From: Planctomycetota bacterium
Lineage (GTDB): Bacteria > Planctomycetota > Phycisphaerae > SM23-33
Length of the DNA: 45,434 nt
Direction of reading: 5' to 3'
NCBI GenBank assembly: GCA_012729725.1
Contig: JAAYCO010000153.1
Coordinates: 1-45,434 of the forward strand
The notes below the pieces were generated by a model, which was given only the letters and a program-made list of their open reading frames with translations, did no database searches and was not told where the DNA came from. The position numbers were made by a program, and so were the translations under genes. Below are positions 1-45,434 of the stretch, piece after piece (position 1 is the stretch's first letter; each line of letters starts with the position of its first letter).

Positions 1-2681
1 GAGATCACGCCGTCGATGCTTCCCGAAACCTGCTTTGTCGTCTGCCCAAGACGCAAGCGGGCTTGGTCGAGGTCTATTCTGCCCTGCAGGCGCCAGGTTG
101 GGGCAGCACCGTCAGCGCGAGGCTTTGTAACCGATATGCTCGGTAGTGCTATGCTGCACTTGCCGCCCTGCTCAACCAGATTCCTTGCCGGCAGTGATAT
201 CGCATCAAGGCATGAAATCAGCCCGGCATCAATTGCTAAATGTGCAGCTTGAACTGAAAGTTCCGCCTGGCTGGAAGACTGGCCCTGCCTAATATAGCCA
301 CCTACGTATATATCACCAGAAGGCCCATGTGAAACCAGATTCTCCAAGGCCACGTTTCCGGGAGTAATGTTGATGGTTCCTCGCACATCCCGCAGGACAT
401 AAGGAAAATGCTTGTGAGTGATCTCCATGCCTCTGGCGTTAATGATACAGCTATAGTCGGCCGGGGCCTGGGCGGCTTGCTTGTAGTGAAGACTGACATC
501 CGCTGGGCCAAGGACTGAAACCTCATCTGCGATCGGCGCATCGCCCGACTTGATTGCAGCCAGCACGTCAGGCCCAAACTGGACATCCTGAGCTTCAATC
601 TGAAGCTCAACCGGCGAGCCGTCAGCGGCATAATCAAACCGGCCGGCAAGAATGATCTTGGCGTTGTCATGCCTGCCCGAGAGCGCCTTGATGGTCATTC
701 CACTGCTGTCGAAGACCAGCACCCCGGCGGCGTTTTCGACCTTGTACGGGAACTGCTTGTCATTGAACGTCACATTCTCGACGTGCGCAACCACCTCATG
801 CTTGAGCGGGCCTCCGGATTTTTTGCGGATCACGCCACTGATGTAATCAGCCCAGCCGCTCAATTCAAAACGTTGAAAGGCCTGCTGTCCAACCGCGCCA
901 AGCGCATCAGCCAGGCGGCTGTCCAGCGGAACTCGGCCCTTGAGGGTCAAATCAACTTCATCGACGCCGCCGCTTTTCCAACTTATGCTGCCGTCCATTG
1001 TCAGCTTTCTGCCATCAAAGGACGCCTCGATGAATTTGATGACCGTGTGATCGCGGTCGATGTGCGCCTGAGCGAATACATTCTCAACCCGGTAAGGAAA
1101 ACCGTCATACTCGAGTGATGCTCCGCCATCCAGGTCTATGTCGACTTCCACATCCGGTTGGGCCGATGATGATTCGGCGTGAACATAAACCTTGGTATTC
1201 CCCACGCCTTCAGGGCCCAGAGCCATGTAATGCATGCGCACGCCTTCGGGCAGGGCAGCAGCAAGCTGATCGTCCAGAGGCACGTTCATGCCGACGACCC
1301 GTACGTCAAAGGCCCCGTCCCCAGGGTAAACCTCGGCTGCAACATCCACTTGAGAACCGCGGCGGGCGCCACGGAGGTCCACTTTGGTTAAAGTGTTATC
1401 GAAGGTGATGCTTCCGCGGACATCTTCTAGCGGATAGGGAAAAGCGCTGGCAACAGCCTTCACTGATCGCGGTTGCACCTGCCCCCGGTAGACCATCCGC
1501 CCGCCCTGCGACCGCGACGCAAAGACCTCGCCATCAAGAACTCCTTCAACCTGAACGACCTTGTTCAGCTCGCCAAGAATCTCCGCGGGCCGGCCTCTGA
1601 TCTGCTCCATCGGCAACAGGAGATCCTTGAACGCGACGCGAAGCTCATATGCGCTCTGGTCTTCATACCCGCGATACATGCCGCTGACCGAGAACTGCCC
1701 CCTGCCCTGGCCGTTGATTCGCCCACTGACGTTTTCCAGCAGGATTCCGTTCTTATCCAATCGAATCGCGCCTTCGACCTCGTGAAGCTCCAAGCCGCCT
1801 TCGTCGGGAGGCAGACGCAAGGATATTCGCCTGAGCGTGGCGACAAGAACACCCTCGCCGGTGGCTGGTTCCCATGTGCCTTCGACCGCTATGGGGCCCG
1901 AGATGTGGTAGCGGTCCTTCAATTCGCCGTACTGCTGCAAGAGCGTCCGATCAAGCCCCGCCATGTCTATCATGGAACCGCCAAGAAGCTGGATCTTGCC
2001 GGTGATCACGTCCATGCGCATGCTGGCGAGCGTGCCGCCTTGCTGCTCTTCAAGCGTAATCTGATAATCGCTTTGACCAACCGGGAAGCCCGAGATGTTC
2101 ATGTTGTACGCTTTGCGGTGAATGCGCAAACCTTCAAGCTGTTCCGCCAGAAGCACCCTGCCGTTTCGAACCACAAGTTGCGGCAGAGCGCCAGGCGGCG
2201 CCGACGGCATCTGCTGCTGGTGGCTGCGTTGAAAAAGTTGCGCCTCGAGATAGGTTTGAGAGGCGACGTCGTAAGTGAGATTCACCACCGGCTCAATGCA
2301 GGATATTTCGGATACCTCAAGCCGTCCGCCCATTAGCAGCGACCATGGCCTATGGCGAAGCACCACGGATTGGGCGACAAACAGCGGCTGGTCCTCGCCC
2401 GGCACAAATAATCGAACGTTTCTAAGGTAGATGCCGCCAAAAAGGCTGAATTTGGCTTCGCCCACATCTGACCGGCCGCCCGTGAGAGAGGCCAGGTATG
2501 CGCTGGCCTGGGTGCGTATCCGGGCATCGTTGGTCAGGCGCCAGTATACTGAAGGTATGCTGACAAGCAGCAGCAACAACAGCACGCCCATTCCTCGGCG
2601 TCGCGGAGACACGTACCGCCAGAACCTGGGTCTGGGCCTGGGCGGGTGCATGCGGGCAAGTTTTAGAAGCAGACCGATCAT
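1..2681 (-). CDS. AsmA-like envelope repeat protein, 3' end beyond the window
   Basis: The reading frame is open from an ATG at 2681 to the window edge: 893 residues with no stop, so the C-terminus is missing. An in-frame TAA lies 12 bases upstream of the ATG, which fixes the start region. A basic N-terminus of about 30 residues precedes one hydrophobic segment (about 31-47), as in inner-membrane-anchored AsmA/TamB/YhdP-type proteins. The rest is beta-rich. A motif FPYxxx(D/N)(V/A)xG recurs at residues 414, 528, 644 and 759, a period of 114-116, and a weaker copy without FPY lies near 301. Known relatives form long beta-grooves that carry phospholipid between membranes or limit outer-membrane biogenesis. 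That role is inferred here; no catalytic motif is visible. It is last in the minus-strand run after the UvrC-like gene. Confidence 0.75.
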   Translation of the reverse strand, partial: MIGLLLKLARMHPPRPRPRFWRYVSPRRRGMGVLLLLLLVSIPSVYWRLTNDARIRTQASAYLASLTGGRSDVGEAKFSLFGGIYLRNVRLFVPGEDQPLFVAQSVVLRHRPWSLLMGGRLEVSEISCIEPVVNLTYDVASQTYLEAQLFQRSHQQQMPSAPPGALPQLVVRNGRVLLAEQLEGLRIHRKAYNMNISGFPVGQSDYQITLEEQQGGTLASMRMDVITGKIQLLGGSMIDMAGLDRTLLQQYGELKDRYHISGPIAVEGTWEPATGEGVLVATLRRISLRLPPDEGGLELHEVEGAIRLDKNGILLENVSGRINGQGRGQFSVSGMYRGYEDQSAYELRVAFKDLLLPMEQIRGRPAEILGELNKVVQVEGVLDGEVFASRSQGGRMVYRGQVQPRSVKAVASAFPYPLEDVRGSITFDNTLTKVDLRGARRGSQVDVAAEVYPGDGAFDVRVVGMNVPLDDQLAAALPEGVRMHYMALGPEGVGNTKVYVHAESSSAQPDVEVDIDLDGGASLEYDGFPYRVENVFAQAHIDRDHTVIKFIEASFDGRKLTMDGSISWKSGGVDEVDLTLKGRVPLDSRLADALGAVGQQAFQRFELSGWADYISGVIRKKSGGPLKHEVVAHVENVTFNDKQFPYKVENAAGVLVFDSSGMTIKALSGRHDNAKIILAGRFDYAADGSPVELQIEAQDVQFGPDVLAAIKSGDAPIADEVSVLGPADVSLHYKQAAQAPADYSCIINARGMEITHKHFPYVLRDVRGTINITPGNVALENLVSHGPSGDIYVGGYIRQGQSSSQAELSVQAAHLAIDAGLISCLDAISLPARNLVEQGGKCSIALPSISVTKPRADGAAPTWRLQGRIDLDQARLRLGQTTKQVSGSIDGVI

Positions 2682-2724
2682 GCTCGCTTCCGATTATATG
2701 CTAATCGCCGCCCGGCATGAACAG

Positions 2725-3876
2725 TCACTGGGCCGGCCCCGTGTCTTGATCCGCCTGCTTCTTTGGCTGGGGCAGCTTCATCTCCTCCGCAGCCGACTCT
2801 ATTGCCGCCGCGAGGTCTTGTGCTGAAAGACCGTCATGATATCTGATGATGATGCCGCCGCGTCTTGGTGGCGAGAACAGATAGTGGCTCACAAGGCCCA
2901 TCCGCCGGCGCATAAAACCTGCATCCCCAAACGGCCCGGGAGAAAACGACCCCCGCAATCGCAACAGATCCTCCAAAAATTGAGGCTCAGGCGGGTATTT
3001 CAGCACCGGCCCGTGTTCTACTGCGCCAAGCTCCACGAAGAACGTGCAAAGCTCTCGCGGCTTAGGCCCGTGTTCAATCATGAGGAATCGGAATTCCTCC
3101 GCGGGCCGAACGCGGGCAAACCTGGCATCGTCAAACTGCTTCAGTCGCTCCAGCCGGAGCTTGTCCGCGGCGGCCTTCTCAAATTGAAGCTCTCGGGCGG
3201 ATTCCCGCATCCTATCCTCCAGGCGCCTAACGATGGGGGAACTGTCCTTGGTCACCGCGAATGCACAGACCTCCGCAACCGCTTGACGGTAAGCCCCAGC
3301 CGAGATGCTGCCGTCGCACGGCGAGAGGCACCTGCCCATCTGGCCGTACGAGCACTGCCGGCCGTGAGGCGACGAACGCAGGCACTTGATATCGCGGCAA
3401 AGATCGAAAGCATCCTGCAATGCGTCAATGAAACTGCCGGCGCTTCTGCCGTCGGGAAACGGACCCAGATACCTGCCCCGCTTGCCGAACACGTCGCGCG
3501 TCCGTGTAAAACAGGGATAATCCTGCTCCAGATCGACGTGAACAAACCAGGCCGGCTTCCATGCCAGCATGCCCGCGTACTCGTCGGGCCACATAACACG
3601 AGCCAAATCCAGATAGTCCAGATCTGTCTGAAAGTGGCTGTGTGATCGCTTCCACGCGATGCGCCGCACAATGTTGTGCAGATCGGGCTGGCGAGATAGC
3701 TCCTGCTGATCGGGATCTCTGAGGCGATTTGCAGTTCGCCGGCGCATGTCGGCGGCCGGCAGCAGCAAGATGGGACGGTCGCCTTCCGCCAGAAGCACAA
3801 CGATGCCTCTTTTGGCGGGCAAGGCAGCGAGATCGTCGTCCGACACCGGCGGGCGGACTTCCCGCTGAGCGTCCAC
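2725..3876 (-). CDS. UvrC-like protein lacking the nuclease domains
   Basis: A 383-residue protein with a GTG start. Its middle matches the UvrC region after the GIY-YIG domain: YLGPFPDGRSAG, then a Cys-containing stretch with GRCLSPCDG, then a UVR-like helix pair near residues 225-260 (RELQFEKAAADKLRLERL). The N-terminus (about 19-50, LPAKRGIVVLL) sits where the GIY-YIG nuclease should be, but the first Tyr and the second YVG-type motif are replaced; one Arg-rich turn (DMRRRTANRL) remains. The C-terminal RNase H-like nuclease and helix-hairpin-helix of full UvrC (about 600 residues) are absent. By family it should contact UvrB or DNA, but cutting activity looks lost. A regulatory or scaffold role is a guess. 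It lies 63 bases after the FabZ-like gene. Confidence 0.75.
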   Translation of the reverse strand: MDAQREVRPPVSDDDLAALPAKRGIVVLLAEGDRPILLLPAADMRRRTANRLRDPDQQELSRQPDLHNIVRRIAWKRSHSHFQTDLDYLDLARVMWPDEYAGMLAWKPAWFVHVDLEQDYPCFTRTRDVFGKRGRYLGPFPDGRSAGSFIDALQDAFDLCRDIKCLRSSPHGRQCSYGQMGRCLSPCDGSISAGAYRQAVAEVCAFAVTKDSSPIVRRLEDRMRESARELQFEKAAADKLRLERLKQFDDARFARVRPAEEFRFLMIEHGPKPRELCTFFVELGAVEHGPVLKYPPEPQFLEDLLRLRGSFSPGPFGDAGFMRRRMGLVSHYLFSPPRRGGIIIRYHDGLSAQDLAAAIESAAEEMKLPQPKKQADQDTGPAQ

Positions 3877-3939
3877 CAGGTTGGTCCATCCAGTATTACT
3901 CAGATTCGCCGCCCTTGCACCGAACAGCGCTCGCCTGCG

Positions 3940-4413
3940 TCAGAGCCACATGCCTGTAATCAGGCCTTCGAACACCATCTCGCCGTTCACGAAACCCTGA
4001 GTTGCGCCAATGCACCGTCTGGGACGCATTTCGACCATTTTGCCAATCATAATCAGGCGGTTGCCGGGAACAACGGTTCCACGGAATCGCACCTGATCAA
4101 CGCCGGAGAAACCAAGAAAACCGGAGTTGCCGGTGGCGGTGCTGGCAAAATAGCTAACCAGTTGCGCAGCCGTTTCTATCATCAACACGCCCGGAAAAAT
4201 CGGCCTGCCCGGGATGTGGCCTCTCACCCAGAACTCGTCATCCCGCACATCGCGGAACCCGGCCATTTCGCCTGCCTGGTGATCCATGTGGAACGCGCCG
4301 TCGAGCAACTGAAACTCGAACCGGTGCTTGTTGACCTTGTATATGTCATCCTGACTGATGAGAACACGGTTAAGATCAAGCGACTGCCAATCAAATAGGT
4401 TTTTCGGGGGCAT
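3940..4413 (-). CDS. FabZ/FabA-like 3-hydroxyacyl-ACP dehydratase, hot-dog fold
   Basis: I place the start at the ATG at 4413, which has AAGAGGATC just upstream and gives 157 residues, the usual FabZ size. The frame is open to 4485 but the extra residues look non-homologous. The key motif RGHIPGRPIFPGVLMIE carries the His and, further on, the Glu that form the FabZ active site across the dimer. The later part (VDQVRFRGTVVPGNRL) matches the hot-dog strands with the conserved Phe/Arg turn. The expected reaction is dehydration of 3-hydroxyacyl-ACP in fatty-acid or lipid A acyl supply. HIPG instead of HFPG suggests a divergent member, so an accessory dehydratase for an unusual lipid is also possible. 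It follows mnmE by 80 bases. Confidence 0.8.
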   Translation of the reverse strand: MPPKNLFDWQSLDLNRVLISQDDIYKVNKHRFEFQLLDGAFHMDHQAGEMAGFRDVRDDEFWVRGHIPGRPIFPGVLMIETAAQLVSYFASTATGNSGFLGFSGVDQVRFRGTVVPGNRLIMIGKMVEMRPRRCIGATQGFVNGEMVFEGLITGMWL

Positions 4414-4493
4414 AACGATCCTCTTCGTTTTTCCTGTACGATTCAAACTATCAGAGGACTCCGGAACAATCAAGCCGCTCTTCAACGCAGCCG

Positions 4494-5852
4494 CTACTTG
4501 CCGACACAGAACCGCTCGAAGATCCGCCCAAGCACATCATCGCTGACTATTCGTCCACTAATCGATCCAAGCTCCGCAAGCGCGCCTCGCAGATCCTGCG
4601 AAACAAGCTCGGCGACATCCGATACTTCGGCCGCGCCGCGCAACAGCGAAGCCGCACAAAGCGAAAGCTCCCCGGCCTGCGATAGTGCACGCTTCTGGCG
4701 ATGGTGAAGACCCAACGCCTCCGAACAGCCGGTATTCAGGTGCAGACAATCACAAATGCGAGCTTTCAGCAGGTCAATTCCTTCCAGAGTTCTGCACGAG
4801 ATCATCACGTCCCACGCGCCGTCATTGGGCCGGCGCAGGTCCACCTTGTTCGCGACTTTCAGAACCGGGCAATCGTAATCTTCAGGCGGCTCAAGGCCAT
4901 CGCCGTCCGGCGCGGATGCGTCGGCAAGCAGAATGATCATATCCGCCGACGAGAGCGCAGCGCGGGCAGCCTCCTGCGCCGCAGCCGCGATTGCGTCGCG
5001 GGCATCCGTCACCAAACCCGCAATATCCTGAAGCATCACGCTTGAACCGTGCGGAGTCTGCATCTCGACAGACAGAACGTCTCGGGTTGTGCCCGCCAGA
5101 GCCGACACTATCGCCCGCGGAGTTCCGCTCAACACGTTGAGAAGCGAGCTCTTGCCCGCGTTAGGCCTGCCTATGATGACGACCCGCGGCAACTGGCCAA
5201 TCTCAGAGATGTCGGTCGAGTTCTCTGTTATTCGCTTCAGCTCGAGGGCCACCAAATCAAGGCGATTGGCAAGCTCCGCCGGCACGACAACATCTATCAA
5301 CTCGTCCCCAAGATCAATCGAAGCCTCCACCTCTGCAAGAACATCGGCTATTGCCGACGCAGCGGATGCACAAAGGCGACTTGTGCGGCCCTGCAACGCG
5401 GCAATGGCGGATCGAAGCTGCGCCTCGCCTGAAGCATGTATCACGTCAGAGACAGCCTGCGCCTGCGACAGATCGATCCTGCCGGAAAAAAAGGCCCGCG
5501 CGGTGAATTCGCCGGGCCCGGCCTCTCTGGCGCCGAGTCGTATTAATGAATTCAGCAACGATTCGGCCCCTGCCGCCGGACCGGGTATGTGCAGTTCCAC
5601 CATGTCTTGACGGGTATAGCTTCTGGGCCGGCGGAAGATGTAGACGACCGCCGGAAGTTCAATCGAACCCGTTTGCACTATGCCAACGCGCGAGCGAAAA
5701 CCTGGGCTGTCCACAATCGCCGAAGGCGAGTCCGAGATGAACAGACTGTCGGCAATCTCCAGGGCCCGCGGTCCCGATAGGCGCACTATGGCCCTGCCGG
5801 CAGAACCGGCGGACGAGGATATGGCCGCTATCGTGTCATCAAGCTCGAACAT
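4494..5852 (-). CDS. mnmE: tRNA uridine-5-carboxymethylaminomethyl modification GTPase MnmE
   Basis: The 452 residues from the ATG at 5852 begin MFELDDTIAAISS, the usual MnmE N-terminus; the open frame reaches 5906 but the extra 18 residues are not family-like. Order: the N-terminal folate-binding domain (AGRAIVRLSGP and LHIPG), a helical domain split by the G domain, then the G domain with GRPNAGKSS (P loop), AGTTRD (G2), DIAG (G3) and NKVD (G4). The protein ends in FCVGK, the C-terminal Cys motif needed for activity. MnmE works with MnmG to install the cmnm5 group at U34 of several tRNAs. It is 50 bases downstream of the glycan locus and probably shares its transcript or has a promoter in that gap. 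No sign of damage. Confidence 0.95.
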   Translation of the reverse strand: MFELDDTIAAISSSAGSAGRAIVRLSGPRALEIADSLFISDSPSAIVDSPGFRSRVGIVQTGSIELPAVVYIFRRPRSYTRQDMVELHIPGPAAGAESLLNSLIRLGAREAGPGEFTARAFFSGRIDLSQAQAVSDVIHASGEAQLRSAIAALQGRTSRLCASAASAIADVLAEVEASIDLGDELIDVVVPAELANRLDLVALELKRITENSTDISEIGQLPRVVIIGRPNAGKSSLLNVLSGTPRAIVSALAGTTRDVLSVEMQTPHGSSVMLQDIAGLVTDARDAIAAAAQEAARAALSSADMIILLADASAPDGDGLEPPEDYDCPVLKVANKVDLRRPNDGAWDVMISCRTLEGIDLLKARICDCLHLNTGCSEALGLHHRQKRALSQAGELSLCAASLLRGAAEVSDVAELVSQDLRGALAELGSISGRIVSDDVLGRIFERFCVGK

Positions 5853-5902
5853 GTCTGAACGATAGCAAATCTGGCGGGCACTTGTCGATGGTTGCCAGGC
5901 CG

Positions 5903-7453
5903 TCAAGCCAGCGTGATGATGCGGCCACGCGGTATGCCGGCGCGGACCGCAACGCGCAAAGCATCATCGATGCCTGCAAAGGCAGCAATAATTATCATGT
6001 CCTCGGCACGTGCAATGTCCTGTATTTTTCTGACAGGCAGGCCGTTAACTACCGCCGCTTCCGCATGGAGCGGCACTATGCCGCTTATCGCTATGCCGGC
6101 AGCAGGGGCCAATCGCTTTATTATCTCGACCTCATCGCCCTGCCCCAGCACGACTACTTCTTGTGCACCTTCTTGAGCTGCGTAGGCAAGTGCAAGCCAG
6201 CACTGACGCGCCCAGTGTCGGTTGTATTGTCGTATCCTTTTGAAGAACCCGATGGTGGCTTGAAGCAGTCTGATCGCGTTGCGAAATGCCCCTTTTCCCC
6301 GCCCCCTGCCGATATAGGCGGCAGCCTGTCGCTTCACAACGAACTGCCGCAGCATTATGCGCCCCAGCGTAGGCAAGATCCGCACCTTGTGCTTGAGACT
6401 GCATCGTCTGCCGAATGGCGAAGGAGGCCGAATGATGCGCATGCTTCTGCCGCCGTCGCTCTCCACGTTCAGCTCGATCCTACGGCAGCCGACCGAGTAC
6501 ACTACCGACCCGCGATGAGCCACTGCCGCCAGTTGTTGTGCCCACTGCGCCGGCGGGGTGAAGCTATCGGGCCCGGTTTCACGTCCCATGCGCAATGCCT
6601 CAATGGCCGGGTGCTCCACAAACGGCATGACTCTGCCGGTTTGCCTGGCGATCAGCGCCCGCTTTGAAACCAGCAAACCATCATGAGGCCCGATGAAATT
6701 CCTATGACCGTTTTCGCCGGGGTGCCAGACATGGTAGAGCCATTCGCGGTCATGCCATCGCTCTCGCTTGCCGGCGTTCACCAGCCGCCATGTCATCTCG
6801 TAGAAGCCGCAGACGTGGCCGAGGTAGTCCATGTGCATGTCGGACCCGCCAATGCCGATCAAACTGCTGCGCAATGCAGCCATGCACGCGCCGTAATTGC
6901 GCATGTGCAGAAGGTCCGAGCGGTCGAGAAGTCCAGTAGGCTTGCCGTTAAGCCAGTTTATGCTGCCAACGCCGGTTATCTCGCGAAGCGGCGGGTTGTT
7001 GAAAGGATAAAACCTGCTGTCGCTGTTGCGAACCTCGTCGAAGTGAAGAACAATATCCCCGTTTTCATCAAAGGCGTTGAGAATTGATTCCACGAACGTG
7101 CGCCGCATCATTGCATCACTGTCCGCGAAGCACACTATTTGCCCCCTGGCAAGCATCAGCCCGGCATTGAGCATCATGTGCTTGTGGTAGCAGAGCCCAG
7201 GCGGCATCTCGAGCACTGCTGCGATGTCAACCGCTCTTGCGGAAGCCGCCGGGCAATCAGAACGCAGCTTGTTCTTCAGGCACTCTGAGAGCTGGTTGTA
7301 GTACTCCACCCAGATGATCTCGTACCTCTCTCGCGGAACGGACTGATTCGCAAGGCAATCCAGCACGTGCGCGCTTTGTCTGCACGACCAGTCCAGCAGT
7401 ACGACGCTGACTTGCGGATTCGGGCCGACACGAGCCTGGAATTCAATCCTCAT
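5903..7453 (-). CDS. Glycosyltransferase family 2 with C-terminal Rossmann-like domain
   Basis: 516 residues. Residues about 14-270 are a GT-A fold: a first strand VSVVLLDW, the DxD-type motif FADSDA at 109-114, and HMRNYGAC and FIGPHDG further on. These are shared almost motif for motif with the GT2 part of the gene at 13256-15286, so the two are paralogues. Residues about 430-516 are a separate small Rossmann-like domain (EVVVLGQGDEVEI, then GLPVRKIQDI and DMIIIAAFAG), like the tails of the two methyltransferases at 9619-12432. The acceptor and donor sugars cannot be read. Its ATG overlaps the previous stop (ATGA, 7450-7453), so it is translationally coupled within the glycan operon. It is the last gene of the locus. 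Confidence 0.85.
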   Translation of the reverse strand: MRIEFQARVGPNPQVSVVLLDWSCRQSAHVLDCLANQSVPRERYEIIWVEYYNQLSECLKNKLRSDCPAASARAVDIAAVLEMPPGLCYHKHMMLNAGLMLARGQIVCFADSDAMMRRTFVESILNAFDENGDIVLHFDEVRNSDSRFYPFNNPPLREITGVGSINWLNGKPTGLLDRSDLLHMRNYGACMAALRSSLIGIGGSDMHMDYLGHVCGFYEMTWRLVNAGKRERWHDREWLYHVWHPGENGHRNFIGPHDGLLVSKRALIARQTGRVMPFVEHPAIEALRMGRETGPDSFTPPAQWAQQLAAVAHRGSVVYSVGCRRIELNVESDGGRSMRIIRPPSPFGRRCSLKHKVRILPTLGRIMLRQFVVKRQAAAYIGRGRGKGAFRNAIRLLQATIGFFKRIRQYNRHWARQCWLALAYAAQEGAQEVVVLGQGDEVEIIKRLAPAAGIAISGIVPLHAEAAVVNGLPVRKIQDIARAEDMIIIAAFAGIDDALRVAVRAGIPRGRIITLA

Positions 7454-8163
7454 GCCACGCCTCGTATTTGTCCCGCCAGCCGGTGCGCTATGAGCTCTCT
7501 TCGCGTGTTAAGGGCAATGAAGGCAAGCTCGTCGCTGGCCATGCACGGCTTACGATAGGTCGTGTCGAACTGGGCCTTTCCGGCCTCATGGTGAAGATGC
7601 TCGATGACCACATCCGGCAGATACGCCAGGCGGTTGTGCCCTAGCGCCCGAAGCTTCTGGAAGATATCGAATAGATGCACGTCCACATAATCCCTGTGAT
7701 AATCTGAGGGACATATCGTTTCCATCAATTCGCACAATTTGCGGCTGAGCACGGGGAAATTGGGCATTGTCTGCCGGCGGAACAAGTCGTTGCACCAGAC
7801 CAGCACAATGCCATCCTCATATGTGTCCAGGACGTCCGCGATGGCGGCGTCCCAGCCGCTGGTGCGGAACACGGCATCATCGTTTATCAGCATGAATGCC
7901 CTGCCGCGAGCCTGGGCGGCGCAAGTCCTGATCATTGTTCCCATGGTCTGGCGCGGGCCGATAACCGTGTGAGTTTGCAGGTGCGTCGCATCAGCAACGG
8001 GGCATTGCTGATCGTCGTCATCCATGTACATGATCACTTCCAGCCTGCTGAGTCGAGATGCCGTCTGGATCAGGCTGGCGAAGAACCGTTTAAGCATGCT
8101 GTGTCGGCCGCGCGTGGGCAGAATCAGGCTGAGGTCTGCATCATGTCGGTCTTCAACTTGCAT
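7450..8163 (-). CDS. Small glycosyltransferase-like protein (GT-A fold)
   Basis: I choose the ATG at 8163 (237 residues), which overlaps the radical SAM gene by 11 bases; an alternative start at 8196 would overlap by 44. The first strand DLSLILPTRGR and the following helix are typical of GT-A family 2 enzymes, with YMDDDDQQCP and later MLINDDAVF as candidate DxD-type metal sites. The middle (GIVLVWCNDLF, DYHRDYVDVHLFD) and the pattern VVIEHLHHEAGK resemble the acceptor side of such enzymes. It is shorter than most GT2 proteins and has no membrane segment. Function inside the pathway is unknown; transfer of one sugar during glycan assembly is the likely job. It is coupled to its neighbour by ATGA. 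Confidence 0.75.
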   Translation of the reverse strand: MQVEDRHDADLSLILPTRGRHSMLKRFFASLIQTASRLSRLEVIMYMDDDDQQCPVADATHLQTHTVIGPRQTMGTMIRTCAAQARGRAFMLINDDAVFRTSGWDAAIADVLDTYEDGIVLVWCNDLFRRQTMPNFPVLSRKLCELMETICPSDYHRDYVDVHLFDIFQKLRALGHNRLAYLPDVVIEHLHHEAGKAQFDTTYRKPCMASDELAFIALNTRRELIAHRLAGQIRGVA

Positions 8164-9622
8164 GGTGTCGCTGAGGCTTACTCGAGAGCATGGCAAGGAT
8201 GTGTTTCACCGCGGCGTCGCCAAAGGTTGATTTAATCATGTCCAGGTATTCCCCGCGGCGGTAGTAATAGTCGAATGCATAGTCACGGAACTTCAGCACG
8301 GCCTGGCCGGTGAGATGCCTGGTGGGCAATGGCAGCGTTTCGGCGGCAAGCTGCGCATATCCTCTCCAGTCCGGAGGCAGCGGCAAGCCTTCGGCAACAG
8401 CCATTTCATGCAGACGCGAACCGGGATACGCCATTGCCGAGTAGAAGTTGGCGTATTCGCAGTTCAGTTCGCATGCCAGGTCGAGAGTCTGCTGCATGGT
8501 GTCCATGTTGTCATCCGGCAGGCCGAAGATGAAGTTGCCGCCAATGTGGATGCCGGCATCTTTAGTTCGCCGGATGGTGTCCTTGATCGCCGACTGAGCA
8601 AATCTGCCCTTTGTCACTCCCTTGCGAACAGCGGCATTGCCGGACTCAATGCCGTATGCCAGCCAGTTGAACCCTGCCGCCTTAAGAGGCCCCAGCAGCC
8701 CATCCGCAACCGTGTCTATCCTGGCGTAGGCCCAGATATTGAGTCCATAGTTGCGATCAACAAGCCCTTGGCAAATCGCCCGCACATGCTGAGGGTAGAG
8801 CACGAACATTTCGTCCATGATCTTGATGTTCTTCACGCCGTACCTGCAATGAAGCGTGTCTATTTCCTCAAGAACGCGCTCGGGGCTGCGGTAACGGATG
8901 CCGGCCTGGCCGAATATCGCATTGATGCAGCAGAAGCTGCAATTGAAAGGGCAGCCCAGGGAGGTGTAGATTACGGCATAGGGTTGCCTCTCTTGGACAT
9001 TTGCGAAGCAGTGCCAATTGTGCGCGCGGTACAGGTTCATCGGGAGAAGATCCCAGGCCGCATCGGGCAGTGAATCAAGATTCTCGATCAGATCAGGTCG
9101 GGGGTTTGAGATAACTCCGCCGTCCTGCATGCGCCACAAGCCTGGGATGTGCAGGTTGCTGTCATTGCAGCCGGTTTTCACGGCCTCGAACAGGGCGGGC
9201 AACGTGTTGAACATTTCGCCCTGAATAACGAAATCGACAGGTTCCTCGCGGATCGTTCTTTCAGGCAATGCGGATGGATGCAGGCCCCCAAGGAATGTCT
9301 TTACCTTTGGCGAATGCAGGCGGACCTGCTGAAGAATTTCTCTCGCAGCCGGCATGCTCATTGTGGAGGCGGATGGGTTTGTCCCGCTTACAATCACGCC
9401 AAGCAAGGTGCACTCGATGTGCGCAAGTCGCTTCGCCACATCTGGGGGCGAGAGATCCTCGGCATCCGCATCTATTATGCCGACCGACAGACCCCTTTCG
9501 CGCATGTGGCCTGCCAGCAGCGCCGCCCAGAACGGCGGCTCGATGGCGGCAAGGCTTGGGCCCATCTCACCATAGACCCTTCTTCTATCACCTGGCCTGA
9601 CGAGCAGCAGGTCGAGCTTCAC
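8153..9622 (-). CDS. B12-binding-domain radical SAM enzyme 1
   Basis: 489 residues from a GTG at 9622 that overlaps the upstream stop (GTGA). Residues 1-150 form a cobalamin-binding-like Rossmann domain (LLLVRPG, VGIIDADAEDLSP, TFLGGLHPSALPE). The radical SAM cluster motif is LGCPFNCSFCC with Cys 224, 228 and 231, the canonical CX3CX2C that holds the [4Fe-4S] cluster. Later AYGIESGN and FIFGLPDDN are typical SAM-binding turns of the barrel. Such enzymes do C-methylation, rearrangement or ring chemistry on unactivated carbons. Here the substrate is probably a sugar or lipid carrier of the glycan pathway, an inference from context only. Unlike the other two radical SAM proteins of the locus it has no extra C-terminal module. 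Confidence 0.87.
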   Translation of the reverse strand: MKLDLLLVRPGDRRRVYGEMGPSLAAIEPPFWAALLAGHMRERGLSVGIIDADAEDLSPPDVAKRLAHIECTLLGVIVSGTNPSASTMSMPAAREILQQVRLHSPKVKTFLGGLHPSALPERTIREEPVDFVIQGEMFNTLPALFEAVKTGCNDSNLHIPGLWRMQDGGVISNPRPDLIENLDSLPDAAWDLLPMNLYRAHNWHCFANVQERQPYAVIYTSLGCPFNCSFCCINAIFGQAGIRYRSPERVLEEIDTLHCRYGVKNIKIMDEMFVLYPQHVRAICQGLVDRNYGLNIWAYARIDTVADGLLGPLKAAGFNWLAYGIESGNAAVRKGVTKGRFAQSAIKDTIRRTKDAGIHIGGNFIFGLPDDNMDTMQQTLDLACELNCEYANFYSAMAYPGSRLHEMAVAEGLPLPPDWRGYAQLAAETLPLPTRHLTGQAVLKFRDYAFDYYYRRGEYLDMIKSTFGDAAVKHILAMLSSKPQRHHAS

Positions 9623-10977
9623 GTTTGCTCCCGGTCATGCCGGCGGCGCGCAAACGCCACCGGATGGTTAAAGGTTCGGAACACATCGAACGGTTTTGAC
9701 GGCATCATCTCGTTCAGTTGCCTGTGGATACTGCGTTCCTGCATCGATGCTATGATCACCGCTTGGGGGTCAAGCTTGGGCAGATGAGCGACGGGTATCT
9801 GCGGGCAGTTGAACTGCGTGTTTGGAATCTCGCCCGCCTGCCTGTTCGTAACAGCCGCGATTTTCACCCCATTCAGATGCGGAAGGACGTGCTGATTGAA
9901 GGCTGAGTATCCGGCATCGCCCCAAACGACGCACGTCGTGGCGCCGATGGACTTGATCTGCTCGGCAATGAAGTCCTTCTGTGCCTGCTCAACAAGGGGA
10001 GAATCCTTAGTGAATCGGGCGTACCGGCCTGTTGCCGCACCGTAAGTTTTTGACGCTGTTCTTACGAAGGTGCGCGTCAGTTGCGAGGCAACCAGGTCCG
10101 CACTAAGAACCCGAAGCCCGTTTGAAAGAAGGCTCTTCGTGATGTCGATGCCATGAAACCGCCCATATCCAAAGACATACATCGATCCCAGCATCGACCG
10201 CTGCTGCGAGCCTCGACAGTAGAGAATTCCCTCATCCCCAAGGCATCTGCCGATAATCTGCATCACTCTCATGAAGTCGTCGCCGGAAAGCTCGTCAAGA
10301 ATGTAATTGCATAGGATCACGTCAAAGAATCGCTTGGGCAGCAGGTGCGCCCGCCAGAGCGGAAGGTGATAAATGGTCTTGGGGCTGCATTTGTTCATTG
10401 GCGGCAAGTCTTTTCGAGCGAACTGGTAGTCAAGCTCATCCAAGAACGTAACGTTGGGCGATTTGATGCTGATAAGCGACGCCAGCATGTTCTGGAGGGA
10501 ATAGCACATGCCGACGCTCTCGATCCCCACATAGAGGCCGCCTCTGCGAATCGGGTCCAGGCACATGGCAGCCATATGTCTGCCCGCGCCGGGGCCGATG
10601 TCCAGCACACGGCATGGACGTCGAATCGCCTCGCCGACGATCCTCAGATCAAGCAGAGTTTCATACAAATCACAGTCGAATGCGGCCTGTGCCGGCACGG
10701 TTGTCAGAAGACGGGCAAGATCCGTGTATATGCCGCGCATCGATAGTTCCAGGTCCTTCTCCTGCGACGAAAGTTCGCCAAGCATGTTGCGAACATCGTC
10801 GAGATTCTCCGGCGGCATGGACTGGCTGCCAATCAGCGAGACTATCTTGTTGTTGGCGTAGGACCATTCCCATTGCCGCCTTACATCCGACCAGTAGACA
10901 TAGCTGTTCTTTCCGCTCGGGCCAAGCGCCAATTGGGCCATCCGCTTGGACATTTTGAAGCCGTCAGTGGAGATCAT
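9619..10977 (-). CDS. SAM-dependent methyltransferase (sugar O-methyltransferase type) with Rossmann-like tail
   Basis: 452 residues, ATG start. A helical N-terminus of about 115 residues leads into a class I methyltransferase fold with motif I RVLDIGPGAGRH near 122-133, then VGIES (motif II) and VILCNYILDELSGDDF (motif IV region). This resembles the putative sugar O-methyltransferases of polysaccharide loci. From about 350 a second Rossmann-like domain follows (TTCVVWGDAGY, then PVAHLPKLDPQAVIIAS). The next gene upstream is a clear paralogue with the same layout, including the phrase DELSGDDFMR against GELSGSDFMR. The likely job is methylation of a glycan hydroxyl. The gap from the paralogue is 15 bases, so the two are co-transcribed. 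The target position is unknown. Confidence 0.8.
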   Translation of the reverse strand: MISTDGFKMSKRMAQLALGPSGKNSYVYWSDVRRQWEWSYANNKIVSLIGSQSMPPENLDDVRNMLGELSSQEKDLELSMRGIYTDLARLLTTVPAQAAFDCDLYETLLDLRIVGEAIRRPCRVLDIGPGAGRHMAAMCLDPIRRGGLYVGIESVGMCYSLQNMLASLISIKSPNVTFLDELDYQFARKDLPPMNKCSPKTIYHLPLWRAHLLPKRFFDVILCNYILDELSGDDFMRVMQIIGRCLGDEGILYCRGSQQRSMLGSMYVFGYGRFHGIDITKSLLSNGLRVLSADLVASQLTRTFVRTASKTYGAATGRYARFTKDSPLVEQAQKDFIAEQIKSIGATTCVVWGDAGYSAFNQHVLPHLNGVKIAAVTNRQAGEIPNTQFNCPQIPVAHLPKLDPQAVIIASMQERSIHRQLNEMMPSKPFDVFRTFNHPVAFARRRHDREQT

Positions 10978-10992
10978 CCTCGTGCCTTTCGG

Positions 10993-12432
10993 TTAGCAGT
11001 CCTTGTGCCCGCCCTTGACGCTCACACTGGAGAAATCATTAAGCGACATGATGTGAGAGTTGAATAGTGCGTCAGCGCCCTTTATTGATCGGCGGTGCAG
11101 GAATACCACCGGATACCAGTAGTACCGCCGTATCGGGAAGGTCATAGTCGGCAGCTTCTGCGCCAACAGGCTTTCGATCTGCGGATACTGTTGAGAAACC
11201 AGAACAACCGCCTGCGGATCATATTTGGCGATTTGCTCAATCGTACAGCCGCAGGCATCACCGAGAATATCCGCCTCGTTTATTATCCTGAAGTCAGCCA
11301 GACCCTTTCGCTCAACCATCGGCTCAATAAATGACCATTCCTCGCTTGTCTGGGACTTGATGAACAGCGTCCGCTGCCCAGCCGCCTGAAGCTCGGCTGC
11401 GCATCTGTGGATATGGTTGCGGCCGGCCAGTTCTGAAATTTCCCCAGCAGATGTAAGGTTTATGAACTGGTTGTCGGGGTCCTTGGATTCCTTTGCCGCC
11501 TTCCAATACTTGGAGCCTTTGCGTGCGAAGACCGTCGTCAGGTAGCCGCACGTGTACGCGCACCAGACTGGGTATATTCCTCGGCTGCGCAGTTGTTCGG
11601 GCAGTGGAATGCCATGCAGATCGGTCGAGTCGCAGAAGTCGCGTGTGTCGCCCCACGTGAGCTCGCTGCGGACGTAGAATATGCCGTCGGGGGAAAGGCT
11701 CTTTTCGACCACCCTGATGAGTCTCATGAAATCGGAGCCGCTCAGTTCGCCATGCACGTGTGCTGCAATCATGACGTCGTAGAAACCCGCCGGGATACGA
11801 TCATCCGCCATCCAGGTGGGGACGTGGAAGCGATCTCCAGGCCTGGCGTTGGCGATGTTTGGCATGGTTTTGCGAGCTTTTTCAAAATCGAGCAGGTCGA
11901 AGAACCCCGGTCGATCCGAATATGTGTCGATATAGGACATTATCAGGTTTTGCAGCGTATAGGCAGCCAGCGTAGCGTCTATTGCGGTGTAGATGTTGCC
12001 TGGATGACGCAGATAGGCGCAGGCCCCCTGCCGGCAGCCGCCCGCGCCAAAATCCAGCAGACGGCATGGTTGCTGAGCAAACCTTTCTATGACGCGCCAA
12101 TCAACTATCGTCTCAGCGATGTCGTGCTTAAGATCGACCCTTGCGCCGGTGGTGCAGAGCAGCCTGGCGATTCTGTCATACAAGGCCGTGTAGCGCTTGG
12201 CCCAGTCGAGTTCCCGGTCCGTCAGCGGGCCTATGTCCTCGATGATCTCGTTGAACTTGGCCTGGTGAGTAAGGTGAATGCCAAGAAAGGCCACCAGGTC
12301 TTCAGGAGATTGATATGACTCCCAATCGTCGGGAATGTCTATCCAATATCCGAAGCTGTTTGCGGCCTCTGACGGGCTGAGCAGTTCGCGAGCGGCGCTT
12401 CGAGATGTGCGGAAGACTTCGCTGTCGATCAT
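10993..12432 (-). CDS. SAM-dependent methyltransferase paralogue with Rossmann-like tail
   Basis: 479 residues, with an ATG overlapping the previous stop (ATGA). Same plan as the 9619-10977 gene: a helical N-terminus, motif I RLLDFGAGGCRQGA, TAIDAT as motif II, a conserved HGELSGSDFMRLI stretch, and a C-terminal Rossmann-like domain ending KYDPQAVVLVS. Motif I has GAGGCR where the paralogue has GPGAGR, so SAM binding is likely but altered. The two probably methylate different positions of the same glycan, or one acts as a partner subunit of the other. This is inference from paralogy and adjacency. No signal peptide or membrane segment is seen. Confidence 0.78.
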   Translation of the reverse strand: MIDSEVFRTSRSAARELLSPSEAANSFGYWIDIPDDWESYQSPEDLVAFLGIHLTHQAKFNEIIEDIGPLTDRELDWAKRYTALYDRIARLLCTTGARVDLKHDIAETIVDWRVIERFAQQPCRLLDFGAGGCRQGACAYLRHPGNIYTAIDATLAAYTLQNLIMSYIDTYSDRPGFFDLLDFEKARKTMPNIANARPGDRFHVPTWMADDRIPAGFYDVMIAAHVHGELSGSDFMRLIRVVEKSLSPDGIFYVRSELTWGDTRDFCDSTDLHGIPLPEQLRSRGIYPVWCAYTCGYLTTVFARKGSKYWKAAKESKDPDNQFINLTSAGEISELAGRNHIHRCAAELQAAGQRTLFIKSQTSEEWSFIEPMVERKGLADFRIINEADILGDACGCTIEQIAKYDPQAVVLVSQQYPQIESLLAQKLPTMTFPIRRYYWYPVVFLHRRSIKGADALFNSHIMSLNDFSSVSVKGGHKDC

Positions 12433-13235
12433 CTTGCTGCTCCGTTGTCGGTGAATGAATAAGCCGCAGCCGGGGGAGGATCTATGACCAGATAACTGGT
12501 CCTCGAGTTGTATCTGTATCGCCTCAGGGCGACGTTTCTGAGGCCCAGCGTCTCCATAAGCGCCAGCGTTTCGCCAGGGCAGTCGTGGTCGTTGAGTTCG
12601 TCGAAGCCGATCACGCTTCCCCGCGTGAAGCGGTCGCGCATGGCCAGCAGACAGTCGCGCGTGGGTTTGTATAGATCAAAATCAAAATACGCCAGCGAGA
12701 TGATTGATTCAGGATTCCGCCTCAAGTAGGCCGGCACTTCAATGGAAGCGTCGCCTTTGACAATCTCGTGCTTTGTGATGTGCTCGAGGGGGCTTTCCTG
12801 CTCCAGAAGCGCCATCAGTGCGCCAAGGTACTCTTCATATCTGTTCGAAACCCCGTAGTTGCCCTGCGACATCATCCTGCCTTCGCCGTCCTCTTCGCTC
12901 AGATGAGGAAAACCTTCAAACGTGTCGAAGGCCACGATCTTTCGCAGGCGGTTGAACGGCTCGTATATGCCCCGCATGGCCTCAAACAGCGAAAGATTCT
13001 GCCCCCATCGCGTGCCAAGATCCATCACGATGCCCTGCACGTCCAGGATCTGCCGATACAGAAAGTCCATGAACAGGATGCGGGAGAGAGTCTGAGGAAC
13101 CATGAACAACCCAAGGTTCAGCAGCAGTTCCTCAGCCGGCAGAGGGCTCTGCCGAAGCATCTCGACGATCTCCTTGCGGCGAACGTGCTGCTGGGGCGTG
13201 CCGAACGTCACAACGTTATACTGAGTATCCGTCAT
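12429..13235 (-). CDS. TylF/macrocin O-methyltransferase-like protein
   Basis: About 268 residues. Two ATGs lie side by side (13238 and 13235); I prefer 13235 because GGAGG is only one base from the first and four from the second. Family marks: GIVMDLGTRWGQNL as SAM motif I, KIVAFDTFEGFPHLS, YFDFDLYKPTRDCL and GSVIGFDELNDHDCPGE, all typical of TylF-like enzymes, which are metal-dependent sugar O-methyltransferases in antibiotic and polysaccharide loci. The Asp pairs in FDFD and FDELNDHD are the probable Mg2+ ligands. It is coupled to the next gene by ATGA and follows the HD-GYP fusion gene by 20 bases. Methylation of a glycan sugar hydroxyl is the likely role. Confidence 0.82.
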   Translation of the reverse strand: MTDTQYNVVTFGTPQQHVRRKEIVEMLRQSPLPAEELLLNLGLFMVPQTLSRILFMDFLYRQILDVQGIVMDLGTRWGQNLSLFEAMRGIYEPFNRLRKIVAFDTFEGFPHLSEEDGEGRMMSQGNYGVSNRYEEYLGALMALLEQESPLEHITKHEIVKGDASIEVPAYLRRNPESIISLAYFDFDLYKPTRDCLLAMRDRFTRGSVIGFDELNDHDCPGETLALMETLGLRNVALRRYRYNSRTSYLVIDPPPAAAYSFTDNGAAR

Positions 13236-13255
13236 CATGCCTCCGGAGACCTGAT

Positions 13256-15286
13256 CTAGCCAAGAACCCTTCGCACCAGCGACCTTGCGGGCTTGAGCAT
13301 CAACACCGCCGCCTTGCGCTTCAGCGCCTTCGCCAGCACCATGTGCTTCACCGCGGCGAGCTTGTGCGAAGCCAGCACCCGCCTGCCATAGTCACCGCGA
13401 TGAAGATACGCGAGCTTGAACTCATGCATGCCGTGCGGAACGGCGAAGTACCGCCCGGCGTACAAGAGGATGTTATGCCCGTGGTAGTTCGAAACCGCCG
13501 TCTGAGGTTGACCCCTGCGGAGGATTTCTTCTCGATCGAAGCAGGTGTAGAAAGCAGTTGGATCATTCCAGGTGGGAACAAGCGCATAACGCGAGCCGGA
13601 ATGCTCTCTGCTTGTGAGCACATAAAACTCGCCCAGCGGCTGAGTTTTGGGTTCAGGTCGCTCCTTCTTGGCAACTTCATACTTGTAGCAGGGATACATG
13701 AAGCCAAGCGAGTCGTGCATGCACCGCAGATGCACGCAGACCAGGTCTTCAAGACATGCCCTCGCGGCGTCCACAACCTGCGGGTCGAAGGCTCGGGACG
13801 ATTCATCCTCGATCGCCCGCCAGACCAGCGAAAACTCCATCCTTGCGCCCGCGCTTCGCAGATTCACAAGCTCATCGAATTTCTGGGCGACGGCCACTAT
13901 GCGAGCTTCAAGCGGAATCTGCTTGCCCCTGGCCGCGCAGCCTTTGCCGTCATATCTCTGGCCTTTGGCGGCGGACACCTTGGCGGCTGTCAAGAGCGGC
14001 TCGCATCGCCACAGGTCCGCCAGTCCTTGCTGGAGCAGGCATTTGGGGCCCTCCGCCGCACACGCGGCTGTGTCTAGACTGCCCATCATCGCGGCAATGT
14101 AGATGCCCTCGACCCTTTCCTGTGGCAGGTTGAGCTGCTTTGCTATGCAAGCGGCATACGCGCCGAGGGCAAATGCGCGAGGATACTCCAGGTTCTCAAC
14201 GCGTATTTCGGTGTCTTCAATGAAGCGTCCAATCATATGGAATTGGTCGTTGTTCCATGCTTTGGAGCCCTCAATGGGCAGGAACCTGCGGTTGGATGGC
14301 ACGGGTGACGTTGGCTTGGGTTCATGGACGTGCCGCTTTGCCGGCCGCTGCTCGACCGCCGGCGGCGCGGATTCGCCAAACATGCTAACGCGAAGCTCGC
14401 GGATGTGCGGATTCTCGCGCAACGGAAGCGTGCGGCGGGAATTGATTATCTCCATCGCTGTCGTCGAAACGCCCTTGCCGTCGTGCGGGCCGGAGAAGTT
14501 GTCTATGCCGTCGTTGCCGGGATGCGGCACATGCCACAGAAGCTCGCGGAAACTCCACCGTTCCCGTTTACCGGACCACTCCATCCGCATTGACATCTCG
14601 TACGGGCCGGCGATGTACCCGGTGTAATCGTCGTGCTCATCCCATCCGCCAACTCTGATTATGTCGTTGCGGCGGGCGCCGAAGCAGGCGCCGTAGTTGC
14701 GCCAGTGAATCAGCGACGGATCAGCAAGCAGGCCGCACCGGAAGTTGCGCATGCCAAGCGGCACGCCGTTGGCAAGGTTGCTGGCGACGGGGATAATCTC
14801 CTTCGGGTTGGGGTACGAGAAAGGATAGAACGAGGCGTCGCCCGTGCGGATTTCCTCTATGTAAAGGATCACGTCGGGATCGTTCTTGAACTCCAGCAGA
14901 ATGGTCTCTACGAAGGTGGTTGACGTGATGGCGTCGCTATCCATGAAGACGACGATTTCGCCGCGGGCGTTTAGCAGGCCCACGTTGTTCATCCAGTGTT
15001 TGCGAAACACCTCGCCCTTGGGCCTGGCCATGACAATCCACGTATCTATCGGCGCTGCCCTGCCGTGCGATTCGTACCTCTGCTGGAGGTCCACCAATTC
15101 CGAGGGCCGGCGATCATAGTACTCCACCCATATGATTTCATACTGATCTCTGGGAGTAACGAGGTGGTTGAGGTACTCAACAGTGTGGAAGCTCTCCCGG
15201 CATCCCCAGTCCAGCAGGACCAGGCTGACCTTCGGATCTGTAATACGCTGGTTTTTGCGAAGCACCTTCATGTCGCCCGAGTCCAT
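13256..15286 (-). CDS. Glycosyltransferase 2 fused to a degenerate HD-GYP domain and a shared C-terminal module
   Basis: 676 residues in three parts. Residues about 15-290 are a GT2 domain (VSLVLLDWGCR, FMDSDA at 114-119, HWRNYGACFGA, FSGPHDG) paralogous to the gene at 5903-7453. A linker rich in Pro and basic residues (about 305-340) leads to residues 370-510, which follow the HD-GYP fold: AACIAKQLNLPQERVEG, then KGQRYDGKGC, IPLEARIVAVAQKFDEL and RAFDPQVVDAA. The catalytic HD pair is gone (MMGSLDT where LLHDIGK is expected) and HHxxxDGxGYP has become KGQRYDGKGC, so it is probably not a c-di-GMP phosphodiesterase. Residues about 595-645 are the small tail shared with four other enzymes of the locus (Asn605, Ala615, His618). 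Transfer of a sugar controlled through the dead domain is inference. The start is one base after the upstream stop. Confidence 0.85.
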   Translation of the reverse strand: MDSGDMKVLRKNQRITDPKVSLVLLDWGCRESFHTVEYLNHLVTPRDQYEIIWVEYYDRRPSELVDLQQRYESHGRAAPIDTWIVMARPKGEVFRKHWMNNVGLLNARGEIVVFMDSDAITSTTFVETILLEFKNDPDVILYIEEIRTGDASFYPFSYPNPKEIIPVASNLANGVPLGMRNFRCGLLADPSLIHWRNYGACFGARRNDIIRVGGWDEHDDYTGYIAGPYEMSMRMEWSGKRERWSFRELLWHVPHPGNDGIDNFSGPHDGKGVSTTAMEIINSRRTLPLRENPHIRELRVSMFGESAPPAVEQRPAKRHVHEPKPTSPVPSNRRFLPIEGSKAWNNDQFHMIGRFIEDTEIRVENLEYPRAFALGAYAACIAKQLNLPQERVEGIYIAAMMGSLDTAACAAEGPKCLLQQGLADLWRCEPLLTAAKVSAAKGQRYDGKGCAARGKQIPLEARIVAVAQKFDELVNLRSAGARMEFSLVWRAIEDESSRAFDPQVVDAARACLEDLVCVHLRCMHDSLGFMYPCYKYEVAKKERPEPKTQPLGEFYVLTSREHSGSRYALVPTWNDPTAFYTCFDREEILRRGQPQTAVSNYHGHNILLYAGRYFAVPHGMHEFKLAYLHRGDYGRRVLASHKLAAVKHMVLAKALKRKAAVLMLKPARSLVRRVLG

Positions 15287-15287
15287 G

Positions 15288-17822
15288 CTAGACCGCCTGC
15301 AACGTCAGTTGTCGTATGCCGCGGACAACCTGCATTATGTTGTCGCCCTTGACGCACACGCCGGGCGGATAGCCGTCGCCGGCGACCTTGTCCACGTCCA
15401 GCGGGTACCCGTGGCGGATCGCGCAGAATCCCGAGCGGATCCTCAAGATATTGAAAGAGTCAAACTCCTTGATCATCACGGTGAGGCCCGGCGGCAATTC
15501 GTGGGATAGCTTCGTAATGAGGTACTGTCCCGTGTCGTCGCTGAGGGTTTGCCTTGGCGCGATTGTTGTCGCGTCGCATCGCCTTTTTGGCGCAAATGCG
15601 AGATGAACGCCTGCAACGCCGCCGCGGGCTATGCGTCTTGCATACTGCCCGTATTTGTGCGGTCGTCGGATTGCGCCTGACATTCGTTGCCAGAAGCCGG
15701 GCCTTCCCGGCGGCGGGGGAACCGGCGACCCGTGCGGCGGCAGACAGTAGTACTCCCCCGCCAACCTGATCATTGCCGAGCCGGCGTCGTCTAGGTTTGT
15801 GCATGATGGCGCTGCGTTGGTCTCTGCAACCTCTTTTTGCAGCTTGGTGGACGCGCCCGCCCCGAAGTCATACTCAGCCTTCTGAAGCGCAGCCAGAATC
15901 CTGGCGCATCTTTCATTGCGAACGTTGTGGTCGATAAAGGGTTCTTCGCTGTACCACACATCCGGCGGCAGCGAATACATGTGACGCTCCATCAACCGCT
16001 CCCGAGGCTCGGTGAAGTGAATGCGGTATTTCTCCGGTTCGTTCCAGTAGATGCTTCCCCGCAGGAGTTGCAGCGGGTTGATGTTCGCAAGCCTGCCTAT
16101 ATGCTTGCGATTCTCCAGCATCAGGTCGATGCAATCGCGCAAGTCATCGTCCGTCTCGCCGGGACAACCGACTACCGCATTGACTTCCACGTATATGCCC
16201 GCCGAATGGCAGTCCTTCAGGTTCCGGCGGACCATATCTATGCTGTAGCCCTTGTTCTGCGTCTTGAGCAGCCGCTGCGACCAGCCGTCCACGCCGAACC
16301 TCAGCGACACGAAACCAGCCTTCTTCAGAAGATCAAAGAACTGCGGGGTGTTGCGCTTGTCGATGCGAAGCTGGCCGCCGAATATCACCGGCAGATCGCG
16401 CGCGATGACCTGGCGGCATATCTCCTCAACAAGGGCGGGGTCGCCGTTGAGATCGCTTTCGCTGAAGACGAACTGGTAGCACCCCTGTTCAACCATGTGT
16501 TCAATCTCATCGACAAAGTTCTCCGGCGAGCGCGTCCGCCACGGCAGGGCCTCTCCGCAGAATCGGCATTTGCCCCAGTGACATCCCCTGCTGGCGATCA
16601 CCGGCGTGAGCTGATAGTGGTGGTAGTTTCGGTAGACGTCCAGCGGGAACCAGTCGTAATCCGGCATGCCCAGCGCGTCCATATCCTGCGGCGCCCTTGC
16701 CGGCCTGAACGGTTTCACCGGGTCGTCATCAGCTCCCAGTATTCCCTCAATATTCCTGGGACGTTTGCCGGCCTTGAGCTGCTCGACAAGCTCAACGAGG
16801 CTCTCGTCGGCCTCGCCTATTGCCATGTAATCGCACTCCGGAAAAATGCGCCTGCCAACGTCGGCATGACGACAACTGTATCCTCCGACAATAACTATCA
16901 GGTTTGGCAGACGCTTTCTGACCCGCTGGACCACCTCACGAGCGAACCGCAGGTTGCATTGCTGAATGGACAGCCCAAGCATCGCGGGTTTGGCGGCCAG
17001 GAGGGCGTTAACTATCTCGTTGATGTCGCTTTCAAAGTAGGCGACCATTTCGTCGCCGTCCCACAACGACATGTCCTCTGCCGACCAGGGATCATCAGGA
17101 AACGGCGTTCCGCGTGGCGACATGACAGGCCCGCCCACGTCAAGTAATCGATGGCAGTGGAATCTGTGATAGAGAATGATGTCGCAGTCTATTGTCTGGA
17201 AATGCAGCGACGTCTTCTTGAGGGCCTTGTGCACGTATCCCAGGCCGTTGGGCATGAGCGAGAGATTGCGCGAGGGCAGGTCCATCAGCACCATGTCGAG
17301 GCCGGGCCGGATGCGAATCTCCGGTATGTTCAGCGGGTAGATCGACGCGGTGTCCTGGATGAATGCCCGTCGTGGAATGCTGCGCCAGTCGAGGCGTTCC
17401 AGTATGCTCCAGTCTTCAACATCCGCCGCTGAGCGAATTCTTCGCGCGATGCTTTGCCGCGGATGCGTTCTGGTTTCGCAGATGAACACGGTGGCCACAT
17501 TGGTCAACAGGTCGTCAATCGCCGCAACGGCAAGATCTCCAGCCTTCTGGACTTCATGCGGCGCCCGCAGGACGCATCGCACCTTCTGCTTCAATTCCGG
17601 CGCGTGCTTCAACATGTACTCGATCATCACGTCAGGCCCGGCCAATGCGATGTGGCCGCTCTTGCTTTCGAGGCGCTGCGCAACCGTTTTCAGGCAGGCC
17701 AGCTCATCGGGACTGTCGTCGTATCGGAACAGCCGGTAGGGACTGAAGACCATCTTTGTGGCCCGTGTTCTTCCGGCTCTTCCATATAATGCGTATTCGA
17801 TAGTAGCAGTAGCTGCGTCCAC
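15288..17822 (-). CDS. B12-binding-domain radical SAM enzyme 2, multidomain
   Basis: 844 residues from a GTG at 17822 that has GAGGAG six bases upstream; this beats the internal ATG at 17753. Residues about 55-130 are a Rossmann-like domain of the type seen at the ends of three neighbours. Residues about 175-355 are a cobalamin-binding-like domain (AMLGLSIQQCN, LIVIVGGYSC). The radical SAM cluster motif is SRGCHWGKCRFCG with Cys 414, 419 and 422, a CX4CX2C spacing seen in some B12 radical SAM subfamilies. Residues about 505-560 contain FGVDGWSQ and VGCPGETDD. The C-terminus (about 780-840) is the shared small module (Asn791, Ala801, His804). The likely job is radical chemistry on a glycan building block; the substrate cannot be read. 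Confidence 0.85.
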   Translation of the reverse strand: MDAATATIEYALYGRAGRTRATKMVFSPYRLFRYDDSPDELACLKTVAQRLESKSGHIALAGPDVMIEYMLKHAPELKQKVRCVLRAPHEVQKAGDLAVAAIDDLLTNVATVFICETRTHPRQSIARRIRSAADVEDWSILERLDWRSIPRRAFIQDTASIYPLNIPEIRIRPGLDMVLMDLPSRNLSLMPNGLGYVHKALKKTSLHFQTIDCDIILYHRFHCHRLLDVGGPVMSPRGTPFPDDPWSAEDMSLWDGDEMVAYFESDINEIVNALLAAKPAMLGLSIQQCNLRFAREVVQRVRKRLPNLIVIVGGYSCRHADVGRRIFPECDYMAIGEADESLVELVEQLKAGKRPRNIEGILGADDDPVKPFRPARAPQDMDALGMPDYDWFPLDVYRNYHHYQLTPVIASRGCHWGKCRFCGEALPWRTRSPENFVDEIEHMVEQGCYQFVFSESDLNGDPALVEEICRQVIARDLPVIFGGQLRIDKRNTPQFFDLLKKAGFVSLRFGVDGWSQRLLKTQNKGYSIDMVRRNLKDCHSAGIYVEVNAVVGCPGETDDDLRDCIDLMLENRKHIGRLANINPLQLLRGSIYWNEPEKYRIHFTEPRERLMERHMYSLPPDVWYSEEPFIDHNVRNERCARILAALQKAEYDFGAGASTKLQKEVAETNAAPSCTNLDDAGSAMIRLAGEYYCLPPHGSPVPPPPGRPGFWQRMSGAIRRPHKYGQYARRIARGGVAGVHLAFAPKRRCDATTIAPRQTLSDDTGQYLITKLSHELPPGLTVMIKEFDSFNILRIRSGFCAIRHGYPLDVDKVAGDGYPPGVCVKGDNIMQVVRGIRQLTLQAV

Positions 17823-17831
17823 CTTTTCTCC

Positions 17832-18788
17832 TCAGGCACTCGCTGTGGAACCGGCTCGATGAGCGGCCTGTGGTTCTTTCCAGATTCCCATTACTGCCTC
17901 GGCGATTGAGGCTGCACATAAACCCGCGTTTCGGCGGAACTCGTCCTTGTGCGGACTACCCAGCACGAAGCCATCGCCCGTGTTCAAGGCGATCAGGGCC
18001 GGATGTGACGGGCGCGAGGCAAAATGGTTTGATACTTGTGCAGCCAGCCCGCCGTGAGCGAGATGTTCCTCGACGACAACGATCGTCTGGACCCGCTGGG
18101 CTATCGCGTCCAGCGTTTGACAGTCAAGAGGTTTTATGGTGTGATATTGATACCATGATGGAACAACGCCCCGGCGGCGCAGTTCGTCCAGCGCCGCCTG
18201 CACTTCGGATGCAATCTCACCTGTTGAAAGCACGGCCACTCCGCGCCCATGCTGCATCAGCCTGGCCTTGCCCAGTACAGGCTCGATGATCGAGCGGCAG
18301 GCGGGCTCTTTGCCCCTGCCGATTCTGAAGTACCCGCACCGCCCTGCCGAGTGCATCTGGGGTAGAAGGCTCGCCGCCTCCTGGGGGTCGCCTGGCGCAA
18401 CAACCGTCATGCCTGGCAGGGCGCACAGCAGCGAGATGTCCTCGCCCGCGTGGTGAGTTACGCCGCTTGAGCTGTACGCGTACCCGCCGCCGGCGCCGAC
18501 AACTATCACAGGCAGCTGCGCGTACGCCACTGCCAGCTTGAGTTGTTCGAAGCACCGGCACGTTGCGAAAGACGCGATTGAATATGTCACCGGGCGCATG
18601 CCCACCGACGCCATGCCGGCCGCCGCCATGATCAACTGAGCCTCGGCTACGCCGACGTTCACGTAACGCGGGCCAAACTCCCTGGCGAATTCATCGAATA
18701 CCCCGAAGCCCAAATCGCCTGTCAGCAACACGATTCGATTGTCCTCGCGCGCCAACCTGGTGAGAGCTTGAATGAAGGCCAGCTTCAT
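17832..18788 (-). CDS. Transketolase, C-terminal subunit
   Basis: I choose the ATG at 18788, which overlaps the stop of the N-terminal subunit (ATGA); a TTG lies two codons earlier. The 318 residues cover the pyrimidine-binding and C-terminal domains of transketolase: RIVLLTGDLGFG, YVNVGVAEAQLIMAAAGMA with the Glu that activates thiamine diphosphate, SSGVTHHAGEDISLL, then GRGVAVLSTGEIA and VVVEEHLAHGGLA in the last domain. Such split pairs occur apart from the central-metabolism enzyme and often make unusual sugars. Together with its partner it should move a two-carbon ketol unit. In this locus it may build or extend a branched or long-chain sugar precursor (inference). Confidence 0.9.
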   Translation of the reverse strand: MKLAFIQALTRLAREDNRIVLLTGDLGFGVFDEFAREFGPRYVNVGVAEAQLIMAAAGMASVGMRPVTYSIASFATCRCFEQLKLAVAYAQLPVIVVGAGGGYAYSSSGVTHHAGEDISLLCALPGMTVVAPGDPQEAASLLPQMHSAGRCGYFRIGRGKEPACRSIIEPVLGKARLMQHGRGVAVLSTGEIASEVQAALDELRRRGVVPSWYQYHTIKPLDCQTLDAIAQRVQTIVVVEEHLAHGGLAAQVSNHFASRPSHPALIALNTGDGFVLGSPHKDEFRRNAGLCAASIAEAVMGIWKEPQAAHRAGSTASA

Positions 18789-19663
18789 GCACAAGCCCTC
18801 CGGGCCAGGTGCCAGGGAACCTCGCCAAGCTCATCGAGCGCGTTCTGCAGGTCTTCGTCGCTGGGAACGCGATAGTGCCACAGCGTCTTGTCCTGCATGA
18901 AGCTAACGCCGGCGCCCTTGAGAGTTTTAAGCACTATCGCAGAGGGCTTGTCCGGTTCCAGAGGCAGCGACCAGAGAGCATCCACCACCTCCGGCATATC
19001 GTTGCCGTTGATTGTGCGGGCGGCCCACCCGAAGGCGCGGAACTTCTGCTCGATCGACGTGTGGCCCATGATCTCGTCGCTTCTGCCAACTGCCTGGATG
19101 CCGTTGTAGTCGACAAGCGCCACAAGGTTGCCAAGCCGTTTGGCAGCGGCGAACATCGCAGCCTCCCACACGCTGCCCTCGTTGCACTCGCCGTCGCTCA
19201 TCAGCACGACGGCGCGCGGATAAACCGACCTTAGCGAAAGCCCGTACAGCATTCCTGCCGCGACGCCCAGGCCGTACCCCAGGCTGCCGCTGGACATTTC
19301 AAGCAATTCCAGTGCATGCTTGCACGGATGGTCTGACAGTGGCTTGCCATAGCATGCATAGTCCGCCAGCCACTGCGCCGGTATGAAACCGCGCTGCGCC
19401 AGCACGGCATAAAGGGCGGTGCATGCATGGCCTTTGCTGAGGATGAATCTGTCTCGGTCATCGGCGCCGCGGTTTGATTCGTTGACGTTAAGCCAGCCGC
19501 CGTATAAGGCAACGATGGCGTCCACGCAGCTCAGGGCCGAACCAACGTGCCCAACCCTGCCGTCGTGCGCAAGCTGAACGCAGGTGGCTCTTGCCTGCCT
19601 CGCCTGTCGGATCAATCGAGGCATATCAACAACGACGGTGCTATTGGTTTGAGGATAGCTCAT
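18785..19663 (-). CDS. Transketolase, N-terminal subunit
   Basis: 292 residues, ATG start that overlaps the upstream methyltransferase end by 23 bases. The thiamine-diphosphate fold is clear: GHVGSALSCVDAIVALYGG, DRFILSKGHACTALYAVLA, SGSLGYGLGVAAGML, then the cofactor motif SDGECNEGSVWEAAMF and LVALVDYNGIQAVG. These bind the diphosphate through Mg2+. The length is normal for the split form. It forms the active enzyme with the next gene, to which it is coupled by ATGA. Its place between a methyltransferase and a radical SAM gene ties it to glycan precursor synthesis and not to the pentose phosphate pathway. Confidence 0.9.
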   Translation of the reverse strand: MSYPQTNSTVVVDMPRLIRQARQARATCVQLAHDGRVGHVGSALSCVDAIVALYGGWLNVNESNRGADDRDRFILSKGHACTALYAVLAQRGFIPAQWLADYACYGKPLSDHPCKHALELLEMSSGSLGYGLGVAAGMLYGLSLRSVYPRAVVLMSDGECNEGSVWEAAMFAAAKRLGNLVALVDYNGIQAVGRSDEIMGHTSIEQKFRAFGWAARTINGNDMPEVVDALWSLPLEPDKPSAIVLKTLKGAGVSFMQDKTLWHYRVPSDEDLQNALDELGEVPWHLARRACA

Positions 19664-20525
19664 CCACCCACTTCCTGGCCTGTTCGACGGATGGCGACGA
19701 AAACAGCATATTCGTGCGGCTCAGTTCGGCGATTTTCTCGGCGTTTAGCGATGCGATGTCCATCTCGCCCGCGGCATGCGCCACCGCAATCACGCTTCCG
19801 CGGTAGCGGATCAAATTATAGGCGCGATACTCCTCCATCAGTACCGGAGGCGCAATTCCAGAGTGCGGTAATTCCGGAAATTTCAGCGCGGTTGGTTTCC
19901 ATTCGCCAGGCACGTGGCCGGCTCGAACGCTCCACACGGCGCAGTTGATCGAAACATCCTCAAATGCTTCTGAAACCGCCAGCACCACGCCGCAGTGTAT
20001 GTTGCCGTGGTAGTCAAGATCCCTGCCTGCCTGAAGCATCTCCGAATCAAAATCCTCAGCCCATCCTTCGCAATCGTGGCCGCAAAGTATCCCGCCCGGC
20101 TTGACCAGCGGAGCATAGTTGGCGATGTCCCGTTTGACCTGCTCGTATCTGTGATCGGCATCGATGAAGACCATGTCGAACCTGCGCTGCCGCAAAACCT
20201 GGGCGACAACATCACTGGAGGCTCGAATGGGCACGGCGGTAGCGGCCAGGCCCCTCTTCTTCATCCTTCGCCAGAAAACATGGAACACATCCTGGTGCAT
20301 CGCCGTCCGCTCGAGGTCGGTGCCGATGTTGCCCTTCCACCAGTCAATGCAAAACAGCTTGCCGTTGTTGCGCTTGGCGACATTTCCCAGCACGACGGCC
20401 GAGTCGCCGCACCAGCTTCCGACCTCAAGAAGACGGCAGCCTTCGTGCGCCACCGACTCGGCCAGGCGGCGTAGAACAAGCCGCTGCTGGGCTACAAGTT
20501 GATCAATTCGCATGTCCAGGCTCAT
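19641..20525 (-). CDS. Class I SAM methyltransferase with shared C-terminal module
   Basis: I use the ATG at 20525, which overlaps the preceding stop (ATGA) and starts the family-like part; the open frame extends to 20612 with an unlikely Arg-rich leader. 294 residues. Residues about 30-150 are a methyltransferase-24-type fold: RLLEVGSWCGDS (motif I), LFCIDWWKG, FDMVFIDADHRYEQV and PGGILCGHDC. Residues about 224-288 are the small module also found on the neighbouring radical SAM and sulfotransferase proteins (Asn237, Ala247, His250, Asp256). The hydroxyl or carbon methylated is unknown. The module between catalytic domain and C-terminus is about 65 residues and has no recognisable catalytic motif. 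Confidence 0.85.
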   Translation of the reverse strand: MSLDMRIDQLVAQQRLVLRRLAESVAHEGCRLLEVGSWCGDSAVVLGNVAKRNNGKLFCIDWWKGNIGTDLERTAMHQDVFHVFWRRMKKRGLAATAVPIRASSDVVAQVLRQRRFDMVFIDADHRYEQVKRDIANYAPLVKPGGILCGHDCEGWAEDFDSEMLQAGRDLDYHGNIHCGVVLAVSEAFEDVSINCAVWSVRAGHVPGEWKPTALKFPELPHSGIAPPVLMEEYRAYNLIRYRGSVIAVAHAAGEMDIASLNAEKIAELSRTNMLFSSPSVEQARKWVDELSSNQ

Positions 20526-22420
20526 TGCGGAGCTCCTGCGCCTGGAGTTGCTGGTATGCGCCCTCGGGCTTGTTCCAGGCTTTCGGCAACGATCATCGTG
20601 CGGTCCGCGCAATACCGTGAGCGCAGTTCATCGCTGATCTGCGTCAGGTCCATCGGTCCCAGCGCATGGGCAACGGCAAAGTACTTGTCCGCCCAGCGCA
20701 GAACGTTGTAGCCTCTGCATTCCTCAAGCAGGTGAGGCACAGGTATGGACTGGCCTGCATAACGCCGGGCGTCAAACGGGTGATAAATGGAGTACGGCGC
20801 GCACGTTGAGTACTCCTTCGTTTCATCGTGTACATGCGTCACCAGTTCCGCGGCTTCCATGATGAACCTGCAGTGGCATAGCGGGCAGTAGTGAATCACC
20901 GGCTGGGGCCGGATGCCGGATCTGATGCGGAACGGATACACGCGCGTCACTTCGCGCTGGCAATGCGGGCAGAGAAGGTTGATCTCGCAGAGTTTTCGCC
21001 TGATCTCAAACGGCGCATCGACATCGTATGGCTCATCTTCAAGCACTCTGCATGACAGCACGGCTGCACGCTTGGCGCAGAAGATGTCGCTGACGATCGG
21101 CCTGGTCAGGCCGTAGAACTCCTCGTCGGACATGGATGTCATATTCAAGCCGCTCTTGGCGTGCGCCACAGTCTTGTAGTACTGCTCGCGGTCGGGTATC
21201 AGGCCTCGATCAACGCTCTGCTCGAATATTTCGCTGCCTGGATACGGGGTGATGTAGAAGAAGTAGACCGTCAGGTCGCGGCAGTGCTTGTTGTAGAAGT
21301 CGACGGTGCGTCGAATAGTTTCGGGCGTTTCGGCGGGATCGCCAAAGATGAAGTTGGCGTGCATGCCGATGCCCGCCTTGCGGGTAAGGTTTATGGCCCG
21401 GAGTATGTGATCGGCGGTTATGCGTTTCTTCATGCTGCGAAGGATCTTGTCGCTGGCGCTCTCCAGTCCATATCCGATGAACACGCAGCCGCTTTCTTTC
21501 ATCTCCGCAAGCAGATCCTCATTCACGCCGTCGACACGCAGGTAGCAGCCCCAGTCGAAATCGGCCCCCAGGCTGCGCTTGAGCCGCTTCACGCCGCGTG
21601 CGAATTGCAGCGCCTTGTCAACCTGTATCGAGAACACTTCATCATGCACGTACAACACGTTGTACCGGTACATGCCGTAGAAGTGGGCGGCCTCCGCCAG
21701 GACGTTGTCTATGGACCGCGTGCGATAGTCTGCGCCCTTGCGATGACAGCAGAATGTGCATTGAAACGGGCAGGATCTCCCCACGCTTATGGGCATGATC
21801 CTTGGCCGATTTCGGGTGTGCGCCAGGTAGTCGTTGGTCTTGTTGTTGAGCGAAAGATGTCGCTCGAAATCGAACGGCGTGTAGTCAGGAAACGGCAGGG
21901 AATCGAGATCCTGAACGTAATGCTTGGGGTTGACTACCATCCTGCCGTCGCGCCGGTAAACGAGGCTGGGCGCGCTGTCCAGGCTGCCGCCGGAATCAAG
22001 CAGGTCGCAGAGCCTGACGATCGCAAGCTCGCCCTCGCCGACAATTCCAAAGTCCGGCTGGAGGTTGCCGAATATGAATTCCGTGTCATACGTGATTATG
22101 CCGCCCCCGAGCACAACAGGCGTGCGAGGCGCCAGCCGCCTGGCGAATCTGATTGTGTCGCGAATGAAGAAGTAGTCGCCCGCCAGGCCGCCCGTGCCGA
22201 TCAGGCCCGGTTTGTGTTCCTCGATCGCCTTTCGCATGGCCTGTTCAAGCGCCAACGGGGCTCCGCCGTGGCACCAGATGGAGTTGATGTCCACGCCAAC
22301 CACTTCGTGCCCAGCTTGCCTGAGTGATGCGGCCAGGTACGGCATTGCCTGCGCGAACGTGTTGACGTCCGCCGCCGGATCGGGATAGTTGTTCTTGGTG
22401 AGGACCAACAGAACCTTCAT
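20522..22420 (-). CDS. B12-binding-domain radical SAM enzyme 3 with zinc ribbon and shared C-terminal module
   Basis: 632 residues; the ATG overlaps the sulfotransferase stop (ATGA) and GGGGAG lies seven bases upstream. Residues 1-145 are a cobalamin-binding-like domain (VLLVLTKNNYPDP, VVGVDINSIW, VVLGGGIITYD). The cluster motif is SCPFQCTFCC with Cys 217, 221 and 224. Barrel turns FIGYGLES and NFIFGDPAETP follow. Residues about 480-520 hold two CxxC pairs (484/487 and 512/515), a likely zinc ribbon. Residues about 560-622 are the module shared with four other enzymes (Asn572, Ala582, His585, Asp591). Catalysis of C-methylation or a rearrangement on a glycan or lipid-linked intermediate is the general expectation. 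Confidence 0.87.
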   Translation of the reverse strand: MKVLLVLTKNNYPDPAADVNTFAQAMPYLAASLRQAGHEVVGVDINSIWCHGGAPLALEQAMRKAIEEHKPGLIGTGGLAGDYFFIRDTIRFARRLAPRTPVVLGGGIITYDTEFIFGNLQPDFGIVGEGELAIVRLCDLLDSGGSLDSAPSLVYRRDGRMVVNPKHYVQDLDSLPFPDYTPFDFERHLSLNNKTNDYLAHTRNRPRIMPISVGRSCPFQCTFCCHRKGADYRTRSIDNVLAEAAHFYGMYRYNVLYVHDEVFSIQVDKALQFARGVKRLKRSLGADFDWGCYLRVDGVNEDLLAEMKESGCVFIGYGLESASDKILRSMKKRITADHILRAINLTRKAGIGMHANFIFGDPAETPETIRRTVDFYNKHCRDLTVYFFYITPYPGSEIFEQSVDRGLIPDREQYYKTVAHAKSGLNMTSMSDEEFYGLTRPIVSDIFCAKRAAVLSCRVLEDEPYDVDAPFEIRRKLCEINLLCPHCQREVTRVYPFRIRSGIRPQPVIHYCPLCHCRFIMEAAELVTHVHDETKEYSTCAPYSIYHPFDARRYAGQSIPVPHLLEECRGYNVLRWADKYFAVAHALGPMDLTQISDELRSRYCADRTMIVAESLEQARGRIPATPGAGAPQ

Positions 22421-23586
22421 GCACTTCTCCCCACCTGGTCCATGCAGGCATATCGCGCCTGCTGATGGATCAATGCCTTCAGTTCACGGGGCGAGTCGGC
22501 AACCAGATACTGCCCCAGCGTCAGCAGCCTGCGAAGTTCGCCGGCGGGGGCTGATTGCAGATCCACCGCGCCGCCGCACGAGATGGCGTGAGCCCTGCCG
22601 CGGTGCATGACGATGTTAAAGCCAAGATACTGTTGCTCAATCAGCCGCGGCATGTGCGAGTGCTTGAACTGCCGATCAAGCAGCGCCGTAAGGTCGTGAT
22701 CATCCTGCTCTGAGGGCCGCCCCGCGGCCGGCTCAACCTGCCAGCCCCATTTTGCCGGCACGCCCAGCGAGAAATGCCGCCTCAGCAAGTCGTCCAGATA
22801 ACTGACCGGCTTTGTGAGCGACCTGCGCAGGAAGTCGCCGATATCCGATGGCATCTCCATCTGATCGCCGGTCAGGACGCGCTGGTGCAGCGGAAAGAAC
22901 GTGAAATCCACATCCGTCCGCACGTCCAGGTGACGAAACACATCCGTCAGAACATCCTGGGGAGACTCGACGGATCGCTCGGTGAAATCTATGCAGAAAC
23001 TGCTGGGACGGAAGCATTGCAGCCACCGCTCCAGCACGGCGGCGTAGTCGCTGAACGACAGGTAGTAGTCCATCCAGCCGCTTTCTGTAAGGTGGGCAAG
23101 ACTGATCGCTTCTTCGCCCCCGCAGGACGAAAACGCGCCGAGCCGATAGCGGTAATCGTGACGAATGTGCGCCCACGCGCGAGCCTGGGGCTCTCTCATC
23201 AGGAATACCAGCCTGCATTCCCCCAGAAGTCGTCGAATCGTGCGGATGGCGAAGGGCGGCAATATTGCGTAGCTTGCGCCGACGTCGCCCTTGCGCTTGT
23301 GCGGCAGGGCTGCGAATTCTCCGAGGTAGGCATTCACGTCGCGCCAGCGCCAGAATGTGCAGAAGTAATCCTGCTCGTCTTGAGGGATGAAGATTTCATC
23401 ATGCCTGACCAGGTTTTCACGCAGCCACGGCCCGCCCGTTTGGGGCGCCGATATCACCAGGAAGTCGGGCTCGCACTGTCGAAGCGATCGGCTGACCTTT
23501 CCGATGCGGCTCTCGTAATGCCGCCATGGCCCGCGCCGGCCTTTGCCGCATGTCAGTCTGCCGACTATTGAGTGAATCAATGACAT
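22417..23586 (-). CDS. Sulfotransferase with shared C-terminal module
   Basis: 389 residues from the ATG at 23586, which has GGAGG four bases upstream and overlaps the Wzt-like gene by ten bases; a longer open frame to 23859 is antisense-like leader. The PAPS-binding loop is FLVISAPQTGGPWLRENL (5' phosphosulfate site) and the 3' phosphate site is RLVFLMREPQARAWAH, both near the usual spacing. The family moves sulfate from PAPS to a hydroxyl of a carbohydrate. Its place beside the exporter suggests sulfation of the finished or nearly finished glycan. Residues about 311-374 carry the small module shared with four enzymes of the locus (Asn324, Ala334, Asp342). No membrane segment is seen. Confidence 0.85.
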   Translation of the reverse strand: MSLIHSIVGRLTCGKGRRGPWRHYESRIGKVSRSLRQCEPDFLVISAPQTGGPWLRENLVRHDEIFIPQDEQDYFCTFWRWRDVNAYLGEFAALPHKRKGDVGASYAILPPFAIRTIRRLLGECRLVFLMREPQARAWAHIRHDYRYRLGAFSSCGGEEAISLAHLTESGWMDYYLSFSDYAAVLERWLQCFRPSSFCIDFTERSVESPQDVLTDVFRHLDVRTDVDFTFFPLHQRVLTGDQMEMPSDIGDFLRRSLTKPVSYLDDLLRRHFSLGVPAKWGWQVEPAAGRPSEQDDHDLTALLDRQFKHSHMPRLIEQQYLGFNIVMHRGRAHAISCGGAVDLQSAPAGELRRLLTLGQYLVADSPRELKALIHQQARYACMDQVGRSA

Positions 23587-24965
23587 GCTTCCTCCAGAAG
23601 GGCCGATTGATCCATCTGCGAGAGCGTTATCTCCAGGTCGGCGACGCCGGAACACACGCGGTCGCTCTGCACGACTAGATGGATCATGTCGCTTCGGCAT
23701 TGAAGCAGGTGAAGTTCGTCGCCGTGGTCGGCTACGCCGCAACTGAAGAAGTAGTCGCCCGCCTTCAGCGCGAGGCGCATCGTCACCTTGAATACCCTGG
23801 TTTCCCCGGCGCGGATCGGCTGGATCGTCAATCCCTGCAGGTTGGTGCTGCTGCCGCACACGATCATGCCTTCGAGGGTTTGAAGAGTCAGCCCAAACGT
23901 TGGAAAGGCCACGTCGCGCTCGTACGCAGCCTTGAAATATATCGATATTACCTGATGTGCATTGACGGTCGCCGGGTCCTGTCGCGGGCCGTCGATCAGC
24001 AGATAATCGACGATGGCCGCCCCGCCCTCGCCGAATTTGTATTCATTCTTGTTGTAGGTCCGCCGGGTCGGACAGACATCCGCGGTTCCATCGCCTTCAA
24101 GCAGTTCCTGCAGTTGGTTTGCGTCAGTGGAGGGTTGTGGCGCCTCAGGCTGGGGCCTGCTTGCGGGCCTGCTGCCGCTGCCCACCGGCAGGCCGAAGAG
24201 CAGCTCGTTGTAGGCCTCGCCTACCGCCTTGGCATTGCCGTCCATAATCAGCCTGCCGCTTTCCAGCAGCACGGCCCTGTCGCAGTGGCGAGCGATGATG
24301 TCGCAACTGTGCGTGACCAGAAGGATGGTCTTGCCCGCCTTCTGGAAGTCCAGAAACTTCTGGTAGCACTTTCGCTGGAACTTGGCGTCTCCGACGGCAA
24401 GGGCCTCGTCAACAACCAGTATGTCCGGCTGGACGTTAATCGCCGTCGCGAACGCCAGTCGCACGAACATGCCCGATGAGTAGGTCTTGACCGGCTGGTT
24501 GAAAAATGGCCCGATGTCGGCAAAGGCTTCTATCTGTTCGAGCCTGCCGGTAATGTCGCCCCCTTCGAGTCCCGACAGGCGGCACAGGAACACGGCGTTG
24601 TCTCTTCCGGTGAACTCGGGGTTGAAACCCGCCCCAAGCTCAAGCAAGGCGGCGATTCTTCCCCTTGTGTTCACCTGCCCGCGGGTGGGCCGGAGTATGG
24701 CGCATATGATCTGAAGCAGCGTGCTCTTGCCCGAACCGTTCCTGCCGATGATTCCAAGCGTCTGCCCTGCCGGGATCGTCAGGTTGATGTCCTGGAGAGC
24801 CCAGAATTCGCGCGGCGTCCTGGGCCGGCCGGGGCGTATGGCCGCCACGAGTCTTTCAACAGGCGACGAGAACAGCTTGAACCGCTTGCTGACGCCCGAA
24901 ACCACAACTGCCGGCTCATCGCACCGACTCGCTTGACAACCTGCATGTCCCGGAAGTGAAGCCAT
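23577..24965 (-). CDS. Polysaccharide ABC exporter ATP-binding protein, Wzt type
   Basis: 462 residues from the ATG at 24965, whose A is also the last base of the permease stop (TGATG); GAGG lies seven bases upstream. Walker A is GRNGSGKSTLL (74-84), the signature YSSGMFVRLAFA (162-173), Walker B DILVVDEALAVGD (181-193) and the switch His in VTHS. After a Pro-rich linker (about 262-290), residues about 310-450 form a beta-sandwich like the Wzt carbohydrate-binding domain, which in O-antigen exporters recognises the chain terminus before transport. So the exported glycan is probably capped and recognised. Partner of the permease gene directly upstream. Confidence 0.92.
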   Translation of the reverse strand: MASLPGHAGCQASRCDEPAVVVSGVSKRFKLFSSPVERLVAAIRPGRPRTPREFWALQDINLTIPAGQTLGIIGRNGSGKSTLLQIICAILRPTRGQVNTRGRIAALLELGAGFNPEFTGRDNAVFLCRLSGLEGGDITGRLEQIEAFADIGPFFNQPVKTYSSGMFVRLAFATAINVQPDILVVDEALAVGDAKFQRKCYQKFLDFQKAGKTILLVTHSCDIIARHCDRAVLLESGRLIMDGNAKAVGEAYNELLFGLPVGSGSRPASRPQPEAPQPSTDANQLQELLEGDGTADVCPTRRTYNKNEYKFGEGGAAIVDYLLIDGPRQDPATVNAHQVISIYFKAAYERDVAFPTFGLTLQTLEGMIVCGSSTNLQGLTIQPIRAGETRVFKVTMRLALKAGDYFFSCGVADHGDELHLLQCRSDMIHLVVQSDRVCSGVADLEITLSQMDQSALLEEACH

Positions 24966-25765
24966 CACAGAACCTCGGCGAATTCGCCTTTCAGGCGGCG
25001 AAACAACACTCCTCCAACAACGAGGACAAGCAAGACGAACACCCAGAAGAACGCCGCCTCGCGCCAGTCCGACCATGGCGGCGAATGGTGCAGAAACGAC
25101 CGGCGATAGCCCTCGACAATATGGAACATGGGGTTGAGCCTTATAAGCCAGGCCCATCTGCCTTCTATCATTTTTGCGTCCCACACGATCGGCGTAAGCC
25201 AGAACCACATGCTCAGCGCCACCGTCACCGCCTGCCCAACATCCCGGCAGAACACGTTCAGGGCCGACACCAGCCAGCCAAGCCCGATGCACAGCAGACT
25301 CATCGCGCCCAGAAAGTAGATGAACTGCAGGTTGTGCAGCCCAAGGCCCTGGCCGTTAACAACCATGGCCGTCAGCAGCATGACAAGCATCACCGCGTGG
25401 CCCATCAGGCTGGAAAGGAAACACACAACGGGAAGTATCTCCGTTGGAAACCGCGTTTTCTTGACCAGGTGCGGATTGCTCATTATGGAGGTCGTGCTGG
25501 CGCCAATGCTTTCGGCGAACGCGGTCCACGGAGCAAACCCGCTCAGGAACACCAGTATGAACGGCATGTTGCCGGCAGTGCTTACCTTGAGACCCTTGGT
25601 GAAGACAAACCAATATATAAGGACTATCAGCAGCGGATGGACGAGGCTCCATACAAGCCCCGCCAATGTGCCGGCGTAACGTGTCTGCACATCCCTCAGC
25701 GCCATCGCCGCCACCAGCGATCGGTGGCGATAAAGCCGAATGGCGAAATTAAGCCCTGATCGCAT
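24965..25765 (-). CDS. Polysaccharide ABC exporter permease, Wzm / ABC-2 type
   Basis: I choose the ATG at 25765, which has AGAGAGG about ten bases upstream; a GTG at 25810 is possible but has no ribosome site. 266 residues with about six hydrophobic segments (LVWSLVHPLLIVLIYWFVF, FILVFLSGFAPWTAF, later LVMLLTAMVV, FLGAMSLLCIGLGWLV, ALSMWFWLTPIVW, FFWVFVLLVLVVGGVLF). The stretch RYAGTLAGLVWSLVHP at the first segment and NPMFHIVEGYR near the end are the usual Wzm marks. It forms the membrane channel with the next gene. It is the first gene of the glycan locus, so the promoter should lie in 25766-25875; I see no clear one. Confidence 0.9.
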   Translation of the reverse strand: MRSGLNFAIRLYRHRSLVAAMALRDVQTRYAGTLAGLVWSLVHPLLIVLIYWFVFTKGLKVSTAGNMPFILVFLSGFAPWTAFAESIGASTTSIMSNPHLVKKTRFPTEILPVVCFLSSLMGHAVMLVMLLTAMVVNGQGLGLHNLQFIYFLGAMSLLCIGLGWLVSALNVFCRDVGQAVTVALSMWFWLTPIVWDAKMIEGRWAWLIRLNPMFHIVEGYRRSFLHHSPPWSDWREAAFFWVFVLLVLVVGGVLFRRLKGEFAEVL

Positions 25766-25875
25766 TGCCGCCTGACCTCTCTCGTCCTTGGGAACAACTT
25801 TATGCCGCACGGCGACGGAAAAACAAATCAGGCGGGATTATCGCGGGGCGAATGCACGGGCGGCCTTAAGAAGTG

Positions 25876-26862
25876 TCACCAGGCCTCAAGCTCGCCAACG
25901 ATCTCTTCAACCAGATCCTTGATGGTGATTATGCCCATGTGCCTGCCCTTTTCATCCGCCACAACAGCCATTGCCGCATGGCGTCGCTGCATGAGGTAAA
26001 GGGCTTCGGTAATGGTAAGACGGGCCTGGACAACAAGCGGTGGGGCAAGTCTTCGCGACGCGCGGCTTTGACCGCTGTCGGTGAGTATGTCGTGCACGTC
26101 GAGAATGCCGACAACCCGTTCACCTTCCAGTAAGGGGATGCGCGAGTAATTGTGGCGGCGGACGAGTTCAAGCAGTTCTTCGTTGCCCGCGGTCGCCGAT
26201 GCTGAAATAACCGCCTTCATCGGCCTCATCGCGTGAAGGACAAGCCTGCCCGGCAGGTGCATTATCCTGTCGGCCATGACCGATTGCGAATGTGTCAGCG
26301 CGCCGGACGCCTGGCCCTCTGCCACCAGTGCTGCAATTTCGGCGTGGCCAAGCGGCGCTGAACCGCCGACCAGCCTGGTGAACAACGCTGCAAACCCCCG
26401 CACCAGCCCCGCAAGACCGATGGCGTGATAGAAGATGCTCGATGCACGAAGGAACCACACCATGCGGTAAGTCGTGGCCTCCGCCGATCGCTGGCAGATC
26501 ATCTTGGGAAGGCTTTCGCCGAATATGAACAGCAGCGGCGTCGCCACCGCCATCGCCAGCCACTCCACGTTCTCATTAACGCCCGAGATCACGAAGAGCG
26601 TGCTTATCGAGAACGTCAGCAGGTAATTGGCGACATTGTTTCCGGTCAGGATCACCGCGAGCGTCTTGTTGTAATTTGCGACCATGGCCTTGAGCCGCTT
26701 TGCGCTTTTGACGCCCGATTCCGCGCTTAACTCCAGCCGTATCTTGTTCAGGACGTATAGCCCGGTCTCGAAACCGCTGTACATACCGCTCATCGCCAGA
26801 GACACCAGGCCCAGCAGAATCAGGCCGATCCAGCTCGCGAGCGTGCAGATGCCGTCGATCAT
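25876..26862 (-). CDS. CNNM/CorC-like membrane protein with CBS pair, short form
   Basis: 328 residues; the ATG overlaps the upstream stop (ATGA). The N-terminal DUF21/CNNM domain has about four hydrophobic segments (GLILLGLVSLAMSGMYSG, AVILTGNNVANYLLTF, MAVATPLLFIFGESLPKMIC), followed by a CBS pair (about 200-325, PMKAVISASATAGNEELL, GVRSLL-type fold ending ITIKDLVEEIVGELEAW). The protein stops right after the second CBS domain and lacks the CorC_HlyC domain that its upstream paralogue has. CNNM proteins act in Mg2+/Co2+ transport or its control. The tight coupling suggests the two form a heteromer, which is inference. Stop at 25876 lies 110 bases before the permease start. Confidence 0.85.
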   Translation of the reverse strand: MIDGICTLASWIGLILLGLVSLAMSGMYSGFETGLYVLNKIRLELSAESGVKSAKRLKAMVANYNKTLAVILTGNNVANYLLTFSISTLFVISGVNENVEWLAMAVATPLLFIFGESLPKMICQRSAEATTYRMVWFLRASSIFYHAIGLAGLVRGFAALFTRLVGGSAPLGHAEIAALVAEGQASGALTHSQSVMADRIMHLPGRLVLHAMRPMKAVISASATAGNEELLELVRRHNYSRIPLLEGERVVGILDVHDILTDSGQSRASRRLAPPLVVQARLTITEALYLMQRRHAAMAVVADEKGRHMGIITIKDLVEEIVGELEAW

Positions 26863-28124
26863 GCCTGGTCCCTCACAAGCTTCACCCGAAGCGTGGCCAC
26901 GCGCCTTCCAACAACAGACTCGACGGTGAACAGCATGTTGCGATGCCTGACCTGCTCGCCCGGCTTGGGTATGTGCCCGAGGAGCGCGACGACCAGCCCG
27001 CCGACAGTGCTGATTCTGCGGTGGGCAAGGTTGATATTGAACATCTCGGCCCAGTCGTGTATTGCGACGTCGCCGTCCACGATGTACTCGTCGTTACCAA
27101 CGTGGCGAAGCGGCTCATACTGGCGCTCGTGCGCGTCGGGTATGTCGCCGACAATCTCTTCGAGTATGTCTTCGAGCGTGACAAGCCCCGCAACGCCGCC
27201 GTACTCGTCCACGACAATCGCTATCTGCGTGCGCATGACGCGAAGCTGAAGCAGAACCTTTTCCAGGTTCGCCGGCAGCGGCACGAAGATCACGTTGACT
27301 ATCAACTCTCGAAGAGGCGTCTGGGGCGAGAGAAACAAACGCTTGGCCTGAATGAGCCCGACGATATTGTCGATGTGGCCGTCGTACACGGGCAGGCGTC
27401 GCAGATGCGTGCGGCGGAACATCTCCTCCAGTTCCTGGCGGGGACGATTGATGTCGAAGGCCACCATGTCCACCCGCGGAACCATCACGTCGCTGACGCG
27501 AAGGTCGGTAAGCGCGAGTATTTCCTGCAACAGCACGTTTGCGCCGCGGTCCAGCACGCCCCGCCTGGCTGAAAGATGCAGCATGGTTGCAAGCTCGTCG
27601 GCGGTAACATCCTTGCTTTGCGGCAGTCTGCGCGGGGCAAGAAGACGGTCAAGCGGGTTGATTATTATATGCTCGAATGCCCATACTACAGGCCCTGCCG
27701 CACGGTGTATGACCGCCAGCGGCCCCGCAGCCGCCTGCGCGAACTGCAAGCTGATTCTGGACGCCAGCGACTTGGGCATTACCTCGCCGATAAGAATCAG
27801 AAGCACCAGCAGCGCGATGCTTACGCCGGCCGCCCCAAGCGAACCAATGAAGCCCGCAGCCGAAAGCACCAAAACCGCCGAAATGCCCGCATACGCCACG
27901 TTCACAACCATGTTGCACAGCAGCAGCGTGCCCAGCAACCGGCGCGGATGATCAAGCAGGGATGCGGCGATTCTGCCCGCCGGGCCGGAGGTCTTGAGCC
28001 TGTTCACCTCCCGGCGGGACAGGTTGAACAACGATGTCTCGCTGCCGCTGAAGAACGCCGAAAACCCCAGCAGTATCAGCAAAGACAACGTCTGCCACGC
28101 ATGTTCCTGGAGGAATTCGGCCAA
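26859..28124 (-). CDS. CNNM/CorC-like membrane protein with CBS and CorC_HlyC domains
   Basis: 421 residues from a TTG at 28124 with AGAGG about eight bases upstream; no better start fits the N-terminal membrane segment LSLLILLGFSAFFSGSETSLF. Four hydrophobic segments of the DUF21 domain follow, including MVVNVAYAGISAVL and LLVLLILIGEVMPKSL. The CBS pair spans about 200-330 (VSDVMVPRVDMVAFD, LRRLPVYDG, YGGVAGLVTLEDILEEIVGD) and the last 80 residues match the CorC_HlyC domain (DEYIVDGDVAIHDWAEMFN, ISTVGGLVVALLG). Together with the short paralogue downstream it forms a two-gene unit likely to act in divalent cation transport at the inner membrane. Confidence 0.88.
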   Translation of the reverse strand: MAEFLQEHAWQTLSLLILLGFSAFFSGSETSLFNLSRREVNRLKTSGPAGRIAASLLDHPRRLLGTLLLCNMVVNVAYAGISAVLVLSAAGFIGSLGAAGVSIALLVLLILIGEVMPKSLASRISLQFAQAAAGPLAVIHRAAGPVVWAFEHIIINPLDRLLAPRRLPQSKDVTADELATMLHLSARRGVLDRGANVLLQEILALTDLRVSDVMVPRVDMVAFDINRPRQELEEMFRRTHLRRLPVYDGHIDNIVGLIQAKRLFLSPQTPLRELIVNVIFVPLPANLEKVLLQLRVMRTQIAIVVDEYGGVAGLVTLEDILEEIVGDIPDAHERQYEPLRHVGNDEYIVDGDVAIHDWAEMFNINLAHRRISTVGGLVVALLGHIPKPGEQVRHRNMLFTVESVVGRRVATLRVKLVRDQA

Positions 28125-28235
28125 TTCATGACCTCTGCGTGCGCATTGGCGGCCGCTCTGGCGACTGCGCCCGGCGGCGACCCATTGATGAACTCTGTGA
28201 CATTGCCCCGACGATTATACCTGTTCGACGACCAA

Positions 28236-28913
28236 TTACCACTGGCGACGGACAAGCATGATGTTATCGTGCCCGGGAACCACAATGTCCGCCACTTCGA
28301 GAAGATCCTTCAGCGATTCCATCGCAGCCTCGGTGTCGACACAACCGTCCCACACCCTGGCGACCTGCACGTGCCCCGCCGTCGGCGCCGCGTCGCCGGC
28401 AATAATGATCGTCTCGGTGACGGGCGTAAGCATCAACCCTGCCGAACCCACCGAAGCGCCGGCCAGCGGATAAAGCCCGACCTGTTCGTCAAACTTCTCC
28501 GGCGCGGGCTTGATGCGCTCCAGCAGCCGCAGATCCTCTTCGACCGCACGACGGTCTTCACCGCCAAGGCGGATCGACGAATCCAGCAGCGAATGAAGGT
28601 GCGCGTGATACGAGTCGAGTTCATACTGGTGCGTCCACACCTGCGCACGGTCGAATGCCTCCAGCCCGCGCCGATGCACCGGACGCAGCGTCGTGAGGAA
28701 CACGTCGGTCACATCCGCGGGTTGCTTTCCGGTTCGTTCGTTGAACCGCGCCGCCAGCGCCGATGCCGGCAACGACGGATCGACCAGAATCAACCTCTTG
28801 CCCGCCTCCACAAGCGTGGTCGTCGCGTGCGATGTCCTGACGGCAGCGGCCTCACCCCAAAGGGGATTGTGGCTCAGCGCCCCGATGCTGATAATCGTGT
28901 ATTCAACGGCCAT
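28236..28913 (-). CDS. Metallo-beta-lactamase-fold protein with a degraded metal site
   Basis: 225 residues. The layout follows the metallo-beta-lactamase fold: TTTLVEAGKRLILVDPS at 31-47, the loop FLTTLRPVHRRGLEAF where HxHxDH should be, then TIIIAGDAAPTAGHVQV and VVPGHDN. Only the last His of the HxHxDH box remains; the GDAA Asp and the PGHD His are kept. Hydrolysis through two zinc ions is therefore doubtful, though one metal could still bind. It overlaps the end of miaA by 11 bases, so it belongs to the xseA-xseB-miaA operon. Function unknown. Confidence 0.7.
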   Translation of the reverse strand: MAVEYTIISIGALSHNPLWGEAAAVRTSHATTTLVEAGKRLILVDPSLPASALAARFNERTGKQPADVTDVFLTTLRPVHRRGLEAFDRAQVWTHQYELDSYHAHLHSLLDSSIRLGGEDRRAVEEDLRLLERIKPAPEKFDEQVGLYPLAGASVGSAGLMLTPVTETIIIAGDAAPTAGHVQVARVWDGCVDTEAAMESLKDLLEVADIVVPGHDNIMLVRRQW

Positions 28914-29853
28914 CTGTCACTTTCTCCAAATCAGGAAACACCTCCGCCATGATACGCTCGCAGACGTGGTCCGGAGTTTCGTCGGCGTTCACGTCAAACC
29001 ATGTGACGCCCTCGAACCGGCGATGCCACGTTCGCTGCTTCTTGGCAAGGCGGCGGGTGTTGATCTTTATCTTCTCGATCGCGTCCTCAAGCGAGCAGCC
29101 TCCGCGGAGGTGCTCTATCATCTCGGCATAGCCGACCGCCTGTGAAGCCTGCGACGAGAGCCCCGTCGGCTCGTCAAGCAGGGCTGCAACCTCGTCCCGC
29201 AGGCCGGCCTCGATCATCATTTTCACTCGCAGGTTGATGCGGCGGCTCTGGTCTTCCTTCTGGCGTCGCAGGCCGATGAAGACCGCGTCGTAGCGCCTCT
29301 GGCCCGTGTCCCACTGTTGCTGAAGAGAACTGATCGGCACGCCGGTTGTTTCGTACACCTCCAGCGCGCGAACGATGCGCCGCTCGTCGTTGGGATGGAT
29401 TTTCCGTGCCGCAGCCGGATCGACCTTGCTCAGCCGCTCGTGCATTGCCGCCAGCTCGCCAAGCCGGGCCTGGGCAAGCAGGTTTGCGCGTATGGAATCC
29501 TCGCCAGCCGGCGCCTCGAACAAGCCTTCACTGAGGGCCTTTATGTACAAGCTTGTGCCGCCCACAGCCAGCGCAACCGCCCCCGCCGAGGCGATTTCCT
29601 CCACTGCCGCGTCGGCGTGACTGACGAACTGCGCCACCGAAAAACTCTCGCTGGGCTCGACGACGTCAACGCAGTAGTGAGGCGTCTGGCAGCGGATCTG
29701 GGCCGAAGGCTTGTTGGTGCCGATATCCATGCGCTTATACACCTTCATGGAATCGACGCTGACAATCCTCGCGCCAAGCCGGCGGGCAAGCTCCCTGCCC
29801 ACGCTGCCCTTGCCCGCTGCCGTGCATCCGATGATGAAGTACAGGCGCTTCAT
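28903..29853 (-). CDS. miaA: tRNA dimethylallyltransferase MiaA
   Basis: 316 residues, ATG start. Family marks in order: the P loop GCTAAGKGSV (9-18), VDSMKVYKRMDIGTNKPS, HYCVDVVEPSESFSVAQF, GGTSLYIKALSEGL, then HPNDERRIVRALEVYETTG and QAVGYAEM. The enzyme adds the dimethylallyl group to N6 of A37 in tRNAs reading UNN codons. The usual Ser/Thr directly after the P-loop Lys is replaced by Gly (GKG), with Ser one position later. It starts three bases after xseB, so the genes are co-transcribed. Confidence 0.93.
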   Translation of the reverse strand: MKRLYFIIGCTAAGKGSVGRELARRLGARIVSVDSMKVYKRMDIGTNKPSAQIRCQTPHYCVDVVEPSESFSVAQFVSHADAAVEEIASAGAVALAVGGTSLYIKALSEGLFEAPAGEDSIRANLLAQARLGELAAMHERLSKVDPAAARKIHPNDERRIVRALEVYETTGVPISSLQQQWDTGQRRYDAVFIGLRRQKEDQSRRINLRVKMMIEAGLRDEVAALLDEPTGLSSQASQAVGYAEMIEHLRGGCSLEDAIEKIKINTRRLAKKQRTWHRRFEGVTWFDVNADETPDHVCERIMAEVFPDLEKVTDGR

Positions 29854-29856
29854 GAA

Positions 29857-30126
29857 CTAGAATGGAGTCTTCGCTTCATCCTGGCCCGCGGCGTCTTCGG
29901 CTTCAGGAAGCTCCCCGTCGGCCTCGAGTCCGCCTTCCTTCCGGGCGAGCATCTGTATCTTCTTCTCCGCCGAGTCCAGAATGGTCCGGCACTGCTTGAC
30001 CAGCTCGATGCCCTGCGCGTACTTGGTGATGGATTCCTCAAGCGGAACCTTTCCGGATTCGATTTCGCCGACGATAGCCTCAAGCTTCTCCAGCGCCTGC
30101 TCGAACGACAGCTTTTCCTTTGCCAT
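29857..30126 (-). CDS. xseB: Exodeoxyribonuclease VII small subunit
   Basis: I use the ATG at 30126 (89 residues), with GGTGAAAGAT just upstream; a GTG three codons earlier is less likely. LSFEQALEKLEAIVGEIESG and VPLEESITKYAQGIELVKQC match the XseB helical hairpin. It binds the XseA large subunit, and together they degrade single-stranded DNA to short oligonucleotides in repair. The C-terminal tail is acidic. Follows xseA by 19 bases. Confidence 0.93.
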   Translation of the reverse strand: MAKEKLSFEQALEKLEAIVGEIESGKVPLEESITKYAQGIELVKQCRTILDSAEKKIQMLARKEGGLEADGELPEAEDAAGQDEAKTPF

Positions 30127-30145
30127 ATCTTTCACCGATCTTTCG

Positions 30146-31756
30146 TCATGTATTTACGTCAAACAGCCCCGGCCCATCAGCCGGTTTTGCCGCCGGCCTT
30201 GGCGACGCGGGCCTCACGGCGCCGCCCGCGGTCTCGCGCACAACGCTTTTTATCTCGCCGTCGGCAACCTCGATTACCAGCAGCTCGCCGGGCGACACCT
30301 GCGAAGGCGAACGAACAATCCGCTTGTCGGCCGACCGAGTTACGCTGTAGCCGCGGGACAATACGCTCTTGTAGCTCATCGAGACAAGCTGCCGCTCCAT
30401 CGCCGCAAGCTTCGCCGCGCCAAGCTCGACGGCGTGGCGGGGATTCGCCGCTCCAAGCCTGCCGTGCAGGGCCGCAAGAGCATCGCCGGCAAGCTTGCTT
30501 CTGGCGCCCAGGGCCCATCGCATTTTCTCGATGGCGCGTTCAAGGATGGCGCACGCGCGTTCGTGCAGCCGGGCCGGGTGAAGGGCCGAGAGCCTGTTCT
30601 CCGGCCCCGCCAGCCGCCGCTGTCCGCGAGACAACTTTCCGTGAAGCCCCGCCGAAAGCCGATGCGATAGTTCATCAGTCCGCTGGCACAACGACCTTAC
30701 GCGGCCGAGAGGATCACGAAAGAACGCGCTTCGAAGAATCGCATCCAACGACCGCCCTGCCGAATTGAGCCTCTCGCGCATCCTGCCTTCCAGCCTGGCG
30801 GTTAACTGATGCACGCCGCGCCTGATTTCGTCGGCGCTTGGAACCGCAATCTCGGCAGCCGCCGTTGGGGTGGCGGCCCGCACGTCGGCGACCATGTCGG
30901 CGATGGTCACATCCACCTCATGCCCGACGCCGCAGATCACCGGCGTTCGGCAGGCGAAGATTGCTCGTGCAACAACCTCTTCGTTAAAGGCCCACAGATC
31001 CTCGATGCTTCCTCCCCCGCGGGCGAGGATAATGGTTTGTATGCCGTAGCGCGCGGCCGCCGCGTCCATCAGCCCGATCGCCTGGGCGATTTGCTGGGCG
31101 GCGCCTTCTCCCTGCACCGGTACGCCAAGAAGGTAGACCTCGGTAGCGGGCCAGCGACGAGCAAGCGTGCGGCGAATGTCGCGTATCGCCGCGCCGGTGG
31201 GGCTGGTTATCACCCCCACCGCTTGCGGGAACCGCGGCGGGGCAACCTTGTGGGCGGGATCAAACACACCCTCTGCCGCCAGCCGCTGACGCATCTGCTG
31301 AAACGCAAGCTCCAACGCGCCCGAGCCGCGAGGCGAGAGCCTCTCGACGTAGAACTGTAGCTGCCCGCGGGCTTCGTAAACGTCCACCCTGCCTTCGGCG
31401 ACCACCTCCATGCCGTCTGACATGGTGAACTTGAGCTTTGCCGCTGCCGAGCGGAACATCATCGCGTCGATGGCCGCCCGTGAATCCTTCAACCGGAAAT
31501 ACACATGCCCGCTGGTGTGGTTTTTGAGCCCGCTGATTTCGCCGACGACAGCCACCCGCTGCGGGAACGCCCGTCCCAGGGCGGTCTTGACGCCGGCGAC
31601 GAGGTCGCCAACCGACATCGCAGCCGTCGGCTGAGAATTGCCTTTGGCGGACGGCGAGCCTGTCACCAGCTCCGCGGTGACGTCGCTGCCGACATCGGGC
31701 GCTCGCGACGCCCCTGCTGCCTTGTGAAGATCAAAGATCGGTAGCTTGTCGTTCAT
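30146..31756 (-). CDS. xseA: Exodeoxyribonuclease VII large subunit
   Basis: 536 residues, ATG start at 31756. The OB fold (VAVVGEISGLKNHTSGHVYF) sits near residue 70, after a longer than usual N-terminal extension of about 45 residues. The catalytic region follows (FPQAVGVITSPTGAAIRDI, IILARGGGSIEDLWAFN, PVICGVGHEVDVTIADMVAD, RAATPTAAAE), then the long coiled-coil region and the C-terminal beta strand (SMSYKSVLSRGYSVTRS). It forms the nuclease with XseB. It is the first gene of a four-gene minus-strand unit, and its promoter should be in 31757-31916, shared in position with the divergent tRNA promoter. Confidence 0.94.
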   Translation of the reverse strand: MNDKLPIFDLHKAAGASRAPDVGSDVTAELVTGSPSAKGNSQPTAAMSVGDLVAGVKTALGRAFPQRVAVVGEISGLKNHTSGHVYFRLKDSRAAIDAMMFRSAAAKLKFTMSDGMEVVAEGRVDVYEARGQLQFYVERLSPRGSGALELAFQQMRQRLAAEGVFDPAHKVAPPRFPQAVGVITSPTGAAIRDIRRTLARRWPATEVYLLGVPVQGEGAAQQIAQAIGLMDAAAARYGIQTIILARGGGSIEDLWAFNEEVVARAIFACRTPVICGVGHEVDVTIADMVADVRAATPTAAAEIAVPSADEIRRGVHQLTARLEGRMRERLNSAGRSLDAILRSAFFRDPLGRVRSLCQRTDELSHRLSAGLHGKLSRGQRRLAGPENRLSALHPARLHERACAILERAIEKMRWALGARSKLAGDALAALHGRLGAANPRHAVELGAAKLAAMERQLVSMSYKSVLSRGYSVTRSADKRIVRSPSQVSPGELLVIEVADGEIKSVVRETAGGAVRPASPRPAAKPADGPGLFDVNT

Positions 31757-31916
31757 CGGGCCTATTCTAGCGTTTGGCGACTTGCGGCGATAGAGCCGCC
31801 GTCTGCGGCAAAATCACACGGTTATACGTTCGCCAGCCGCCGAATGCCCGCAAGCATTCGCCGCCAGCCGGCTGCCGTCTTCATCCTGTCCGGCCACGCT
31901 GCCCCGCCGTTTTGGC

Positions 31917-31944
31917 TTGTCTTCGCCGGCCCGTCCGTTAAAAT
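31917..31944 (+). promoter_or_regulatory. Sigma70-like promoter for the tRNA gene
   Basis: TTGTCT at 31917-31922 and TAAAAT at 31939-31944 are separated by 16 bases. The predicted start near 31951 gives a leader of about 40 bases before the tRNA. Recognised by eye only. Confidence 0.5.
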
Positions 31945-31989
31945 GAGATCAGTGGCAGCCGGTCAGCCTTCCGGCAGCCTGTTGAATCC

Positions 31990-32061
<72 letters not shown>

Positions 32062-32064
32062 GTA

Positions 32065-32092
32065 CCCTGAGCAAACGAAGTGAGTCGAAGGG
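32065..32092 (+). repeat. CCCTGAGC...GTCGAAGGG repeat element next to the tRNA
   Basis: CCCTGAGC (32065-32072) and GTCGAAGGG (32084-32092) flank 11 bases. The same two boxes, three bases apart, make up the 24-bp units at 45299-45370. The near-palindromic ends could form a weak hairpin just after the tRNA. Confidence 0.6.
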
Positions 32093-32219
32093 TTGAAACT
32101 CCAAACGCATCTGGTTGACACATGTTGACCAGAGGCGTCTTTGTTGTACAGGGGCAAAGAGTTACGGCCCCTCACGCCGCTGCCGTGGTCGATGGCCGAT
32201 TGGGTACTTCTGCCACGAC

Positions 32220-32307
32220 GTGCCAGCCGTCGCCTTCCCCAGCCTGCCGCCCGTGCAAGGATTCGTACAAGCGCCCAAATCAACGTGCAAGCTTTCGTGC
32301 AAGCTTT
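32220..32307 (-). pseudogene. Integrase 3'-tail relic A beside the tRNA
   Basis: Bases 32220-32272 resemble 35337-35388 at roughly three of four positions, in the same orientation. The adjoining 32284-32307 is a perfect tandem of a 12-mer. On the minus strand it reads as KACT-type repeats ending in a basic stretch, a look I associate with the divergent tails of some planctomycete tyrosine recombinases that end at tRNAs. No recombinase core is left here. Confidence 0.35.
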
Positions 32308-32359
32308 CGACTCTGATGAACGCGTGCTACTATCCACTCATCGACTTAAGGAGATCGAG

Positions 32360-32905
32360 ATGATATGGGATTCCGGTCCTTGGAGGGACGAACTGCTCAA
32401 ATCCGCTACCAAGCTGGAGCAGATGGCTGTGCGGCGCAAGCCTTCTAGCAAACTTATTGTGGAATTAGAAAAGGCCGTGTTCTTCGCCGCATATATCGTC
32501 AGGAAGCTCATGGAGGCAAGACTTCTGTCGTCAGAATATCCCCCGATAACTGCGCGTGCATATCCAGCCAAAGGAAAACCAGCTACTCTGTGGAATTGGC
32601 ATCACATTGATGATCTCTATGATCTTGCAGGCCCTATGGACAAGACCATAACTCTTAGGGAGCTATGCAATCAACTGGTTCACTGCTACGTATTCATGCC
32701 TTTGACCAGTTCCAAGACAGGGCCGGTTAAAGCCGTCGTGTTTACATCGGATCACAATCGTAACAATGCCTTGTACGAGGTCTCGCTTGCTACGATTTCG
32801 AATGTTCTGAGGACCGTGGCAAGAGACTATCCTTCCCATTCTGAGTGGAAACTCAATAGTAAGACTCGCGACTATCAAGTGCGGAACTGGACACCTGCTC
32901 AGTGA
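32360..32905 (+). CDS. Hypothetical protein
   Basis: 181 residues. I choose the ATG at 32360 because AAGGAG lies ten bases upstream; the frame is open from 32141 but the extra part overlaps integrase relic sequence. Mostly helical, with charged helices near 10-60 (ELLKSATKLEQMAVRRK, ELEKAVFFAAYIVRKLMEAR) and a phrase TLRELCNQLVHCYVFMPL that recalls HEPN-like or similar all-alpha proteins. I do not recognise a family and claim no function. It is more AT-rich than the core genes and lies inside the accessory island, so it was probably acquired. Its end overlaps the ORF-3-like fragment on the other strand. Confidence 0.6.
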   Translation: MIWDSGPWRDELLKSATKLEQMAVRRKPSSKLIVELEKAVFFAAYIVRKLMEARLLSSEYPPITARAYPAKGKPATLWNWHHIDDLYDLAGPMDKTITLRELCNQLVHCYVFMPLTSSKTGPVKAVVFTSDHNRNNALYEVSLATISNVLRTVARDYPSHSEWKLNSKTRDYQVRNWTPAQ

Positions 32906-33071
32906 GGCAGTCTACGTTGCGACAGCTTTCCTGTCGCTGCATGAAGTGAACGCCGGAAGTGCATTCACGGCCGCGTCGATATCCGAGCGGCACAGCCAGC
33001 TTTCGCCAGATCGGCGGCTTGGACCCTTCAAGCGTAATGCGGATTTCGTAGATGCTGCGTTTCTTTGCCAT
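32853..33071 (-). pseudogene. pRiA4b ORF-3-like protein, N-terminal fragment
   Basis: The first about 27 residues (IYEIRITLEGSKPPIWRK plus LAVP) match the start of the plasmid pRiA4b ORF-3 family, normally around 180 residues or longer. After that the frame runs into unrelated sequence and stops at 72 residues. The ATG at 33071 overlaps the end of the RhuM-family gene. It is read as a truncated relic of an island gene. Confidence 0.65.
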
Positions 33072-34102
33072 TACTTCTCACCCTTCAACCTCTTGACCTC
33101 GCGGTCGAAGTCCGAAATGAACTCGCGATCCTGCCGCACGCGGAACTGCTCAAATTCGCCCTCGGCCTTGAGCTTGGCCTCGAGGGCACTAACCTTGCCC
33201 TTGTCTTCGAGGATCGGATAGTCCGACAGTTGCAGAAAACTGTCCAGGAACCCGGCCCAGTCTTTCATCTTCATCAGGATGCCGCGCCGCGCCCGGTTCT
33301 CAGCCAGGTCCAGGTAGGCCGAAACGATCCGGTCCAGTTCGCGGATGTGCGCCTGGTTGAGGTAGTTCTTCGCCACCGACACATCGCTCTTGAGCACCTT
33401 GCCGTCCGGGGCGTTCCTCCAGGTCGTCAGGCCCATGTGCGGCAGCTTGGCGTTGGCGCCGTCGTGGATCGTCTCAGCCGCCGTCTTGCCGGTGATCGCC
33501 CAATGAAGCTTGTTCTGCACCGTGGCGAAGAAGTCCCGCGTGATCGGGGCGTCCTTGTCGTAATCGACGGCCGTGGCGTAGATGTCGGTGATCTTCTGGT
33601 AGAACCGCCGCTCGGAGGCCCGGATTTCCCGGATGCGCTCCAGCAGTTCCTCGAAGTAGTCCTTGCCGAACAGCGCCTTGCCCTGCTTGAGCCGGTCATC
33701 ATCCAGCACGAAGCCCTTGATCATGAACTCCTTCAAGGTCTTCGTGGCCCAGATGCGAAACTGCGTGGCCTGGTAGCTGCTGACGCGATACCCAACGGCG
33801 ATGATGGCGTCGAGATTGTAATAGTCCAGGTTCCGCCGGACCTGCCTGCCGCCTTCCTGACGAACTGTTTCCATTTTGGAAAGAGTTGCCTCGGCCTGTA
33901 ACTCCTGCGTTTCATAGATGTTGGCGAGGTGCTTACTGACAGCCGGCACCTCCACGCCAAACAACTCGGCGATAGCTTTCTGCGTAAGCCAGATCGTCTC
34001 GTCGCGCAGCAGGCACTCGACGCGCACATCGCCACCCGGCGCAGAATACAGCACGATCTCGCCATTGGCCGGCGTGGGCAAATTGTCTTTAGGCTCCGTC
34101 AT
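33071..34102 (-). CDS. RhuM-family protein
   Basis: 343 residues. IVLYSAPGGDVRVECLLRDE and TIWLTQKAIAELFGVEVPAVSKHL begin the family domain, followed by NLDYYNLDAIIAVGYRVSS, QFRIWATKTLKEFMIKGF and the C-terminal part with LHWAITGKTAAETIHDGAN, all typical of the RhuM (virulence-associated) family found on genomic islands. The first 60 residues look like a helix-turn-helix DNA-binding unit. The molecular role of RhuM proteins is not established, and it is often next to restriction, TA or mobile genes, as here beside AbiE genes. No active site can be named. Full length and apparently intact. Confidence 0.85.
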   Translation of the reverse strand: MTEPKDNLPTPANGEIVLYSAPGGDVRVECLLRDETIWLTQKAIAELFGVEVPAVSKHLANIYETQELQAEATLSKMETVRQEGGRQVRRNLDYYNLDAIIAVGYRVSSYQATQFRIWATKTLKEFMIKGFVLDDDRLKQGKALFGKDYFEELLERIREIRASERRFYQKITDIYATAVDYDKDAPITRDFFATVQNKLHWAITGKTAAETIHDGANAKLPHMGLTTWRNAPDGKVLKSDVSVAKNYLNQAHIRELDRIVSAYLDLAENRARRGILMKMKDWAGFLDSFLQLSDYPILEDKGKVSALEAKLKAEGEFEQFRVRQDREFISDFDREVKRLKGEK

Positions 34103-34149
34103 TCGTGTCCTCTGCCTGCCGCTATGCAGCAGGGATAAATGGCATACCG

Positions 34150-34458
34150 TTACCGCTTCTTTGGCCGCCGCGACCGCTTGACACGCTGCTTCCGGTTGGC
34201 GTCGACCGGCAATGGGATCGTGAAGTCCAAGTCCTCGCTGAGCCGGTAGAACCCGGTGTGGACCTTGGCCAGGCAGGTGCCGCCCTTGAACACGAGCCGA
34301 CCGCCGCCGCGTTCGGACAGATAGGCCAGCAGGACGGTGCAGAAGTAGTCCTTCTCGATCAGGCGCGGGTTGAAGCCCGTCTTCGAGGCCGTGAAGTTGA
34401 CGGCTTCACGAAACAGCGGCACGTCTTCATGGAGCGCCAGGCCGGTTGATTCAGCCAT
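34150..34458 (-). pseudogene. AbiEii-like nucleotidyltransferase toxin, truncated
   Basis: Only 102 residues where the family has about 250-300. The nucleotidyltransferase motif VFKGGTCLAKVHTGFYRLSE, with the acidic DLDF after it, is present near 56-79. The frame then ends in a basic tail (RKQRVKRSRRPKKR), so the rest of the catalytic and C-terminal region is missing. Its start overlaps the antitoxin gene end by eight bases, the usual AbiE arrangement. Probably an inactive relic; 47 bases separate it from the RhuM-family gene. Confidence 0.8.
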
Positions 34459-35245
34459 TGAGGATCACCGCCCAACGTTTCAGGAGTGTTCCGCGCGGGG
34501 GCCTGCCCGGAACGAGCGGGATCCTTGCCGTCGATGGCGTCAGCTTTCGCTCCAGCCGTTTGAGGACAGATTCCTGAACGCCCATCTGCTCCAGCAGGGC
34601 GCCGATGCGACGGATGGCGCCCACGTTGCCGAAGCGGATGGTGGTCTCGGACAGGTCGGTCGGGCTGATGCGCCCGACCTCGATGTCGCGTCGAATCCAG
34701 TCGTAGGCGCGGGGCAGGCTGTCGAACCGGGCCCAGTCGTACACCGCATCGACCAACGTGCGGACGCGCGAGGAGTACACGAGCGCTTCACCTGAGGGCG
34801 TCTCGAACTGCTCGGTTTCGCCCAGTCGCTCCGGGCTGACCTTGATCAGCGTCAGCTCAGTGCGCCCGACGGAGCGGTCGCCGGAGATGGCATCATTATA
34901 TATGTAAGCGCGGGCGGGAATCTGTTCGTCGTACCCGTAGCGGTTGAAGGCGCTCGGGCCGGTGATCTGGTAGCTTGCCTGCTTGTCGGCCATGAGGGCA
35001 TTAATGGCGGTGGCCTCTTCGGGCGTCCAGACGCCTCCGAGGGGCAGCTTGGCCGGGAACAGATAGAGGCCGTTGCGCACCTTGGCGATCATGCCCGCGC
35101 GCGCCATCCGGCTGAGCAGTTCGCGCTCCTGCTTGCCCGTGATGCGCAGAGCAGCGGCCAGTTCGCCCGCCTTCACCGTGCGGAGATTTCGCATCTGGAC
35201 GTATGCCAGTGCGGCTGCTTCGAGCTTTCCAAGCTTGCGTGCCAT
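34451..35245 (-). CDS. AbiEi-like antitoxin / transcriptional regulator
   Basis: 264 residues, apparently complete. The N-terminal winged-helix domain (about 1-75: LGKLEAAALAYVQMRN, GELAAALRITGKQERELL, NGLYLFPAKLP) is followed by the AbiEi central and C-terminal region (ASYQITGPSAFNRYGYDEQ, VYSSRVRTLVDAVYDWARF, RFGNVGAIRRIGALLEQMGV). In AbiE systems this protein represses its own promoter and counters the AbiEii toxin by an indirect (type IV) mode. The toxin gene next to it is truncated, so this gene may now be an orphan regulator. Predicted leaderless transcript: see the promoter at 35252-35279. Confidence 0.85.
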   Translation of the reverse strand: MARKLGKLEAAALAYVQMRNLRTVKAGELAAALRITGKQERELLSRMARAGMIAKVRNGLYLFPAKLPLGGVWTPEEATAINALMADKQASYQITGPSAFNRYGYDEQIPARAYIYNDAISGDRSVGRTELTLIKVSPERLGETEQFETPSGEALVYSSRVRTLVDAVYDWARFDSLPRAYDWIRRDIEVGRISPTDLSETTIRFGNVGAIRRIGALLEQMGVQESVLKRLERKLTPSTARIPLVPGRPPRGTLLKRWAVILNG

Positions 35246-35251
35246 GCTGTT

Positions 35252-35279
35252 ATTCTATTTTCGACAAATTGCCTGTCAA
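35252..35279 (-). promoter_or_regulatory. Strong sigma70-like promoter, probably leaderless, for the AbiEi gene
   Basis: On the minus strand TTGACA (35274-35279) and TAGAAT (35252-35257) are 16 bases apart. The predicted start, seven bases past the -10 box, falls on the A of the ATG at 35245, so the message would have no leader. A short inverted pair TTGC/GCAA overlaps the -35 region. Confidence 0.55.
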
Positions 35280-35336
35280 GCAATAATGCCGAACTGGAAT
35301 AACTACACGCGCCGTCGCCGAAGACCGAGCCGCTAA

Positions 35337-35658
35337 GCGCCAGCCATCGCCTCCACGGGTCTGCTTCCGTGCAGGGATTCGCACAAGCATGTAGATTACC
35401 TGCAAAGATCAAGGCCCTGCAGGGGGTCGATCACATCGGGCTTTTCCTCGCGATCAGTTCCGCCAGGTCCCTGAAGGTCTTGAGATCTCCACACGTAACC
35501 GCCTTGAGCGACCCCTCGGGGGCCAGCCATCTACAGACACGGGAAAAGCTCCTCGGGGATACGCCCGCCTTATTGAGATGGGTACAGAACGTGTGGCGCC
35601 AGTTCGGTGTCGATAGTATTCTCGATGAAGGCAAACAGGGCTTCGGCCTGCCATTCAA
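35337..35658 (-). pseudogene. Tyrosine recombinase (integrase) relic with repeated tail B
   Basis: The minus-strand frame from 35658 contains RHTFCTHLNKAGVSPR, which fits the RHxFxTxLxxAG active-site helix of tyrosine recombinases (an Arg and His of the catalytic set). The preceding core with the other catalytic residues and the following Tyr are gone. Downstream, 35337-35388 resembles relic A (32220-32272), and its minus-strand reading (CANPCTEADP) looks like a recombinase tail. A decayed integrase that brought in this island is the simplest reading. Confidence 0.55.
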
Positions 35659-35843
35659 TGTCTATATACCGATATCATGCAGCAGTGTCGTTCAGGACAG
35701 TCAGCTAGCGAGGAGATTGGCAGAGAAACAAACGCGAGTGGCTCATTAGGGCTATTGGAGACGGTCCTGAAAAAACGGCCGCTAACGCGGCAATACGTCC
35801 GCAATAGATGGCTTACCCAGATAAACGTCCGCGTACGCAACCG
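35659..35843 (+). other. Intergenic region with no recognisable gene
   Basis: Between the integrase relic and the ATPase gene. The only open frame (minus strand, 61 codons) has no family features and no ribosome site, so I do not call it. Base composition is like the island. Confidence 0.4.
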
Positions 35844-37052
35844 TTAGAGAAGCTGTGAAAGAAACGTGCGGGCTGGAACGACTAGCGGCCCTCTCGGCCT
35901 GGCGAAACAATCGGCATCCACATAGTCAGCGTCTATGACGACCTGAAACGCAAAAGGCGCCTTTACCTGGTCCTGAAAACCTCGGAGGCCATCGCCGATG
36001 ATGGTTCGTCCATTCTTTACTTCAACCAAGAACCACGGATCGCCATCGCGGACGACTGCAAAGTCAACTTCGTGTTTCTCTTTGTCACGAAGATAGGCCA
36101 ACTGAAATTTGCCATACCCCAGGTCGTTCCATCCATCAACCGCCTTAAGAAGGTGGCAGCCAATGAATGTCTCTGCCCGTTGCCCCTCATCGTCAACGTC
36201 AGCCCAATCACGCAGGAACCACTTGGGTTCTTTCCTGAGGGAACGAGAGACATTCTTGAACCATGGTTTGATTAGAAAACCATGATGCAGGCAACTGAGC
36301 GTCTCAACCCATCGACGAATTGTGTCTACAGATACCCGAATATCCTTTGCGAGATTGCTATATATAAGCTGCTGGCCTGACCGTGCCGCCAACAGCTTAA
36401 CAAGCAAGCTGAGCTGATCGAGTTGCTGGATTTGCGTAAGATCTCGAACGTCCTCACGTAATAGCTGTTCGGTGCGCAATGTGTGCCAGCGTCGGCTAAA
36501 TCTCGCATCGCGTTTTAGGAAAGGCTCCGGGTATCCACCATGACGCCATAGTGCGTCAAAATCAGCGGCACCAGGCTCGCTCGGCATGCGGACAATACGT
36601 TCGGGGTCGGGCAAGTCCTTATAAATGGTTTCCGCAACAGAAAACGGGTGCATGTGGTAGAGAAAGTACCGCCCCATGAGACTGTCACCCACCCGGCGGT
36701 ATGTATCCAGCCGACTGGACCCCGTAACGATGATGCGGACTTGATCGGCATAGGTATCGAAGAGGCCCTTGAGGAACTGCTTCCATCGCGGGTATTTGTG
36801 CAGTTCATCAAACAGAGCGACCGGGACCTTTTCTGACAACTGGTTCAGGGCAAGTCGCTCAATAATGGCCGACGGGCCACGCAGAACCACCTCGCGGTCA
36901 TCGGTATTGTCCCAGTTGGTGTAGCTATCGGCATGATTTCGGCAAGTGGTTGTCTTGCCAACCTGACGTGGGCCACTGATTAAGGCCATCTGACGATGGT
37001 GTCTCAGATGCTCGGCGAGCACGGCATCGTAAATGCGAGCGATGGTCTTCAT
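35844..37052 (-). CDS. AAA ATPase with DUF4143-type C-terminal domain
   Basis: 402 residues. Walker A is SGPRQVGKTTTCR (about 26-38), Walker B VALFDELHKYPRW (about 78-90), and IIVTGSSRLDTYRR with an Arg sensor follows. Residues about 205-260 form a winged-helix-like segment and the C-terminal third carries the nuclease-like DUF4143 pattern HEVDFAVVRDGDPWFLVEVKNG. The family is common and widely scattered, with a suspected role in DNA-related or stress functions, but no activity is established. AT-rich relative to neighbours and inside the accessory island. Its start is flanked by nested inverted repeats (37055-37099), which suggests self-regulation. Confidence 0.85.
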   Translation of the reverse strand: MKTIARIYDAVLAEHLRHHRQMALISGPRQVGKTTTCRNHADSYTNWDNTDDREVVLRGPSAIIERLALNQLSEKVPVALFDELHKYPRWKQFLKGLFDTYADQVRIIVTGSSRLDTYRRVGDSLMGRYFLYHMHPFSVAETIYKDLPDPERIVRMPSEPGAADFDALWRHGGYPEPFLKRDARFSRRWHTLRTEQLLREDVRDLTQIQQLDQLSLLVKLLAARSGQQLIYSNLAKDIRVSVDTIRRWVETLSCLHHGFLIKPWFKNVSRSLRKEPKWFLRDWADVDDEGQRAETFIGCHLLKAVDGWNDLGYGKFQLAYLRDKEKHEVDFAVVRDGDPWFLVEVKNGRTIIGDGLRGFQDQVKAPFAFQVVIDADYVDADCFARPRGPLVVPARTFLSQLL

Positions 37053-37054
37053 TC

Positions 37055-37099
37055 TGACTATTTTCGCGTGTATCGTAAAATAGTCAAGACTGTTTTACG
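37055..37099 (-). promoter_or_regulatory. Nested inverted repeats (operator candidate) upstream of the ATPase gene
   Basis: Palindrome 1 is TGACTATTTT at 37055-37064 and AAAATAGTCA at 37077-37086, ten perfect bases per arm with a 12-base spacer. Palindrome 2 is CGTAAAA at 37074-37080 and TTTTACG at 37093-37099, again with a 12-base spacer. They share the middle arm and sit immediately before the ATG at 37052. Confidence 0.6.
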
Positions 37100-37207
37100 A
37101 CGCTGTTGTTTTTGGTCAGTTCCACCATGCCATTGCGGGGGTTGCAGGGGACGGCATCCTGCAGGTCACGGCTTGAGAATCCGGCCGGCGGTTCTACAAT
37201 CGGCGTG

Positions 37208-37771
37208 ATGGAAACGCTGCAGGACAAGATCAAACGAATCACGGCCGAGCAGGTGCGGATCGAAGCGTATGATCCCGCCTGGCCCACGCTTTTTGAGCAG
37301 GAGCGAGACCACCTGCTGGCCTGCATGCCCGAAGGCATGATCATTCGCATCGAGCACTTCGGCAGCACTGCAGTTGCGGGGCTGGCCGCCAAGCCCATTG
37401 TGGACGTGGTAATCGAAGTCAGCGATGCCGCCCAAGCCAAGACGATCGTGCCGCGGATACTGGAGCCACAAGGGTACGACTGCTTTTGGCGACCAACGCT
37501 GGGCGACGACACGCCGCCGTGGTACACATGGTGCATCAAGCGAAACCCGGCCGGGCGACGCACCCATCATCTCCATTTCGGGTCAGTTGGCTTCAAGGCC
37601 GACGAGCTCCTGTTCCGCGACATTCTTCGCCAACAGCCCGAATCAGCAGCAGCCTACGCGGCCCTCAAGCTTCGCCTGGCCGATGAACACACCAACGACC
37701 GCGTTGCCTACACAAACGCCAAGGGCGATTTCATCCGGAACATCCTGCGAAAGGCTCGTGGGAATGCCTGA
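37208..37771 (+). CDS. GrpB/UPF0157 family protein (nucleotidyltransferase-like fold)
   Basis: 187 residues from the ATG at 37208; an open frame to 37106 has no family features. RIEHFGSTAVAGLAAKPIVD carries the GS motif and the Asp of the polymerase-beta-like fold, then GYDCFWRP and THHLHFGS, then YAALKLRLADEH and AYTNAKGDFI at the C-terminus, all normal for the family. Members of this family lack a proven reaction; some are fused to kinases that make dephospho-CoA derivatives. No operon partner: the next gene is convergent. Confidence 0.88.
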   Translation: METLQDKIKRITAEQVRIEAYDPAWPTLFEQERDHLLACMPEGMIIRIEHFGSTAVAGLAAKPIVDVVIEVSDAAQAKTIVPRILEPQGYDCFWRPTLGDDTPPWYTWCIKRNPAGRRTHHLHFGSVGFKADELLFRDILRQQPESAAAYAALKLRLADEHTNDRVAYTNAKGDFIRNILRKARGNA

Positions 37772-37836
37772 TACGCCAGCCTCTTGGTCATGAACCATTT
37801 GTGGCAACTGGCAAACAAGCACCCCTCCAAGCGGCA

Positions 37837-38037
37837 CTACTGCCTGCTCTGCGTTTTTCGCATCCGGCGAATCATCCACCAGTGCCATATCAAACCAAAG
37901 ATCAGGCAACCGACAATGGTGGACACTATTATGCGAAGGGGCCGCACACCTTCTTGCCAGTCATCAAGTATCCTGATGAGGGCAAATAAAGCGCCGGCGC
38001 CAAGCGAAGCCATGACGGTTCGAGACCATAGCGGCAT
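37837..38037 (-). CDS. Small two-segment membrane protein
   Basis: 66 residues with a strong ribosome site (GGAGGTG eight bases before the ATG). Two hydrophobic segments (MASLGAGALFALIRIL near 9-24 and IIVSTIVGCLIFGLIWHWW near 36-54) end in a basic tail (RRMRKTQSRQ). No family recognised. It is convergent with the GrpB-family gene. Confidence 0.55.
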   Translation of the reverse strand: MPLWSRTVMASLGAGALFALIRILDDWQEGVRPLRIIVSTIVGCLIFGLIWHWWMIRRMRKTQSRQ

Positions 38038-38211
38038 AACCTAACACCTCCACAATATCTGCCTGGAAGCTTCATCGGGTTCATCCCCCTTTGGTCGCTT
38101 AGCAGACATGCATCTGTCGCAATTATTGATTACATATCGACCAAGTGCAAGACTAATGTTTACTCGCACAGCATAAACGCGCTTTCCCGGTGGAATGAAG
38201 AAAGACATCTA

Positions 38212-38685
38212 CTATGGAGGCGCATTCAAGCCTCTTTCGCTCTCTGCGGTCGCGAACATGCCTCTGTCCAGATGCAGCTCTATATGGGCTGTGCCGTCGT
38301 GCTTGTTGTAGCTGGCTGAGATTGTGCCCCGCGGCCGGCCCCAGGCATGATAGTCCAGCAGCATACGGTCTTCGTTCTCCTCGTTCGAAAACTGCCTGTA
38401 GTGGCTGAGCCAGTCGTTGAAGCTGGATTCATCGCACCTGCAGTCTATGCTGATGTTGATCACGCGCTGGTTGGCGTCCAGTTTGTAGCGGTATTCGGCA
38501 TTCGAAGGCGCCAGTCCATGCAGAAATGCCCCGGCACCATGCGGGATTGCCTCCAAGCTATGCACTTTTCCGGATGCCGTCCTGATGCCGGCACATTGCC
38601 GTATGCCGGTTGGGACCAGACACACCGCCAGTATCCAGAGGCCGACCTCCAGCCGAGCTGCAATCCTGTCTTTGTTAATCGCCAT
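38212..38685 (-). CDS. Hypothetical secreted or membrane-anchored protein
   Basis: 157 residues. A basic start then a hydrophobic segment (VGLWILAVCLVPTGI, about 14-28) suggests a signal anchor. The rest is soluble with ISIDCRCDESSFNDWLSHYR and DYHAWGRPRGTISASYN; two Cys sit close together (CRC) in the exported part. I do not recognise a family. It begins four bases after the upstream gene ends, so the two form an operon and perhaps act together. Confidence 0.65.
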   Translation of the reverse strand: MAINKDRIAARLEVGLWILAVCLVPTGIRQCAGIRTASGKVHSLEAIPHGAGAFLHGLAPSNAEYRYKLDANQRVINISIDCRCDESSFNDWLSHYRQFSNEENEDRMLLDYHAWGRPRGTISASYNKHDGTAHIELHLDRGMFATAESERGLNAPP

Positions 38686-38689
38686 AATG

Positions 38690-39205
38690 CTATCCGGGGT
38701 CCAGAAAGATGATGACCTGGCCGCTCTTGCGATTGTGGGCCAATTCGCAGGATATTGCCTGACCTTGCTGGGAAATCATGCCAATGGCTGTCAGATCGCC
38801 TGGCGAATACCAGTCTTCCCACTCGCGGATGTCGACACGCATTGAGGACAATACATTCTGCCATTGAACCGGGGCAGTGCTCACCGAGCGAAGACCCTGC
38901 GATGCAATGAACTGCTCAACAGCCTCACGCGTTGCCTTAGTCTTGTGCAGGACGCTTCGCCGGCCGGCGTTCTTTTTCAACACGTACAACGAGCCTTCAT
39001 CCTGTCCTTTTAGCAGACCCAGAATCTTCGCATATTCTGCCGGGATATCGGCGATGTCTGGCGTTGAGAATACCTCCGTGGCATTCTTCTGGTGCAGGCG
39101 CATGATGCCATTTGCGATGTCCACACCAGCCCACAATACTGCCGCAATCGCCAGTGGGATGAGAAGTCTCAACGTTCTACGTCGCGAACGGCCTGCGGAT
39201 AGCAT
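38690..39205 (-). CDS. Hypothetical membrane-anchored protein
   Basis: I choose the ATG at 39205 because AAGGA lies eight bases upstream; an ATG at 39235 would add ten residues but has no ribosome site. 171 residues with an Arg-rich start, one hydrophobic segment (LLIPLAIAAVLWAGVDIA), and a soluble domain. It resembles its downstream neighbour in plan (anchor plus an alpha/beta exported part, with WYSPGDLTAIG). Unknown function. Confidence 0.65.
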   Translation of the reverse strand: MLSAGRSRRRTLRLLIPLAIAAVLWAGVDIANGIMRLHQKNATEVFSTPDIADIPAEYAKILGLLKGQDEGSLYVLKKNAGRRSVLHKTKATREAVEQFIASQGLRSVSTAPVQWQNVLSSMRVDIREWEDWYSPGDLTAIGMISQQGQAISCELAHNRKSGQVIIFLDPG

Positions 39206-39233
39206 GCCTGATTCCTTGTTTTGAGCTTCCTTC

Positions 39234-39247
39234 ATATCTTAAGATAT
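39234..39247. promoter_or_regulatory. Perfect 14-bp palindrome upstream of the hypothetical operon
   Basis: ATATCTTAAGATAT reads the same on both strands. It lies 29 bases upstream of the chosen start at 39205, where an operator could act; it could also be an overlapping promoter element. Confidence 0.35.
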
Positions 39248-39599
39248 CAAGCTCAGGTTGAGTTGCATGCCAACGCGTCAGCAACGGTTCTCTTGTGCGG
39301 CATCCGAGAAACCACAATTGGCGCCATACCAGGTATGTCTAAATATCTATCACACAAATGACCCCAATGCAACATCTAAGCATGCCGCCCACCACACTTG
39401 AAACTTCCTCACCCCAACGGCCCCGACGCTTCCACAGTGTGAGTGTCCGGAAGCGGAGGTAAGCCTATTACCGGGTTCAGAATAGGCTTTTCCCTCGTTG
39501 AACGGCCCCGCGGCGCGGGCCTAGCATTTGAGCGATCGATTGCTTCCGGCGCAACACGGCCCGTCCGGCCAACCATCTGTCACCAGGAAAGGATGACGC
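39248..39599. other. Divergent intergenic region with a hairpin
   Basis: No gene seen. An inverted repeat AAGCCTATT (39461-39469) and AATAGGCTT (39481-39489) encloses 11 bases and is followed by T bases on the plus strand, like a terminator or an attenuator in the leader of the peroxidase gene. The rest shows no clear motif. Confidence 0.4.
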
Positions 39600-41363
39600 A
39601 TGCCTCGCCACATTGGGATGCTGGAGCACATGCTCGCATTCTTCGTCGTTCTGGCCTCGGCGACCGCCTGGGCTGAAGACCGCATGATCGACGGATCGTT
39701 CAACAACAAGCTGTTTCCGGACGCCGGGGCGGCCGGGCGACCGATGATCCGCTTCGGGTATGGCGCCAGGTTCGCCGGCGACGGTAGCGGCAGCGAGATC
39801 TTTCAGTATCCCACAAGGGAGAATCCCCGCGTCATCAGCAACACGATTTTCGCCCAGACCACGAACGTATATAGCGCCGCCAATCTTTCGGACATAGCGT
39901 GGGTCTGGGGGCAATTCCTCGATCATGACATCGACCTGAGTCTTACGGACCCCGCGGCCGGGCGAGCCGATATCCCCGTCCCGCCCGGCGACATCCTGAG
40001 TCCTGGGCCGATCCCGTTCACTCGCAGCAAGTACGTGTTGACCTCTTTGGCGTCGGGCGGCACACGGCGCGAACAGGTCAACGAGGTCACCAGTTACATC
40101 GACGCTTCGGTGGTCTACGGCAGCGACTACGCACGGGCGGCAGCGCTTCGAACCGACAGCGGCGCCGGCGCTCGGCTGCTGACCAGCGCGGGCAACCTGC
40201 TGCCGCTGAACACGATGGGCCTGGAGAACGAGAACGTCCGCCACCTCCCTGAGGACCAGTTGTTCGCGGCTGGGGATATCCGCTCCAACGAGAACGTCGC
40301 GCTGACCTCGCTTCAGACCGTGTTCCTTCGCGAGCACAACCGCCTGGTGGATCGCATAGAGGTGCTCCAGCCAACGCTCTCGCCGGAGCAGACGTACCAG
40401 CTTGCCCGCAAGCTCGTCGGGGCCGAGATTCAGATCGTCACGTACAAGGAGTTCCTGCCGGCGATCATGGGCGACTATGCGCCAAAGGCGGAAGATTATG
40501 TATATGATTCCACCGGTCCGGCAACCATCACCAACGCCTTCGCGCACGCCGCCTACAGGTTCGGGCACAGCATGCTAAGCTCAAGCCTGCTGCTGGCGGA
40601 CAGCTCTGGACCTGTCGGGCAACTCACGCTGACAGAGTCGTTCGCAAACCCGAACCTGCTGGTCTCGGATCCAAACAAGGTGGACGAGATACTGGCCGGC
40701 CTTCTGTTGCAGCGGGCCCAGGAGGTGGACACTCTGCTGGTGGATGACGTGCGAAATGCCCTGTTCGGCACTCCGGGACAAGGCGGCAGCGACCTGGCTG
40801 CCCTGAACATCCAGCGAGGACGGGACCACGGCCTGCCCGACTACAACACGTTGCGCCGCGCGTTCGAGGACGTCAAGGTTGGAACGCAGACCGTGGGCGA
40901 TGACGGGTTCTTCTCGCTGGGGTCGATTACCGACTTCTCGCAGATCACGTCGGATGAGGCCAAAGCCCAGTTGCTGATGGCCCTCTACGGCAGCGTTGAC
41001 AACATCGACGCGTGGGTCGGCGGCCTGGCTGAGGATCGCCTGCCGGGAGCGAGCATGGGCCCGCTGATGGCGGCGATAATCGGAAACCAGTTCACCCGCC
41101 TGCGCGATCACGACCGCCTGTTCTACCTCAGCGCGGCACTGGGGCTATACACATCCGACGGCCTGGGAGGCTTCATCCTCGATCAGGACATCGCGGCAAT
41201 CGTCGACCTCGACAGGATCACCCTGTCACAGATACTGGAATTCAACACCGGCCTTACGGGGCTGCATGCCGACGTCTTTTATGTGCCCGAACCCGCCTGC
41301 CTGGCGATACTGATCATGGGCGCGGGCCTGCTTGTGTGCAAAAAACACAGGCTCAAACGATAG
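39600..41363 (+). CDS. Animal-type haem peroxidase with PEP-CTERM anchor
   Basis: 587 residues. A signal peptide (MLAFFVVLASATAWA, cleaved about residue 25) leads to a full animal-peroxidase domain: distal WGQFLDHD with Asp108 and His109, the Arg/Glu pair in LTSLQTVFLREHNRL (Arg244, Glu245), and proximal His323 in AYRFGHS. The Asp and Glu are the residues that form covalent haem ester bonds in mammalian peroxidases. The C-terminus has a VPEP motif, a hydrophobic segment and a basic end, a PEP-CTERM sorting signal for exosortase processing. The enzyme should act outside the cytoplasm on hydrogen peroxide and small substrates. AGGAAAGG lies nine bases before the ATG. Confidence 0.92.
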   Translation: MPRHIGMLEHMLAFFVVLASATAWAEDRMIDGSFNNKLFPDAGAAGRPMIRFGYGARFAGDGSGSEIFQYPTRENPRVISNTIFAQTTNVYSAANLSDIAWVWGQFLDHDIDLSLTDPAAGRADIPVPPGDILSPGPIPFTRSKYVLTSLASGGTRREQVNEVTSYIDASVVYGSDYARAAALRTDSGAGARLLTSAGNLLPLNTMGLENENVRHLPEDQLFAAGDIRSNENVALTSLQTVFLREHNRLVDRIEVLQPTLSPEQTYQLARKLVGAEIQIVTYKEFLPAIMGDYAPKAEDYVYDSTGPATITNAFAHAAYRFGHSMLSSSLLLADSSGPVGQLTLTESFANPNLLVSDPNKVDEILAGLLLQRAQEVDTLLVDDVRNALFGTPGQGGSDLAALNIQRGRDHGLPDYNTLRRAFEDVKVGTQTVGDDGFFSLGSITDFSQITSDEAKAQLLMALYGSVDNIDAWVGGLAEDRLPGASMGPLMAAIIGNQFTRLRDHDRLFYLSAALGLYTSDGLGGFILDQDIAAIVDLDRITLSQILEFNTGLTGLHADVFYVPEPACLAILIMGAGLLVCKKHRLKR

Positions 41364-41459
41364 GGCCAACGCAGTCGCCGTCGCATGGCGCCTGGTGCAT
41401 GCGTTCGCATCGCCTTCGCGGGGCGCTGGACTTATTGAGCGACGTTAAGGAGACCCCGC

Positions 41460-42191
41460 ATGTCAACAATTAAGCAACTGGTGGCTGAGGTGTTCGGAAC
41501 ATTCTGGCTGGTGTTTGGCGGGTGCGGAAGCGCTGTTCTTGCCGCCGGTTTTCCAAAGCTTGGGATAGGTTTTGCGGGGGTGGCGCTTGCCTTCGGCCTG
41601 ACGTTGCTGACGATGGCCTATGCCGTCGGCCACATCTCGGGATGTCATCTCAATCCGGCAGTGACGTTTGGGCTTGCCTGCGGAGGACGTTTCCCGTGGC
41701 GGCGGCTGCCCGGCTACGTCATTGCACAGCTCGCCGGCGCGATCCTCGCATCGGCGGTGCTGTTTGTGATCGCAAGCGGAAAGGCCGGCTTTGGCCTTGC
41801 CGACGGATTCGCCGCAAATGGCTATGGCGATCATTCCCCCGGCGGGTACTCGCTGGCGGCTGCCCTGGTGGCTGAGGGCGTCCTGAGCTTCATGTTCATA
41901 TTCATCATCCTTGGGGCGACTGACGCCAGAGCGCCCAGGGGGTTTGCCCCGATCGCCATTGGCCTGGCATTGACGCTTATACATCTGATCAGCATCCCCG
42001 TGACCAATACTTCGGTCAATCCCGCTCGAAGCACCGGTCCGGCGATATTCGTCGGCGGCTGGGCCCTGGCGCAGTTGTGGGCCTTCTGGCTGATGCCCAT
42101 TGTCGGAGGCTGCCTCGGTGGTCTGGTTTACTGGTTGCTGCTTGAAGAGCGGCCGCAGGCGGTTCGCAAAGCGATGTCCGACAATGCCTGA
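41460..42191 (+). CDS. aqpZ: Aquaporin Z (water channel)
   Basis: 243 residues with AAGGAG just before the ATG. Six membrane segments with two half-helices: [11 protein letters not shown] (first NPA) and [16 protein letters not shown] (second NPA followed by the filter Arg). [15 protein letters not shown] is very close to Escherichia coli AqpZ, so a water channel, not a glycerol facilitator, is the call. It passes water under osmotic change. The gene stands alone on the plus strand between the peroxidase and a convergent oxidoreductase. Confidence 0.95.
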
Positions 42192-42232
42192 GCGCCGCGG
42201 GCTGATGTCGCCGCTGCACGGGCGGTCGCCAT

Positions 42233-43288
42233 TCAGCTCAGATCGACGGATTTTCCCGTCCGGCAGGATTCGTAAATTCCATCTATGATCTTCTGAACCA
42301 CCAGCGCCTGTTCAACGGTGACCAGCGGCTCCTCGATGCCCAGTATCACGTTGACGAAGTTGTGGAAGCGATCGGCGTGTTTCATCGCGATCTTCGCGTT
42401 CACATCTTCTATTACGCTGTAGCCCTCGCGGTGCGGGTCTCGCCTGAAGAGCCTGGCGGGATAGGTTCCCGCCCCGGCCTGGGTTCCAAAAAGAAGAACG
42501 TCGTTCTTATTATGAACGTCCATATGTGCAGCCCATGATGCGTCAATCGAAACGCTCGCGCCGTTGGCGAACCGGACTGTGGCCGTCGTCAGATCATCAA
42601 CGTCGAACGGGATGTTCTCGCATTCCGACAGGCCCCACCCGCCTTCGCCAAGCCCTCTCGACCCGAACTTGCTGTAGGTGCAGCCGAACACCGACACGGG
42701 CGACCAGTTGTCCATCAGGAACAGGCACAGGTCCAGAACGTGCACGCCGATATCCAGCATGCACCCGCCGCCGGCGGTTGACCTGTTGCAGAACCACGTG
42801 CCCAACCTTGGAATACCCTCGCGCCGCATCCAGAACGCCTTGGCATGGTATATCTCGCCGAGGCCGCCGTCGGCAACGATCGAGCGAATCTTCTGCGAAT
42901 CCGGGCAATAACGCTGGTTCATCCCAAGCATCAGAATCTTGCGGGCTTCGCGAGCAGCGCGGGCGATCTCCTGCGCCTCTGCAAGGTTCATCGCAAAGGG
43001 CTTGTCCAGCAGGACGTGCTTGCCGGCATTAAGAGCCTTTACCGCCAGCGGCTTGTGAAACTTGTTGGGAACCGCAATGTAGACCGCGTCCACGTCGTCT
43101 CGGGCGAGCATCGCCTCGACCGTCGCGCACGCGTTTGGAATCTGGTGAGCCTGGCGGAGCTGCTCCATGCGTTGAGCATTGACGTCGTGAACCGCAGTCA
43201 CGGCCGCGGAGGGATGCTCGAGTATCTTTGCACAACACACCTGCGCTATCTTTCCCGCGCCCACAAGGCCGATACGAACCTTATTCAT
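42233..43288 (-). CDS. Gfo/Idh/MocA family oxidoreductase
   Basis: 351 residues; GGAGTG lies eight bases before the ATG. The NAD(P)-binding start is RIGLVGAGKIAQVC, followed by DAVYIAVPNKFHKPLAVKAL and HVLLDKPFAMN, in which Asp replaces the usual Glu of the EKP motif. The second domain has GGGCMLDIGVHVLDL with the catalytic His region and SASWAA-like SIDASWAAH. The family oxidises or reduces sugar or polyol hydroxyls, often on modified sugars. It is divergent from an AraC-type regulator with a likely shared promoter, so it may be controlled by it. Substrate not readable. Confidence 0.88.
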   Translation of the reverse strand: MNKVRIGLVGAGKIAQVCCAKILEHPSAAVTAVHDVNAQRMEQLRQAHQIPNACATVEAMLARDDVDAVYIAVPNKFHKPLAVKALNAGKHVLLDKPFAMNLAEAQEIARAAREARKILMLGMNQRYCPDSQKIRSIVADGGLGEIYHAKAFWMRREGIPRLGTWFCNRSTAGGGCMLDIGVHVLDLCLFLMDNWSPVSVFGCTYSKFGSRGLGEGGWGLSECENIPFDVDDLTTATVRFANGASVSIDASWAAHMDVHNKNDVLLFGTQAGAGTYPARLFRRDPHREGYSVIEDVNAKIAMKHADRFHNFVNVILGIEEPLVTVEQALVVQKIIDGIYESCRTGKSVDLS

Positions 43289-43304
43289 GCGAACACTCCG
43301 TTAG

Positions 43305-43381
43305 CAAAAACTTGGAACTACTGCTTAATTGCATTACGTTATACAGCGTGCGTCGGATGTGACAATATACAAAAACTAGGA
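43305..43381. promoter_or_regulatory. Divergent regulatory region with direct repeats
   Basis: CAAAAACTTGGA at 43305-43316 and CAAAAACTAGGA at 43370-43381 are the same 12-mer with one change, 65 bases apart, in the region between the oxidoreductase and the AraC-type gene. Direct half-sites at such spacing fit AraC-type regulators. Confidence 0.45.
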
Positions 43382-43409
43382 TGCATTGCCGATAACTCAG
43401 GAGCAGCAC

Positions 43410-44219
43410 ATGAGCCGGGCCAACCAGCTTCGCGTACCCATGCCGCTTTCGCTCACGACGATCATTCATTTCCATCAGCCTCACGGCCGGCATCCCAAAC
43501 CGCTTTGCATGGAAGCGGGAATGCAGTGGGTGGAGGTTGTCACCGCCGGGCGGGGCTGGGTGGAGCATAACGGCAAGTGGGTGAAGGTTCAGGCAGGCGA
43601 TCTTCTGTGGCACTGGGAGGGAGATTACACTATCGGCCGCAGCGATTTTGACGAACCCTATCGCTGCCTGGCGGTTGGACTGAGCGTCCAGCCCGGACAA
43701 GCCCGCAACGTGCCAAGGTTCAGCCGATGGGAAGACCTCGAAGAACTGCGCGGCTTCACATTTATGGCAGTATCTGCATTTGCTAATGAAACAATCGACA
43801 GGTACTGCCTGCTGGCGATGGTCTGGGGAAGGCTGCTCTACCAGGTGAGACTGGATCAGCGCCCCGCCCTGCCCCGCCACAGCCCGCCTCCGATAGTGCG
43901 TGTTTTGCAGCGTATCAACGCCGAGTACGCCAAGCCCCTTGTGCTTGCCGACTTGGCCGAAACGGCCGGGTGGTCCGCCGCCCATCTGCATGACGTGTTC
44001 AAGAAACGTCTGAACACCTCGCCTCACAGAATGCTTCTGGACAGGAGGCTTCAGGCGGCCAAGGAACTGCTGATATCCACCGACAACCTCAGCAAGCAGA
44101 TCAGCCAACAGTGCGGATTCGCCTGCCCGGGCGCCTTCTGCCGCGAGTTCAAAAAGACAACCGGAATGACTCCCGAGGCATACAGAAGGCTGCACTGCTC
44201 ATCGACCGATGTGCTGTGA
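43410..44219 (+). CDS. AraC-family transcriptional regulator
   Basis: 269 residues. I choose the ATG at 43410, with AGGAG six bases upstream. Residues about 10-120 form a cupin-type sensor domain (EAGMQWVEVVTAGRGWVE, VQAGDLLWHWEG). The C-terminal about 100 residues contain two helix-turn-helix units (LVLADLAETAGWSAAHLHDV and ISQQCGFACPGAFCREFK, ending TGMTPEAYRR). Such proteins sense a sugar-like ligand and bind direct repeats. It likely controls the divergent oxidoreductase, and perhaps itself. Confidence 0.9.
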   Translation: MSRANQLRVPMPLSLTTIIHFHQPHGRHPKPLCMEAGMQWVEVVTAGRGWVEHNGKWVKVQAGDLLWHWEGDYTIGRSDFDEPYRCLAVGLSVQPGQARNVPRFSRWEDLEELRGFTFMAVSAFANETIDRYCLLAMVWGRLLYQVRLDQRPALPRHSPPPIVRVLQRINAEYAKPLVLADLAETAGWSAAHLHDVFKKRLNTSPHRMLLDRRLQAAKELLISTDNLSKQISQQCGFACPGAFCREFKKTTGMTPEAYRRLHCSSTDVL

Positions 44220-44480
44220 CCCGCCATGTCTGCCAGGCATTTTAGAAGGATGCCGTATTCACTTGTAATGTGCAAATGCAACATTCATGCCTGTCCGCGG
44301 CTGCCGCTCATTATTCCGGCATCGCTTTCGCCACGAAAGCCAGACAAGCGAAGACCTGGTTTCCGCCCGGCCGGCTCAACCCGGCCCGACTTGAGGAACG
44401 CTGAAACCTCCTCCGATCAACCATGTTACATGCCCGACGTATCCAACCTGCATGCCGCCCTGGCCTGAGGGCCGCCCGGC
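44220..44480. other. Intergenic region, no gene recognised
   Basis: Between the AraC-type gene and the repeat array. I see no supported coding region, terminator or RNA gene. Confidence 0.4.
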
Positions 44481-44923
44481 GACACCATTTGGTGTCATTC
44501 AGCGGCCCGCCCGTAGTGTGGCTCCATTTGGTGTCGCGCATAAACCCTGATGTTTTATGGACTTGCGGATTTGGTGTCGTTTTGTGCCTCCTGCCCCAGC
44601 CGTTATCCGGCTCGCCGCCGCGGAATCGAGGTTCCCAGCTCTTCGACGACACCCTTCGGTGTTGTTTACCGGCCTGCCCGCCATGCGGCTCCATTTGGTG
44701 TCGCGCGTAAAACCTGATTCTGCAATCACTTGCAGCTTTGGTGTCGTTTTTTGCCTCCAGCCGCCGCCGTTACACTGTTCGCCGCCGACCAATCCGAGGT
44801 CTTCAACTCTCAGGCAGCGCCATTGTGCGTTGCATGCCGACCTGACCGTGAAGCCGCTCCATTTGGTGTCGCGCATAAACCCTGATGTTTTATGGACTTG
44901 CGGATTTGGTGTCGTTTTGTGCC
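44481..44923. repeat. Tandem repeat array, about 2.7 units of 167-168 bp
   Basis: A 68-bp core recurs at 44521-44588, 44688-44755 and 44856-44923; the first and third copies are identical. Each core starts and ends with ATTTGGTGTCG-like boxes. The middle part differs in copy 2, where it forms CTGCAA/TTGCAG around a GTGA loop on the minus strand, while copies 1 and 3 form CATAAA/TTTATG. The linkers between cores are also similar, so the whole period is duplicated. GACACCATTTGGTGTC at 44481-44496 is itself a palindrome. Not CRISPR: only three copies, long repeat and no unique spacers. Confidence 0.75.
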
Positions 44924-45044
44924 TTTTGAAGCCCGGCCGAGGCGCGTTTTGGGGGTCTTGAGCCTGCTTTTGCATGCCCAACAGGAGCATGTAGATGAGG
45001 TGGCCAAGATAGGTCTTGCCGCCCTGCCTTTTCTCGTCGGTCAT
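44499..45044 (-). CDS. Small hypothetical protein extended by repeats
   Basis: An ATG at 45044 has GAGGGA eight bases upstream. The first about 39 residues (MTDEKRQGGKTYLGHLIYML and on, with a hydrophobic stretch LIYMLLLGM) look like a real small protein. The rest is read through the tandem repeat array, giving recurring KTTPxxQV and SGFxRDTKW stretches in copies 3 and 2; copy 1 is out of frame because the last period is 167 bases. The true C-terminus may have been replaced by the repeats. No family recognised. Confidence 0.35.
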   Translation of the reverse strand: MTDEKRQGGKTYLGHLIYMLLLGMQKQAQDPQNAPRPGFKRHKTTPNPQVHKTSGFMRDTKWSGFTVRSACNAQWRCLRVEDLGLVGGEQCNGGGWRQKTTPKLQVIAESGFTRDTKWSRMAGRPVNNTEGCRRRAGNLDSAAASRITAGAGGTKRHQIRKSIKHQGLCATPNGATLRAGR

Positions 45045-45220
45045 GGCACATTCCCTCAACGATTTGCGGCCGCCATTATACCGCGCCCGACCGTGAACGT
45101 CCAGTATACATTTTGATACTTGCCCCGGTTGAACAACACCGTGTGTGGCGCAACGGAATAAGGACGCTTATGCGGCGTCACAACTTGCTATAGCATGCAT
45201 CAAAACATTCTCTTGACTCG

Positions 45221-45434
45221 ATGAACCAGCTACGCGAATATCAACGTGGAATCCTGAGCGAAGATACAGGAAGCGGCGGGCATGTCATATCGACCGCCCC
45301 TGCCCTGAGCATAGTCGAAAGGCCTGCCCTGAGCATAGTCGAAGGGCCTGCCCTGAGCATAGTCGAAGGGATAACACTGCCGGGGACAGATTCAGTGTAT
45401 AGCTGGACATTGGACAGCGTGGGCAATTGGCGAA
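45221..45434 (+). CDS. RHS-repeat protein fragment, continues beyond the window
   Basis: From an ATG at 45221 the frame reads MNQLREYQRGILSEDTGSGG, then three in-frame copies of PALSIVE(G/R), then ITLPGTDSVYSWTLDSVGNW, open to the edge. LNQL/YQRG and the YSWTLDSVGNW phrase are typical of RHS/YD-repeat proteins, large secreted or surface polymorphic proteins. An in-frame stop at 45191 means the gene is truncated at its 5' end or starts here, so it may be a relic. Function cannot be seen without the rest. Confidence 0.5.
   Translation, partial: MNQLREYQRGILSEDTGSGGHVISTAPALSIVERPALSIVEGPALSIVEGITLPGTDSVYSWTLDSVGNWR
45299..45370 (+). repeat. Three tandem 24-bp repeat units inside an RHS frame
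   Basis: Units at 45299-45322, 45323-45346 and 45347-45370 follow CCTGCCCTGAGCATAGTCG plus AAGGG, with one change in unit 1. 24 bases keep the coding frame, so each adds the octapeptide PALSIVEG. The same two boxes occur next to the tRNA at 32065-32092. Confidence 0.85.

Follow-up and report, generated by a model that had tools for sequence, protein, structure and literature searches.

A mobile, non-enzymatic-looking module on enzymes of unrelated folds in bacterial glycan loci

Carbohydrate-binding modules (CBMs), LysM domains and cohesin/dockerin pairs are small, mobile, non-catalytic modules, often arranged in tandem, that tether catalytic parts to a polymer or scaffold. They are known mostly from extracellular polymer degradation and not mainly from cytosolic polymer assembly. 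For ABC-exporter polysaccharide pathways, the retention of enzymes on one chain is, to our knowledge, understood only for a few enterobacterial O-antigens. In E. coli O9a, WbdD uses its C-terminal region to recruit the polymerase WbdA (PMC3482155, PMC11231755).

The window analyzed here, a stretch of 45,434 nucleotides from a planctomycete genome of 3.2 Mb, contains a glycan locus at 5.9-25.8 kb on the minus strand. The locus encodes two GT2 glycosyltransferases, three B12-radical SAM enzymes, several methyltransferases, a sulfotransferase, two transketolase halves and a Wzm/Wzt exporter. An earlier note on this DNA had described a tail shared by five of these proteins; this observation was confirmed, and the tail is larger than described. 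The proteins and module copies concerned are listed below; E-values of copies are those obtained with a profile of copies from outside the window.

5903-7453, minus strand: GT2 paralogue (GT2a) without module; identity to the GT2 part of GT2/HD 45%
13256-15286, minus strand: GT2 glycosyltransferase fused to a degenerate HD domain (GT2/HD), C-terminal module (Pfam HD_5 3.2e-8, Glycos_transf_2 3.2e-4)
13328-13513, minus strand: module copy of GT2/HD (Asn605), E 6.3e-7
15288-17822, minus strand: B12-binding radical SAM enzyme 2 (rSAM2), C-terminal module (Pfam Radical_SAM 1.9e-17, B12-binding 7.4e-10)
15306-15488, minus strand: module copy of rSAM2 (Asn791), E 1.5e-5; AlphaFold2 pLDDT 86.4
19641-20612, minus strand: Methyltransf_24 methyltransferase (MT), C-terminal module (Pfam Methyltransf_24 4.4e-23); start codon uncertain
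19656-19853, minus strand: module copy of MT (Asn266; Asn237 from the start used in the earlier note), E 2.4e-11
20522-22420, minus strand: B12-binding radical SAM enzyme 3 (rSAM3), C-terminal module (Pfam Radical_SAM 4.8e-20, B12-binding 1.5e-13)
20546-20743, minus strand: module copy of rSAM3 (Asn572), E 6.4e-14; AlphaFold2 pLDDT 93.9, pTM 0.79
22417-23859, minus strand: sulfotransferase (ST), C-terminal module, assigned by identity to L041:6156-7436; start codon uncertain
22459-22656, minus strand: module copy of ST (Asn415; Asn324 from the start used in the earlier note), E 6.3e-11
23577-25292, minus strand: Wzt polysaccharide-exporter ATPase without module (Wzt_C 4.5e-23; ATPase part compared with the Wzt of L060, L061 and L065)

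The tail motifs occur in all five proteins, and every detail that had been given for them is correct. The positions of Asn605, Asn791 and Asn572 are exact, and the two Asn residues of MT and ST are numbered differently only because the starts used before lie 29 and 91 codons further in, respectively. The Asn-to-Ala spacing is ten in all five tails, and an Asp follows at +18 or +19 in four of them, the exception being GT2/HD with a Lys within HEFKL. The similarity had been delimited as a stretch of 20 positions; it is real, but its true extent is a module of 56-66 residues with a second conserved half, A/G-x-S/T-x-x-x-V-K-x-x-I. The module consensus reads PxLxEEGYxGFNIVxYxxxFYAIPQxLGxxDLxx...(I/V)xA(D/E)SxEEVKxxI. 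In the numbering of the profile of non-window copies, its conserved positions include near-invariant Asn13, Gln/His26 and Asp32 as well as aromatic residues at 17 and 22. Only two of the approximately 60 columns are invariant across the five window tails. Among 62 copies of the wider family, the Asn is conserved in 59 and the Ala position is occupied by Gly or Ala in 61, while the position noted as His or Cys is mostly Gln or His.

A profile built from the five tails (A1) matched clustered copies in other genomes of the family with a best E-value of 7.9e-13, among them four copies on one contig of G019 and further copies in G004, G012 and G014. Clustered and highly significant copies also lie in glycan loci of other phyla, where chance matches alone would have spoken against the earlier proposal. 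For the genome scan, the stretch EGY[RK]G[FY]N served as a probe; the probe alignment included made-up consensus variants, and matches were re-confirmed by a profile of real sequences only. The scan of named genomes yielded 16 loci in Phycisphaerae, Sedimentisphaerales, Deltaproteobacteria, Nitrospinota, Nitrospirae, Omnitrophota, Spirulina and Verrucomicrobia, within which an iterated profile placed 85 copies. The profile of non-window copies, searched against 875 frames, matched exactly the five window proteins with E-values from 6.4e-14 to 1.5e-5; the next match was at 0.51, and no E-value in twenty shuffled sets and the reversed frames was better than 0.18. When each tail was searched with a profile of the other four, rSAM3 (1e-8), MT (4e-10) and GT2/HD (3e-4) were recovered. 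ST (1.7) and rSAM2 (0.47) were not significant with four tails only, so the wider family is needed to place these two. The five window tails are thus copies of one module of about 56-66 residues.

The hosts had been taken to represent five unrelated catalytic folds. Four of them are unrelated, but rSAM2 and rSAM3 are homologous (23% identity over 317 aa, E 1e-18), and the number of folds is therefore four. ST has no significant Pfam match of its own; its assignment comes from L041:6156-7436, a Sulfotransfer_3 match (3.7e-11) with which it shares 40% identity over 347 aa. A profile scan revealed no hidden module in GT2a, MTa, MTb, TylF, the transketolase halves or Wzt of the window. In rSAM2, a candidate remnant of a second copy around residue 685 scored -2.4 bits and was rejected as not significant. 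Nitrospirota orthologues of rSAM2 have extra module copies.

Structure prediction points to one fold for the module, two of the five window tails (rSAM3 and rSAM2) having been modelled. AlphaFold2, run on 62 copies with the rSAM3 tail first, predicted a compact 66-residue beta-beta-beta-alpha-beta-alpha unit (pLDDT 93.9, pTM 0.79) with strands at 4-9, 12-17 and 20-25, a helix at 38-46, a strand at 50-53 and a helix at 56-62. For the tail of rSAM2, the most divergent, an alignment of three orthologues and the tail itself gave a model (pLDDT 86.4) with strands at 5-10, 13-18 and 21-26, a short helix, a strand at 46-49 and a helix at 52-65. For these two tails, the expectation of a common fold was thus borne out, as separate alignments led to the same predicted topology.

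No named family was found in Pfam and NCBIfam (2025/2026 copies), either for the whole proteins or for 62 single copies, and a PDB sequence search returned no credible match to the module. Foldseek searches with both models gave E-values of 0.7 or worse, a result with which a shared fold is still compatible, and the best Z in VIA-align was 3.5. The best rows of the latter, the methane monooxygenase inhibitor subunit (Z 3.5) and MutL C-terminal domains (Z 3.2), were dismissed because of their low Z and the lack of common biology. A search of viral folds gave nothing credible, plasmid and phage records contained no match to the module, and none of the papers in the literature library searched described a module of this sort. 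Within the reach of these searches, the family is unnamed in Pfam and NCBIfam; the missing structural match does not prove that the predicted fold is new.

Beyond the five window copies, 105 copies were placed in 59 host proteins from Planctomycetota, Deltaproteobacteria, Nitrospirota, Nitrospinota, Omnitrophota, Cyanobacteria and Verrucomicrobia. The module spans at least six bacterial phyla. The description as a C-terminal module applies to 44 of the 59 hosts, but the copy is internal in 11 and near the N-terminus in 4. One copy is present in 35 hosts, and 24 carry two or more in tandem, up to eleven in one protein. According to Pfam, the hosts comprise GT2, GT4-like and CDP-glycerol glycerophosphotransferase-like enzymes, Methyltransf_24, Methyltransf_11/_23, Sulfotransfer_1/3 and Acyl_transf_3 proteins, B12-radical SAM and SPASM-radical SAM enzymes, a metallophosphoesterase with an F5/8 type C domain, a TPR protein, and Wzt. 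Free-standing multi-module proteins are present in L068 and L076. In 16 genomes, copies are clustered on one to three contigs per genome, usually one. The module is rare and patchy in phylum samples, in which all counts are lower bounds. It occurs in at least 2 of 294 Planctomycetota genomes (the window's own genome counted), at least 6 of 193 Omnitrophota genomes, at least 5 of 198 genomes of the phylum to which the Nitrospirae genome belongs (each with several copies on a single contig) and at least 4 of 247 genomes of the phylum of one Deltaproteobacteria genome.

Repeated addition of the tail, as had been proposed, is supported by homologous enzymes whose catalytic parts are 43-60% identical and which bear 0, 1, 2, 3 or 11 differently placed copies. 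The catalytic parts of the window enzymes share about 43-60% identity with relatives in other phyla that have other copy numbers: GT2 relatives carry 1, 2 or 11 modules, methyltransferase relatives 1 or 3, and rSAM2 relatives 1, 2 or 3. The rSAM2 orthologues from Deltaproteobacteria, Nitrospirota and Phycisphaerae (43-55% identical) also bear the module, and in G004 an rSAM3-like part is fused to a GT2 part with two modules. GT2a of the window has none, whereas 2 and 11 modules are found in its near relatives (51-53%). The most alike are tandem copies inside one protein. Among copies on different enzymes, pairs from the same genome are more alike than pairs across genomes (reached by 8 of 2000 label shuffles), and copies on the same kind of host are alike across genomes beyond chance (39 of 2000), both counts being taken after removal of near-duplicate genomes. 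Together, these results indicate that host-linked inheritance and within-genome exchange or shared selection are both at work. A per-column search for genome-specific residues found only one position above z 2.5, which is too weak to mark a binding site.

In the Wzt proteins of five genomes, the module sits between the ATPase and the glycan-binding Wzt_C domain. The order ABC_tran - module - Wzt_C was observed in L060 and L065 (Deltaproteobacteria contigs) and L061 (a Nitrospirae contig), and likewise in the cut proteins L062 and L066. The window Wzt is 58-60% identical to those of L060, L061 and L065 in the ATPase part and 35% in Wzt_C, with no module between. Of the 17 module genomes, 10 have Wzt_C. 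In nine of these, it shares a protein with a module or is located within about 2 kb of one on the same contig; in G004 it is on a different contig.

Most module hosts look cytosolic. However, L057:4370-6262 has a lipoprotein-like signal peptide ahead of the module, and in L073 three membrane proteins that look GT-C-like bear the module behind their final membrane helix. The Acyl_transf_3 protein L097:16855-18303 has an extra membrane helix just ahead of the module, and L068 encodes short membrane-anchored double modules. The module is thus likely to occur on both sides of the membrane, judging from hydropathy and a signal peptide, by which host topologies were assigned.

The module looks non-enzymatic and probably holds its host enzymes to a polymer or to each other. 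The suggestion of the earlier note, docking to a shared carrier, glycan or scaffold, would fit these data, and the interpretation offered there is partly supported overall. We tentatively put first, at just short of an even chance, that the module is a small, independently folding, non-catalytic recognition unit that binds the growing or finished glycan of its locus. Having been duplicated and moved among glycan-assembly enzymes, it would bind a ligand shared within the locus, with the (lipid-linked) polysaccharide, still growing or completed, as the most probable candidate. By acting like a carbohydrate-binding module, it would keep the exporter, the polymerases and the tailoring enzymes (methyl-, sulfo- and acyltransferases and radical SAM enzymes) together on a single chain, with tandem copies raising local concentration or avidity. 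Glycan binding is placed first because hosts probably occur on both sides of the membrane, because Wzt_C and F5/8 type C domains lie close by, and because of the tandem arrays and the kinds of host. The hosts, of unrelated folds, act on sugars or polymers; the module adjoins Wzt_C inside Wzt in five genomes and has it nearby or in the same protein in nine; F5/8 type C discoidin domains, which are often sugar-binding, are present in some of the hosts as well; and 24 of the 59 hosts have tandem arrays (2 to 11 copies). The two-sided hosts would best be explained by a ligand that occurs on both membrane sides, such as a glycan, although their extracytoplasmic placement is itself read from hydropathy and a signal peptide. 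The likeness of copies within a genome is as a genome-specific shared ligand predicts, but could also stem from recombination between copies. Further points against glycan binding are that neither a carbohydrate-binding module nor any solved structure matched the fold, that seven of the 17 module genomes are without Wzt_C, and that several conserved strand positions are aliphatic, so that a protein-protein surface is equally possible.

In the closest alternative, a serious one that we nevertheless hold somewhat improbable, copies bind each other or a common scaffold protein and so form a multi-enzyme assembly and export complex. The occurrence of the module on unrelated catalytic parts of the same locus, exporter included, and the varying copy number are consistent with docking, and the free-standing multi-module proteins of L068 and L076 could be the scaffold. 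Recruitment via a non-catalytic C-terminal region also has a precedent in ABC-exporter glycan assembly (PMC3482155, PMC11231755). However, no single partner gene was seen to accompany the module everywhere in a non-exhaustive search, and Wzt and GT2a of the window have no module though relatives have one. If hosts are both cytosolic and extracytoplasmic, as seems likely, a single common scaffold could not serve all of them, and a purely cytosolic one becomes less likely. It is because likely extracytoplasmic proteins also bear the module that we favor glycan recognition over protein docking. The computation presented here cannot separate these two readings from each other or from a third, which we consider unlikely: an extension with a structural or regulatory role and no ligand in common, which stabilizes, spaces or self-oligomerizes the enzyme as a convenient add-on in a recombining locus. 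Homologous enzymes differ freely in how many copies they carry and where, and copies of one genome resemble each other as from recombination. However, such an add-on would leave the confinement to glycan loci unexplained, and the near-invariant Asn and several aromatic and polar positions are retained in hosts of different phyla and folds. A chance likeness between unrelated C-termini, to which the low number of invariant columns (two) and the two tails missed with four-tail profiles could point, is ruled out for practical purposes by the other-genome profile that matched these five proteins only, the failure of shuffled and reversed controls, and the common topology predicted from separate alignments.

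The module constitutes a well-defined domain family without a name in the libraries searched. Being common to glycosyl-, methyl-, sulfo- and acyltransferases, radical SAM enzymes and an exporter ATPase, it offers a handle on chain retention in uncultured lineages, and new members of such glycan loci should be predictable from the tail alone. If its ligand is found, the module would be a ready-made tag for bringing enzymes together.

Like the module, Wzt_C (PF14524) is a non-catalytic domain of ABC-exporter glycan assembly, and it directly follows the module in the Wzt of five genomes. However, Wzt_C has 143 profile positions compared to about 60, forms a separate neighboring segment in Wzt, and is found solely on the exporter ATPase, in contrast to the module with its many host enzymes. 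In WbdD of E. coli O9a and K. pneumoniae O3, a non-catalytic C-terminal part of a tailoring methyltransferase likewise recruits another enzyme of the locus (PMC3482155, PMC11231755). In contrast, the coiled coil and membrane helix of WbdD are peculiar to one enzyme, while the module is a predicted alpha/beta unit on many; its model has no long coiled coil followed by a membrane helix and polymerase site. With CBMs, LysM and cohesin/dockerin the module shares small size, mobility, lack of catalysis and frequent tandem arrangement, yet none of the 62 copies matched these families in Pfam-A at E up to 0.1, including dockerin (PF00404) and LysM (PF01476), nor did any match Wzt_C. Possibly, though at somewhat less than an even chance, one mobile repeat sorts polymerases, tailoring enzymes and exporter onto one chain (or complex) on both membrane sides, as a widespread assembly-side counterpart of cellulosome and CBM logic that is tuned by copy number. 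A mobile non-catalytic module on glycan enzymes is of a known kind; as far as these searches reach, the family and its assembly-side use across enzymes and exporter are not previously known.

rSAM2, the B12-binding radical SAM enzyme 2 with an N-terminal part that matches no assigned domain, forms a conserved core of the loci listed for it below, together with proteins that carry the module, an apparently non-catalytic domain family of about 56-66 residues. The window features described here, some with counterparts in loci of other genomes (L-numbers), are:

15288-17822, minus strand: rSAM2; counterparts at L097:9128-12607, L099:11259-14741, L100:5751-9230, L060:10249-12825, L065:10513-13173 and L066:2687-5281
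23577-25292, minus strand: Wzt; compared with L060:7176-8759, L061:6337-7902 and L065:7203-8792
13256-15286, minus strand, residues about 360-510: HD domain of the GT2/HD fusion
17832-19663, minus strand: transketolase split into N- and C-terminal halves, within the glycan locus
9619-10977 and 10993-12432, minus strand: two neighbouring methyltransferase-like proteins

Module proteins were found alongside rSAM2 in all loci seen, and rSAM2 is 43-45% identical to its Nitrospirota and Deltaproteobacteria counterparts. The Wzt orthologues from other phyla hold the module in the stretch that separates the ATPase domain from Wzt_C; the window Wzt lacks it, yet both flanking domains are conserved. 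The GT2 protein L070:12395-15691 of Nitrospinota carries eleven tandem modules, with the stop codon reached within the eleventh.

Within the glycan locus, the split transketolase suggests a branched or ketol-transferred sugar. In the GT2/HD fusion, both the HD and the GYP motif are apparently missing from the HD domain, which is therefore unlikely to work as a phosphodiesterase. The two methyltransferase-like proteins are paralogues over their full length (28% over 461 aa, E 5e-59) and share a C-terminal region (35% over 51 aa) that is different from the module.

Outside the glycan locus, three 151-nt direct repeats occur at 44477-44962 with a spacing of 167-168 nt; relative to the first copy, the second shows 77% identity and the third 66%. 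The segment at 33071-35245 (minus strand) resembles an AbiEi/AbiEii-type pair in which the AbiEii frame is short, at 102 aa; a RhuM-like gene comes next.
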